Below, piece by piece: positions 1-64,000 of a DNA stretch of 64,000 bases. Each line of letters starts with the position of its first letter. Position 1 is the stretch's first letter. The DNA is taken from positions 14,436,453-14,500,452 of the forward strand of contig OZ034978.1 in assembly GCA_964030785.1 (NCBI GenBank). Reading direction: 5' to 3'. Source of the stretch: Siderastrea siderea. Its lineage: Eukaryota > Cnidaria > Anthozoa > Scleractinia > Rhizangiidae. The position numbers and the translations under genes were made by a program. Under the pieces are notes generated by a model that worked only from the letters and a program-made list of their open reading frames with translations, was not told the DNA's origin and made no database searches.

Positions 1-69
1 GGCCTGTGAATAAACAACGTTTGGGACGTTCTGTTATTTCTCGTTATGTACGACTCGAGGCCAGCCACA
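1..69 (+). mobile_element. 3' end of a BEL/Pao LTR (element lies left of window)
   Basis: These bases match the last part of the LTRs at 37581-37890 and 44930-45169, including the end GCCAGCCACA. The next bases, CAGGG and onward, match the sequence just after the 3' LTR at 45169. This is therefore the 3' LTR of another BEL copy in the same chromosomal context, which implies a further duplicated unit to the left. Confidence 0.85.
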
Positions 70-530
70 CAGGGCTCAGAATTTTTTGTTTGCTTCCAAG
101 CCCGGTTCCACACAACGACGCTCACGAGCAAACGGAAGTTTTCTTTCACTCAAATATCGTGAGAGCAATGAAAATAGTCACGCGAATTACGCAATGAGTT
201 AAGTACATGCCTTTTGGACTTAATATAAATTCAGTGGTATTATAGTCATAGGAGAAAACAGTCAGAAAACAGTCAAGAGGATACTTCCAAGAAAGGCGAC
301 GAACCTGACACGTAGACACAGATCACTGGATAAAGTTTTGACAGGGAACGTACGGGGTGAACATACATAAGGTGAGGTGAACATACATAGACCCCTAACT
401 GGGCCTCTGTAATTTCTTGGAAGAACTCGTTCAGTTGAGAGAAATAATCGCCTATCGTCATTATTGAACTACAGCTGTACAACCCCTCCTCGAACCTATT
501 TCTACACTTACGGAAAAATTTAGGGTATGA
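70..530. repeat. Duplicated BEL 3' flank (left copy)
   Basis: This stretch aligns with 45170-45663, apart from an insertion of roughly 60 bp in the right copy. Similarity stops abruptly near 527. On the minus strand both copies keep a short open stretch starting near 463 (left) and 45600 (right), whose peptide opens MT(I/M)GDYFSQLNE. It may be part of an upstream exon of the receptor-like gene, but that is only inference. Confidence 0.8.
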
Positions 531-2630
531 CGACTTCTCAAAGAAACATGAATACGTAAACAAAATGAACTTACCAACTTCAGCTACCTAAACAAAGATT
601 TCTCTACCCGAACCGTGACTTCGGCTTTGATAATCTAACACAATGATCAGAATGATGTAATGAAAGCGTCGAATTATGTTTGGTATTGCGTGTTTGTAAA
701 TCTTCCTTCTTCCCAATGCATTCTGTGCTACGGCAAACGAGAGTCTGCAGAATCTTTTCGTGGGCTATTAAACAATTAAAAAATTAAATAATTCGACCGA
801 TTGCATGGACGAGTACCCTTATTAAAACAGATTAAATTTACGCTAAACAGTGTCGCTAAACATTAACTCATTAGGAGTACCCGACGAGAACACTTAAGCG
901 TAATTGTTAAATTGCCTTACTCTGTTTTCTCGGATCCCTTTAGGGATTTATATATGTGCAAGCCAACACAGTTTGATCTGTTCGGATTCTTCAGTAGCTG
1001 AATATTCAAGCCGCAGAAAGTTTAAGGAACATTATTGCAAGTACTTATCCTTCGAATTTTCGAGCTGGTTCGCGGCGAAACTCCTAGCTGGCCTTTTTTA
1101 GTTCTGTCCCTCTAAATGCAAAAGGAATCAATTTTCTGAAAGGATAAGGTAACTTTTCGCCACAGAAAACTCTAGTTTTCATCACCGTTTAATAAATCGG
1201 AATATCTGAGGCGTTCAAGGTCTTCCGAACAAATTTTCACCAAACGAACCTTTGATGCCCCTGACTCATTAATTGACTGTGAACGCTAATTTTTGTTCCC
1301 CGTCACATATTAAAATTTTTCGATCGGCAGAGGAATTACGAAGAAAGAATCGGATGACAGTTTCGTTTCGTCAGACTACTACTAAAACAAACATGCATAC
1401 GCAAACAAAATGAACTGACTGACCTACTTCAGCTACCTGAACAAAGATTTCTGTACACACTAGCTGGAACCTGGAGTGCAAGACAGGATCAACAGGATCA
1501 ATTCGATCTTTGCTTGATTGATGCCAATGACACAAGTCTGAGTAAATCGTACTGCAGTTGTACTGCAGCAATAGTTTTCCACAGTGCTCTGCAGTCTTCG
1601 TGTTGCCCCGGAAGTGATATGTAAATAAGGAGTACAGTCACCCTCGATTTGAAGGAGAACACCGAGGAGTAAACTGGAAACTAGTACAACCAATCAAAAC
1701 TGCAAAAATGTCTTGAAATTTGTTTCGTTTGCCAACCAGCCTGAGGTGATCGGATCCTGTTCATCTTCCAAATTTACTGTAAGATTTACACATATAAATG
1801 GTTATGAAGTCAACGTTCCGAACAAACTGTTTGGCAGTCTCAATACAGGGGGAAATACTCACCCCCCAAAAATTTGGTGCTTGCCCATGCACCTTTCTTA
1901 CCCTGTTTCAATGCTGGGCCAAATGCCAGGAAATAAATGAAAATACGACCCGTGAGATACTGCAGAATATGCAATGGCTTTCCAGCTTTCTGATTGGCTG
2001 TATTGGCATGGTATGGGTTAAAAGGGAGTACCTTGGGGATCATTCATGCCTAGTATTATTGTCGAAAATTTTCAGCATTCAGCTTAACACAATTCTTGCA
2101 TTTAATTCATCACAAAAGGGTAACAAGATTTCATGAACTGAACACTGGTGAAATTGAGGGCAAGGATTTAAACAATCAAGACAAAAGAAGCTTTATCCGT
2201 TCAAACTAATTCTTTATTTGTTGTTATTGTTGTTGATTGGTCTTACAAGACTCAAGAACAGACTATCCTTGAGTAAGAGTTTCAGAAAAATAATATTTTC
2301 ATTTTACCTCTCTTGATGCAGCGGTGAACACTGACTACTCTCTTTCTTTTTTTTTTTTTAAATTTACATTTACACGTAGGTTTTCAATTTTATTTTTCAT
2401 TTCTACGTTTTCAATGTTGATTATTAGCTTGTTATTTATTTTCTTTTATAGGTCCTTTTTTGGAACAGTTTTTAAACACACCATATAAAACCAGGATATC
2501 AGGATGTCAAAACATCACTTAGTTTCATCATAAACAATCCTCACAACTACAGTCACCCGGATGATCATACTTCGCTGACTGATAATATGACTCCTGGGTC
2601 CCAAACCATTTACAATATTTTTATCCCTTA
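531..2630. other. Intergenic sequence, no gene seen
   Basis: No convincing coding exon is visible. Two related segments of about 50 bp occur at 553-605 and 1393-1455. A patch at 1608-1690 resembles 46928-46995, so the old duplication with the region right of the BEL element probably reached this far. 2545-2625 is an interspersed repeat that recurs near 10745-10840 (ACCCGGATGATCATACTTC and TGACTCCTGGGT are shared). Confidence 0.5.
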
Positions 2631-2636
2631 TTTATT
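2631..2636 (-). promoter_or_regulatory. Polyadenylation signal of the DsbA-like gene
   Basis: AATAAA on the minus strand, about 100 bases past the stop codon of the DsbA-like gene. Position and hexamer fit, but the cleavage site is not shown. Confidence 0.5.
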
Positions 2637-2737
2637 TCTTTCTTAACAGCAACCCACTGAGTAACAATTCAACCAGAGTGCCACAGTAACTCTTGAAATT
2701 CCTTGACAGCTTACATTATCACTCTGAGGGAAGAAAG

Positions 2738-3188
2738 CTACTGACTAACATGGCTGAAAGCTGCTAGAAATTGCTCTGTTCCTTGGGCCCCTGACAAAGA
2801 CACTGACTTTCTGTGCTCACCACCACTAGATATAACAAAATATGGCACACCAGATATTCTCATTTGAGACTTGGCACGTGAATCTTCTGCCAAAACCAAA
2901 TCCACATCACACTGTGACTTGAGGTACTCCTCACTTCCTTCCAGGCCTAATTCCTTGGCAGCTTGTGTTAGTGTGTCCACATCACTGACATTCAAACCAT
3001 CTTCATAAATCATACGAAACAAAACATCCTTTGCCCTTCCTTGTCCTTCAGCTCCTTTTTGCGTTCCTGCCAGATGAACAAGGCGGTGGCCATGTAAAGA
3101 GTTTGGCCAGATTTTCCAGTTCTTGAATCCTAATCCATCTCTTTGGCCCGATTTTCTGAGTGAATGTGTCCATCCATCACCTCCCCAC
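2738..3188 (-). CDS. DsbA/FrnE-like thioredoxin-fold protein, exon 2 (C-terminal)
   Basis: The exon starts after a TTTTTGTAG acceptor (3191-3189) and runs to the stop at 2738. Its first base completes the AG left by exon 1, so the two join in frame as 633 nt (210 residues), the usual length of this family. It encodes the helical insertion and the C-terminal thioredoxin part. The cis-proline region is visible as RISGVPYFVI, followed by the Ser-Gly-Ala-Gln loop and a C-terminal helix. The family (PF01323) includes bacterial FrnE and 2-hydroxychromene-2-carboxylate isomerase relatives. The substrate of the animal members is not known to me. Confidence 0.82.
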
Positions 3189-3640
3189 CTACAAAAAGAC
3201 AAGTCAGTCAGTCAGTCAGTTAGTCACAGTCCCACAAAGAATCATCAGTCTTTACGAGTTCGTCAGTAAGTCAATCACTTGTTCAGGTTTTTCAGTTCAT
3301 ATATGTACAAGTACTGAAGAAGCAAATAGATTTTGTAGAAAAATAATCTCTTGGTAGGTTGAAAACATCTTTTATAATCTAGAGGATGTCTACATTAAAT
3401 AAAACAGAAAGTTTGACACAATCAACTCAGTCAAATCTTAGTCAAATTGGCACTGCACTGGTTATGAACTCGAATTCTTGATTATTATTGTTTTTAAACT
3501 GATGTAGGGCTAAATGCCATCAAGTGGCAAAACTTCAATGCCACTACTTAATAAAGGTTCTGTGAGAGAATTAAAAGTTGACAGAGTAGATTGATAATAA
3601 TTTTTATTAAATAGAATAGGTCTTTCAGGGAATGTTATAC

Positions 3641-3822
3641 CTTCTTATGTTGTAAGCCATATATTCTTCTCCCTTCGGAGCAGTGTTCTTGTCAATGATG
3701 TATGGATGCCAGTTAACAGTGACATTGGCTGCAGTGAACTGTTGAATGGCTTTATCAAGGCGTCTCTTACCAACATAACACCAAGGACAAGACAAGTCTG
3801 AGTATACGTCAATGTTGATCAT
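3641..3822 (-). CDS. DsbA/FrnE-like thioredoxin-fold protein, exon 1 (N-terminal, CPWC active site)
   Basis: The ATG at 3822 opens a beta strand (INIDVYSDLSC) and the CPWC redox motif at residues 12-15, the catalytic pair expected of a DsbA-family oxidoreductase. The exon ends AGAAG before a GTATAA donor at 3640. The intron to exon 2 is 452 bp. A TTGTGCAG acceptor lies directly before the ATG, so an upstream noncoding exon or a few extra N-terminal residues are possible. No signal peptide is seen, so a cytosolic or organellar place is likelier than secretion. Neighbours give no functional hint. Confidence 0.8.
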
Positions 3823-4587
3823 CTGCACAAGAGTAAATAATGTGTATTTATTTGTTGACAGGCAATACATATTGCAAAATTATGAAAAACGTCTAGGTGA
3901 AAACTTAACATATGTTGAATTACAAGCATGCAAAATGAAGAGATGATGTGTGCAGGGTCAGACAGCTATATTTCTACAGACAACAAGATAACTTTCAGTG
4001 AGAATCACATATGACACCTGATAGCTTTGAGATTTGTATGGATTCCATGTTTGGTTTTCAGCCAAAAACAAAAACAAAACAAAAAATGAACACACACAAA
4101 AACATTTTAACAAAACAGTTGAACTGTGTCATTTAGGCCACAAGCCAAAAATATTATAAATTCACTTATTGATCACAGTAAACATGTCTTGTAATATTAT
4201 TATATACCATGCACCCATGCACCATTCTCCCAAATGCTGATACATTCTGCAGTGCTTTTCATTTACAAACAGAGTTATAATAAGTTAGTATTCTTGCTCT
4301 TCACCTGACAAAACTTCCTGAGTGGGGTGGGGAGGGGGAGAAGGGGGTATTTTCATTTACAAGCTCTATGGTTTGGTGCTGCTATGAGGAGATTAGTCTC
4401 GGTCTCAGAGTCCAAGTGGCACGCCCCTACTCAAAAATACAGAGTACCCCCCTCCCCGCTGCTGAAGGGAATATGGGTTGATAGCCTGGTGATAATAACG
4501 ACTGGTCAGAACTAGTACAAGCCACTGCTGAAACTTTCCAGTCACTTAAACTTATCCTCAACAAGCTACATAATTTATAGAGGATAT
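3823..4587. other. Upstream region of the DsbA-like gene, no gene seen
   Basis: AT-rich sequence with A-runs (4060-4110). I see no coding exon. The promoter and a possible 5' noncoding exon of the DsbA-like gene should lie here. Confidence 0.4.
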
Positions 4588-4722
4588 CACATGGTGGCGC
4601 AAAGATATGAATTTTATTTTCGAGTGGTAAAAACAATATTTTACAAACGAGCGCAGCAAGTGAGTAAAATATTGTCTTTACCACGAGAAAATAAAATTCA
4701 TATCTTCAAGCCACCGTGTAAT
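4588..4722. repeat. Inverted repeat (MITE-like hairpin)
   Basis: The left arm begins near 4588 (CACATGGTGG) and the right arm ends near 4722 (CCACCGTGT). The arms of about 55 bp share ATATGAATTTTATTTTC and CAATATTTTAC with their reverse complements around a short loop. A further imperfect inverted pair (TATAGACAAGAGT near 4736; ACTCTTGTCTGTATA near 4889) suggests a larger element to about 4905. Confidence 0.6.
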
Positions 4723-5314
4723 TTTCTTTTTATAATATAGACAAGAGTATTTTTGCACAAACAACAGAGTAAAAGCGGGAAATGACATTATCAATGTCCT
4801 CACTAGTGAGGATATGGAAAATACACCACCCGAGTCCCGGATGTAGTTTCGTATGAACTTCATGAGTGGTCTATTTTCCACTAAAACACTCTTGTCTGTA
4901 TAAGAAATGTGGATTATTACACAGTTGTCTCCTTATTCGCGCTTTTCCCTTCTTTCATGCTTTAAGAATGACAAAATATAGCAATATTGCATAGCCTTTT
5001 TCAGTGCTTGCTGAAGTGGCTAGGCAGCTACACAAAAACAGTGGGACCCCAATGCAACAAAGCTCTAAGACTGGTAAAATGTGTTCATTGCAACAGGTGT
5101 TCGTTCTATCAGGGTACTTTTCCATACATTTTACTATTACTGGACTGAACAATATGGAAAATTATGTTATTCCGGGGTCCGGTTGTATAAGGGTTTGTTA
5201 GTCGGGGTTCCACTCTACACAGCTGACAACACCACTTCCTCTCCAATTATATTTCCAGTATATGCAGTGGAGGACATCACCTCCTCCTCCTCCTCTATGA
5301 ATGTTTCATTGTTG
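4723..5314. other. Intergenic sequence, no gene seen
   Basis: The first 180 bases probably belong to the inverted-repeat element before it. The rest contains a CTC-rich microsatellite at 5278-5296 and no recognisable exon. Confidence 0.4.
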
Positions 5315-5324
5315 GCTGAAGTGT

Positions 5325-5853
5325 AGACTGCTAGCAGTCCCTTTCTGGATACCATATTTACTTGAGTAAGCGCCGCGGTGCTCTTTAAATTTTTAGTGTT
5401 TCAGATGCGGCGCTTATTCGGGGGTGGCGCTTATTTGAGGGCGGCGCTCTTTAAAAAAATAATCATAATATTTGCAAACGATAACAAGCAAATGTTAACA
5501 AAGGAAAAACAATGAAATATACCCAATTCGAACTGAAAAGCATGATTACACGGGAGAATAAACTTTGGAGGTTGGTTTAGATTCACTTATACCGTACTTG
5601 TTTATTAGTTTGGCTCCTCCAACACTGATTCAGTCCGATGATGCTTCGATTAGGCGCCGCATTGTTGTGAATGAATGCGGCGCTTAATCGGGGGCGGCGC
5701 TTAATCAAGTAAATACGGTAGTCGAGAGGGCGTGCGAAATAGCCAAGCGAAAAAGCCGAAAACTTCTCGTGTTTTTTTCTCCTCGCTCCAGTTTTGCGCT
5801 CGGCTATTTCGCGTGCCCTCTCGACTATCCAGAAAGGGACTGCTGGCAGCCTA
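5325..5853. mobile_element. TIR element with 10-bp target duplication (outer element of a nested pair)
   Basis: The left end AG(A)CTGCTAGCAGTCCC and the right end GGGACTGCTGGCAGCCT are inverted copies, flanked by GCTGAAGTGT at 5315-5324 and 5854-5863. Once the inner insertion at 5352-5718 is ignored, the inverted repeats continue through TTTCTGGATAGTCGAGAGGG, giving TIRs longer than 50 bp. A 10-bp duplication and long TIRs fit a Mutator-like nonautonomous element. No transposase is present. Confidence 0.75.
5352..5718. mobile_element. MITE inserted at TA inside the outer element
   Basis: The ends CCATATTTACTTGAGTAAGC and GCTTAATCAAGTAAATACGG are inverted repeats, flanked by TA on both sides (5350-5351 and 5719-5720). 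The body is rich in GGCGGCGCTTAAT-like motifs. TA target and short TIRs fit a Tc1/mariner-type MITE. It splits the left TIR of the outer element and so is younger. Confidence 0.7.
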
Positions 5854-5863
5854 GCTGAAGTGT

Positions 5864-6235
5864 GGCTATGCAGGTTAGCCACTGTGTATATGTAGGTATA
5901 TATATAGCGACCTTTTTATGAAGCTATCTACTTGTAAGTATCTGCGTAACCACACACCCACTGTTTGCAGAATTAGGAAGTGTTTTGGAGTAGCTGGTTT
6001 TTCAACCGATCACAGCACAACATTGCTGACAAGGATATCACCACACTGCATACAACCAGGATTTGTCAGAGTTTTCTTAAATTTCGATTTCTCATTCACG
6101 ACTTTTTAGTAACATTATTTCAACGCAGGATACACTTCTCTGTAGGTAGGAAACTTACCATGCCAAGAGTTTTTAAAGATCCTGTGAAAATCAGAAACAT
6201 CAAAGTACAAAGTACCAAGTGCCTTCTTCCCAATA
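5864..6235. other. Intergenic sequence, no gene seen
   Basis: No exon or repeat structure that I can support between the two MITE regions. Confidence 0.4.
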
Positions 6236-7032
6236 ATGCATCAGTCAATTCCAGCAGTGCCCATCCCCCCCCCCGGGCATTAGTCGGGCATTTGCTCACG
6301 TTTTAATCCCGGGGGTGGGGCATTTGAAATTTTATCACTGCCCGGGGGTCGGGCATTTGCCTACCCCCGGGACGACCCCGGGGCATTTGACAAGGTGAGA
6401 AAAACGTTCCGGTGTAGTCAGTCTGAGGTCGTCCATGATCTTCCATTCCTTTGTTGCTGTTCGCTGATTGATTTCATCGTTTGTTGATTAAATACTGTAT
6501 GAAGTGAAATTAATTCTACGTACTATATGGATTTTTAAGCTATCCGAGGTGACCAGTTTAGTAAAAATATTTTATGTTTTTGGCCGTTTGTCAAATACAG
6601 ATCATGCATTTTCAGTTCTTCGAAATTATTTAAGCATTTCTTTTAATATAGCTTATTTAATAAAACACTTAAAAGTTGTGTATGTCAAAATCAAATAAAT
6701 GAACGTGTTATTGATATTAATAAAGTATCATTATTTTGAAAACAAATGAACAACGGAAGGAGAGACGCACAGTTATAAAATAACCGAAGCGCATTGATAA
6801 TAATGATGAGTGACACTTCTTTTGTTATGATTTATTATTAAAATCTTGAGCAGTGTTGCTTTCTAGATGATCCCGGGGGTGGGGCATTTACCTTCTATTT
6901 TGGTCCCACCCCGGGGCATTTGACGGACTTACTTCTCCCCACCCCCGGGAATTTGCCGTTTAAAAAAAAAAATGCTAATGCCCGGGGGTTGGCCCGGGGG
7001 GGGATGGGCACCACTGGAATTGACTGATGCAT
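6236..7032. mobile_element. TIR element with C-rich subterminal blocks
   Basis: The left end ATGCATCAGTCAATTCCAG and the right end CTGGAATTGACTGATGCAT are exact inverted repeats. Inside them lie mirrored TGCCCATCCCCCC and GGGGGGATGGGCA blocks and several GGGGGTGGGGCATTT-like direct and inverted motifs. The AT-rich centre has no recognisable protein. A nonautonomous DNA transposon is the simplest reading. I see no clear target duplication. Confidence 0.65.
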
Positions 7033-8397
7033 AATCCTCACTTTACAAATCGATTTTTACTTGTTTCCAGGTCTTCCCTTCTTGGGCTCAAAAAGAAAAA
7101 ACTGGGACAGAGATACCGATTATTCCCGATATTTCTCCGATTTTTTTACCGAGTGTGGCCGAATCTTTACGAATGCCTCTCGGAAAAATTGCGCGCGAGG
7201 AACGCGGGATTTCAATTTTGTCATGCTCTTGTCATGTTTATTTACTAGGAGAAAATTGACTAAATAACAAAAGAAGAAGAGCGATATTGAACGCAAATAT
7301 ATGCAACTCAGTGAACCAACCAATGAGCACTTGGAAAAGAATCTTTGTTGCTTTGTTTTAGGAAGTATGTTTAAATGGTTTTGTGGCCGATCGCTTTTGT
7401 TTTCGTTGAGCATCTGTCAAGATGTCGTCGAACAAACTCAGACGATGAGGAAAGCGCAAAATATGTTTGTTACTATAGCAAAATTGGCTGTGAAAGAAAT
7501 GAGCTTTGGGGAATAGATTTAACTCCAACCAACCAGTATATTCGTCCTGGATCAGGCAGAATGATAACTTTTTGGCTTTGCGCGAGCCTCTGATATCCTG
7601 GTAAGTAATAGAGATCTTGCATTTTGTTTCCGTAGCAATGATATAGCTGCTGAACATGCAAGCCACAAACGTCCCGCATAGTTTAACTGAATTATTGATG
7701 TGATATTGCACCGTTATCTCTAGAGTTTATACCACATTAGCTTAGTTTAATTGCGGATTATTTTACGATGTAGATGTTCAGTTGTTTTAAATGATGAAGC
7801 GCAATTTGTGTGTGTATTTTGGCTTATTTTGGCAGATTGAATTGCTCAGGAGATATCAAAGATTCATGATATAAACTGCATAGTCAAAAGCTTGTTTTTT
7901 GTATTTAAAGACAAGTAGGGATAACGTCTTGTCACTCCTTTTAACTGCTTTTGTTTTTTACATCCCATTAAATTGCAGTGTCTCGTTGTTATTAGTCCAA
8001 CGGAAATTATGAAGAATATAATATCTCTGATCTTCATTCTCGGGAATGTTGTACCGCGGGGTTGTACGTAAGCGCGCTCTTAGTTTTCAATTAAGCTCAA
8101 GTCACTTTGGCTGGCAGAAATTTTAAGTTGACTGACCTAGCTAATCTTAACTTTGACGGCAGCTTATTCTCGCGCTTTCATGATTGTCTCAATTGCACAT
8201 GTTATCAAATATTGATGTAAATGGTTAGAAACATAGTGAATAGAGGGGATTCCACGTTGGTTTCTTTGTGTTCAACTCCTTTGTTCACGAGATCATCTAC
8301 TCACCTTTTGAATCTATGGTTCTCGTTCGTAGCTTTCAGTATACCTTTTTTCCTATTAAGAAACATTTAAAGCTTCGAAATTTTTTCTTGTTTTCAG
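7033..8397. other. Region upstream of the YWTD-EGF-cadherin gene; possible 5' noncoding exon near 7400-7600
   Basis: A GTAAGT donor at 7601 follows a stretch of about 200 bases with less extreme base composition. It could be a noncoding first exon, since the exon at 8398 has an acceptor before its ATG. No protein domain is recognised. The remainder (7610-8397) shows nothing identifiable. Confidence 0.3.
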
Positions 8398-8412
8398 TTT
8401 ATTTCCAAAAGA

Positions 8413-8470
8413 ATGACCTTCTTCAGGGTTCAGCTTTGGAGGTTGCTAAATGGATTATGGACTTGTTATG
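8413..8470 (+). CDS. YWTD-EGF-sushi-cadherin protein, exon 1: signal peptide
   Basis: A TTGTTTTCAG acceptor ends at 8397, the ATG is at 8413, and the exon closes with a GTGAGT donor at 8471. The 19 codons plus one base join in phase to the exon at 9437. Together they encode a basic-then-hydrophobic N-terminus running into VLVNFVGLSKS, a plausible secretory signal. The alternative is a start at 9379 or 9409 read straight through the proposed acceptor at 9436. That also gives a hydrophobic N-terminus, so the first exon is likely but not proven. Confidence 0.55.
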
Positions 8471-9436
8471 GTGAGTAAAATGAATTTACCTTCTCGTTAA
8501 TTGTGTTTTTAGAAATTTAATACACGAAGGTATTATTTCATAGCTAATGAAGCAGTTTCTCCCTTGATGAAATTCTACCTTCTCACCAATCATCACCTGT
8601 CTAGTATACTGGTGTTGAAGTGACAAATTAGGCTTCCATCACTCTTTTCCATGCCACACCACTACAAGCAGACAATATCAGACTGCAGGTGTACATGTAT
8701 CTAGAAATTTCCATCCACCTGCTTTTCTCAATACTCACTTTAGAACATAAAATTAATCTTTGATGAGGAAATACAAGTAAGTAAAGGAACTAATATCAAA
8801 GTAGCCAACCCCCCTACTTGTGGACAGCTCTGTAATGCTTGGATCCAGCTCCACTGGTAGAGTGTAATGGGCCAAAACATGGCCATGTCACTTTGAGATA
8901 CTCTGGTTATAATTTCCCCTAACCTTAGAGATTACATCCTCAACATTTTTAATGAGAGGGATATTTTTCACCAAGATATTGAAACCAACGTGCTGATAAC
9001 GTGGAGAATGAGATCAACACTGACCCCAAATTTGGATATTCCTTATGTTCAAAGGGGATATATTTTTGTTGACCTTATAACAACCAACACCAAATTTCTA
9101 TAAAACTTTCTGCTCCCCAGAGGTGTGGATTTCCCCAAAAATAATCAGTTTAAAGTAAAGCCCCTTCATATTAAATCTCCTCTCACCTTAAAATCAAATA
9201 AATACCCATAATCTTCTAGTAAGTGACTGCATGAATAATTATGATTCTGATAAATTATATTTCATTAGTTGGGGCAGGGGGATTAGTGTAGGACATAATT
9301 TGTCTTGCAGTTTCCTGTAATTCCTCCATAATACTGACATCTCTTTGAATTAGATGTAGTGGGCTTGGTTTTTAATTTTTGTGGTTGTTGTTGGAAAACA
9401 GAAAGACAATGCTTCTAATTTTTATTTCACTTTCAG
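8471..9436. other. Intron 1 of the YWTD-cadherin gene
   Basis: AT-rich intron sequence with no internal exon or repeat that I can support. Confidence 0.45.
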
Positions 9437-10276
9437 TTTTGGTTAATTTTGTTGGCTTATCAAAGTCCATAAATCAAGAGCCATTCATTATTTTTGGCAA
9501 CACAGTGGACATCCGTAGAGTGAACCTTGACGGCACCAGCTATAGATATATCGTCCGTGGCTTGTCTAACGTTGTTGGTCTGGACTTTGACATTAAAACA
9601 CAGATGATCTACTGGTCGGACATTGCTGTCAAAAAAATTCAGCGGGTGCATATAGATAATGGTCTACAACCTGGGAGCATTGAAGATTTTATAATAGAAG
9701 ACTTGGGAATTCCTGAGGATTTGGCTGTTGACTGGACTGGTCGCAAACTGTTTTGGACAGATGCTAGTAAGAAAATCATTGAGGTTATTAATCTTGATGG
9801 AACACAGCGACGAGCACTTATAAGTACCAAACATGACAAACCAAGAGCTATTGTTCTTGATCCTGCAAACGATAAAGTGTATTGGACAGACTGGGGTAGT
9901 GAGCCAAAAATATTACGTGCAAAAATGAGTGATGGTTCACAGAAAGAAGTCCTTGTTAACTCAGGCATTGTATGGCCAAATGGTATTGCTTTAGATTACG
10001 TTGACAAGATTTTGTTCTGGGCAGATGCTAATACAGATAAGATAGAGAAATCTGACTTTGATGGTCAGAACCGCAGAGTGCTCATTGATCGTACTCGCAT
10101 TTATCATCCTTATGCATTGACACAATTTGGTGACCGGATATACTGGACTGATTGGCAGCGGCATAGCATTGAACACTGTAATAAGGACAGAGGAGATGAC
10201 AGGGTTGGTATCACTGGTGGCATGACGAGGCCAACAGCGTTACATGTTTATCATCCTGATCGACAGCCAGGAGTAG
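9437..10276 (+). CDS. Exon 2: LDLR class B (YWTD) beta-propeller
   Basis: Encodes 280 residues with repeated blade motifs MIYWSD, KLFWTD, KVYWTDWG, ILFWAD and RIYWTDW, each preceded by the hydrophobic strand typical of LDL-receptor class B repeats. Family members use this six-bladed propeller to bind or release ligands, usually outside the cell. The exon begins after TTTCAG at 9436 and ends before GTCAGTG at 10277, phase 1. The next exon is an EGF module, the same order as in LDLR and LRP proteins, where an EGF packs against the propeller. Confidence 0.88.
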
Positions 10277-10912
10277 GTCAGTGAAAATTAATTTTATAAT
10301 GACTAGCTGTGGTTCTGGAAAAGATCCACACCAACCCTCCACGTGGAAGGTCTCGGAAATTCTGAGAAGGGTGTTGATGAGTAGTGGCGGGGGGGGGGGG
10401 GGGTGGGGGGCAAATCAAAAGACTTCCCATATGGGATAGAGTACAGATATCATCTAGAACAATGCGGTAATCAAAGGTTACATGAACCCATCAGTTCCTG
10501 CTTTATTAAAGATTTCCAGAGTTTGCAGGTGGCTGCTACAAGCTTGAAAAGAGTCATGTTCTTGACTTGAGATAGCCTGTTCCAGGTTTCAAGGTAAAGT
10601 AAGAATTGTGAAATAAGTAAAGCTCATGTGAATGAAAAACGTGTGTGCTGGGGCCAGTGCTGGAGAGAGAGAGGGGGGTGGGGGGGGGGTGCTCAGAGCA
10701 TATGGAAGCTGTCTGTGATTGATGGTTGTTGAGACATCAGTCAGTGTCATCATACACTCACCCAGATGATCATACTTCTCCAACTCACATGTATGATAAT
10801 TATATTGACTCCTGGGTTTAAAACATTTACAATCCAGCTAGACTACTGTAGATTAGAAAGTTTAGAAAATGCTTTTTTAATGTGTGAAAACCTCATTTTT
10901 TACCGTTCCCAG
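10277..10912. repeat. Intron 2 with G-run and an interspersed repeat
   Basis: Contains a G-run near 10388-10410, a GA/G-rich stretch at 10660-10690, and at 10745-10840 a segment matching 2545-2625. No exon is seen. Confidence 0.5.
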
Positions 10913-11035
10913 ACTTAAATGAATGCCTGGTAGATAATGGAGGATGTAGCCACACATGCCTTGATCTGGTTGGTGGATATCAATGTCTCTGTCCCTCAGG
11001 ATTTGAACTAGGGTCTGATGTCAAGACATGTCAGG
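10913..11035 (+). CDS. Exon 3: EGF-like module 1
   Basis: A 123-nt exon, phase 1 at both ends, as is usual for shuffled EGF modules. It begins DLNEC and carries six cysteines with spacing C-x6-C-x3-C-x8-C-x1-C. The acceptor is TTCCCAG and the donor GTGAGA. It follows the propeller directly, as in LDLR-type proteins. Confidence 0.85.
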
Positions 11036-11055
11036 GTGAGATTTGAATTCCTGTG

Positions 11056-11242
11056 CTCTCTCCTCCGCAGAGGCTCCTTCACTGGGGGAAGGCGAAAAAC
11101 ACGAAAAATGAAAAATAGGGGGAGCGCGGGGGACCTCGCGCGCTTTCATTTCGATTCTCTCCAGGCTCTGCGCGCTTACTTTTCCCCTCTCCCCAATTCC
11201 CAGTCCGTACGAAAAAATAAGAGGCCTCTGCGGAGGAGAGAG
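11056..11242. mobile_element. MITE with 9-bp target duplication
   Basis: The terminal inverted repeats CTCTCTCCTCCGCAGAGGC and GCCTCTGCGGAGGAGAGAG are flanked by ATTCCTGTG at 11047-11055 and 11243-11251. A 9-bp duplication suits Mutator-like or related elements. It lies just 20 bp inside intron 3. The body (187 bp total) encodes nothing. Confidence 0.8.
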
Positions 11243-11413
11243 ATTCCTGTGAATTTCGTATCTTTGAAGGAAAATGCTTTACTGCAAAAGCTTCTCCTTC
11301 CCCCAGGGGGCTCATATTATTTTGGCACTCATCATATAGTTGAATATTTAAACTTTTCCAGACTTTTGCTACCTGTATTATTTTAGCTTGTGATATGCTG
11401 TGTACCACCATTA

Positions 11414-11550
11414 TATATGTTGGAGTTCAATTTTATCCTTGGTTCAATTTTTATTTCCCTTTGTTCTCTTTTATGTAAATATATGATAATGAATATAAAA
11501 CAAAAGAAAATAAAAATTGAACCAAGGATAAAATTGAACTACAACATATA
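11414..11550. repeat. Palindromic repeat (hairpin) in intron 3
   Basis: TATATGTTGGAGTTCAATTT at the left is mirrored at the right by AAATTGAACTACAACATATA. The arms of about 50 bp share TTATCCTTGGTTCAATTTTT and enclose an AT-rich loop of about 35 bp. Probably a foldback MITE. Confidence 0.7.
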
Positions 11551-12189
11551 CAAAGGACATCCTCTGGAGCATTAAACCCAGCTGTCATCCCCACCCAACC
11601 CCCACATCCAAAGTAAAAAAAAGATATTAGCTTCACTCAAGATATAAACCCACAAGAGGAACTCAACTTAGTTACGCATGTGTTTTATGTAATGAATGAC
11701 GTGCAGGTACCCAGCAAAAAGTTTAAGTCGATGACAAGAAGATGATAGTAACACAGCTGCGGGAAGATGTTGTAGCACCTTACGTTACACCGAATTCTTC
11801 ATGTCACAACTATGTGATATCATGACTGCCGGGAACTGGAAGTTGCCATGACTACATGTAACAGTTTGGCTGAACGAAACTGGACATCTGGGGTTAGAAA
11901 CCCCTAAAAAAAGACAAGAAGAAGAAGAAAGAAGAACATAGAAAGAATGTGTACCAGTATTAAAGTACTAGTCGTGGTGGTCACCATACCCTACTTGTGA
12001 TGACAGAGCTGGCTAATTCGTAAAACTTCATAGTTTGCACCTACTAAAGGGAAACTTGTGGACCTAAAAATAAAGCAGAGATCACATTTACATGCACAAA
12101 TCAATAAATCATGATAAGTCATGCATATATAAGCATAGAAATTTTGGAGGGCACACACAATTGAGAGGTGTTGGGGATAGTAATGGTGC
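11551..12189. other. Intron 3, unexplained part
   Basis: No exon is seen. Contains an A/G-rich run at 11905-11945 and otherwise ordinary intron sequence. Confidence 0.4.
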
Positions 12190-12193
12190 TTAA

Positions 12194-12589
12194 GGACAGT
12201 GCCTCCTTTTGTTACTGTGCATATGTTCTGTGCATCTCGGGATATTCAAGTTTCTTAAGGAATTTGCCCTGTAATACAACAATATTTTTGCGCCGCTTAT
12301 GACTATGTGGAAAAAGTAGAGCTTAGCAGGGGCTATCAGAATCCAAACAGAAAATTGGGGGTAACCACGCATTTTTCAGAGATAATTGAGCTTAAATCTG
12401 GAAAGAAATTGGCCATACATTTTTTTGTATTTTAGCACTTTTTTGGCATTATGGTTGCTTAATTATCTCTGAAAAAAGCGTAGTTACCGACATTTTTCTT
12501 TTTGGATTCCAATAACCCTTGCTAAGATCTGCTTTTTCCCCATAGTCATGACCTTTGCGAAAATATATCTCTATTAGGAGGCACTGTCC
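12194..12589. mobile_element. Long-TIR MITE at a TTAA site
   Basis: Flanked by TTAA at 12190-12193 and 12590-12593. The ends GGACAGTGCCTCC and GGAGGCACTGTCC are perfect inverted repeats, and weaker inverted pairing continues inward for well over 100 bp (TTTTTCAGAGATAATTGAGC against its mirror near 12455-12478). A TTAA target indicates the piggyBac or Kolobok superfamilies. No transposase. Confidence 0.78.
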
Positions 12590-12748
12590 TTAAGAGAGAT
12601 GGTCTGGGGGGGAGGGGGGTGGGGAAGGTGGTATTTAGAAAACTGGTAGCCAAGCTAAAGGGACCTCTATAATAGTAAGGGGGGCTTAAATTGAAAGGGG
12701 GCGTAATGGTGCTTCTACATTAACTTCTTTTATATGTTTTTCTTCCAG

Positions 12749-12871
12749 ATATAAATGAGTGCAGCTACAACCATGGAGGTTGTGGACAGCTGTGTATCAA
12801 TTTTCCAGGGGGGTACAACTGTTCTTGTTTACAGGGATACACCATACAGAGTGATAAGACATCTTGCAAAG
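12749..12871 (+). CDS. Exon 4: EGF-like module 2
   Basis: A 123-nt, phase 1-1 exon starting DINECSYNHGGC, a calcium-binding EGF signature, and ending with CK plus one base before a GTACTA donor. The acceptor is TTCTTCCAG. Same size and layout as exon 3, consistent with module duplication. Confidence 0.85.
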
Positions 12872-13069
12872 GTACTATTGTCAAGAAGATGTACTTGTTA
12901 GTGGTGGATTTTCAACAAAACACACAGTCATTTTTCTCAGGAGAAAAATCGCCTTGAAAGAACATTCGCTTGGTGCTGCAGGTCGAGATATGTCCAGAAA
13001 TGCATGCAACAATGAAAATAACAAATCTAACAAAGGTTCACCAAGACCTTTGCCAAAAAAAAAGAAAGT

Positions 13070-14560
13070 GGGGAAAATTGACAATTTGGCGAAATTTCCC
13101 CAAACGCCAATCTCTCATATACAGTGTATTAGGGTACAAAAAAGTGACGAATTTGATGACAACGGCAAATTTGACGAAATTTTGCGGGAGCTTAAAGTCC
13201 GTATGAATCAGCTAAGTAAAAGGGTACCACAAAAACGACGAAATTGACGATAGTGGTTAAATTGGCGACAAGAACAGATTTGACGAAATTTTACCTTACC
13301 TAACTTTCACATGAAACAGCTAAATAGAAGGGCACCAAGGAAGTGACGAATTTGACGATAATACCAAATTTGTCGAAAATGGCAGATTTGGTGATCGACG
13401 TTTCGCCATAGCGGAATTTTGGTATGATTCAGCTAAGTGAAGGGTACCACATAAGCGACAAATTTGACAATAATGGTGAATTGATGCAAATGGCAGATTT
13501 GACAAAGTTTTGCCAGAGGGGAAATTTCATAAAAATCAGCTTAGTAGAATAGTATCAAGAAAGCAGCAAATTTGACAAGAACAGCGAAATTGGCGAATTG
13601 GCGAAAATGACTTATTTAACGAAATTTCACATGAAACGGCTAAATAGAAGGGTACCAAGGAAGTGACAAATTTGGCGATAGTGACAAATTTGTCGAAAAA
13701 TATTTATTTAGCTTCGCCTAACAAGAAAACAACACATAATTATACATAAAAATTATTAGGCAGGGAGACCACTACAGCCTAGCCAATTATAGTGGATCCT
13801 ACGTTAAATAAAATATATAACTAATGACTAAAGCTACTAATAGATAAAAAAAAAAGAGGGCAGTTCAAATTGCTAAAAGCAGCAAGACGGCGGGCTCAGG
13901 AGAGTCTTCGCTGTGTTGCACTTGGGACAGATTGTTCTCCATGCAGGTTCTGATGTCGTCAGCGTCGTACAATGGGTTAATGGCAGAATTGATGACATTT
14001 CGCCATGGTTGAAAGTTTGTATGAATCTGCTAAGAAGAACTGTTCTAGGAAAGCAACAAATTCATCGATAATGGTGAAATTGACGTAAATGGCAGATTTG
14101 ACGAAATTTCGCCAAAGCTGATATTCTGTATGAGCCACAGTTAAGTAAAAAAATCCACAGAAGGGACAAGTGCGATGAAAAAGACGAATGTAAGGAAAAT
14201 GGCAGGTTTGACGATATTTTTGCAGAGCGGTACCAGGAAACTTTCACCATGGCAGAAATTTCATATGAAACAGCTAAACAGAAGGGTACCACGGAAGCGA
14301 CGAACATCACGATAGCGGCAAATTTGACGAAAATTGCGCCCAAGCTGAAAAAATGTCGTCTGCATCAGCGAAATAGAAGGGTACCAAAAAAGCTAGAAAT
14401 ACAACGATAGTAGCGAATTTGACGAAAATGGCACATTTGACGAAAATTCAGCCCAAGCCGAACTTTCATATAAATCAGCTAAGTAAAAGGGTACTACAAA
14501 AGCGACAAATTAGACAATTGGCGAATTTGCAGAAATGGTATTCCTTGAATGAAATTTGGC
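13070..14560. repeat. Degenerate satellite array, unit about 105-130 bp, inside intron 4
   Basis: About ten diverged units share GGGTACCA(C/A)(A/G), then AAGCGACAAATTTGACGATA, then GGCAGATTTGACGAAATTT, then CAGCTAAGTAGAA. Unit starts are near 13221, 13331, 13441, 13549, 13651, 14040, 14150, 14283, 14380 and 14490. A foreign block at 13700-13980 splits the array. The apparent open frames here come from the repeat and are not genes. Confidence 0.75.
13700..13980 (-). mobile_element. Insertion inside the satellite array, possibly a LINE 3' fragment
   Basis: A block lacking the satellite motif interrupts the array. It starts with TTATTTAGCTTCGCC and A/T-rich sequence and continues into GC-richer sequence (GGCGGGCTCAGGAGAGTC), as expected for the 3' end of an inverted, truncated retroposon. 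The family is not identified. Confidence 0.35.
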
Positions 14561-14914
14561 CTTTTTGACTTGTCCCAATAACTCAAACCGGTATGAATGG
14601 AAGGGATGTTTTGTCCCCACAAGTTATGGGGATGTCCCATCATGTGGACTGTTCATGCAATTTACGGTCTGTGCAACCAAATAAAATAATAAACCAATCA
14701 AAGAACAAATCTGACTTTCCCGGTAACAATTCCCCTGACGTGTACTCTCAGGGGACTAACGACGTGGCAGTAAAAGCTTACTGTATGTTAAGTCCTTGCA
14801 ACCACTTCCCTCGTCTACATTTAAACCTTATTGACCACTAAACTTGTGTTCTCGTGTGTGCTGACCTTAAAGAACGAAACTACAAGTATCGACTTTCATT
14901 TTTTTTCTATTTAG

Positions 14915-15076
14915 ATGCAGATGAGTGTCGCATAGATCATGGAGGCTGTGAATTTAGCTGCAACAACACAGAGGCCTCGTACTTTTGCTCATGTCGCTCT
15001 GGCTACACACTGGCAGCAGACAAACACTCCTGTTTGGACATCAATGAGTGTCAGACACACGCCCACCAGTGCCCAG
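14915..15076 (+). CDS. Exon 5: EGF-like module 3 and first part of module 4
   Basis: A 162-nt, phase 1-1 exon. Module 3 starts DADECRIDHGGC. Module 4 starts DINECQTHAHQC and is completed by exon 6, so here the intron splits an EGF module. Borders are TATTTAG and GTAAAT. Confidence 0.85.
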
Positions 15077-16193
15077 GTAAATACAGCATTTGTAAGGGAT
15101 CCCCACCCATGTCCAGGTTTGGCTCTGGTGTATTCTCTGACACTGCCTATCCGTGAGTAAGTAACGGGATGTTAGTACTATTATTTTATTGCTGCCTAAT
15201 GGCAAAGCTGCTAATGGGAAGTGTTGACTGCGTGGCGGTAAACATGGCCAACCTTGAAGCTAGCTTCTGTTTCCTGAAGCAACAATGAGTGTCATTACTC
15301 CCCGTCCCCAAACGGTGATCCAGTCCATCTCAGTTTTAAATTGACCACCGTAAGGAATGTGACGTTTGAAGCATAAGCCCCTCTCCAGAGCAATTCTTTG
15401 GGACAAGGGGCTGGTCAATTTACCTTTTCATCTCAGATGATACACTGTACATCAAATTTTTCGTGTTTCATTTCCCCACTGATGCAGCACTGTTGTTTGT
15501 TTAGATACTTGCTCCTTTACTCATCCCAAGTTTACTCCAGCATTTTTCCGTATTTTGCCAGTTTTAGGGCCAATTTAGACGGTACGATTTTTGCTTACAA
15601 ATGTAGTATGCGACTTGCCCACGTCATGCCTACGACACGAATCGTGTCGTCTAAATCAGACTTACAACATCTTCACGATAGTCGCACACAACACGAAAAA
15701 TGTCGTAGGACTTTGAAACATGCTAAAACCTTCGGACAGTCGTAGCCACAATCAAAATGTTAGAATGACGAGTTGTCTACGATCTTTGCTTGACGTTAGC
15801 AGCACGCGCTACAAAAGTCGCATAGAACAGTCGTAAGCAAAAATCGTACCGTCTAAATGGGCCCTTAAACCCATTTATACACCTGAGCGGAGAGAGACAG
15901 TGTTCGAGATAGAGATACCTGTAAAGTTCTTGTCAACGGACTATCGACATTCAAATCAATAGTGTGACATGGAATTGTTTAAACCCTATTTTTTTCCCCA
16001 TGTACAGTTCATGCTAATCACTAGATGACCATTCCCACAATTCTCGATGCCTGACTAACTGCCTTGTCTTACAGCACCAAAAAAAAAGAAGAAATAATGC
16101 AACGTGATACATGAACAATAACTGCGAAAAACTTCAGGTCTGCATGAGTTGCATACTGTAATACTAACATGCGAAGGTCTTTTCTTGTTTCAG
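15077..16193. other. Intron 5
   Basis: Apart from the MITE at 15565-15866, I see no exon or structured element. Confidence 0.45.
15565..15866. mobile_element. MITE with about 35-bp TIRs in intron 5
   Basis: The left end TAGGGCCAATTTAGACGGTA and the right end TACCGTCTAAATGGGCCCTTA are inverted copies, with pairing continuing through CGATTTTTGCTTAC. The interior is rich in CGAC(A/T)(A/C)GA motifs and non-coding. The target duplication is uncertain. Confidence 0.7.
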
Positions 16194-16596
16194 ATCAATG
16201 TGAAAACACTCCAGGTTCTTACAGATGTCTGTGCATCTCTGGACTCACCTACAATCCTGTTACCAAAACATGCGACGACATAAACGAGTGCGTAACCGGC
16301 CAGCATTCCTGCCAACAGCTCTGTGTCAACACAAAAGGCAGCTTTCACTGTGAATGCAATCCGGGCTTCCAGCTAAACAGCGATCAAATGACGTGTACAG
16401 ATATTGATGAATGCAGCCAATCAAATCACTCCTGTCAGCATCGTTGTGTGAATACAGTTGGTTCGTATGTGTGCAGCTGTCATGTTGGGTATGGTCTGAC
16501 AGATGACAGGCGAACATGTGACTTGGTGGATTGTGGAAGGCCTGAAGGAATTGCGGGAATTTTGGTGAAGTGTGATGGGACTCCTGAAGAGTACAG
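16194..16596 (+). CDS. Exon 6: EGF modules 4-6 and start of sushi domain
   Basis: Completes EGF module 4 (DQCENTPGSYRC...), then encodes two calcium-binding EGF modules beginning DINECVTGQHSC and DIDECSQSNHSC, each with the consensus for Asn hydroxylation and an aromatic residue after the fourth cysteine. It then opens a sushi/CCP module (DCGRPEG). It ends in phase 2 before a GTTAGC donor and joins the exon at 17514 in frame. Confidence 0.87.
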
Positions 16597-17513
16597 GTTA
16601 GCTCAATAAACCGTTTTGAATTTCCAAGATAGAAAAAAGTTCTTTCACGAGAGCTACTTGGAAGAAAATATTATAGTACAGAAATTATCTCTCAGCACGA
16701 GTCTCCCGGCCTGTAGCTCAGTGGTCAGAATGCCCGACAGTTGTACGGGAGGTCATGGGTTCGATTCCCTTTGAGGATCAGATCTTTTTCTTTGTCCCAC
16801 GCTCGGGACAAACTGAACGTTACGACATTCCCACCAAAAAATAATAGTAATCATTCTTAATGAATTGTCGTTGGTAATTGCCAGTTGCCGTTTTTTTTGT
16901 GAACTAGCTTCTTAGAGGGATGTTTCGCTTAATAACTAAATAACTCTTAGAATAAAAGATTAAGTTTAACTTTGACAATTTTCAGACCGTTTTCTTTCGG
17001 CGTTTTTCGTCGCATTTCGATTTCTGGTTACTGAAACTAAGTAAAACAGACTACTGGTCAGTCATTATAACACGAGTAAACTGATTAGTAATTTATTGGT
17101 TGTATTAGTGTAGCATATGATCACGTATAATACCTGGCGGACTAAAGAATGCATAGCCATTCAAGTGAAAACTTCTAATTCTTAATGAGCCATCAGCAAT
17201 TCTTTTAGATGACAAATGTGGTAGCAAGGAAAGCAGCAGTTTTGACTTGTATAGTATTATACTTTCATTTGCCCTAGTGGTACGATACAATTCGTTGCTC
17301 AATACATGTGAATCTTGATTCAAAAGCCTCAGTCTGTTACCAAATTTATAGTTTAGACATTTTAATGTTCCTGTGCCCCCTTTTGTACGGACTTTGATAT
17401 TTCTGCACGTTTAGGTTTGTCCGAAATTTGAACGTCCGAAAATTTTCCAGGGTAAAGTAGCCAGCTGATTAACCAGTTTGAAAACTATAGACTTCTTCAA
17501 TTCCTGTTTACAG
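16597..17513. other. Intron 6
   Basis: Holds the SINE at 16709-16860. The remaining sequence shows no exon. Confidence 0.45.
16709..16860 (+). mobile_element. tRNA-derived SINE in intron 6
   Basis: An A box (TAGCTCAGTGGT, 16714-16725) and a B box (GGTTCGATTCC, 16758-16768) sit at pol III spacing and resemble a tRNA. The acceptor stem ends do not pair and the sequence runs on into a non-tRNA tail (TTTTTCTTTGTCCCACGCTC). That is the structure of a tRNA-derived SINE; the 3' border is approximate. Confidence 0.65.
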
Positions 17514-17950
17514 GTATGGTAAAGTTTGCACTCTCACTTGTACCAAGGGATTTCTGATTGGCTCAAGCGTAATCACGTGTCAATCATCAGGCCAGTGGAG
17601 TATTATCACAGCGCAGTGCACAGATCAAGTCCCAGGCTCCAACAGCCCACCTCTCGCTATCCTGCTCTCATCATCTTTCGTTCCTGAAAACTCACCCCCT
17701 AACACTGTTGTGGGCAGACTGGCCACGGTTGACGATGACGAAGATCAGTTCTTTATTTATTCGTTGATCGATGGAGCTGGTGTGTTTGGTGTGGACAATG
17801 GTGCTGGGACGTTGGTTGTTGCTGGGAAGTTGGATTATGAAAGACAGTCAGTATATACAGTGCGTCTTGTATCTACAGACAGTGGTGTGCCACAGTTGTC
17901 CGTCACTCGGAACCTGACTGTGCATGTTACAGATGTTAACGAACCACCAA
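17514..17950 (+). CDS. Exon 7: rest of sushi domain and cadherin repeat 1
   Basis: Residues up to AQCTDQ finish the sushi module with its remaining cysteines and the tryptophan of GQWSI. Then comes a cadherin repeat with PENSPPNTVVG, LDYERQ and DVNEPP motifs, all used for calcium binding between repeats. Phase 2 in and phase 1 out (GTGAGT donor). The exon joins the complement-type and cadherin parts inside one reading frame, which ties the two halves of the gene together without relying on splicing. Confidence 0.88.
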
Positions 17951-18606
17951 GTGAGTCACTGATTCGATTTAAGAAGTTTACTTGCTTGTTTTTAGCAGTT
18001 CTCACTTCTCGTATAATTGCCTTCCTGTGTAGAATGTCTCAATGGCATTAGCCGTGAACTCGACGTAAACCGTCAATGGCCTAAAATTATCCCTTTTTTT
18101 CTTTTCTGCAACTAGGTACATGTACTACTGTAAAGAAATAACCACACAAATATCACTTACCAGTTACCAATAAGCAAACGCTGGCGATAAGTGAACTTAA
18201 GTACGTTTGTGTTAAAAAGTATTGTTACATGTTTGTATTTTGTTAAATTTACAAGGTAGTTGCCTCTTTTCAGTTTGGTGGCATTTTGATACCCTTAAAT
18301 TACCGGAATGGTTCCAATTAAATCCAACAAAAAACCCTTCTTCATTTTCAAATTTCAAGAATTTGATCTCGTAAAATAATTGCGCAGTTCCCAGGAAAAA
18401 AAACGTATCTTAAACGGAAAGTACAAAACCAAAAGAATCACACCGTACTGAAGGTGCCAGGTCATGCTTAGGAACTCGTGATTAGGCTAAGTAAACGGTT
18501 GGTTTAATTTTGCTTGTGATTGCTGAGACTTTCTACTTTCAAGCGTCACCCTAAAGCTCTAAAAAACATTCTGTAGTGAATTCCCAGGTGCAAAATGTCC
18601 TGTGAC

Positions 18607-18982
18607 AGCCCTGACCAAACGGAGTCGCAAGTCAACGAAAGTTAGGAAATGTGAACTTGCGAACACAAACTTGCGATGGGTGGCCAAATGGACTCGGAAG
18701 TAGACGCAAGTTCAACGCAAGTAGCAAGAAAGCCATTTCAGTGCTGCCTTGCACGCGCAGCCGTACAAAGCAAAACAATAACGAGATCAACTTGCGACGA
18801 CTTGCGTTGGGTGTCCAAACGTTGAAAACGTGCGTTCGCTTACGTGCAAATTTGAGCTCGATTAAAGTGAACGCAAGTCATCGCAAGCCATCGCAAGGAC
18901 ACGCAAGTTATGGCCAACCGGAGTCACAAGTTAACGCAAGTTTTCTACTTGCCATAACGTGCGACTCCGTTTGGCCAGGGCT
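18607..18982. mobile_element. TIR MITE in intron 7
   Basis: AGCCCTGACCAAACGGAGTC at the left mirrors GACTCCGTTTGGCCAGGGCT at the right. The body repeats TTGCG(A/T) and CGCAAGT motifs in both directions and is non-coding. No clear target duplication is seen. Confidence 0.7.
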
Positions 18983-19002
18983 TTAGCGAGGAACCACTCC
19001 TA

Positions 19003-19131
19003 TAGACTGCGAGCAGTCGTTATTTTTTCAGGGATTACTAGAGCGCGCGCGAAAAAACTGCTCGCTCCCCGATATTTTGCGCGCGCTCTAGTATCCCTGA
19101 AAAAAAAAAAATAATGACTGCTCACAGTCTA
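19003..19131. mobile_element. Short palindromic MITE in intron 7
   Basis: TAGACTGCGAGCAGTCGTTA at the left pairs with TGACTGCTCACAGTCTA at the right, and TCAGGGATTACTAGAGCGCG pairs with CGCGCTCTAGTATCCCTGA. The outer TAGACTGC(G/T)AGCAGTC resembles the TIR of the element at 5325-5853, so the two may be one family. Confidence 0.7.
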
Positions 19132-19335
19132 CCGTTCCTGTGGATAGCAGTTTCTTAGTTGAATTCCGCTGGCTGTGAAGAGACTTTGTGATGAATTCAA
19201 AGTAAGACAGCCTTTGAAAACTGCACAAGCTCCAATGGTCAATAAATTTTGTAAATCAAAGAAGGACAAGTAAAAACCTGTTAGGTGTCTTGTCCCCATA
19301 TCTTGAGTAGGTACATTTTCTCTCTCTTTTTACAG

Positions 19336-21119
19336 GTCCACCGTCCATATCCTCATCATTTGTGTACGAGAACGCATCTCTTGGAACTGTAATTGGTGTC
19401 ATTAACTCCTCAGATGTTGACTCAGGTCAAGAAGTTATTTATTCTCTGCTCGCCAATGCTGGTGACAGAGTTCGGATCGGTGGTCAAGAACTGCGGCTTC
19501 ATTCGAAACTAAACTACGAAGAAACATCAAGCTTTAGTGTAACAGTGGAAGCTAAGGATGATGGTTCTCCCAGACTTGCCAGTGTATCCGTATTAAACAT
19601 CACAGTTATGGACTGTAATGATCCTCCGACCAGGATCATTTTTCGCGGAGGCTTAATCCCTGAGTACACTAAGCATAGTCCTGAGGGAACCTTCAACGGT
19701 TCCGTCGTTGGAAATTTCACGACAGTGGACCAGGATGTCGGTCAGACTCACGTGTATTCAATCATCGGAGGTAGCAAACTGTTCGCCATCAACGACTCCT
19801 CGCTATTGGTCACCTGGGCTGAGAAATTAGACTTCGAATCACGTGATCTATGGACACTGCGCGTGCGCTCTACGGATCCCATGGGTAGCAGTGTGACCTC
19901 ATTGATTGAAGTTCGCCTTCTTGACGTCAATGAAGGTCCAAGCAGTATTCTCTTGTCTGCGGATTTCTTCCTCGAGCATGCGCCGTTAAATACCGTGATT
20001 GGTTCTTTGAGTGCGCGGGATCCGGACCGTCACGATAACCACACGTTCGCGCTGGTATCCAATCCAAACGGTGTCTTCTCGATTGACGGCAAAACTTTAA
20101 AAGTCTCCACAGACGTTGATTACGAAAGAACAGCAAATCCATTCACAGTTCGTTTGAGAACCACTGATAGTGCTGGGCTTTCGTTTGAACAAAACTTTAA
20201 TATAACAGTTCTCGACAAGAATGAGCCACCAACCAACGTTATTATTCGCCCCATAAGACCTTGCGTTTCTTCATCCGGGATATGTGTGGAAGAGAATCGA
20301 TAACTCGGTTACCGAGTAGCTGACGTGACAATGGAAGACCCGGATCAAGACGATTCTGGAAACTGTGATGTCGTTAGCGACGATATCTTTAAAATTAAAA
20401 ACGAGGCTTTGCTGGTTAACGGGGATATAAACTACGAGGCGCTTGATAGCTCGCGTCTGATTAAAGTTGAGATCAGATGCAGAGATAAAGGAGGGCTTAG
20501 TATTCAGAAGAGCTTTAATGTCAGTGTCCTTGACGCTAACGATGCTCCTAGCGCAGTTTACTTGTCGCACCAAATTGTGAGCTGTAATGCCTCCGTAGGG
20601 AGTCTTGTGGGGACATTTATTGTTGTCGATGAAGATCAGAAGGACTCCCATGTCTGCTATCTTCTGGATCCCCGCAGCTTGTTCCAGGTCAGCGGTCTTC
20701 AGCTTATTGTTAAAAAACCGCTGACAAACGCAACGTCGTCTTGCCATCCTATCGACGTGTTTTGCAGCGATGGAAAAGCCATTCTCTTTCCAACCGTGCT
20801 TTATATCGAAGTGAGAAGCAACCTTTTGCTATCACGGGTTAACATCTCGTTGAATTCTACTCACGTGAATGAAAACGAGCCCGCGGGTAGTGTCGTTGGG
20901 CGCGTCACAGCCAAGACTTTTGATTTAAACAATTCGTTAGTCATTCAGTTTGATGATGATGCCAATGGAACTTTTGCTTTGGTCAGCGGATATGCTTTGA
21001 ATTCTAGAGATCTAGTGACAACACGGCCGCTGGACTACGAGCAGGAGAATGAGTACAAAGTTATTATCCGCGTGTATGGCAGTGGAGGGGCCACTAATTT
21101 TGAAGTGTTCAGTATTCAA
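19336..21119 (+). CDS. Exon 8: cadherin repeats 2-7, interrupted by an in-frame TAA
   Basis: A very long exon (1784 nt, phase 1 in, phase 0 out) with tandem cadherin repeats. Repeats 2-4 have good LNYE/LDFE/VDYE and D(C/V)N(D/E)(P/G)P or DKNEPP motifs. Repeats 5-7 are less regular (DANDAPS, LDYEQENEY). At 20301-20303 the frame reads TAA, immediately after CVEENR. The same frame then continues open for more than 260 codons with cadherin sequence (ADVTMEDPDQD). Either this copy is a recent pseudogene or null allele, or the base is an assembly error. Confidence 0.85.
20301..20303 (+). other. In-frame stop inside cadherin repeat 5
   Basis: A TAA splits an otherwise open exon between the conserved VEEN and the following G-x-x-V-x-x-V of a cadherin repeat, a position that is normally variable. 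No splice pair around it would keep the repeat intact. Confidence 0.85.
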
Positions 21120-21250
21120 GTAAGAACCTTTTTGGAAAACAGACTTTTTCTGCCCCACGTTGTTCCACCTCGCATTTTTCTGTACCTTTTTAGTAATAAT
21201 TTATACTTTATTTATTGAGAAAACCTTTTCCGCTTGCTGTCTTTTTGTAG

Positions 21251-21409
21251 GTGATTGACGTGTATGAACCTCCGGAACATCTGGTACTTCATCATAATCA
21301 CGTCACTGAGGGCCTTGCTGGTGCACTGGTGGGTGTGATTACTCTGAAGGACCCTCAGCTGAGCCCCCTGTCTATTCAGCTCCTGTGTGACCCTGGCTCT
21401 GCTTTTGAG
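21251..21409 (+). CDS. Exon 9: end of cadherin repeat 7 and start of repeat 8
   Basis: A 159-nt, phase 0-0 exon between TTTTTGTAG and a GTAAAA donor. It begins VIDVYEPPEHL, the end motif of one repeat, followed by VTEGLAGALVGVITLKD, the start of another. Later exons were not securely found, because two LINE fragments occupy the next intron. Confidence 0.8.
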
Positions 21410-22362
21410 GTAAAAACAACATGCGTGCGTAATAACGTTAGAGAACAATTTTCAATTGAGTGCCGTAAAGCCATAAATAAAGGTATCGCTCTGGCCAGTT
21501 ACAACAGACCAAAACACCACGATGAACCAAAATGACTCGAAACATAAACCTGTCATCTTGAGTACCTGTCTATGTAGTATTTTTGGGACGTTTTTTAATG
21601 CTGTTATCTTATTCTGCTGTTCACGATTTTTTTTTAAATCCAACGTGGAGCAAGTTTGATCCTACACGGTTATTGCAGTGGTTTTCTAAACCTTAAAGCA
21701 TGGAGTCAAGTGTGGGGATACGCGTACAAACACATCACGATTGATTAAAAAGTGGTATAATTTGTTTATCAAAACAGAGTCTAGTAAAGCAAATCCAAAG
21801 CAAACGCGAATTACTTTGGACACTTAATTAAAAACTGCTCTATAAACCGGTGTTATGCATTAGATGAAAGGCAGGAAAACGAGGCGAATGGGATTGTAAT
21901 TCGTTGTAATTTAGTTGTCGATTCATTCGCCACGTTTACATGTACTTCTGTGACCGTTGTTGGCGTGCGTGTTGTGTTCGCCCTTGTTATGCGAATATGA
22001 CCTATGAACCTATGACCATCTTCGTCACCATCAGTACATTTTCTGATGAGGGCGATTTGTGCTCAGAATCAATGACGACGTCTTTGTCAGGGAGATTGCC
22101 TTGACAGCTTCCTTGCGTGGCGTTGATATACAGTTGTAAAATCCTTGCTTGAGTAAAACTACTTTGTACCTCTTCAGCTTGGTTGAGAGGATTAGCCCTT
22201 CACGACACAGACTAACGATACCTTACAAACGTAGCCTGGAACTTGCCTTTCTAGGGTAGTTTTGTTGTCGATAAGAACGAGATATAGTACAGCAGCCTGC
22301 TGGGTCGTATGATTGTTCGTTGTCGGTGTAACCTGATGATCGTAGTAAGAGTGTGAGGGCTC
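21410..22362. other. Intron sequence, no exon seen
   Basis: No exon or structured repeat that I can support lies before the LINE fragment. Confidence 0.4.
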
Positions 22363-22365
22363 GTG

Positions 22366-23590
22366 ATCGTGATCGACAGTGTTCCACACAGACGTGTGCT
22401 TCATAAATTAGAAAGATACGGTATTGACGGCCCTCTTCTTAAATGGTTTGAGAGCTTTTTAATTGGTCGGTCACAACGAGTTGTTTTGCGTGGTAGTTAT
22501 TCGTCATGGACTCGGGTAAAATCAGGCGTACCTCAGGGAACCATTTTAGGGCCCATCTTGTTCATAATGTACGTCAACGATATATCCACTGGAGTTTCTT
22601 CCACTGTGAAATTGTATGCAGACGACACTAAACTCTATAGAGAGATAGAGAGCATTCCTGGTGATACTGATGTGCTACAGTCTGACTTGTTTCGTCTTAC
22701 TGAATGGTGCAAAACCTGGCAGTTGAAGTTTAACCCCGATAAATGTGAAACAATGAGAATAAATCACAAACAAGATACGTCGAAAGAGAGCTATACACCT
22801 GATCCAAATGGTGAAGTTATTAAAAGTGTGAAAAGTATCAAAGATCTTGGTATTACAATATCGTACGATCTCTCATGGAGCGATCATATTCACGATGTCG
22901 TCAATAAAGTTAACAGAGTCCTTGGGGTCATTAAGCGCGTGCTTGGGTCTAAAAGTATAACAGAATTCTCTTTACTATACAAATTACTAGTCAGGCGGAT
23001 CCTGGAATATGCTGCTCCAGTATGGTGCCCTTTCCTAGTCAAGGACATCGTTTTGCTAGAAAAAGTTCAAAGGAGAGCGTCGAGACTGGCCTTTGGCCAA
23101 CAGAGGGGCGAAATGCACTACGAGGAACGTTGTGCCATTTTAAAATGGTCACCATTAGAAAAACGAAGATTGTATTTTTCTCTAATCGAGTGCTGCAAAT
23201 GTGTATTTTCTCTAAATAACCTTGAATTTAAGGACTTCTTCCAGTTTGCCTCGAAAAGGACGAGAAGCAACCGTAGTTATAAGTTACAATTTAAAGCATC
23301 TAGTTGCAACTGTTCCAAATATTTTTTTTTTAATTAGAATTGTAAAAGAATGGAACGATTTACCAGAGTGGGTTGACGGGGCGGGAAATCTTGCACGTTT
23401 TAAGCGATCTTAAGAATCATTTTTAAATATCTCGTAGTATTGTGTTTTTATTCCTTGCTGGTTTTATTTTTATTATCCTTTGTATGTGAATTTTTAAGAT
23501 TACATTTTTAATATTCATTGAATATTTTTAAGACTTTTCTTTCGGGACTTTTTTACAGAGTAAAAAAGTAAACTTAAATGGATCCCAGTA
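22366..23590 (+). mobile_element. 5'-truncated non-LTR retrotransposon with reverse transcriptase
   Basis: The frame opens within reverse transcriptase (DSVPHRRVLHKLERYGI) and shows motif SGVPQGTILGPILF and the catalytic YADD box, then the thumb and a C-terminal domain. Near 23310-23335 a T-run shifts the frame. The ending (VKEWNDLPEWV...) continues in another frame to about 23411. Layout fits the jockey/CR1/L2 group. It is truncated at the 5' end and inactive, and lies in the intron after exon 9. Confidence 0.85.
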
Positions 23591-24180
23591 AATGAAATGA
23601 TAAAATGTAGGAAACTGCAGCTACTTTTCTCTATTATGGCTAATCCTGAAGCTCCTCTTTGTCTTAAACAGAAGTTCTCCTTTCTATCCACTGCGCGGAC
23701 TACTCGTATAACTAGAGGTACAACTTCTCATAATTTAGTTATTCCCCAGCCTAGAACAAATTTGGGTAACCGCACCTTCTCGTATTCCGCCGCTGTTCTC
23801 TTTAATGCCGTTGAGGTTGATTTAAAGATACTTGCTGCGCACCCCCTTGCCTCGCCTAGTGCTTTGTCTTCCTTTTCGTTTTCGCTAAACCGTAAACTTC
23901 GTGGCCTTTTCCTGCAAAACCTCAATACTGTCTCCCATCTTGAGGAGCTTTGTTGCCATGAATGCCGCTTTCTTCTTAAATGCCGCTGTTTTTTTTAGTA
24001 TGTGACTACTTCATGTTTCTTAGCTTATTACTTCTCTTACTTAAGTTTAGTTTAGATTATCTGTTATTTTGTAATGTTTAATGTTTATTTTGAGGGCCAT
24101 ATGTTAGAAAACTGTAAAAGGTTTTAATATGTTCACCCTCGTTAAATAAAGTGTATTGTATTGTATTGTATTGTATTGTA
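23591..24180 (+). mobile_element. 3' end of a second LINE with (TTGTA)n tail
   Basis: 23597-23998 encodes the C-terminal LINE domain signature NLVIPQPRTNLGNRTFSYSA. It is followed by an A/T-rich 3' UTR, AATAAA and a pentanucleotide tail (TATTG repeated at 24153-24180), typical of CR1/L2-like elements. No reverse transcriptase remains. Confidence 0.75.
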
Positions 24181-24947
24181 TCTCAACAAAATCCTGATAG
24201 TCGTAGGTTCAAACCATTTGTAATAATAGGGAACTTAAGCAACGAGAACTTTTACGTTCCTGATGTCACCTAAGATAAAACTGTTTCCGTTTGTGTGTCC
24301 TGACGTCAGCACGTCACGCCACAGGGAAATAGACTTTCGATTAACGTTGTTGTTGGTTGAGGTACCTATCAAATGGTTTGAACCTTAGATTGTTATAATT
24401 TTGTCCACTGAGATCGTCCTTGTTCGAGTAGTCCCTTAAAAGCACTTGTTTTTGTGGCAACATGTAGGGGCCATCTTCACTGTCAAGTGAAAGGGCTATC
24501 ATTAGTTAGTTTTTGAAATGTTAGGAGTCGTCATCCTCATTTCCGAAAATTGTCGAAGACTTCCTAAGATCACTAAGGCCCAGTTCAAACGCCGTACCTC
24601 TTATGTGCCGTAGCAAGTAGTACGTAGTTATTTGGCAGTGGTACGGTGTCCAAATCAGTTTTTTTTTCGAGAGATTTTAATTAGGCAAGGCAAAATCTGA
24701 GAGTACAGCAAAGCTTGCCGCTTAATAAGACCTCGGAGCGATAATGTATTTAATACGGCACATGAGAGGTACGGCGGCTAAACTGGGTCTGAGAGATTCA
24801 AAAGTTTTCCGAGGAAAGTCCGGTGTATGAATTGGAAAGCTAGGAACAAGCTTTGCGAATTGATGCGTGTTTTGGTAGAAATGTGAATTGCAAATCGTGT
24901 TATCCTTTAAGAGTGTTGTTGATCTTTGTTATTCCCCTCTCTTTCAG
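24181..24947. other. Intergenic or intronic sequence, nothing seen
   Basis: No domain, RNA gene or inverted repeat that I can support. Confidence 0.4.
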
Positions 24948-24988
24948 CTTTCGGGTTTTCTGGGTTCAGCCATTTTACAAAGTTCAAG
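24948..24988 (+). CDS. Possible small exon
   Basis: 41 bases lie between a strong acceptor (CCTCTCTTTCAG) and a GTAGGG donor. Read in phase 0 after exon 9 it gives LSGFLGSAILQSS and would hit a stop 13 codons into the exon at 25742. Read in another frame it continues into the open frame of that exon (phase 0 at the junction). Which, if either, is used cannot be decided here. Confidence 0.3.
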
Positions 24989-25050
24989 GTAGGGAAATCT
25001 TATAGTAATTACTGGATCCCCAAAGCTTCTCTAGTCTTTTCTTGTAACAG

Positions 25051-25264
25051 GGGCACAGTGGTGTAGTTGTTACTGCGTTGGACTTTAGAAACTTTACCTC
25101 ACGTTGTCCCTCTCTGTTCCTGCTGGTGGTAACCCTGTGATGGGCTAGTTTCCTATCCAGGGAAGAATAGCAATACTCTGAGTTGCTTCATTTTTCTACA
25201 GAAACCGAGTCAAGCTCCGGTGTGGGCCTTTTATGGCTCGTGTGCGACTTTACCTTTACCTTTC
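25051..25264 (+). mobile_element. SINE-like element
   Basis: Begins GGGGCACAGTGGTGTAGTTG, a tRNA-like A-box start, and contains TGTGATGGGCTAG...TATCCAGG and ACAGAAACCG segments. It ends in TTTACCTTTACCTTTCC. I recognise this pattern as a common anthozoan SINE type from memory; I cannot verify the family. Confidence 0.5.
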
Positions 25265-25741
25265 CTTGTAACTGCCTCTGACCTTATTTGGGTCAAACCT
25301 CGAGACATGTGAAATGGGAATGATGCTTTTTTTAAAACTTTGCCAAGAGCAAACATTTGCGTCTCTGCTCGAAATCCTGAATAGTGTTTAAGTGAAAGCT
25401 GTTGAGCAGCTCTTTGCTGTGGTGCTGTTGGTCGGTGTGCAAGGTGATTCAAACATTTGCCGACAATCTGCGGGAAAAACCCCTCAAGTGCCCAACGTGT
25501 AGCTATTCAAATGAACGCTATTGAGCAGTACTTTCGTCTGGTGGTTTTGAACTTTTCAAAAGTAAAAGGGTTAAAACGGAAGTGTTTGGTTTTGGTTTTT
25601 TCGTTGTTGTAAGTGTGAGGTTAGTTCTCTTATTGCTGTTTCACCTAGCCTGCGAATACAGCAGCCGTATTATCGCTAGGGGCACTGCACGAGACCTTAC
25701 ACTGTAAAAAGCTTTTTATTTTATTTTCATTCTAATTTTAG
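25265..25741. other. Intron or intergenic sequence, nothing seen
   Basis: No supported feature apart from the acceptor (TTCTAATTTTAG) before 25742. Confidence 0.4.
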
Positions 25742-26113
25742 GAACAAAGTGGACAAGCAAATCGCGCTCAACTCTTCATGAAGCTCTTGGAAGCAGTCCT
25801 CGAAGTTTATGGGGTTCCAGAAACCGACGAAAAAACTCATCGCTCAGGTTCTCTTGCCTCTATCACGCCACTGACACTCAGTTCCAGTACTGAAGATGTA
25901 CGAGCCACGCCTTCTTCTTCTCTTTCCTCTTCCCTCAGTTCGCTAGCTGGTGCTGCGACTGGTGGAAAGCACATTTTTATTCCGCTACCTTTCAAGCGTT
26001 CTGGCTCGTCCTACCGGCAAAAGAAAACAGAAAAGGAATCCCCGAAATTTCGACGAAATTGGTCAGCGCGAGGAACGCGTAGCACTTCCGCTGGAAAAGG
26101 TGTCAGATGGTAG
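25742..26113 (+). CDS. Terminal exon of an unidentified gene
   Basis: After a TAATTTTAG acceptor the frame is open for about 124 codons (EQSGQANRAQLFMKLLEAVL...) to a TAG at 26111, with AATAAA 20 bases later (26134-26139). The product part is a short amphipathic helix, a Ser-rich segment and a basic C-terminus (KRSGSSYRQKKTEKESPK). No domain is recognised. It could be the cytoplasmic end of the cadherin gene upstream, but no membrane segment or exon chain links them; it could equally belong to a separate gene. Confidence 0.45.
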   Translation, partial: EQSGQANRAQLFMKLLEAVLEVYGVPETDEKTHRSGSLASITPLTLSSSTEDVRATPSSSLSSSLSSLAGAATGGKHIFIPLPFKRSGSSYRQKKTEKESPKFRRNWSARGTRSTSAGKGVRW

Positions 26114-26133
26114 CTGAGAGGCGTTGAGAAGTG

Positions 26134-26139
26134 AATAAA
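26134..26139 (+). promoter_or_regulatory. Polyadenylation signal
   Basis: AATAAA about 20 bases after the TAG of the exon ending at 26113. This supports that exon being a real 3' end. Confidence 0.5.
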
Positions 26140-26994
26140 ACTTCCTCCTCCTGCCAATGTACAAGGACAAAAATTCTCGTGGGAAAAGTTGCTATCGGAA
26201 AAGCACCATAGGATCGTTTGGCTTAAAAACATTTATATGAATGGTCATACGGGAAGTTTTTATGCGCAGTTTTGATGAAGATCAATTCCTACTACATGAC
26301 TCATGGTTTGACCTAAGAAGAGATTCAAGGTTAAACTTTTCAGCCCTTCCGGTGATCGGCGTCCAAGTTCTCCACAGAATAACAATGCAGTCAGTCATGC
26401 AGGTCATGAGAATGTAGAAATTCGTCACTAGGGGCATCACATGTAAATACTTTGTGAGGGGAATGTGGTTCAGTGAGAATAATTTATCTCTTTTGAAGAC
26501 GTTCGCGGTCGTTGAAGATTAGAACTCAAAGGCAGATGAGTATAATCCACTGTCTAGGGTGGGTTATTCTCTCTCGAGGACAACAGATATGAGATGGACA
26601 CCTGTCAGTTTAATACAACTATCTAAGGTGGACACACCTCTTTAAGATGGACACCGTTCCAAGGTGGACAGTCGGAGCTGGTCTCTAACGCCTGCCTTTT
26701 ATGGAGAGCTCAGTCTCATCGTGCTCTGTCTACATTAATCAATCGGTTTCCCGGTGCATGCTTTCCGAGTTTTGATGTGGCTATTCACTGGAAGAAGAAG
26801 GCCACATTACATGAATAAGTCCGCTCTTAGTAAAGCAAAGTTAAATTCTTACTCATGGGAACATATTTTTAAACTTGGGGATCTTTCGTTTCGTTTTGGT
26901 ACAAGAAGTTTACAGATTTCTTAGTACAATTATTTCCATTTTTTACATTAGCACTTCACTTTCTCGTTACCTGAGTTTTACGTTAGTAAGTTTA
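26140..26994. other. Intergenic sequence, no gene seen
   Basis: No gene seen. 26580-26680 has repeated AAGGTGGACA-like motifs. Confidence 0.4.
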
Positions 26995-26995
26995 A

Positions 26996-27218
26996 TTACC
27001 CCGCCGTCAGGACGGGGTCTAGTAATACCCGTTTTTTTTTGTATGTCTGTTTTTTGGTGGTCACTTGCCCCAGACCTCCGGGTTTCGCTCGGCCAAACAA
27101 ATAGTCGTCGCGTCTTTCGCTACGCAGGTGAGGGCTCGTATCTTGAGTGACCGTAATATATTTTGCACCCTAGGGGAGGGACAACAACGGCGGGGTCTAA
27201 TGCCCCTGGGGCTTTTCT
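26996..27218 (-). mobile_element. Short copy of the element inserted in BEL copy 1
   Basis: The ends ACCCCGCCGTCAGGACGGGG and CCCCTGGGGCTTTT match, in reverse orientation, the two ends of the insertion at 38905-39625, and the subterminal sequence (TCTAGTAATACCCG, GGTCACTTGCCCCAGACCTC) also matches. It is about 500 bp shorter, so it is an internally deleted relative. Class unknown. Confidence 0.6.
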
Positions 27219-27530
27219 TGTTCACTTTTTAAAGACTTTTTAAAGATATTCCTCAGTGTACATAATCTCGCCGAGAACACTAGGTGATTGCTTTGGTGGT
27301 TCTGCCTAGCCAAAGCGAGACAGGACACCTATTCTTAAGATGACATGGAGTCTCTGTTCGTCTCTTGTGGTCAGAGACAATTTCAGTTAGCCAGTACCGT
27401 TCAAGCCACGAAGCTTCAAGCTAATTTCTTTCGTGTTCTTACTACTTAGCGCTAGCCTCGTACACTGGAGGTCTACGTTTCCGACAAACGCATTCTTAGC
27501 TGGTTAACTTTGCTCTACTCAAGTTAATTT
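27219..27530. other. Region just left of duplicated unit 1, no gene seen
   Basis: No gene, RNA or repeat that I can support. Confidence 0.4.
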
Positions 27531-28120
27531 TTCTGGTGCACGCAAACCTAAGTAACAATGCATTTTCCATTTGAAACTAATTTGCATGAACCGGTTTCAT
27601 CTTCATTAAAAACCGGTAGCTAGTGCAGTGTTATTCGCGTGCGTAACTTGAGTTGTCACGCAACACTGTCATTGTAAGCAGAGTTGGGGAGTTGCGTGGC
27701 GTGACCGCCAAAGTAACGGCTCCAGAAGACAATGTAGTTCAACCTCGTTCCTAGAGTCTCTCTTCTTGCCGTCTCCGAAGAGAGATCTTTTGAACGAGGT
27801 CGAGTGTTGCCATACGTGTTTGTTTTCAATTATGTAAAAGCGCGACCAATGGGCCAAAACAAGTTGCGTGTCTTTAGTGACGTGCACAAAATTAACGAGA
27901 AGTACAACATTATTTCGTCAATTCATTGTCCTTCGAGGGCTATGTATTGTATAATTTTTTCAAATAAATACAGGTGTATTTTCATGATTTTAAATTGTCG
28001 CTAGACAGTTTTTTGTAAGCGATGCAGATAAGAAGTATGGTTCTATATATGAAATTAAACCAGATAAGTTCCCATCAAATGAGACTTATAAATAGCTAAA
28101 CTGCTCCTTGTAAATTAAAT

Positions 28121-28126
28121 TTTATT
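28121..28126 (-). promoter_or_regulatory. Polyadenylation signal of the unit 1 receptor-like gene
   Basis: AATAAA on the minus strand, 185 bases past the stop at 28311. The same hexamer and context are kept in unit 2 at 49136-49141. Confidence 0.5.
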
Positions 28127-28310
28127 TCTTATCAGGAAGTATTCGTTTACTGGGTTGCTGATAAAAGTGGTTTTGTCTGTATCAGTTTAACTTTTTAACT
28201 CCTAAATTTTGAATTTTGAATGTCCAATACCTTGAGTCCCGTCCAAAAAATCGCTACGCGTGGTTTTTCTATTCCTGTTGTCCGTGTTGGAAATCCTGAT
28301 GAAACGCTCT

Positions 28311-31300
28311 CTAGAGTTTGCGTATCACTCGTCTCATGGTTTGGCTCTCCATTTTAAAGGAAGTTAACGTTTGTTCTCTCCACCAGTCGTCGAATGTACC
28401 TTTCCACAAAGGTGGCTTCCTGGATTTCAAAATCGTTAGATAATTAAAGTCGTCGATTAACTTGGAAAATGTTTCGGAAGCAAGCCTTAAAACAAGATTC
28501 AGTGAATCTTTAGACGGTTCAGAGAAAACTTTTTTCATGCGAAGTGACGCAAAATTCGAGATGTTTACTACTCTGAAATTCTGGCTCAGATACTGAGTGA
28601 CAAGTTCCAAGTTCCAAAGTTGAAACTGTAACATCACATACTTTGTTGTAATTGCTTGCCAATCACAGCGTAGAACTGAATAGTAGTTGCGCAGAGTATA
28701 GTTTACCCTCGATAGTACACGAGAAGGGTTCATCGTACCGAAAATAACCGATTGGGCGTGTTTTAAATGTTTTTGCAACCGATTAAGGCTGTATTTGAAT
28801 TTTAGGTACTGGTAAGACATGCGTGGCCTTTTCGAAACCAACGCTTCTTGAGCACATGTCATCTGGTTCAGGTGGTCCAGTCTCTCTTCATTGTACATCT
28901 GTGCTGTAGTTCTTTGATGTCGGCTTTCTTCCGTAGCGTCTGATGACTTTCTACCATTGCTTTCCTCACTGGGCTCGCACAACTTTCTTGAGTACGTTCG
29001 AGTAACGGCGTCAAACATTTGTGTATAAAAAAGTTTTTCGTCCTCCAGAAATAAAAGAAAGTCGTGACTGGTGATAAGATACGCTACTATCAACAGCTCT
29101 TTTTCGTGAAAAGCATCCATCAACTCCTGGCGTTCTACGTTTTCACTGTAGTCGTGGTAGACTTTATTAAGTTCAAGAGATGCCTTGAAGAGACTTCCAT
29201 CTCCATTTTCATAGCCCCTGCATTCATTACGCTCAATGCCTTCTTGAACAGTTTGAAACTCGTCTTCCGCGGCTAAATGAGGTGAAAAGTGGCCTGGACT
29301 TATTTCAAAGAAGAGATGGAACAGAAGGAAGTATTCAGCCTCTGCGCTAGGATAGCTTAATGTTCCCCCGAATTTCTCAATGACTGCCACGACTTTGCAC
29401 CAAGGACTCTTCCAATCACAAGCAACACCACCAACGAGCATTGCCAAATACATAGGGGTTATGCCGTCTTTATTAGGACAGTTTACGTCCATGCCCGTTA
29501 ATTTTTTCTTAGAAAGCAAATCGTGGATAAACCGCCACATTCCTCGAACAGCGGCGAGATGGTACAAGGTTAAGTCACGTCGACTTTCCTTACAGCCGAT
29601 GTTTACCGTTCCATTTTGAAGAAGACTGTTTAAAATAATGGATGCTGATGTCGATGCGACGTCCACTTCTAAAGCTGTTAGAATATTTTTCTGATGAAAA
29701 TTAGGGAATGGTGTATATTTGATAGAATACAACACTGAAAGCCAAAGAGGAGAAAAGGCGTCTGCATTTTTTAATTTAAAGTAAGGATTAGCTCCCCAGG
29801 AAAGGAATTTTTTAATTGCGAATATGTTTGCTCCTTGTGCTGCTCTGTGAAATGCGTTATAGCCTTCTGCATCAAAGCACTCATCGATAACCTTGGTTCC
29901 TCGAGCATGAGACTTGATCGCTGTGGCCAGTGGACCGTCACCAGTCCGAAAAGTTGTCGTGGATCCGTTTTCATCACGTATCTCTTCGTAGTCATCCAAA
30001 AAGTAGTTGAAAAGAAAATTATCTGATACTATGTATTCCTGCAGATCTTCCTTTTCTAGGTACTGAGAAAGATAATGTAGGTAATGTAACTTGTGAAAAG
30101 ATATCATATGCAATGAAGAACTTTCAAACGTCTCTCCGCATAAAATAGCTACTGTCACCTTGTGCTTTGTCAGCACTTTAGACATGTGACGCCCGCCCCT
30201 GCGTAGATAGGTCAAAAGCGGGCTTAAACCTGACCAATGATCATGGCAATTGACATCCGCTCCTGCTTGTAACATGACGTTTACAGAGCGAACCAAATTA
30301 TATCTCACCAAGAAAATAAGTAAGGGACAGTGAAATAACCCTGGATGATTAAATATTCTTGTCAAGGCTTTCTTCAAGGACTCTGGAATCCACGTTGGCT
30401 CGTATGTTTTGTAAAAAGTGAGAGCAACTTTTGTTAGGACCGTGTGCAAATTGCTGTCAAAAAGAAAAACCAGTGGGGTTACTGTAAAAACCAAATAACT
30501 ACGTTTGAAGCTACCGGCGCTCCCGGTTAGAAGAAGCGAAGCATTAGCTTTTTGTTCTAATAGCTCTAAAGCAGTAGAGTATGTTTTTACCATGGAATCT
30601 GAGAAAATCGAGATGCGATTTGCATCATTGCTGTTCGAAAAACTGTTAGTAATTCGTATCAGCGCATTTAGCCAAGAATACTGAAGGTAGCCTTTTTCCC
30701 AGAGTTCTTTCTCGTCCAAATCTTGTTTTATCCAGTCTATAGGTTTCTCAACATATAAATCAGCAAAATATTCTCTACCAACAAATTCAACGTTCTTGGC
30801 AAAGTAGTATAATGCGGTCATGTTCTGGTCATCTTTTGCAAAGAAGTCTGCACCTAAGTCAAGCAAAGAGCAGACACTGCTCGTGGCAAGACATGCTGCG
30901 GCACTGTGAAGTGGGGTGGAAAAGTTGAAGCTTCTTTGATTTATTTTTGCCCCATTTTCAACCAGAAGGGTCACTAGTGTTATCATCCCATGACAGGAAG
31001 CTATATGGAGTGGAGTCGAACCATTGCAGTCACGTGCATTGACGTCTGCATTCTGTGTAACAAGCAATTTGGCAACACTATGATAGCCATGCATGGCTGC
31101 AATATGCAAGGGGGTAAATCCGCATGGGCAGTAAGTCTGTTGTAGGTCAGCCAGCGCAAGCTGGGGAACGAAATTGGCGTTGCAGCGTACAGACGTATCA
31201 ACGCCTGCAACTAGCATCACCTTTAGCACATTATAGTTGTTTAAATGAACAGCCTCGTGTAAGGGACGTCTACCTGCAGCATTAAGACAGTTGACAGCAC

Positions 31301-33397
31301 TTTCGGGTTGACGTAACAAAGACGCAATCACAGATACATGTCCGTTCCTAATTGCGGCATGTAGCGCTGTCTCACGTATTTGTAAGTGGTAACTGTCATG
31401 CATATGAGCGCTGATGTCCTTCCACTTTGTCTTTGCTGGATTCACTTTCATAAGAGTGCTGTCGTTTATGCAATCATCTCTAATACCCTCACTTAGTAGA
31501 TAGTCCACTACAGATCTGTGGCCTCCAGCAGCAGCATGATGTAATGAAACATCATCCACGACTCCACCAGCTTCCTTGAGGATTTCAACGACTTCAAGAT
31601 GTCCATTTGTAGCTGCCAAATGGACAGCAGTGTTGTTGCAGCCGGTCGTTTTCATAACATTCACGTGGTGTTCAATAAGAAATTTCATAACATCAACGTT
31701 GCCCTCCTGCGCAGCGACGTGCAACAAAGAATATTCGCACGCCCTTCTCTTGCACTCACGGACGGGATCTTTTTCCACTGAAGTGCTTGAAAGGTTCACA
31801 TCTAGACATATGACAGTGTGGTTTAGGTTTGCTCCTCTTCCGAAAAGAGCGATTAGATTTTTAAGGCGTCCAGCAGCCGCAGCCATAAAGGCAGGCGTGC
31901 GATGGTCATTGTCTAAAAAATCGACGTCAAAGTAATGCTTGGCCAAAAGCTCAGTCACTTCTGAAGTGGCTACACGTGAACTGATGTGTAAGGCAGTGGT
32001 GTTGGATTCATCAGAACTGTTGACTAGACTTGAAGGGAGTGATAGAAATTCGTGTACCTGATGTTCGTTTGATCCGCCCTCCACGATGTGGCATGTTAAA
32101 TAGAATGCTTCCTCTGGTGACAATGGTCTCTCCATCCCCTTTGCATGCTGAAGATAATATTTTGCTAGACGTTCGTGGCCATATTGTTTCTTTACGTAAT
32201 AAAATCTTCCCTTGTTAGTATCATTGGTTAGCCATTCAGACAAAGAAGCGTGATAAATTCGCACTAGATCATTTTCCGATCCATACCACAAGAATAACGA
32301 CACCTCGTCGAGTTTTGGCATGAAATCATACTCGAAGTCGAGGTATGGATTGTCCTGCTTAAGGAGAGTGTATATGTCTTGAGCAGATAGTGGTGCATAT
32401 GACGCAACCAAGACTTCAAAGATTTCACGTAGAGACTGGAAGGATTCACTTGTGCTAAATTTTCGTGCAAAGTATAACTGGTATACGCTGCCTACAGTTT
32501 CTGGGATGTTCTGAGTCCAGTTGACGCTTTCTGGTGTCTCAAATAAAACGTTTAACACAAGCCTAACAAACAGAAAATTTCCTTGGGATTTCTCGACAAA
32601 GTTGGAAACAATTCTCTGAGAAGGAGTGTTGTTGTCCTTGATTGAAAAGTACTTCTTTATCCTAGATTTAATTGAATCTTTTAATGGATATATCTTGTGC
32701 GACAAATATCTGTCAATATCCTCTAAATTTCGTTTGTCGTCTGACCGAAGCTCGAATCTTTGTATTCCTTTAAGGCTTGTAGTAACGGTGCTCATATTAC
32801 GCGAGGTAATGATCAGTTTAAGCCATCTTGGAAGTCGCTGAACTTTCGACATGAGAATGTTCAGAATTTCCGCTTTGTTAGCTGTGCACTCGTCCAAGGC
32901 ATCAATAATGATATACCAAGGATGATTGGGTTGGTGCTGCAATTTTGTCAAAGGTGTAACGATTCCTTCTTGGAAACACCACTCCGGATCCTGTGGACAG
33001 TTGTTTTGCAGTACTCTGTGCACAAAGGAATCACTCAAAATGATTTCACGGTATTCCTCGATATTCGAAGCAGCCATATTTGCAAGATTTTGGACAAATT
33101 TAGCTGCATTTTGCGTCCCTTTGTCAGAGTGCATGCAGAAATGATACCCCAGAATTCTGTTGTGAATAAATTGGCTTGACGTTTTGGAACAAAGCAAATG
33201 ACAGACGAAAGCTGTCTTGCCAGAACCAGGGTCTCCAATAAGTAAAGCACCACGGCCCTCTGTCTGCTCCAGGATGTCGTCCATTTCCTGGTAAAGCCAG
33301 TGTCGCCCCATAAAGTCCGACCTCGCCGACTTTATAAATTCACTGAAGTCAAAGTACTTGAGCTTCAAAACATCATCGTATATTTTGATAGCACATC
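28311..33397 (-). CDS. Unit 1, exon 4: NACHT/STAND ATPase plus ankyrin repeats
   Basis: 5087 nt without a stop. The true exon start is at 33397, after TTCTTTAG; the first full codon is Cys (CAIKIYDDV). Walker A is GDPGSGKT (protein residues 544-551) and Walker B is IIIDALDEC (652-660), followed by sensor-like LKLIITSRN and a winged-helix part. The GRHWLY entry and the acidic DALDE box resemble TANC1/TANC2 STAND proteins. Many ankyrin repeats follow (for example STPLHIASCHGMITLVTLLV), interrupted by non-repeat stretches. The last 390 residues are helical and unrecognised. All ATPase motifs are intact. The stop is TAG at 28311. Confidence 0.88.
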
Positions 33398-33512
33398 CTA
33401 AAGAAAAAAGAAAAACCAGCAGTAAAGGACATATTATTTAAAGCCATTAAACTACATGGTAATGTTCCTGGATGTTTTAAAATCGGGAATTTCACCAAAT
33501 CATTTGACGTAC
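33398..33512. other. Intron 3 of unit 1 receptor-like gene
   Basis: 115 bp, GTACGT donor and CTTTAG acceptor, with a pyrimidine tract. Kept in unit 2 (54846-54960). Confidence 0.7.
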
Positions 33513-33665
33513 CGTCTTTTATAAATGTGTTATCATTCGAGAGATCACACAGGTTCCAAAAGACTAACATCACCATCCATAGTAACGTAGCATAGGAAGG
33601 CTGGACAGCAGCTGGATTCCTTTCACGTTTTGCTTTTGTTGAGCTCTGATGATCGGAGGAAGCAG
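33513..33665 (-). CDS. Unit 1, exon 3: Ser-rich linker with hydrophobic segment
   Basis: 153 nt, phase 1-1. Starts AASSDHQSST, clearly related to exon 2. It then has a basic stretch (KAKRERN) and a run of hydrophobic residues (YATLLWMVMLVFWNL, protein 463-477), followed by CDLSNDNTFIKDG. The hydrophobic run is conserved in unit 2 and could be a buried helix or a short membrane segment. The donor is GTACGT at 33512. Confidence 0.8.
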
Positions 33666-33924
33666 CTATTGAAATGGAATAAGTACTGAATCACCGACAA
33701 ATGAATTTTTTACGAACAGGGCTATTATTCCTAGCATTACAGCATTTTGTGTAGCACGTTTTGGGCTCAGACACCTCTCTTAAGCTGCCAGATACATTTG
33801 CTAGCAAAAGTTTTGTTGTAGGTTCAACACTCCGGTGACTATAGTCATAAAAACATTTATAATATCAGACGTCCGTGAGATGTCTCACTGGGATGCGTTT
33901 ACAGCATCATTCGTTAGAGGGTAC

Positions 33925-34035
33925 CTGCATGGTGCTCAGTCCTGGTTATTCCTTCAGCCCGTTGAGAAGGTTGGACAGTAGACTGAAACCTTTCGCTTTG
34001 TGTGCGTGTTGAGCTCTGATCATCGGAAGAAGCAT
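33925..34035 (-). CDS. Unit 1, exon 2: Ser-rich linker
   Basis: 111 nt, phase 1-1, between TTTCACCAG and a GTACCC donor. Encodes DASSDDQSSTRTQSER and then VQPSQRAEG. At DNA level its first 30 bases match exon 3, so the two are products of exon duplication. It is polar, likely disordered, and links the glycosyltransferase to the NACHT part. Confidence 0.8.
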
Positions 34036-34512
34036 CTGGTGAAATAAAATATGACGAGACTTCAGTTACGGACACAATTTGTAGGAAAAAACAAACAATT
34101 ACATTGTTCACGAGCAGTTCCACTTTTACTTGAATAGATTTTGTACCATTTGGCCATAAGACAAGCTGCCAGTCTGCTTCACTGAAAATTTACCATGCTG
34201 GCAGTTTTTTGGTGTTGCGGTTGTTGTGTTCACCAACTAACGTAAAACAAAAGATTAAAAAGACAATAAACGATACCCAGACCTAAACACAATAGCTAAC
34301 CAACAATACTGACAACAGTTTCTGTAACAACAAGAAACACCCAAAAAGTTTCAAGAGGTGACCTTACTTGGGGCGTAACACCCACAGCTTTCAGGAGAGG
34401 CTTTATAGAGGAAATTATGCCCTATTCAGCATGCCCACCTGCAATCCTCCGTTGCTCATCTCTTAAATACTTAGTTCCTCTACACGAAATGCTGAAGCTG
34501 GTCAGACGTATT
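34036..34512. other. Intron 1 of unit 1, part before the foldback
   Basis: Aligns with 55479-55905 of unit 2 with several small indels. No exon or regulatory signal that I can support. Confidence 0.5.
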
Positions 34513-34516
34513 TTAA

Positions 34517-36123
34517 GGTGTTTCGATACAGTTTTTTTGGGACCATACCTAACTTTTTGAATCGGCTCTTAGACAGTCCTTTCCTTGTCAGGTCAAAGTG
34601 AAATTTGCAATACTTGTTGGTTTTGGATTGATCTTTAGCGTGGTTTACATTTTGTGAAAATCGATATTTCCATGACAACGATAAACAAAAACCTCGAAAA
34701 CTCTAAAATTAAAATTTTCCGCGATCCAGATTTCACTTTGAAAAGCAAATACCAACATCTTAAACTGTGGTGTATGGCACACAAAATGTACAAGAACAAA
34801 AAAATTCTTTATGTTTGTTTTGAAGTAAATCGCAAAAACATTTCCAACCTTAGTTTTTGCATAGTAATAGTAAATGCGCCGAAAAATAATCAATGCTTTG
34901 ATGAAATGGCTCGAAAATACATTCAAAATGTGTCGTTTACTTAGTATTTTACGCCTAGAAAGTTTTGCTGAAACTGGTGTTCGCGATCTCGAGAACCAAT
35001 TGTTTTTCTAAGATCATCCGCGTAATAATTTTGTGGTAATTTTTGAATTTGAGCGTTTTTGCGAAAATCTTAAGAACGGCTCGATGAATTTTTTTTAAAA
35101 ACATTAAACACGCGTGCTTGACGATGTGTCCAATTTTAGTATCGAGTCTTATTAACATTGATTCACTGGAACACTTTCAGATTTAACGTTTAAGAGGAAG
35201 TATGAACCGACGGAAAAGCTTGCGTTACATATTCACATTTGGCAAATAAATGCTAATATATTCAAAGTAATGCGCAAAGCATTCCTCCATGATTTTTACT
35301 TTTCGTTGTAATCTACAGTGCAACAAAGAACAAAGAAACCAGATAAAAATCACGAAGCAATGAATTACGCATTACTTTGAATATATTAGCATTTACTTGC
35401 CAACTGTGAGTTTGTAACGCAACCTTTCCCGTCGGTTCATACGTCCTTTTTAGCGTTAAATCTAAAAGTGTTCCAGTGAATCAATGTTAATAAGACTCGA
35501 TACTAAAATTGGTCACATCGTCAAGCACGCGTGTTTAATGTTTTAAAAAAATCCATCGAGCCGTTCTTAAGATTTTCGCAAAAGCGCCTAAATTCAAAAA
35601 TTACCACAAAATTATTACGCGAATGATCTTACAAAAACAATTCGTTCTCGAGATCGCGAACACTAGTTCCAACAAAACTTTCTAGGCGTAAAATACTAAG
35701 TAAAAGGCACATTTTGAAAATATTTTCGAGCCATTCCATCAAAGCATTGATTGTTTTTCGGTGCATTTACTATTACTATGCAAAAACTAAGGTTGAAAAC
35801 GTTTTTGCGATTTACTTCGAAACAAACATAGAGATTTTTTTTGTTCTTGTATATTTTGTTTGCCATACACCTCAGTTTAAGATGTTGGTGTTTGCTTTTC
35901 AAAGCGAAGTCTGGATCGTGCAAAATTGCAATTTTAGTGTTTTCGAGGTTTTTGTTTATCGTTGTCATGGAAATATCGATTTTCACAAAATGTAAACCGC
36001 GCTAAAGTTCAATTCAAAACCAAAAAGTACTGCAAATTTCACGTTGATCCGACAAGATAAAGACTGTCTAAGAGCCGATTTTAAAAGTTAGGTATGGTCC
36101 CAAAAAAACTGTATCGAAGCACC
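34517..36123. mobile_element. 1.6-kb foldback element at a TTAA site, intron 1 of unit 1
   Basis: Flanked by TTAA (34513-34516 and 36124-36127). The ends GGTGTTTCGATACAGTTTTT and AAAAACTGTATCGAAGCACC are inverted, and pairing continues for about 790 bp per arm to a loop near 35300-35342. Both arms keep similar open stretches of about 95 codons on both strands; none matches a known domain. It is absent at the same place in unit 2 (near 55910), so it inserted after the duplication or was lost there. TTAA suggests piggyBac or Kolobok mobilisation. Confidence 0.85.
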
Positions 36124-36255
36124 TTAAGGCCTTCTCGCCACGGTTACCATCATTGTTTCTTCTCTCTTTTTGTGTGTTCATTTATCTTTGTATGTTGTCT
36201 GTGGTGTGGCAAAATGAAAAAAAAAATTGCGTTCAAAAAAAGTTTAAAGTCATAC

Positions 36256-37459
36256 CAAGAACCAGGTTGATCATGCTATCAAGGAGAACTTTGCTTTGTT
36301 TGGCCCAGCTGTATTCCTTCTCATAGGAGTCACGCAATTGTTTGGCTTCTTCAAGTCGCCTCTGCCTGTTTTTGTCCCAGATGGACTTGATGGCTGCAGC
36401 CCATAACTTGGGATCCTCTGAGTCAATCACACATGTTGACCCAAATGTTACTTTGCTTAGGGCCTCTCCAAACCCTGAATTCCTACTGACAAGCACAGGC
36501 AGACCAGCTGATAGGGCCTCAAGACCTGTCAACCCAAAGCCCTCTGTTCTGGAAGGCATGAGTACAAGATCAACCTCACAAAGTAATGATTTCAAACTCT
36601 CTCGGTTCTTGACATAGCTTCTAACCTTCAGCCGATTTGCAGGAATATCACATTGAAGTAAACGGTCCCTTATCTCCTCGTGTTTCCCATTGGACGCTCC
36701 AACGAAAACAAGATGAGTGTCAGTGAGCATAGCAACAGCTCTGGCTGCAATGTCAAAACCCTTTAACTCGAAATCTTCAGCATCTCCGCGGCCAAACACC
36801 AAGATACTGCGGTGTTGTCTCTCTTCTAGAACTTGTTTAACACTCAAACATTCATCAAAAACACCAGGAGTAAAGTCAAGAACAGTTTGATCCTTTTGAC
36901 AACCGCGGAGATACGAGCGAAAGGCCTCGCTCAACTTGGGTCCAACTCCTACAACAAAGTTAGCCATTTCGCACAACTCTACTTCAACATTGTGCTTTTC
37001 TTCACCCTTTGAAATAGGATTTGAATAGGTTTTAAACATTCCTAATTCCTCTGGGTCTGTGTGTACCACTTGCACCCACTTGCATTTGCGAGACTGCCTA
37101 ATAACTTGAGCCTGGCGACCGAGTTTCACCCCATGACCAACGATTATGTCAATTTGCAAATGCTCTGGAGGAAAACTAAGCCACTCCAGTTCATCATAAC
37201 CAGGCTGCCGTGTTGCCTCTACAATCTTTATGTTGTGACCTAGGGCAATGTTCTTATCTTTCTCGCTGCATTGTGGTAAAAAGAAACTGATCTCCACTTC
37301 AGGGAATTTGGCCAGCTGAATGGCTAACTCTCTGTTTATGGTGGAAAGGCCTCCCTTGCTTGATCCCCATTCAGAGGCCAAAATGGTGACTTTAACTGTG
37401 TTCGATCCATTTGCTTGTTCATGTTCTTGAGAGTCTCGTAAAGTGGATGCCACTGTCAT
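36256..37459 (-). CDS. Unit 1, exon 1: GT4-family glycosyltransferase
   Basis: The ATG at 37459 is the first Met in frame; a TAA lies 18 bases upstream. 401 codons plus one base, then a GTATGA donor at 36255. A GT-B fold is indicated by the N-terminal GGLSTINREL loop (residues 36-45), VVHTDPEE in the acceptor domain, the LVFGRG and LVFVGASNG strands of the nucleotide-sugar domain and the EX7E motif EGFGLTGLE (306-314) with the following AGLPVLVS. All are typical of retaining GT4 enzymes. No signal peptide, so it is cytosolic. Catalytic motifs look intact; donor and acceptor are unknown. Confidence 0.88.
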
Positions 37460-37580
37460 AATGGCTTCTAGTTTACCTTAACGTGGTTGTTAGGAGAGAG
37501 TGATGAACGCCTAGAAACAGAAAGATATACACATTAAAAACACGTGTTAAGGTTAGTATTGTCAAAAGCCTTTGCCAGGG
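37460..37580 (-). promoter_or_regulatory. 5' leader of the receptor-like gene, with an upstream-intron acceptor
   Basis: On the minus strand a branch-like CTAAC, a pyrimidine tract and TTTCTGTTTCTAG end at 37513, followed by 54 leader bases to the ATG. The start exon thus probably follows a 5' intron, and the first exon lies beyond 37513, within or past the BEL element. Kept in unit 2 (57160-57280). Confidence 0.5.
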
Positions 37581-37890
37581 TGTGACTGCTGCGCAGTGTA
37601 GTCAGCGGTATGTTTTTGCATGTGCTTAGCTGCCGCGCCCGTTTTCTCCTGTAAGCTACCCGCCATTTTGTTTTGTTTTCATGTGGTCTTAAGGTTTGTA
37701 AAGTTATCGCTGTTCATCGGATCTTTGCTGTCCTTTTAAACGGCCTGAACGATTGTTATCTCGAGAATCAGGATTCAAACTCACAACTAAACGGCATGTG
37801 CTGTACCTGACCTGTGAATAAACAAAGTTTGGGACGTTCTGTTATTTCGTCCCAACTCTTCTCGTTATGTACGACGGGAGGCCAGCCACA
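37581..37890 (+). repeat. 5' LTR of BEL copy 1
   Basis: 310 bp, TG...CA. It holds a segment of about 70 bp (37673-37745) that the 3' LTR lacks, and that the 5' LTR of copy 2 keeps. The region CTGTGAATAAAC near 37811 is a possible AATAAA polyadenylation site. Confidence 0.92.
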
Positions 37891-37924
37891 TTAACAGTCG
37901 TTTAACGATCTGCGTATAGAAGTC

Positions 37925-40440
37925 ATGTCCGTCAACAAAGAAGCAAGATCCGAGGCCCAGGCCAATGTGGCGCTGGAAGAAGAAACTGAAGAATCAAGGA
38001 AGCGTTCCCTGACGGAAAACAACTCGACTTGAAAACAAGCAACTTGAAAACCAAGAAAAGTGAATTGGTCAAGAGTATGAGAGGTACATTGCGGAAGCGA
38101 GGTCATTCAACTAATCTAGTAGAATTTAAGAAAGAATTCAGTGAAGCTGATATTATGTATTCTGAATTCCAAGACATGGTTGATGAGATTAAGGCTTTTG
38201 TGAAACCGGGTGAGAATGTGGAAAGTATTGAAAGAATGGTTGATCAAGTTGGCAGAGAATGGTCAAAATTTGAGTGTGACATTAGGTCAGAGATTAAATA
38301 CCTGGAATTTATTGAACAACACCTGGATGATTCTAGTTCTGAAACGTCGAAAAGGTCCAGTCGGGCATCCAAGAAAAGTGACAAGTCAAAGATAAGTTCC
38401 ATTGGTCATGTTGAAGACGATAGGTTTCAGTTACAAACGGAAGAAGCTGCCCTAAAAACTAAGCTTGCCTATGTAGAGAAGGAACGTATACTGAGATTAG
38501 AACACAGAAAGACTGAGTTGGCCAAATTAGAGCAGGAAAGAAAATTGGAAGAACTAAGAATACAAAGTGAGCTTGCCTAGAATCAAGCAAAGCTTAATGT
38601 ATGCATGTCAGCGGAGAAAGAAGGACTTGCTCGATGACCGGGGCCTAGACTCGATTCCCCCAGCTGGTAAGGATAAGGACATGGATAAATTCCTTAATTC
38701 AATTCCAGTTACAAGTAAGAGTGATCTCTCTCCGAGTCAGCAAGAAACTACCTATTCTTCAACTCAGTTAAATGGTGCCCAACCCACTTTCAGTTCCCCG
38801 CATGTAGACCATGGAGTGCACAGTACGTTAAGCCCCAAGGCCACACCCTTTCAACCACACTCTGTTGTCTTAGAAAAATGTATGGATAAACTAGTGGAAA
38901 CAAGAAAAGCCCCAGGGGCATTGGACCCCGCCGTTTTCCCCCTCCCCTCGCGGTGCAAAATACAGCACGGTCACTCAAGATATCAGCACAGGTGGAGTAA
39001 ATTTTTGAAGTTGGTAATTTATCTTACTATTGACGTGGTTTGCTGCCATCCCCCCCCCCCCCCCACGTCTTCTCTGTACCCTCCCGCTTGTGATAACATG
39101 GATCCCTAAAAGTATGAACACCTTTCCCATCCCTCTTTCCTTGGTCATCTATCTGTTCTGACACGCACGAAGAAGAACGTGACGAAATAGTTTTGACCAT
39201 AGCGTGACTCAGTTACGCCACGTTTTTTTAAAACGAACTGACAAAGAAAAATAATCTTAAAATCTCAAGGGAACGGTTATCTACCGAAAAAAGAAACGTA
39301 CAAGTCTACTTTTAGGTCGATGAATGATCTGGCGAAAGCAAGGGACTTCCCCGAATCGGCTTCTGTGTTTCAGTGATGTAATGTTTACAAAGCTCCCTAG
39401 CACATTCGTTCTTCCTTTCATCGAAGGGGTTTTTATGCCATTCAATCGCCAGTAATTTTCTACACCAACGTTCATGAAAATTCTGGCGAATAAACGCTAA
39501 ACGAACGAAGATTACCGGCAAGTATTGCTTTGACCGAGCGGAGGTCTGGGGCAAGTGACGATCCCAAAAAAAACACACACACACAAAAAAACGGGTATTA
39601 CTAGACCCCGTCCTGACGGCGGGGTAACAAGTAGTAAGGTGGTGGCAGCTACTATGGAGCGAAACCTAGTGAACAGGCAATTAGCAATCTCAGGGCAACT
39701 ACCTAAAATCGCAATCCCAGTCTTTGGTGGAGATCCTCTAGAGTATCCTACATGGAACAGTTCCTTCACTGCCCTTATTGATTCCAAACCAATGGACGCG
39801 CAGACAAAACTAAACTTCCTACATCAGTATATCTCAGGAAAGCCCAAACAAGTTGTTGAACAGTATATGTTAATTGGTAGTGAAGATGCCTATCAGTCTG
39901 CGAGGTCGTTGGTACAAGAAAGGTACGGTAACTGCAATGTGGTTGGGACAGCCTTTATGAACAAACTGGAGAACTGGCCGAAGATTGGCATAAGAGATGC
40001 GGAGGGTTTAAGAGATTTTCTGACTTCCTGCAAAAGATAATTGCCGCCAGGGAAACTACTCCTAGTCTTGCTGTTTTGGACTTTGCGAAGGAGAATGTTA
40101 AAACTCTAAACAAGTTGCCATTGCAAATTCAGAATAAGTGGAGAGGGATAGCCCAGCGGTGTAGAGTCTCAAAAGGAGATGGTGCTTATCCTACTTTCTC
40201 TGAGTTTGCTTCATTTGTGAAAGAGTGCGCAGAGAAGGAAACATTCCCGAGCTTGAGGAGCTGTCCAAAACCAAAGAGTTTGTTAGATCCAGAGGGCCAT
40301 TTAGACGTTCACCAAGAGGCGAGGAGGCCGTTTCTTTCGGAACCCATGTATCGGATCCAAGCAAGAATGTGACTGCCCAGGGACAAGGCGAAAAAGTGAA
40401 CCCCCCACCAGGTTCCCAAGAGAAGAATTAGAAGAAAAAT
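37925..40440 (+). pseudogene. BEL copy 1 gag (broken)
   Basis: The likely start is ATG 37925. A 14-bp deletion near 38012, absent from copy 2, shifts the frame. 38029-38580 keeps a coiled-coil, Lys/Glu-rich N-terminal part. After the insertion at 38905-39625, 39640-40040 keeps the DUF1759-type gag core (PKIAIPVFGGDPLEYPTW) and 40076-40372 its C-terminal part in another frame. Confidence 0.8.
38905..39625 (+). mobile_element. Insertion in BEL gag with 6-bp repeat flanks
   Basis: Starts AAAAGCCCCAGGGGCA and ends GACGGCGGGGT. AACAAG occurs on both sides (38899-38904 and 39626-39631), and removal of one copy plus the insert lets the gag frame run on. A shorter relative lies at 26996-27218. It contains a C-run at 39050-39064 and a CA/A-rich segment at 39570-39590. 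No recognised protein. Confidence 0.65.
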
Positions 40441-41495
40441 ACCGAAGCATGTCTGTTTTGTAAAGAAGAACATCACCCAAACGAGTGTAAAAAGTTTGCG
40501 GAGAAGCCACACAAGGAAACGAAGGATTTCTTCTATAGAAAGTTTCTCTGTCTTGAATGTGCCTCTAGCAGTCAGCATCAACTAGCCTCCTGTAAGAACA
40601 GACTTAAATGTCGCACGTGTTTTGGGAATCCCCCTACTTGCCTGCAAAATCAGAAAACACCCGCGGAAAGCATTACGAACTGTTTGTACCATCCCAGAAC
40701 AAGAGGGCGGCTCGGATCATGCCATGGTTGTACCTGTTTGGGTCAGACAAGTTAGCCAACCCAGTAAGGAAGTCTTGCAGTAAGCAGTGCTGGATGATCA
40801 GTCTAATGTGAGTTTTGTGTAGCAATGTTTTTGTGAGAAATTGAGCTTGCAAGGACCACCAACTGATCTACTGCTTGCGACAGTGCAAGGGTGAAACGGA
40901 CATGTACCAAGCAATCGTATTTGTGGAGTTGAAGTGTTGGATTTTAGAAGGGAGCATGCTGTGAGGCTACCCATGATGTTCAAGCGCGTTATTATTCCAG
41001 CCAGTCGCTCGCAGATTCCTAAAGCCAGTGTTGCCCGGAAATGGGAACATCTTCGCCCTATTGCTGAAGAACTCATGCCGTACAATCCAAGTGTAGAAAT
41101 CTCTTTGCTGATTCGCAATAATTGTCCTAATATTGTCAGACCAAGAGACGTCTTAGTGGATGGTGAAGGCGACCCTTATGGCCGGCGATCTTTGATGGGA
41201 TGGGGCATAATTGTCAAGGTGTGCAAAACTGCGGATGAAGACAACAGTAGAGAAGGAACGTGCAACAAGGTGGTGGTCAAGGAAACCCATGAACACTTTG
41301 CCTTTACGACAAAGGTGAAAGAGGTTATCAACCCACAGACGATCCTTAAGGGTCTTGAATCAGACTTTGCAGAGTGCTCTGCAGAAACCAAGCCTTATTC
41401 AACTGAAGACAGGAGATCCCTCAAGATCCAAGAGAATGGTATTGTTAAGACACCAGTTGGGCACTACGAGATGCCTCTTTCCTTGAAGTCGGATC
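40441..41495 (+). pseudogene. BEL copy 1 zinc knuckles and protease region (broken)
   Basis: 40446-40660 encodes CLFCKEEHHPNECKKF and further Cys clusters (CLECASSSQHQLASC, CRTC), the nucleocapsid-type knuckles. 40795-41220 holds the A17/DUF1758 aspartic-protease region, but frameshifts near 40808 and 40890 separate the active-site part from the later open frame at 40934-41566. The element cannot make a working polyprotein. Confidence 0.75.
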
Positions 41496-43070
41496 TTGAA
41501 AGTGTTTCTCCCTTTCAACCGCGATCTAGCTGTCAAAAGATGGCACCAGCTTGTAGCAAGATTTAAGAGACAGCCCAGGTTCCTGGAAGATTATCGCTTG
41601 TTCATGAAAGACGTGATTGCCTTATGTGCCGAAGAGGTGCCTCCAGATCGCCTTGGAGTTCAGGATGGGATGGTGAACTATGTGCCCCACTCCGGTGTTT
41701 ATCACCCGAGAAAACCAAATCAGATTGGAGTTGTTTTTTATTGTTCGGCCCAGCATGAAGGAGTGTCCCTAAATGATCACCTGTTGCAAGGACCCGACCT
41801 CATGAACACTCTTCTAGGGATCCTGTGCAGATTCAGACAAGAAAGTGTAGCCTTTATGACTGACCTACAAAGTACGTTTCATCAGTTTGTGGTGTCACAG
41901 GAACACAGAGATCTCCTGCGTTTTTTTGTGGTGGAAAGACGGGGATCCTGCAAATGAGGTTGTTGAGTAGAGGATGAAGGTTCATCTTCTTGGTGCTGTT
42001 AGCTCACCTGGCTGCGCAAACTTTGGTCTTAAGAGAGCAGCAGATGATGGGGAGGAAGAGTATGGCGAAGAAGCTGTTGAGTTCATAAGGAGAGATTTTT
42101 ATGTACATGATGGACTAACGTCAGTCCCGACTGCAGAGCAAACTGTTACCCTGATAAAGGCAAGTCAAGGAATCTGCGCCAAGGCCGGTCTGAAACTGCA
42201 CAAAATCTCGTCAAACAAAAGAGAAGTTCTTGAGATGATTCCAGCTGAAGACCGCGCCAAAGGACTAAATAGTTGGATTTGAAGAATGATCCATTCCCCT
42301 TGGAACGTGCCTTGGGAGTAGTATGGTGCATTGAGAATGACAGCTTTCAATTTCGCATCAAGTTGCGGGACCGTCCCCTAACGCGACGTGGCGTTCTGGC
42401 AACAGTTAGTTCTATTTACGATCCAGGTGGTTTCGTTGCCCGTGTTACCTTAAAGGGTAAACAAGTTCTACAGCAAATCTGTCGAGACAAGCTTGATTGG
42501 GACAGCCCAGTTCCAGAGAGTATGCATACACAGTGAGAAAAATGGCGTCGGGATGTTCTGACTCTTGAACAGCTGCGTATTCAACGTTGCTTCAAGCCCG
42601 AGAACTTTGGTCAAGTTAAAGCCTGTGAATTACACCATTTCTCAGACGCTAGTGTTGAGGGATATAGACAGTGTTCGTACCTTAGACTAATTAACGTGGA
42701 GGACAGAGCGCACTGTTCTCTTGTCATTGGAAAGTCTCGAGTAGCCCCTTTGAAACAAATCACTGTGCCAAGACTTGAGTTAGCAGCCGCTACTGTTTCA
42801 GCAAATACGAGTAAATTTCTTCGCCAAGAATTGTCTTACACGGACATTAAGGAACATTTCTGGACAGACAGTAAAATTGTCCTTGGTTATGTCAACAACG
42901 AAGCAAAGAGGTTCCATGTGTACGTGGCAAATCGTATACAGCAAATTCGTGATGTCCTGGCTGTCATGCTTCTTGGCTGTATGTCAGTACTGACGTTAAC
43001 CCTGCAGACCATGCTTCACGTGGCCTTTCAGCATCACAATTGCTTCAAGGAAGCAATTGGCTAACTGGAC
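41496..43070 (+). pseudogene. BEL copy 1 reverse transcriptase and RNase H (broken)
   Basis: 41496-41957 covers the fingers and palm (QPRFLEDYRLFMKDVIALC, VAFMTDLQSTFHQF), and 41974-42282 the catalytic box. That box reads YVHD instead of YVDD because of one base change at 42114 (CAT for GAT). RNase H sequence (ITVPRLELAAATVS, FWTDSKIVLGYV) is at 42696-43064. Stops and shifts lie between the parts. Confidence 0.85.
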
Positions 43071-43225
43071 CGCCATTCCTTAGGAGGAATGGATCGTTTC
43101 AGCCTGAGAAGACAGAAGAGTTTCAAGTAACCGAGTCTGATCCTTAAGTAAAGAAAGCTGTCGTCTTCACATCTCATGTAGAGAGTTCAGCTACCTAACC
43201 CCCTGAACCGTTAAAGTCGAGCCGT

Positions 43226-44260
43226 TTGTACCACGTGTCAAACTGGCAGCGTGTGCTGAAAGTGGCAGCCTTGTGTCCACGGCTGAAGAGCAGGCTAGCA
43301 AGCAGAGAAGTGAAGTTAACGAGGCAAGTGAGTAGTGAGAGCATCAGACCGTTGCCCAAGGTATCAGTTACACTTACAGAACTACACGCAGCAGAGAAAG
43401 AGGTTCTTAAGGTTGTTCAACGTGAACATTTCCATGAAGAGATTCAAATTCTAAAGGGACTTGGAGAGCTTACTGTTAGAAAGGTCGCAAGAGAAAGAAA
43501 TCTAGCCATCAAGAAGTCTAGTTGCTTATATCGTTTGGATCCATTTCATGATGAAGATGGTGTTATCTGCGTTGGTGGCCGCATCAAACGAGCGAAACAA
43601 AGCATCCCGTGGTACTTCCTCGTAAAAGTCACATTACGGATTTGCTGATCCGATTCTGGCATGCCAAGGTGAACCATATGGGACGAGGTATCACCCAAAA
43701 TGAGTTGCGGCAGAGAGGCTACTGGGTTGTTGGTGGATCGACAGCAGTGTCAAGTTGTATTTCCAAGTGTGTTACCTGCAGAAAGATGCGCGGGCCCCTG
43801 GAAATTCAAAAGATGGCCGACCTACCTGTGGATCGTGTTGAACCTTGGGCCCCCTTTTCGTATTGTGCTGTAGATTTCTTTGGACCTTTCTTGATCAAGG
43901 AAAAGAGAAGCGAAGTTAAGCGTTATGGAGTCATTTTTACCTGTATGGCCAGCAGAGGTGTTCACTTAGAGACAGCCAACTTGTTAAGCACCAGTTCCTT
44001 TATCAACGCACTGAGTCGCTTCCTCAACCGACGCGGACCAGTCAGACAGCTCCGCTGTGATCGGGGTACAAACTTTATAGGAGCGAAGAATGAACTGAAA
44101 GCTGCCTTAGAAGAACTGGACCAGGACGGTGTGCATGAGTACTTAGTGGAAAACGGCTGTGAGTGGATACCATTTCAGTTGAACGTACCCCCAGGCGAGT
44201 GACATGGGTGGCGTATGGGAGAGGTTAATCCGAACTGTTCGTAGTGCGCTGGAGACGCTA
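43226..44260 (+). pseudogene. BEL copy 1 integrase (broken)
   Basis: An HHCC zinc domain (FWHAKVNHMGRG ... CISKCVTCRK) and the catalytic Asp motifs AVDFFGPF and CDRGTNFIGA are in frame in 43609-44202. Just after PPG a two-base loss near 44195 shifts the frame, so the part with the catalytic Glu (GGVWERL) is out of frame. Confidence 0.85.
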
Positions 44261-44309
44261 CTTCTCAGTGCCGGTACCCAGTTGGACGAGTGACTTAAAC
44301 GACCCAGGG

Positions 44310-44720
44310 GCACCAGAACTACTTACGCCCAATCATCTGTTCACCTTGAAAGCTAAAGTTGTACTTCCGCCGCCAGGAAAGTTCCGGCGAGCAGATCTCT
44401 ATTCCCGCAAGTGGTGGCGTAGAGTGCAGTATCTCGCCAATGAAGTTTGGCTTAGATGGCGCCGCGAGTTTCTTCACAGCTTGCAGACTCGTAACAAGTG
44501 GTTGTATCCAAAGCGAAACCTATCAGTTGGAGACGTAGTCATTTCCAAGGAAGAAGAAGGGCCACGTAGCCAATGTCCTCTCACTAGAGTCGTGGAAGTC
44601 TACCCCGGCGAAGACGGATGTATCAGAAAGGTTAAAATCGTCAAAGCTGATGGACAGCTTGACAACCTGGGCAGACGTCGAAAGCCTCCTACATTCCTGG
44701 ATAGACCAATCCACAAATAA
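44310..44720 (+). pseudogene. BEL copy 1 DUF5641 tail
   Basis: LTPNHLFTLKAK, RKWWRRVQYLANEVWLRW and NLSVGDVVI are the hallmarks of the domain found at the end of BEL/Pao polyproteins. It ends with a stop at 44718, about 210 bases before the 3' LTR. A segment of about 80 bp present in copy 2 (63347-63420) is missing upstream. Confidence 0.8.
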
Positions 44721-44929
44721 GTCTTGCTGGTACCCTCTGAAGGTGAAGAAGAAGTTGGTGAAAGCAGCAGGGAGACCGAGGAATTCCCCAACGGGGAGCC
44801 AACTACTCAGTGAAGTGCCTTTGACAAGTGAAGGAGACTCAAGTGACTGCCTCTATGAACTACAGTCTCTTAAACTGTCTAGTATGGACACTAAGTAAAG
44901 TAATTGTTGGACAACAATTAGGGGAGCCA

Positions 44930-45169
44930 TGTGACTGCAGTGCAGTGCAGTCAGCGGTATGTTTTTGCATGTGTTTAGCTGCCGCGCCCGTTTTCTCTTG
45001 TAAGCTACCCGCCATTTTACGAACTGAACGATTGTTATCTCGGGAATCAGGATTCAAACTCACAACTAAACGGCATGTGCTGTACCTGACCTGTGAATAA
45101 ACAAAGTTTGGGACGTTCTCTTATTTTGTCGCAACTCTTCTCGTTATGTACGACGGGAGGCCAGCCACA
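44930..45169 (+). repeat. 3' LTR of BEL copy 1
   Basis: 240 bp, the same ends as the 5' LTR but with an internal deletion of about 70 bp and a few substitutions. It is followed by the CAGGG target duplication. Confidence 0.92.
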
Positions 45170-47000
45170 CAGGGTTCAGAATTTTATGTTTGCTTCCAAG
45201 CCCGGTTCCACACAACGCCACTCACGAGCAAACGGAAATTTTCTTTCACTCAAATATCGTGAGAGCAATGAAAATAGTCACGCGAATTACGCAATGAGTT
45301 TAGTACATACCTTTTGGACTTAATATAAATTCAGTGGTATTATAGTCATAGGAGAAAACAGTCATTTCTACGAAAGATCAAGAGGATACCTCCAAGAAAG
45401 GCGACGAAACTGACACGTAGACACAGATCACTGGATAAAGTTTTGACAGGGAACGTACAGGGACATGCTAACTGGTTACAATTGTGACAAAGCGAGTTTT
45501 GAAACTCAGAAGGTGGACATACATACACCCCTAACTGGGCCTTAGTAATTTCTTGGAAGGACTCGTTCAGTTGAGAGAAATAATCGCCCATCGTCATTAT
45601 TGAACTACAGCTGTACAACCCTTCCCCGAACCTATTTCTACACTTATGGAAAAATTTAGGGTATTGCAAAAGGCCTAATTTGCAAGAATAAGGCCCTGTC
45701 CAAGATTTCAGCAAACTCGCTGTCCAAGGCCTTCCCTTGATGCAATGCGTTCTCATCAAATCCTTTCCAGGAACGACTGGGAACAGGTCTCTCACTCGGA
45801 TGTCACGCGAGAATGGAAAAAGATCGCGTGGAATACGCAATCAAATTCCTCACTTGTCAATTACTTAAGCAAACAGCTTCCTTTCACTTAAATGTCACGC
45901 GAGCAAATAAAAATAAGTCACGAGAATTTTAAAAGCAATCGTTTGTTTACAAAGTTGTATTAGTTGCATTTTATACTGACACAGTATAGGCGGTGAGTGA
46001 AAATTATTTCATAACGTAGCGATTAGGGACAGTAAAATAAAGCATTCACAATAAAAACAAAGAAAGGTCATCTGCAAGCTTCCACGAAACCAGAGATCAC
46101 AGATAAGTGAACTTTAGACAGGAAGTCGGGGAATTATGCTGTGGAATGACGTTCTTTCAGTGAAAAATATTGCTGGCCCTTACACACGCGCAACAAAACC
46201 TTTCTTGCGCTTGCTCGTCCTTTGTAAGGTTGAGCGAAGGATCAACTAAGACTCTGTGACATCCTCTTAAGTCACGCTGGACATACCGAAGTCGTTACTT
46301 ACGCTACGTACGTACGTGACCCTGGCTTTGATAACAATATTAAATATATCAGGCGTCAAATTCTGTCTGCCTTTACGGTCTTGTGAACTGTTTACTCCAC
46401 AACGACAAGTCAAGTTGAGTTTTCATTTTCGGCTTGTGGCGTCTGTCCATGGTCTATTATTAAAAAAGTAGCAAAGGACCGTGAAAGTCTATTAACTGGC
46501 GTATCATTGTTGGCTTCAAACGGCGTCTGTTTGGGTTTTTTACCAAAACTGAACTGGTTTCAAATGGATTCCATGAAACGAGTACCGAATTAATTGACGT
46601 CATTTTGAGCCACAAAACGGTGATTCAGCCCCATCGTGAATTGACTATGAGCGCCACACGCTACAGTTTCTCCACCGTTACATGTAGATGTTTTTCGATC
46701 ATCACAAAAACAAAGAATTTTATAGTCATGATTTTGTATCACTAGGCTTCCGTAAAAACATCAAGAACTTACCTGCTTTATCAAAGCTTCTTGTGAATAC
46801 TTCTAAATCAATGAAAATTCTACTGATGATGTCTGCTACGTCAACAGAAACGGAGTGTTTTAGAACTTAATGGGTTGTAAATCGAAGTAGATCTAAAGCA
46901 GTGCAAGGACAGAAACCTGTATACTGCAGGCCGGAAGTGATATGCAAATGAAGTACAGTTAGCCTCGCTCTGAAGGGAAAGTGGAAATTACTTTACTATG
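45170..47000. repeat. Duplicated BEL 3' flank (unit 1 copy)
   Basis: 45170-45663 matches 70-530 and 46928-46995 matches 1608-1690. It likely contained the promoter side of the receptor-like gene before the BEL insertion. No clear exon; see the conserved short peptide noted at 70-530. Confidence 0.7.
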
Positions 47001-47100
47001 GGATCCACTATCATCGATCAAAATTGTCCACCACAGGTTTTTGGTCTTTTTACGTTTAGAGAACTGAGTTTAACTGCTTGCAAAGGGTTGCAGCGACGTT

Positions 47101-47340
47101 TCAACGAAGTGTTTTAGAAAAACACCTCGCGATATTTTTTGCAGTCACGGTTCTGTCATCAACCAATTTAAGTGATCCTTTATCTTCTGGGACCTCTGGG
47201 CGGATGAAGGAGACGAAAAAGTGGGTCACTGTTGTGGAATAGTCTTCCACTTGAAAGTCAGAGTCAACAGTTCTTCTACAAAGTTTAAAACCGAGATCAA
47301 TGTCATAATATCCTCTTCGTACTCCCACACGGTAAACATG
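47101..47340 (-). CDS. Unidentified open fragment
   Basis: The minus-strand frame runs from about 47340 to the stop at 47101 with a protein-like composition (GVRRGYYDIDLGFKLCRRTV, VEDYSTTVTHFFVSFIRPEV). A TATTTTTTGCAG-like tract is nearby, but splice borders are unclear. I recognise no domain. It may be a remnant or terminal exon from the unit boundary. Confidence 0.3.
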   Translation of the reverse strand, partial: HVYRVGVRRGYYDIDLGFKLCRRTVDSDFQVEDYSTTVTHFFVSFIRPEVPEDKGSLKLVDDRTVTAKNIARCFSKTLR

Positions 47341-47361
47341 TAAATCAGCTTTTCTTTCCGG

Positions 47362-47716
47362 CGTAAAAGCTCTAAAAAGCCCCCGGGGTCTTATTTAATT
47401 TCAGGCCTCATGAACGGGGGGGGGGGGGGGGGGGGGCTTGCTAGAGAGGGGGGTGGGGGGCTTATTAGAGAGTGGGGGAGGGGACTTATTTCAAATCTTT
47501 AAACATTTCATTGTTAAAATAATCTTTGCAAACTCAAACACTTACTTCTTATCAATGAAGACCGGCCAACTTTATGTATTTTTACTAGCTTTTATAAATC
47601 AATATAAAATTACACCAACTGGGGATGAAGTGGGTGGCTACTGAATAGAGATTAGGAGGGTCTAATTACAAAGCCTGATGCCTCAAGGGGGTGGAGGGCT
47701 TAATAGAGCTTTTACG
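47362..47716. mobile_element. MITE with G-rich body
   Basis: The left end CGTAAAAGCTCTAAAAAGCCCCC and the right end GGGCTTAATAGAGCTTTTACGG are inverted. The body has a G-run of about 20 (47416-47436) and repeated GGGGCTTATTAGAGAG motifs. It resembles the TA-target MITE at 5352-5718 in style. Confidence 0.65.
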
Positions 47717-48529
47717 GTATATATCTTTTTTTATCACTGATGTTTTTACTGCGTTAAATAAAGTATAAGTAAGTATATGAAGGAATGTGGGCACTCCAGT
47801 AGGCTTGGGGTAGGGGGTTAGGACGGAAGGACTGGGGGCTGCCGTAAGTCTAACTACCATTTCTCAAGGCTACTGGACCAGCACGTCCACCCAAAGACTA
47901 TCTACAAGATAAGCATGGCCCTGGACGACGAGCAGTGTGTCTTTTGTATCAGGGATAGTTGAGCAAAAAGAACACACGAGCGAGCGCGAAAATCGCCTAC
48001 CGCTTGGAAACGTGACCCGCGAGTGACGGGCAGCGTTCACGGTGACTCCTTGTTTGTCTCTAAAATGCATTCTCAGTTTAAGTGTGACTCAAGCACGATG
48101 CCTGCCGCCGAGAAGACAGTGGCGAGGTGCCTCAGTTTTTCTAGCTCACTTCATTCGCCAGCTCATCCTTGCACGCTAGGTTTTAGGGCAAACAAGATAA
48201 ACGATTAAGAGTTACAAGCGCTATTTGAAGACGTATTCCTTTAAGGAAAACGCGAACATTTCCATTAAAGGACGGTAGATTTTTATCTAATTAACCTCAG
48301 TAAGTTCTAAGACTTCAAGGTTTACTGTGAGCAAGTTTCTACAAAATCGGCTGAGAAGAAATTTGTGCTGAGTTGATTATTAAATTTTGGCTTCAAAATG
48401 TTATGTTTGTGTAATTGCCTCAGCTGCTGCAAGAACAACCCAGGTTAACTTAGTCTTTAACTTTTTGTGAGCTGTGTCAGTCTGCGTTGAAACTGACGTC
48501 TCATTAAGGACCATAAAGGCGAAATTTTT
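47717..48529. other. Spacer between duplicated units, no gene seen
   Basis: Unique relative to the rest of the window as far as I can tell. No exon or repeat structure is supported. Confidence 0.4.
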
Positions 48530-49141
48530 GGAGGTGGCGCACTGTTTGTACTAATGCATTTTTACATTTGAATTTAATTTGTGTGAGCTACTTTCATCAA
48601 AATTGATGAAATTAACGCTTCACTTGCATAATGCAACAGCTAGTACATAGTTAGCCGCATAGGTAAATTGGATTGTCACACAACGCTGTGGGCCTTTCGT
48701 CACGGCCAAAGTAACGGCTGTAAAAGTTAGTGCAGTTCAACCTCGTTCCCAGAATCTCTCTTCTTTCTGTCCACGAAGAGATATCTAGGGAACGAGGTTG
48801 AGAGTAGTCATAAGTGTTTGTTTTCAATTATGTGTAAGAGCTTGACCAATTGGCCAGAACAAGTTGTGTCTTTTGTGACGCGCACAAAATTAACAAGAAG
48901 TGCAACGTGACTTCGTCAAGTTATTGTCCTCTGAGGGCTACGTATTGTATAATTTCTCAACTAAATAAGGGTGTATTTTCATAGTTTTAAATTGTCGCTA
49001 GACAGTTTTTTTTGGGGAGTGTTGCAGATACAAGTGTCATTCTATATATAAAATTAATTGAAAACTTTAAAACTAGATATAATGTGCCATTAAATGAGAC
49101 TTGTAAATAGCTAAACTGTTCTTTATAGATTGTATTTTATT

Positions 49142-49766
49142 TCTTATCAAGCAGTATTCGTTTACTGGCTGTTAAGGGCTCTGTCTGTATCGGGTGAACT
49201 TTTCACCTGCCAAATTGTGACGAAGAGTCTAAAACAAACAGCACCAAAACGTTTCTGATAAAACGCTCTCTAGCGCTGGCATATTTCTTCACTCATGGTT
49301 CGTCGCTGGATGGGAGAAGCTTTCAAAGTTTTAACCTGGTAAGTTGTGAACATTTGTCTTACTATTCAAGCCGGATAAAACTGCCAAGATGGTATTTAAA
49401 AATTCATGACACACCTTCCCAAACCAAAACCCTAAAAGAATAGGGGAAGTGAAAAACTTGCGGCTGTAACCTTACTCTTAAAACATTCCTTTGAAAAGTT
49501 TAGCTGAAATCTGTAGTCTCTTTTCTGTCTTCAAATTTACTGCACGTAATAGATTTTGCTTTTAACTTGACAACCACTCTTCCTCAACCAGAGACTTCAC
49601 TTCCTGGGAGGCTTTCTCTCCTACGCCTTCATGGTCATTTACCTTAAGGTTGCTGTTATTAGCGACAGCGTTATTAGGCGATTCCCTCCCCCCACCCTAC
49701 TGTAGATTAAGCGACTATTTAGACACTTTTCTCATGTTTTGAGTAAATATTTACTTAAGAAAACAC
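49142..49766. other. 3' region of unit 2 gene with an extra block of about 470 bp
   Basis: 49260-49320 resembles the stop region of unit 1 (28290-28350), but 49330-49805 has no counterpart there. It replaces the last codons of the gene with a different C-terminus (ending FGDPKKKSLA). Nature of the block unknown. Confidence 0.5.
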
Positions 49767-52700
49767 TTAAGCTAGGGATTTTTTCTTGGGATCGCCAAAG
49801 GCGATTCTAAAAAAAGGTGACGTTAGTTCTTCCCACCACCAGTCGTCGAATGTACCTTTCCACAAAGGTGGCTTCCTGAATTTCAAAATCGATAGGTAAT
49901 TAAAGTCGTCAACTAACTCGGAAAAATTTTCGGAAGCAAGCCTTAAAACAAGTTTCAGTGAATCGTTAGACGGTTCAGAGAAAACTTTTTTCATGCGAAG
50001 TGACGCAAAATCTGAGATGTTTACAACTCTGAAATTCTGGGAAAGATACTGAGTGACAAGTCTCAAGTTCCAACGTTGAAACTCTAACATCACATACTTA
50101 GTTGTAATCGCTTGCCAATCACAGCGAAGAACTGAATAGTAATTGTGCAGAGTATCGTTTACCCTCGATAGTACACGAGAAGGGTTTTGAACGATAATAA
50201 CCGATTGGGTGTGTTTTAAATGTTCCTGCAACCCATCAAAGCTGCGTTTGAGTTTCAGGTATTGGTACAACATGCGTGGCCCTTTCCAATTCAACGCTCT
50301 TTTAGCACATATCATTTGGTCCAGGTGGTCCGTGATCTCATCGTAGTACATCTGTGTTGTAGTTCTTTCTTGTTGGCTTTCTTCGGTAGTATCTGTTGAC
50401 TTTCTACTGCTACGCTCCTCACTGCGCTCGCACAACTTCCTTGTGTGCGGTCTAGTAACGGCGTCAAACATTTGTGTAAGATTATTTTTCTCTTTATCCA
50501 TAAATGAAAGAAAATCACTTCTGATAATACCATGCTCTGATTTCAAAACATACATCACGGGTAGAAAGTATCTGAGCAAATCCTGGTGTTTCTCGTTTTC
50601 AATGTAGTCGTAGAAGACTTTATCAAGTTTAAAAGATGCCTTTAAGAGACTGCCATCTCTGGCTTGATAGCTGTCGCATTCGTCGTCTTGAAAACGTTGA
50701 AATTCGTCATTTCCTAAATGAGCAAACAAGCGGCCTGGACTCGTTTCAAAGAAGAGATGGAAGAAAAGAAAGTACTCAGCCTGTATGGTAGGATAGCTAA
50801 GTGATCCACCGAATTTCTCAATGACTGCCACGACTTTGCACCAAGGACTCTTCCAATCACAAGCAATACCACCGACGAGCACTGCTAAGTACATAGGGGT
50901 TATGCCATCTTTATTGGGACAGTTGACGTCCATGCCCGTTAATTTCTTGTTCGAAAGCAAATCATGGATAAGCCGCCACATTCCTCGAACAGCCGCGATA
51001 TGGTACAAGGTTAAGTCACGTCGACGTTCGTTACAGCCGATGTTTACTGTCTCATTTTGTAGAAGACTGTTTAAAATAATGGAGGCTGATGTCGATGCGA
51101 CTTCCACTTCTAAAGCTCTTAGAATATTTTTCTGATGAAAATTGCGGAATACTGTATATTTGATAGAATATAACACTGAAAGCCAAAGAGGAGAAAAGCC
51201 GTCTGCATTTCTTAATTTTAAGTAAGGATTAGCTCCCCAGGTGAGGAATTTTTCAATTGCGAATATGTTTGCTCCTTGCGCTGCTCTGTGAAATGCGTTA
51301 TAGCCTTCTGCATCAAAACACTCGTTGATAACCTCGGTTCCTCGAGGATGAGACTTGATCGCTATGGCAAGTGGACCGTCACCAGACCGAAACGTTTTTG
51401 ACGATCCATTTTGATCACGTACCTCTTCGTAGTCATCCAAAAAGTAGTCGAAAAGAAAATTATCTGATTCTATGTATTCCTGCAAATCTTCCCTTACTAG
51501 GTACTGAGAAAGATAATGTAAGTAATGTAACTTGTGATAAGATATCATGTGCAATGAAGATCTGTTAAACATCTCTCCGCACGAAATATCTACTGTCACC
51601 TTGTGCTTTGTGAGGACTTTAGACATGTGACGCCCGCCCCTCCGTAGATAGGTCAAAAGCGGGCTTAAACCTGACCGATCATCGTGGCAATTGACATATG
51701 CACCGGCTTGTAACATAACGTTTACAGAGCGAACCAAATTACACCTCACCAAGAAAACAAGTAGTCAGCATCCAAGCAACCCAAAATGATTGAATTGTCT
51801 TGCCAAGGCTTTCTTAAAGCTTAAAGATCCTGGAATCCACGTTGGCTCGTATGGTTTGATGATAGTCAGAGCAACCTTTTTTAGGAGCGTGTACAAATTG
51901 CTATCAAAAAGAAAAACCGGTGGGGTTGCTGTATAGACCAAATAACTACGTTTGAGGCTACCAGCGCTCCCAGTGAGAAGAAGCGATGCACTGGCTTTCT
52001 TTTCTAGTAGCTCTAAAGCAATTTGGTATGTTTTCACCATAGATTTTGAGAAAATCCAGATATAATTTGCATCAATGCTGTTCGAAAAACTGTTAGTAAT
52101 TCGTATCAGTGCATTTAACCAGGAATATTGAAGTTCCCCTTTTTCCCAGGGTTCTTTCTTGTCTAACTCTTCAATCCACTTTATAGGTTTCTCCACATAT
52201 AAGTCAGCAAAATACTCTTTACCAACAAATTCAATGTTTTTGGCAAAGTAGTACAATGCGGTCTTGTCCCTGCCGTCTTTTGCAAAGAAGTCTCCACCTA
52301 AGTCAAGCAAAGTGCAGAAAATGCTCGTAACAAGACACGCTGCGGCACTGTGAAGTGGAGTGGAAAAGTTGAAGCTTCCTTGGTTTGTTTTTGCCCCATT
52401 TTCAACCAGAAAGGTCACTAGTGTTATCATCCCATGGCAGGAAGCAATATGCAGCGGAGTCGACCCATTGCAGTCAGGTGCATTGACGTCTGCATTCTGT
52501 GTAACAAGCAACTTGGCAACACTATGATAGCCATACATGGCTGCAATATGCAAGGGAGTAAATCCGCATGGACAGTAAGTCTCTTGTAGGCCAGCCAGAG
52601 CAAGCTGGGGAACGAAATTGGCGTTGCACCGTACAGAAGTATCAACGCCTGTAGCTAGCATTTCTTTTAGCACATTATGGTTGTCTAAATGAACGGCCTC

Positions 52701-54845
52701 GTGTAAGGGACGTCTACCTGCAGCATTAAGGCAGTTGATAGCACTTTCTGGTTGACGCATCAAAGACTTAATTACAGATACGTGTCCCTTTCTAACTGCA
52801 GCATGTAGCGCTGTCTCGCGCATTTGTAAGTGGTAACTGTCGTGCATATGTACCCTGATGTCCTTCCAATTCATCTTTGCTGCATTCCTTTTCGTAAGAG
52901 TGCTATCGTTTATACAATAATCTCTAATTCCCTCATTTAGTAGATAATCCACTACAGATCTGTGGCCTCCAGCAGCAGCATGATGTAATGAAACATCATC
53001 CAAAACGCCACCAGCTTCCTTGAGGGTTTTAACGACTTCAAGATGTCCATTTGTAGCTGCCAAATGGACAGCAGAGTTATTACAGCCGGTGGCTTTCATA
53101 ACATTCACCTGGTGTTTGATAAGAAATTTCACAACATCAACGTTGCCCTCCTGCGCAGCGACGTGCAACAAAGAATATTGGCACGACCTACTCCTACACT
53201 CATGCACGGGATCATTTGCCAATGAAGAGCTTGAAAGCTTAATCTCTAGACATGTGACAGTGTGGTTTAGGTTAGCTCCTCTTCCGAAGAGAAAAATCAG
53301 ATTTTTAAGGCGTCCAGCAGCCGCAGCCATAAAGGAAGGGGTGCGATGGTCGTTATCTAAATAATCGATGTCTAAGAAATGCTTGGCCAAAAGCTCAGTT
53401 ACCTCTGAAGTGGCTGCACGTGAGCTGATGTGTAAGGCAGTGGTGTTGGATTCATCAGAACTGTTGACTAGACTTGAAGGGAGTGATAAGAATTCGTGTA
53501 CCTGATGTTCATTTGAACCTCCCTCTACGATGTGGCATGTTAAATAGAAGGCTTCTTCTGGTGACAATGGTCTCTCCATACCCTTTGTATGCTGAAGATA
53601 ATATTTTGCTAGACGTTCGTGGCCATATTGTTTCTTTACGTAATAAAATCTCCCCTTGTTAGTATCACTGGTTAGCCATTGTGATAAAGAAGCGTGGTAA
53701 ATTCGCACTAGATCATTTTCCGATCCATACCACAAGAATAACGACACCTCGTCGAGTTTTGGAATGAAATCATACTCGAAGTCGAGGCCTGGATTGTCCT
53801 GCTTAAGGAGAGAGTATATGTCCTGATCAGATAGTGGTGCATATGACGCAACCAAGACTTCAAAGATTTGACGAAGAGATTGGAAGGATTCACTTGTGCT
53901 AAATTTTCGTGCAAAGTATAATTGATAAACGCTGCCTACCGTTTCTGGGATGTTCTCAGTCCAGTTCTCAGTCCAGTCCAGGTGCTTCAAATAAAACGTT
54001 TAACAGAAGCCTTACGAATAAAAAGTTTCCTTGGGATTTCTCGACCAGGCTGGAAACAATTCGTTGACTGGGTGTATCGTTGTCCCTGACTGAAAAATAT
54101 GCCTTCATCTTAGATATAACTGAATCTTTTACTGGGTATATCTTGTGCGCCAAATATGTATCAATATCCTCTAAATTTCTTTCGTCGTCTGACCGAAGCT
54201 CCAGTCTTTGCATTCCCTTAAGGCTTGTAGTAACTGTGCTCATATTACGTGAGGTAATGATCAGTTTCAGCCATCTTGGAAGTCGCCGAACTTTCGACAT
54301 GAGAATGTTCAGAATTTCCGCTTTGTTAGCTGTGCACTCGTCCAACGCATCAATAATGATATACCAGGGAAGTTTGGGTTGGTGCTGCAATTTTGTCAAA
54401 GGTGTAACGATTCCTTCTTGGAAACACCACTCCGGATCCTGTGGACAGTTGTTTTGCAGTACTCTGTGCACAAAGGAATCACTCAAAATGATTTCACGGT
54501 ATTCCTCGATACTCAAAGCAACCATATTTGCAAGATTTTGGACAAATTTAGCCGCATTTTGTGTGCCTTTGTCAGAGTGCATGCAGAAATGATACCCCAG
54601 AATTCTGTTGTGAATAAATTGGCTTGACGTTTTGGAACAAAGCAAATGACAAACAAACGCTGTCTTGCCAGAACCAGGGTCTCCAATAAGTAAAACACCA
54701 CGGCCCTCTGTCTGCTCCAGGATTTCGTCCATTTCATGGTAAAGCCATTGTCGCCCAATAAAGTCCGATCTCGCCGACTTTATAAACTCACCGAAGTCAA
54801 AGTACTTGAGCTTCAAAACATCATCGTATCTTTTGATAGCACATC
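49767..54845 (-). pseudogene. Unit 2, exon 4: NACHT-ankyrin, broken in two places
   Basis: Aligned with unit 1 exon 4, the sequence is intact from 54845 through NACHT (GDPGSGKT and IIIDALDEC kept). It then shifts frame near 53970, where a 12-nt direct repeat (CTGGACTGAGAA, minus strand) gives 4 extra bases and a TGA at 53968. The ankyrin frame resumes from 53990 to 51765, stops at a TGA where unit 1 has a Pro codon, and continues in the same frame from 51764 to 49767. Ankyrin and C-terminal parts differ from unit 1 at many positions. A truncated product ending after NACHT is possible. Confidence 0.85.
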
Positions 54846-54960
54846 CTAAAGAAAAAAGAAAAACCAGCAGTAAAGAACATATTATTTAAAGCCATTAAAC
54901 TACATTGTAATGTTCCTGGATGTTTTAAAATCGGGAATTTCACCAAATCATTTGACGTAC

Positions 54961-55113
54961 CGTCTTTTATGAATGTGTTATCATTCGAGAGTTCACACAG
55001 GCTCCAAAAGAGTAACATCATCACCCATAGTAACGTAGCATAGGAAGGCTGGACAGCGGCTGGATTCCTTTCACGTTTTGTTTTTGTTGAGCTCTGATGA
55101 TCAGAGGAAGCAG
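54961..55113 (-). CDS. Unit 2, exon 3: linker with hydrophobic segment
   Basis: 153 nt, open, same borders as unit 1. The hydrophobic run is kept with conservative changes (LLWVMMLLFWSL), which supports a structural role. Confidence 0.75.
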
Positions 55114-55367
55114 CTGTTGAAATGAAATAAGTACTGAATCACCAACAAATGAATTATGTACAAACAGGTCTATCACACTTCCTAGCAATACAGTGATTTG
55201 TGTAGCAGGTTTGGGGCTCAGACACCACTGCTAAGTTGCCGGACACTTTTGCAACCAGCCTTTTTGTTGTAGGTTCAAACTATAGTCATAAAAACACTTT
55301 TACTATCAAAGACGTCCATAAGGTGTCTGACAGAGATGCGTTTCGAACAACATTCGTTAGAGCGTAC

Positions 55368-55478
55368 CTGCATGGTGCTCAGCCATGGTTATGCCTTCAG
55401 TCCGTTGAAAAGCCTGGGCAGTAGATTCAAACCTTTCGCTTTGTGTGCCTGTTGAGCTCTGATCATCGGAAGAAGCAT
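55368..55478 (-). CDS. Unit 2, exon 2: Ser-rich linker
   Basis: 111 nt, open, DASSDDQSSTGTQSERFES. Acceptor TTTCAACAG, donor GTACGC. Several amino-acid changes relative to unit 1 fit a loosely constrained linker. Confidence 0.75.
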
Positions 55479-55955
55479 CTGTTGAAATAAAATATGACGA
55501 GATAACGTTACTGACACAATTTGTTGGAAGATAAAAAAAACCGTTGTTTGACGATCAATTCTTCTGTTACTGGAAATGGAGTTTGCACCATTTAGTCACA
55601 AGACAAGCTGTCAGTCTGCTTCACTTAAAAATTAATGCTGTTGGCAGTTTCTTGGTATTGTGGATGTTGTGATCACCAAATGACGTAAAACAAAAGATTG
55701 AAAAGACAATAAACAACACCCACAGCTAAACTGAATAGTTAACCAAGAATAGTTTCCGTAAGACCAAGAAGCACCCAAAATGTTTCAAGAGGTGCCCTTG
55801 CAGCTTTCAAGGAAGGGTAATTTATGCCCTATTCAGTAAGCCCACCTGCAATTCTCGGTTGCTCACACCTTTAATATTCAGTTCGTCTACACGAAATGCT
55901 GAAGTTGCTATATTTTAAAACCACATTGCATGCAAAAAACCGTTTAAATTCATAC
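55479..55955. other. Intron 1 of unit 2 (empty site for the foldback)
   Basis: Short counterpart of 34036-36255 that lacks the 1.6-kb foldback element. No exon. Confidence 0.7.
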
Positions 55956-57159
55956 CAACAACCAGGTTGATCATGCTATCAAGAAGATCTTTGCTTTGTT
56001 TGGCCCAGCTGTATTCCTTCTCATAGGAGTCACGCAATTCTTTGGCTTCCTCAAGTCGCTTCTGCCTGTTTTGGCCCCAGATAGACGTGATGGCTGCAGC
56101 CCATACCGTGGGATCCTCTGAGTCAATCACACAGGATAAACCAAATGGTACTTGGCTTAGGGCTTCTCCAAACCCTGAATTCTTACTGACAAGCACAGGC
56201 AGACCAGCTGATAGGGCCTCAAGACCTGTCAACCCAAAGCCCTCTGTTCTGGAAGGCATGAGTACAAGATCAACCTCACAAAGTAATGATTTCAACTTCT
56301 CTCGGTTCTTGACATAGCTTCTAACCTTCAGCCGATTTGCAGGAATATCACATTGAAGTAAACGGTCCCTTATCTCCTCGTGTTTCCCATTGGACGCTCC
56401 AACGAAAACAAGATGAGTGTCAGTGAGCATAGCAACAGCTCTGGCTGCAATGTCAAAACCCTTTAACTCGAAATCTTCAGCATCTCCGCGGCCAAACACC
56501 AAGATACTGCGGTGTTGTCTCTCTTCTAGAACTTGTTTAACACTCAAACATTCATCAAAAACACCAGGAGTAAAGTCAAGAACAGTTTGATCCTTTTGAC
56601 AACCGCGGAGATACGAGCGAAAGGCCTCGCTCAACTTGGGTCCAACTCCTACAACAAAGTTAGCCATTTCGCACAGCTCTACTTCAACATTGTGCTTTTC
56701 TTCACCCTTTGAAATAGGATTTGAATAGGCTTTAAACATTCCTAATTCCTCTGGGTCTGTGTGTACCACTTGCACCCACTTGCATTTGCGAGACTGCCTA
56801 ATAACTTGAGCCTGGCGACCGAGTTTCACCCCATGACCAACGATTATGTCAATTTGCAAATGCTCTGGAGGAAAACTAAGCCATTCCAGTTCATCATAAC
56901 CAGGCTGCCGTGTTGCCTCTACAATCTTTATGTTGTGACCTAGGGCAATGTTCTTATCTTTCTCGCTGCATTGTGGTAGAAAGAAACTGATCTCCACTTC
57001 AGGGAATTTGGCCAGCTGAATGGCTAACTCTCTGTTTATGGTGGAAAGGCCTCCCTTGCTTGATCCCCATTCGGAGGCCAAAATGGTGACTTTAACTGTG
57101 TTCGATCCATTTGCTTGTTCATGTTCTTGAGATTCTCGTAAAGTGGATGCCACGGTCAT
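55956..57159 (-). CDS. Unit 2, exon 1: GT4-family glycosyltransferase
   Basis: Same length (1204 nt) and motifs as unit 1, including EX7E and the GGLSTINREL loop. The first 960 bases of the exon differ from unit 1 at only about seven places, while the last 240 bases (55956-56190) carry some twenty changes. The reading frame is intact and most changes are conservative, so the enzyme part may still be functional here. Confidence 0.86.
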
Positions 57160-57280
57160 AATGGCTTCTAGGTTACCTTAACGTGGTTGTTAGGGGAGAG
57201 TGATGAACGCCTAGAAACAAAAAAATATATACATTAAAAACACGTGGTAAGGTTAGTATTGTCGGAAGCCTTTGCCAGGG

Positions 57281-57590
57281 TGTGACTGCTGCGCAGTGCA
57301 GTTAGCAGTATGTTTTTGCATGTGCTTAGCTGCCGCGCCCGTTTTCTCTTGTAAGCTACCCGCCATTTTGTTTTGTTCTCGTGTGGTCTTAAGGTTTGTA
57401 AAGTTATCGCTGTTCATCGGATCTTTGCTGTCCTTTTAAACGGCCTGAACGATTGTTATCTCGGGAATCGGGATTCAAACTCACAACTAAACGGCATGTG
57501 CTGTACCTGATCTGTGAATAAACTACGTTTGGGACGTTCTGTTGTTTTGTCGCAATTCTTCTCGTTATGTACGACGGGAGGCCAGCCTCA
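57281..57590 (+). repeat. 5' LTR of BEL copy 2
   Basis: 310 bp, nearly identical to 37581-37890 (ends CCTCA instead of CCACA). Its full length shows that the gap of about 70 bp in the 3' LTR of copy 1 is a deletion. Confidence 0.92.
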
Positions 57591-57757
57591 TTAACAATCG
57601 TTTAACGACATGCGTATAGCAGTCATGTCCGTCAACAAAGAAGCAAGATCCGAGGCCCAGGCCAATGTGGCACTGGAAGAAGAAACTGAAGAATCAAGGA
57701 AGCGTTCCCTGACGGAAAAGGGGTATACGTATCAACTCGACTTGAAAACAAGCAACT

Positions 57758-58854
57758 AGCCTGTTCCAGGCGTTCAGATAGTGGAGCGCGAAAGAGCGGG
57801 AAAAAAACGAGGGGAGACTGGGGAAGAGGACGAGGGAACGCCTGTGAAATTAATTTTAAAAAGCTCATGACGGTATACCAGGATCTGGTATACCCTCTGA
57901 TTGGCCAAATTTGACACCTCCTGTCAACACCAGAGGGTTGTTGACGCAGACAAGAAATGCGATATGGCGTGCCCGTGGGAAGGTCATCCTCCATCGAGTC
58001 ACGCACGGTTGAATAACTGCACGGCAAGCGCTTGACGATTTCCCAAATGTGGATACTTTACAAATGGAATAAAAAGATTGTCTTCAAAACGTGTTTCTGG
58101 GAAGAGGTCTCATCGCCTTTCTTCCAACAGGATTTGGAAATAGCTTGATCTTTCAACTTTTTCCAAGGTTAATCAACGCACTGCAAAGAAATGCTGTTTC
58201 TAAGATAATTGTGGTCACTCCGCTTGTCGCAATCATGAAAGACCAAGTAGAACAGCTTCAAAGTATTGGAATTAGAGCGCTGGTTATCGGAGTAGACGAA
58301 GAAGGAGCAGGAAAAATGGATCGGCTAGATTGTTTATGAAAGTCCTGAAAGCCTGCTGTCTAAGGAATAGAGAAAAGAACAACAACAAACATATCGTAGC
58401 CATCGCAATCGATGAAGACGACGAAGTTCATTCCGTCACGGAGTGAAAAGCTTTCTATTCACCAAATTGATAAACCGGTGTGCATATAAAGTTGTCTGTG
58501 ATTCTCGTTACCTTTATTGGTCCAGTAGTGGAGATGATCGCAGAAAATTTTGCAATGTTCATTCGGCATGTCAGATTTCTTAAAGCATCATCTACTTTTC
58601 CCAAGGCTTCAAACTCGGGTGAAACCTATTTCGGTGAGCATAAATACATAACTATCTTGTTTACTTTGACCTGACCCTGGGTTTATGATTCTCTCCCGCT
58701 GTCGGCGGTCTAAAGTAGGCGGCATGGGCTTTTTAAAATTAATTTCACAGGCGTTCCCTCGTCCTCTTCCCCACTCTCCCCTGGTTTTTTTCCCGCTCTT
58801 TCGCTAGCTTTCTTTTTCGCTCGCGCTCCACTATCTGAACGCCTGGAACAGGCT
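57758..58854 (+). mobile_element. TIR element with 11-bp target duplication carrying a RecQ-helicase fragment
   Basis: TIRs of about 110-125 bp (57758-57871 and 58731-58854) start AGCCTGTTCCAGGCGTTCAG. They are flanked by AACAAGCAACT at 57747-57757 and 58855-58865. BEL copy 1 has this 11-mer once and no insert (near 38030), an exact empty site. Long TIRs and a 9-11-bp duplication fit a Mutator-like element, here with an internal host-like or TE-encoded helicase piece. Confidence 0.88.
58091..58339 (+). pseudogene. RecQ-like DNA helicase fragment
   Basis: About 80 codons with LIAFLPTGFGNSLIFQLFP, the motif I (Walker A) region of RecQ helicases with the catalytic Lys replaced by Asn, then IIVVTPLVAIMKDQVEQLQ, motif Ia and its neighbour. 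It stops at 58337. Further pieces of the helicase (58480-58674) may lie in another frame (VIGPVVEM-like stretch) but are uncertain. Without the Lys it could not hydrolyse ATP. Confidence 0.75.
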
Positions 58855-59460
58855 AACAAGCAACTTGAAAACCAAGAAAAGTGAATTGGTCAAGAGTATG
58901 AGAGGTACATTGCGGAAACGAGGTCAGTCAACTAATCTAGTAGAATTTAAGAAAGAATTCAGTGAAGCTGATATTATGTACTCTGAATTCCAAGACATGG
59001 TTGATGAGATTAAGGCTTTTGTGAAACCGGGTGAGAATGTGGAAAGTATTGAAAGAATGGTTGATCAAGTTGGCAGAGAATGGTCAAATTTTGAGTGTGA
59101 CATTAGGTCAGAGATTAAATACCTGGAATTTATATAACAACACCTGGATGATTCTGGTTCAGAAACGTCCAAAAGGTCCAGTCGGGCATCCAAGAAAAGT
59201 GACAAGTCAAAGATAAGTTTTATCCTACTTTCTCTGAGTTTGCTTCATTTGTGAAAGAGTGCGCAGAGAAGGAAACATTCCCGAGCTTGAGGAGCTGTCC
59301 AAAACCAAAGAGTTTGTTAGATCCAGAGGGCCATTTAGACGTTCACCAAGAGGCGAGGAGGCCGTTTCCTTCGGAACCCATGTATCGGATCCAAGCAAGA
59401 ATGTGACTACCCAGGGACAAGGCGAAAAACTAAACCCCCACCAGGTTCCCAAGAGAAGAG

Positions 59461-60557
59461 TTAGAAGAAAAATACCGAAGCATGTCTGTTTTGTAAAGAA
59501 GAACCCAATCACCCAAACGAGTGTAAAAAGTTTGCGGAGAAGCCACACAAGGAAACGAAGGATTTCTTCTATAGAAAGTTTCTCTGTCTTGGATGTGCCT
59601 CTAGCAGTCAGCATCAAGTAGCCTCCTGTAAGAACAGGCTTAAATGTCGCACGTGTTTTGGAAATCACCCTACTTGCCTGCATAATCAGAAAACACCCGC
59701 GGAAAGCATTACGAACTGTACAAATGTTTGTACCATCCCAGAACAAGAGGGCGGCTCGGATCATGCCATGGTTGTACCTGTTTGGGTCAGACAAGTTAGC
59801 CAACCCAGTAAGGAAGTCTTGCAGTAAGCAGTGCTGGATGATCAGTCTAATGTGACTTTTGTGTCGCAATGTTTTTGTGAGAAATTGAGCTTGCAAGGTC
59901 CACCAACTGATCTACTGCTTACGACAGTGCAAGAGCGAAACGTACATGTACCAAGCAATCGTATTTGTGGAGTTGAAGTGTTGGATTTTAGAAGGGAGCA
60001 TGCTGTGAGGCTACCCATGATATTCAAGCGTGATATTATTCCAGCCAGTCGCTCGCAGATTCCTAAAGCCAGTGTTACCCGGAAATGGGAACATCTTCGC
60101 TCTATTGCTGACGAACTCATGCCGTACAATCCAAGTGTAGAAATCTCTTTGCTGATTCGCAATAATTGTCCTAATATTGTCAGACCAAGAGAAGTCTTAG
60201 TGGATGGTGAAGACGACCCTTATGGCCAGCGATCTTTGATGGGATGGGGCATAATTGTCAAGATGTGCAAAACTGCGGGTGAAGACAACAGTAGAGAAGG
60301 AACGTGCAACAAGGTGGTGGTCAAGGAAACCCATGAACACTTTGCCTTTATGACAAAGGTGGAAGAGGTTATCAACCCACAGACGATCCTTAAGGTTCTT
60401 GAATCAGACTTTGCAGAGTGCTCTGGAGAAACCAAGCCTTATTCAGCCGAAGACAGGAGATTCCTCAAGATCCTTGAGAATGGTATTGTTAAGACACCAG
60501 TTGGGCACTACGAGATGCCTCTTTCCTTGAAGTCGGATTTTAAAACTGACTCTCCCT
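59461..60557 (+). pseudogene. BEL copy 2 zinc knuckles and protease region
   Basis: Knuckles at 59480-59690 (CKKFAEK..., CLGCASSSQHQVASC, CRTC). The frame 59831-60802 is open through the A17/DUF1758 protease part, with LDDQSNVTFV at the active-site position, better preserved than in copy 1. It joins the knuckle part only through frameshifts. Confidence 0.75.
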
Positions 60558-62108
60558 TTGAACCGCGAACTAGCTGTCAAAAGATGGCACCAGCTTGTAG
60601 CAAGATTTATAAGACAGCCCAGGTTCCTGGAAGATTATCGCTTGTTCATGAAAGACGTGATTGCCTTATGTGCCGAAGAGGTGCCTCCAGATCGCCTTGG
60701 AGTTCAGGATGGGATGGTGAACTATGTGCCCCACTCCGGTGTTTATCACCCGAGAAAACCAAATCAGATTGGGGTTGTTTTTTATTGTTCGACCCAGCAT
60801 GAAGGAGTGTCCCTAAATGATCACCTGTTGCAACGACCCGACCTCATGAACACTCTTCTAGGGATCCTGTGCAGATTCAGACAAGAAAGTGTAGCCTTTA
60901 TGACTGACATACAAAGTATGTTTCATCAGTTTGTGGTGTCACAGGAACACAGAGTTCTCCTGCATTTTTTTGTGGTGGAAAGACGGGGATCCTGCAAATG
61001 AGGTTGTTGAGTACAGGATGAAGGTTCATCATTTTGGTGCTGTTAGCTCACCTGGCTGCGCAAACTTTGGTCTTAAGAGAGCAGCAGATGATGGGGAGGA
61101 AGAGTATGGCGAAGAAGCTGCTGAGTTCATAAGGAGAGATTTTTATGTAGATGATGGACTAACGTCAGTCCCGACTGCAGAGCAAGCTGTTACACTGATA
61201 AAGGCAAGTCAAGGAATCCGCGCCAAGGCCGGTCTGAAACTGCACAAAATCTAGTCAAACAAAAGAGATGTTCTTGAGATGATTCCAGCTGAAGACCGCG
61301 CCAAAGGATTAAATAGTCGGATTTGAAGAATGATCCATTGCCCTTGGAACGTGCCTTGGGAGTAGTATGGTGCATTGAGAGTGACAGCTTTCAATTTCGC
61401 ATCAAGTTGCGGGACCGTCCCCTAACGCGACGTGGCGTTCTGCCGACAGTTAGTTCTATTTACGATCCAGGTGGTTTCGTTGCCCCTGTTACCTTAAAGG
61501 GTAAACAAGTTCTACAGCAAATCTGCCGAGACAAGCCTGATTAGGACAGCCCAGTTCCAGAGAGTCTGCATACACAGTGAGAAAAATGGCGTCATGATGT
61601 TCTGACTCTTGAACAGCTGCGTATTCAACGTTGCTTCAAGCTCGAGAACTTTGGTCAAGTTAAAGCCTGTGAATTACACCATTTCTCAGACGCTAGTGTT
61701 GAGGGATATGGACAGTGTTCGTACCTTAGACTAATTAACGTGGAGGACAAAGCGCACTGTTCTCTTGTCATTGGAAAGTCTCGAATATCCCCTTTGAAAC
61801 AAATCACTGTGCCGAGGCTTGAGTTAGCAGCCGCTACTGTTTCAGCAAAAACGAGTGAATTTCTTCGCCAAGAACTGTCTTACACGGACATTAAGGAACA
61901 TTTCTGGACAGACAGTAGAATTGTCCTTGGTTATGTCAACAACGAAGCAAAGAGGTTCCACGTGTACGAGGCAAATCCTATACAGCAAATTTGCGATGTC
62001 ATGGCTGCCATGCTTCTTGGCTGTATGTCAGTACTGACGTTAACCCTGCAGACCACCGTTCACGTGGCCTTTCAGCATCACAATTGCTTCAAGGAAGCAA
62101 TTGGCTAA
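60558..62108 (+). pseudogene. BEL copy 2 reverse transcriptase and RNase H
   Basis: Palm motif VAFMTDIQSMFHQF at 60890-60935 and an intact YVDD box at 61144-61155. A stop at 61252, further stops near 61542 and frameshifts break the frame. RNase H at 61740-62108 keeps ITVPRLELAAATVS and FWTDSRIVLGYV. Confidence 0.85.
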
Positions 62109-62269
62109 CTGGACCACCATTCCTTAGGAAGAATGGATCGTTTCAGCCTGAGAAGACAGAAGAGTTTCAAGTAACCGAGTCTGATCCTTAAGTAACGAAA
62201 GCTGTCATCTTCACATCTCATGTAGAGAGTTCAGCTACTCAACCCCCTGAACCGTTAAAGTCGAGCCGT

Positions 62270-63310
62270 TTGTACCACGTGTCAAGCTGGAAGCGTGTGC
62301 TGAAAGTGGCAGCCTTGTGTCCACGGCTGAAGAGCAGGCTAGCAAGCAGAGAAGTGAAGTTAACGAGGCAAGTGAGTAGTGAGAGCATCAGACCGTTGCC
62401 CAAGGTATCAGTTACATTTACAGAACTACACGCAGCAGAGATAGAGGTTCTTAATGTTGTTCAACGTGAACATTTCCATGAAGAGATTCAAATTCTAAAG
62501 GGACTTAAGGTAGTTGGAGAGCTTACTGCTAGAAAGGTCGCAAGAGAAAGAAATCTAGCCATCAAGAAGTCTAGTTGCTTATATCGTTTGGATCCATTTC
62601 ATGATGAAGATGGTGTTATCTGCGTTGGTGGCCGCATCAAACGAGCGAACCTTCCATTTGAACAAAGCATCCTGTGGTACTTCCTCGTAAAAGTCACATT
62701 ACGGATTTGCTGATCCGATTCTGGCATGCCAAGGTGAACCATATGGGACGAGGTATCACCCAAAATGGGTTGCGCCGGAGAGGCTACTGGGTTGTTGGTG
62801 GATCGTCAGCAGTGTCAAATTGTATTTCCAAGTGTGTTACCTGCAGAAAGAGCGGGCCCCTGCAAATTCAGAAGATGGCCGATCTACCTGTGGATCGTGC
62901 TGAACCTTGGGCCCCCTTTTCGTATTGTGCTGTAGATTTCTTTGGACCTTTCTTGATCAAGGAAAAGAGGAGCGAAGTTAAGCGTTATGGAGTCATTTTT
63001 ACCTGTATGGCCAGCAGAGGTGTTCACTTGGAGACAGCCAACTCGTTAAGCACCAGTTCCTTTATCATCGCACTGAGTCGCTTCCTCAACCGACGCGGAC
63101 CAGTAAGACAGCTCCGCTGTGATCGGGGAACAAACTTTATAGGAGCGAAGAATGAACTGAAAGCTGCCTTAGAAGAACTGGACCAGAACCGTGTGCATGA
63201 GTACTTAGTGGAAAACGGCTGTGAGTGGATACCATTTCAGCTGAACGTACCCCCCGGGCGAGTGACCTGGTTGGCGTATGGGAGAGGTTAATCCGAACTG
63301 TTCGTAGTGC
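62270..63310 (+). pseudogene. BEL copy 2 integrase
   Basis: HHCC domain (one residue shorter near CVTCRKSG) and catalytic Asp motifs as in copy 1, in 62674-63291. The frame again fails just after PPG near 63255. Confidence 0.82.
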
Positions 63311-63419
63311 GCTGGAGACGCTACTTCTCAGTGCCAGTACCCAGTTGGACGATGAAGCCTTCAGAACGTTCATAACTGAAGATTGTTAATTCCAGACCCC
63401 TGTCTACGACTGACTTAAA

Positions 63420-63936
63420 CGACCCAGGGGCACCAGAACTACTTGCGCCCAATCATCTATTCACCTTGAAAGCTAAAGTTGTACTTTCGCCGCCAGGAAA
63501 GTTCCAGCGAGCAGATCTCTATTCCCGCAAGTGGTGGCGTAGAGTGCAGTATCTCGCCAATGAAGTCTGGCTTAGATGGCGCCGCGAGTTTCTTCACAGC
63601 TTGCAGACTCGTAACAAGTGGATGTATCCAAAGCGAAACCTATCAGTTGGAGACATAGTCATTTCCAAGGAAGAAGAGGGGCCACGTAGCCAATGGCCTC
63701 TCACTAGAGTCGTGGAAGTCTACCCCAGCGAAGACGGATGTATCAGAAAGGTTAAAATCGTCAAAGCTGATGGAGAACTTGACAACCTGGGCAGACGTCG
63801 AAAGCCTCCTGCATTCCTGGATAGACCAATCCACAAATTAGTCTTGCTAGTACCCTCTGAAGGTGAAGAAAAAGAAGTTAGTGAAAGCAGCAGGGAGACC
63901 GAGGAATTTCCCAACGAGGAGCCAACTACTCAGTGA
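63420..63936 (+). pseudogene. BEL copy 2 DUF5641 tail
   Basis: Same domain as in copy 1 but the frame runs about 40 codons longer, to a stop at 63934, because the stop found in copy 1 after RPIHK is absent. This shows the original tail was longer (ends NEEPTTQ). Confidence 0.8.
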
Positions 63937-64000
63937 AGTGCCTTGGACAAGTGAAGGAGACTCAAGTGACTGCCTCTATGAACATTTAGTCTGTTAAACT

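What the first reader, a model, noticed from the sequence alone, without database searches (positions are those of the whole stretch)
28311..37459. One gene encodes a glycosyltransferase, a NACHT switch and ankyrin repeats
Four minus-strand exons have consensus borders and matching phases (1, 1, 1), giving one 2184-residue frame that joins a GT4 enzyme with intact EX7E to a STAND ATPase with intact Walker A/B and many ankyrin repeats. Seen: exon borders, phases, motifs. Known: GT-B retaining enzymes; NLR/TANC-like STAND switches; coral NLR surveys reported NACHT with group-1 glycosyltransferases (from memory). Inferred: an intracellular sensor whose output may be a glycosylation reaction, or which uses the GT fold as a binding module.
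Basis: partly seen in the sequence, partly recalled or inferred. Interest (0 to 1): 0.9.

Follow-up and report, generated by a model that had tools for sequence, protein, structure and literature searches.

The report
Coral immune switch with sugar-transferase front
A stony-coral gene, predicted from DNA alone, carries in one open frame a sugar-transferring enzyme domain, an ATP-driven switch domain and ankyrin repeats; it is likely an internal infection sensor that would answer by attaching sugars, and its enzyme part has probably replaced an older front module, which would show how corals swap outputs on one sensor.

The parts
36256..37459 (-). exon 1: start codon, linker and GT4-conflict glycosyltransferase (residues 1-401)
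36518..36544 (-). EX7E catalytic motif, E306 to E314
33925..34035 (-). exon 2: short linker exon, phase 1-1
33513..33665 (-). exon 3: chimeric; 5' half is a copy of exon 2, 3' half is the hydrophobic segment shared with the STAND family
   Evidence: exon 2 against exon 3 75% over 86 bp; 3' half against P0121 69% over 23 residues
33556..33585 (-). core of the hydrophobic segment (residues 466-475), possible membrane contact
28311..33397 (-). exon 4: STAND NTPase, winged helix, ankyrin repeats, C-terminal helical region, stop codon
32076..33287 (-). NPHP3_N/NACHT NTPase, TANC1-type lid (below cut-off) and winged helix (residues 527-930)
33213..33236 (-). Walker A GDPGSGKT (544-551)
32886..32918 (-). 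Walker B stretch WYIIIDALDEC (650-660)
30831..32000 (-). recognisable ankyrin array (residues 956-1345)
28314..29285 (-). C-terminal region (1861-2184), modelled as a helical bundle, no PDB match at E 0.001
34501..36217 (.). foldback insertion in intron 1 of copy A, absent from copy B
49770..57159 (-). tandem copy B: intact GT4 exon, conserved splice sites, exon 4 broken by a frameshift near 53.97 kb and a stop near 51.77 kb
28121..28126 (-). AATAAA after the stop codon; no AATAAA in the introns of copy A or in intron 1 of copy B (one ATTAAA in each intron 1)

Best explanation
This is predicted to be a single four-exon stony-coral gene whose protein is likely an intracellular STAND (NLR-like) immune switch in which a GT4-conflict glycosyltransferase domain sits in front, where relatives of its switch-and-ankyrin half carry DUF4559. 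Shown: the open frame, the domain matches, the GT-B fold of the model, the EX7E and Walker motifs in sequence, the chimeric exon 3, the tandem copy, the tree positions. Inferred: the ankyrin array (and perhaps the helical C-terminus) holds the switch off and senses an invader or a disturbed host molecule; nucleotide exchange at the TANC-like NTPase then opens and probably oligomerises the protein; the clustered GT4 domains move a sugar from a nucleotide sugar (UDP-GlcNAc or UDP-glucose are first guesses from the nearest folds) to a target molecule and so block or mark it. A hydrophobic segment just before the NTPase may hold the switch at a membrane. The GT4 exon was probably grafted onto an older DUF4559-STAND-ankyrin gene through phase-1 introns, and a like graft seems to have been made separately in the Acropora line.
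Against: No transcript, enzyme or immune assay. No AATAAA in the introns, but an ATTAAA lies in intron 1 of both copies. Only 1 of 120 listed STAND relatives carries GT4. Exon 2/3 linker matches in other GT4 proteins are weak. Copy B is broken, and dN/dS is 0.5-0.8 in the GT4 end and exons 2-3. The hydrophobic segment stays below the usual 19-residue threshold in this protein and in 6 of 17 relatives. P0068 could be a merged gene model, and gene conversion can distort the GT4 tree.
Confidence: 0.55

Rival explanations
1. The GT4 part is a sensing or binding module (for a nucleotide sugar, a glycan or an invader molecule) and does not catalyse; the output lies elsewhere, for example in the helical C-terminus.
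For: 11 of 240 GT4 domains have lost the first Glu (9 Asp, 1 Lys, 1 Ser), so the fold can outlive the motif; the C-terminus is unassigned.
Against: 229 of 240 keep the first Glu and this gene keeps every catalytic position tabulated; GT4 occurs beside many different partner domains, as an output module would.
Confidence: 0.22
2. Two genes: a GT4 gene ending after exon 1 and a separate STAND-ankyrin gene starting further down; the long frame is a by-product of compatible phases.
For: Large numbers of coral GT4 ORFs exist as single exons (5966 matches among 8000 scored candidates; most come from unspliced ORF calls); an ATTAAA lies in intron 1 of both copies; no transcript seen.
Against: Exon 3 joins a copy of exon 2 to the STAND family's segment; no AATAAA before the end of exon 4 (introns of A and intron 1 of B searched); splice sites kept in copy B; published GT-NACHT proteins (PMC12314368).
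Confidence: 0.1
3. A decaying member of a tandem array without a working product.
For: Copy B is broken; a 1.7 kb foldback element sits in intron 1 of copy A.
Against: Copy A is open over 2184 codons; dN/dS against B is 0.22-0.39 in the GT4 core and exon 4.
Confidence: 0.08
4. A cell-biological scaffold of the TANC or ANKRD50 sort that picked up an enzyme, not an immune switch.
For: TANC1-type winged helix; one relative is named ankyrin repeat domain-containing protein 50 by its source (P0198).
Against: GT4 belongs to the conflict-system family, its coral relatives are joined to NACHT-LRR, STING, DED and ubiquitin, and the locus is tandemly duplicated with one broken copy, a pattern usual for fast-turnover immune genes (general knowledge).
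Confidence: 0.1

Closest known systems
Coral glycosyl transferase-NACHT-LRR proteins (PMC12314368; also PMC10236652, PMC8260672)
   Same: GT4-conflict at the N-terminus, NACHT in the middle, repeats behind; GT4 part up to 75% identical
   Different: LRR instead of ankyrin; the NTPase here is TANC1-like; PMC12314368 says most GT-ankyrin proteins lack NACHT
P0068, Acropora muricata uncharacterized protein, 1859 aa
   Same: GT4-conflict, NPHP3_N/NACHT, TANC1 winged helix and ankyrin in one annotated protein
   Different: keeps DUF4559 between GT4 and NACHT; GT4 68% and STAND 53% identical; neither part is sister to the window's
Coral DUF4559-STAND-ankyrin proteins (P0121, P0123, P0141 and others)
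   Same: STAND, winged helix, ankyrin and C-terminus; P0121 80% identical over 467-1338
   Different: DUF4559 in front instead of GT4
Bacterial GT4-conflict proteins (loci L001-L004; PMC8195603)
   Same: GT4-conflict in one protein with an NTP switch and, in L002-L004, repeats
   Different: GT4 at the C-terminus; 29-31% identity; switches are nSTAND3, NB-ARC, Roc-COR and a sub-threshold AAA_16
MshA and BshA, GT4 enzymes of bacterial thiol synthesis
   Different: stand-alone metabolic enzymes, 15-19% identity; substrate of the coral domain unknown

Membership tests
GT4-conflict glycosyltransferases (PF20706) | profile match above the curated cut-off | tested here: met
   293.7 bits against 26
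GT4-conflict glycosyltransferases (PF20706) | GT-B fold with EX7E | tested here: met
GT4-conflict glycosyltransferases (PF20706) | sugar transfer | not testable with these tools
   needs an enzyme assay
STAND/NACHT NTPases | Walker A and B, NACHT-type profile, winged helix | tested here: met
   NACHT 31.8 against 26.7 bits, NPHP3_N 72.8 against 24.8, HTH_TANC1 61 against 27; motifs
STAND/NACHT NTPases | nucleotide-driven oligomerisation | not testable with these tools
   needs protein
NLR in the strict sense (NACHT plus LRR) | leucine-rich repeats | tested here: not met
   no LRR family in the Pfam scan; ankyrin instead
TANC proteins | TANC1-type lid and winged helix | tested here: inconclusive
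   winged helix above cut-off, lid 24.8 against 29.1 bits
TANC proteins | TPR after the ankyrin repeats (recalled) | tested here: not met
   no TPR family in the Pfam scan
Coral DUF4559-STAND-ankyrin family | STAND, ankyrin and C-terminal homology | tested here: met
Coral DUF4559-STAND-ankyrin family | DUF4559 in front | tested here: not met
   no DUF4559 in the Pfam scan; 16 DUF4559 domains against the whole window, best E 0.15
Single gene | one transcript across all four exons | not testable with these tools

The most novel reading that the evidence does not exclude
Corals exchange the output module of one fixed STAND-ankyrin sensor by phase-1 exon grafting: here GT4 has replaced DUF4559, the breakpoint is preserved inside exon 3, and the Acropora line made a like graft independently, giving a sensor whose alarm is a glycosylation reaction.
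Probability: 0.4. Interest if true: 0.68.

Novelty: new variant of a known kind. Interest (0 to 1): 0.5.

Why it matters
PMC8195603 counts over 500 GT4 paralogues in one coral and can only predict what they do. A gene in which the join between enzyme and sensor can be read at base level, with a DUF4559-type sister (P0121) and a parallel in Acropora, turns the general idea of output shuffling into a testable case: the same sensor body with two different front modules can be compared. If GT4 proves catalytic, glycosylation would become an output of an animal NLR-like switch beside cleavage and cell-death signalling (that comparison is general knowledge).

Tried and rejected
DUF4559 as a HEPN-type domain: profile comparison gave probability 1.6% (16 DUF4559 and 6 HEPN_DZIP3 rows); dropped. 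A missed DUF4559 exon in the window: best E 0.15. Exon 2/3 linker shared with other GT4 proteins: best are E 0.26 in P0080 and P0086 and i-Evalue 0.026 in P0240; too weak to use. C-terminal bundle by fold: no PDB match at E 0.001; nothing concluded. Membrane anchor: a hydrophobic stretch before the NTPase in each of the 17 relatives examined, reaching 1.6 over 19 residues in 11 of 17 and 1.41 in this protein; kept as a possibility only. PADLOC: nothing for the GT4 exon or for L001 and L002; for exon 4 two models (PDC-M72A, Ankyrin) matched at the ankyrin stretch. Copy number in the window's own genome: not obtained. The 2013 paper on the Acropora digitifera NLR repertoire is recalled only; a DOI that I gave from memory is not held.

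Full report
What is there. An in-frame TAA starts 21 nt upstream of the ATG. The four ways of using exons 2 and 3 all stay in frame, so alternative splicing is possible.

Domains. Pfam gives GT4-conflict at 26-390 (2.8e-87), NPHP3_N 527-689, NACHT 541-699, a TANC1-type lid below its cut-off, a TANC1-type winged helix 802-930, and ankyrin families. A single-consensus search finds recognisable ankyrin units between 956 and 1345 and faint ones at 1524-1542 and 1668-1693. The last 324 residues were modelled as a helical bundle (pLDDT 75) without a PDB match at E 0.001.

One gene or two. The search with residues 440-960 gave 212 proteins, 120 listed. Of these 120, 16 carry DUF4559 (same 16 found by BLAST) and 1 of the 16, P0068, also carries GT4. 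The other 104 show neither; most start at or after the beginning of exon 4, as ORF calls on unspliced DNA would, so their front is not seen. In the relatives that do have a front, a hydrophobic segment lies before the NTPase (20 printed, of which three start too late to show it; 17 scored). In P0121 and P0123 what follows it looks like an in-frame read-through of intron 3, so that intron seems shared. In the window this segment is the 3' half of exon 3 (P0121 69% over 23 residues, P0123 54% over 24), while the 5' half of exon 3 is a copy of exon 2 (75% over 86 bp), and exon 2 follows the GT4 exon. The join therefore lies inside an exon. DUF4559 is not found in the window. AATAAA is absent from the introns of copy A and from intron 1 of copy B and present after the stop; one ATTAAA lies in intron 1 of each copy. 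None of this replaces a transcript.

Tandem copy. A unit of roughly 20 kb is repeated: 27700-44876 against 48698-64000 in six matched pieces. It includes a stretch that looks like a retroelement (one Integrase_H2C2 match, below its cut-off). Copy B has an intact GT4 exon and conserved splice sites but a frameshift and a stop in exon 4. Synonymous distance A to B is 0.026 in GT4 codons 1-300, 0.092 in 301-401, 0.13 in exon 2, 0.10 in exon 3, 0.21 and 0.26 in exon 4 before and after the frameshift (GT4 1-300 against the first 288 codons of exon 4, Fisher p 8e-7 on approximate counts; GT4 1-300 against 301-401 p 0.09). The chimeric exon 3 is in both copies, so the graft predates them; the GT4 core was probably evened out later by gene conversion. 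dN/dS is 0.22 (GT4 1-300), 0.68 (301-401), 0.77 (exon 2), 0.53 (exon 3), 0.25 and 0.39 (exon 4). B being broken, these are not clean tests of selection on A.

Two grafts. A tree of 85 GT4 domains held the 2 window copies, 52 hand-labelled proteins without the NACHT-LRR layout, 21 of 62 NACHT-LRR proteins and 10 ORFs; six of the 120 proteins were left unlabelled and out. The window copies group with coral ORFs, P0068 with Acropora proteins; holding the three together is rejected (p-AU 0.0004). In a tree of 31 STAND parts A, B and P0121 form one clade (100/99) and P0068 lies among Acropora DUF4559 types (p-AU 1e-40). The three-row group was named after the first tree was seen. Partner domains change at least 22 times on the GT4 tree (12 states, 75 rows; 200 shuffles: mean 46.8, minimum 41), so partners are partly inherited and often exchanged. 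P0068 may be a merged gene model, and gene conversion can move GT4 positions: two grafts is likely, not proved.

Partners of GT4 in corals. Among the 120 listed of 376 long proteins with this GT4 domain, my hand labels give NACHT-type switches in 81 and ankyrin families in 2 (P0068, P0090).

Bacterial relatives. One scan of 84,980 prokaryote species genomes gave 10 loci; the 4 with near-full-length matches (29-31%) are single proteins with GT4-conflict at the C-terminus and an NTP switch: nSTAND3, NB-ARC plus TPR, Roc-COR plus LRR, and (AAA_16 below its cut-off) AAA plus TPR. The other 6 match part of GT4 only and were not examined.

Known or new. PMC8195603 (section 15 read, other passages seen) describes GT4 in conflict systems, over 500 GT4 paralogues in Acropora digitifera, and proposes an effector role and lateral transfer. 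PMC12314368 (section 15, part 1 of 2, and passages) reports GT-NACHT-LRR genes and says most GT genes with TPR or ankyrin lack NACHT. PMC10236652 and PMC8260672 (passages) report GT with NACHT. PMC7159879 (passages) mentions glycosyltransferase domains among conflict-system effectors. A search for 'GT4-conflict' found no paper; NACHT, ankyrin, glycosyltransferase, coral and NLR together found only PMC8195603; DUF4559 found two papers, seen as listing only. In these searches I saw no description of GT4 in place of DUF4559 on a STAND-ankyrin gene. Figures and supplements were not seen, so single cases could be listed there. The kind is known; the variant and the readable graft appear new.

Source organism. 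The relatives that bear a name in the lists are stony corals (Oculina, Stylophora, Acropora, Montipora, Porites, Pocillopora, Desmophyllum); many rows are unnamed, and the species of the window is not identified.

Noticed in passing
34501-36217: Intron 1 of copy A holds a foldback element (arms 34513-35099 and 35541-36127, 92% complementary) that copy B lacks; it sits where A/B identity drops from about 96% to 84%.
   Followed up: partly
9376-21215: Plus-strand ORFs with LDL-receptor class B, calcium-binding EGF, Sushi and cadherin matches, likely exons of one receptor-like gene.
   Followed up: no
38034-44876 and 58855-64000: A retroelement-like stretch upstream of each copy, 95-98% identical between the two; copy B has extra sequence between 57757 and 58855.
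   Followed up: partly
33627-32728: A patch around exon 3, intron 3 and the P-loop is 95-96% identical between copies while neighbouring windows are near 84-85%, which looks like a second gene-conversion tract.
   Followed up: no
P0087, P0077, P0078, P0024, P0027, P0064, P0007, P0074: Other coral GT4-conflict proteins are joined to STING with TRADD-like_N and PH, to MIF4G, to ubiquitin, to DED, to OTU plus HEPN_DZIP3 plus NACHT plus LRR, and to Roc-COR.
   Followed up: no
22357-23334: Plus-strand reverse transcriptase (RVT_1) ORF outside the duplicated unit.
   Followed up: no
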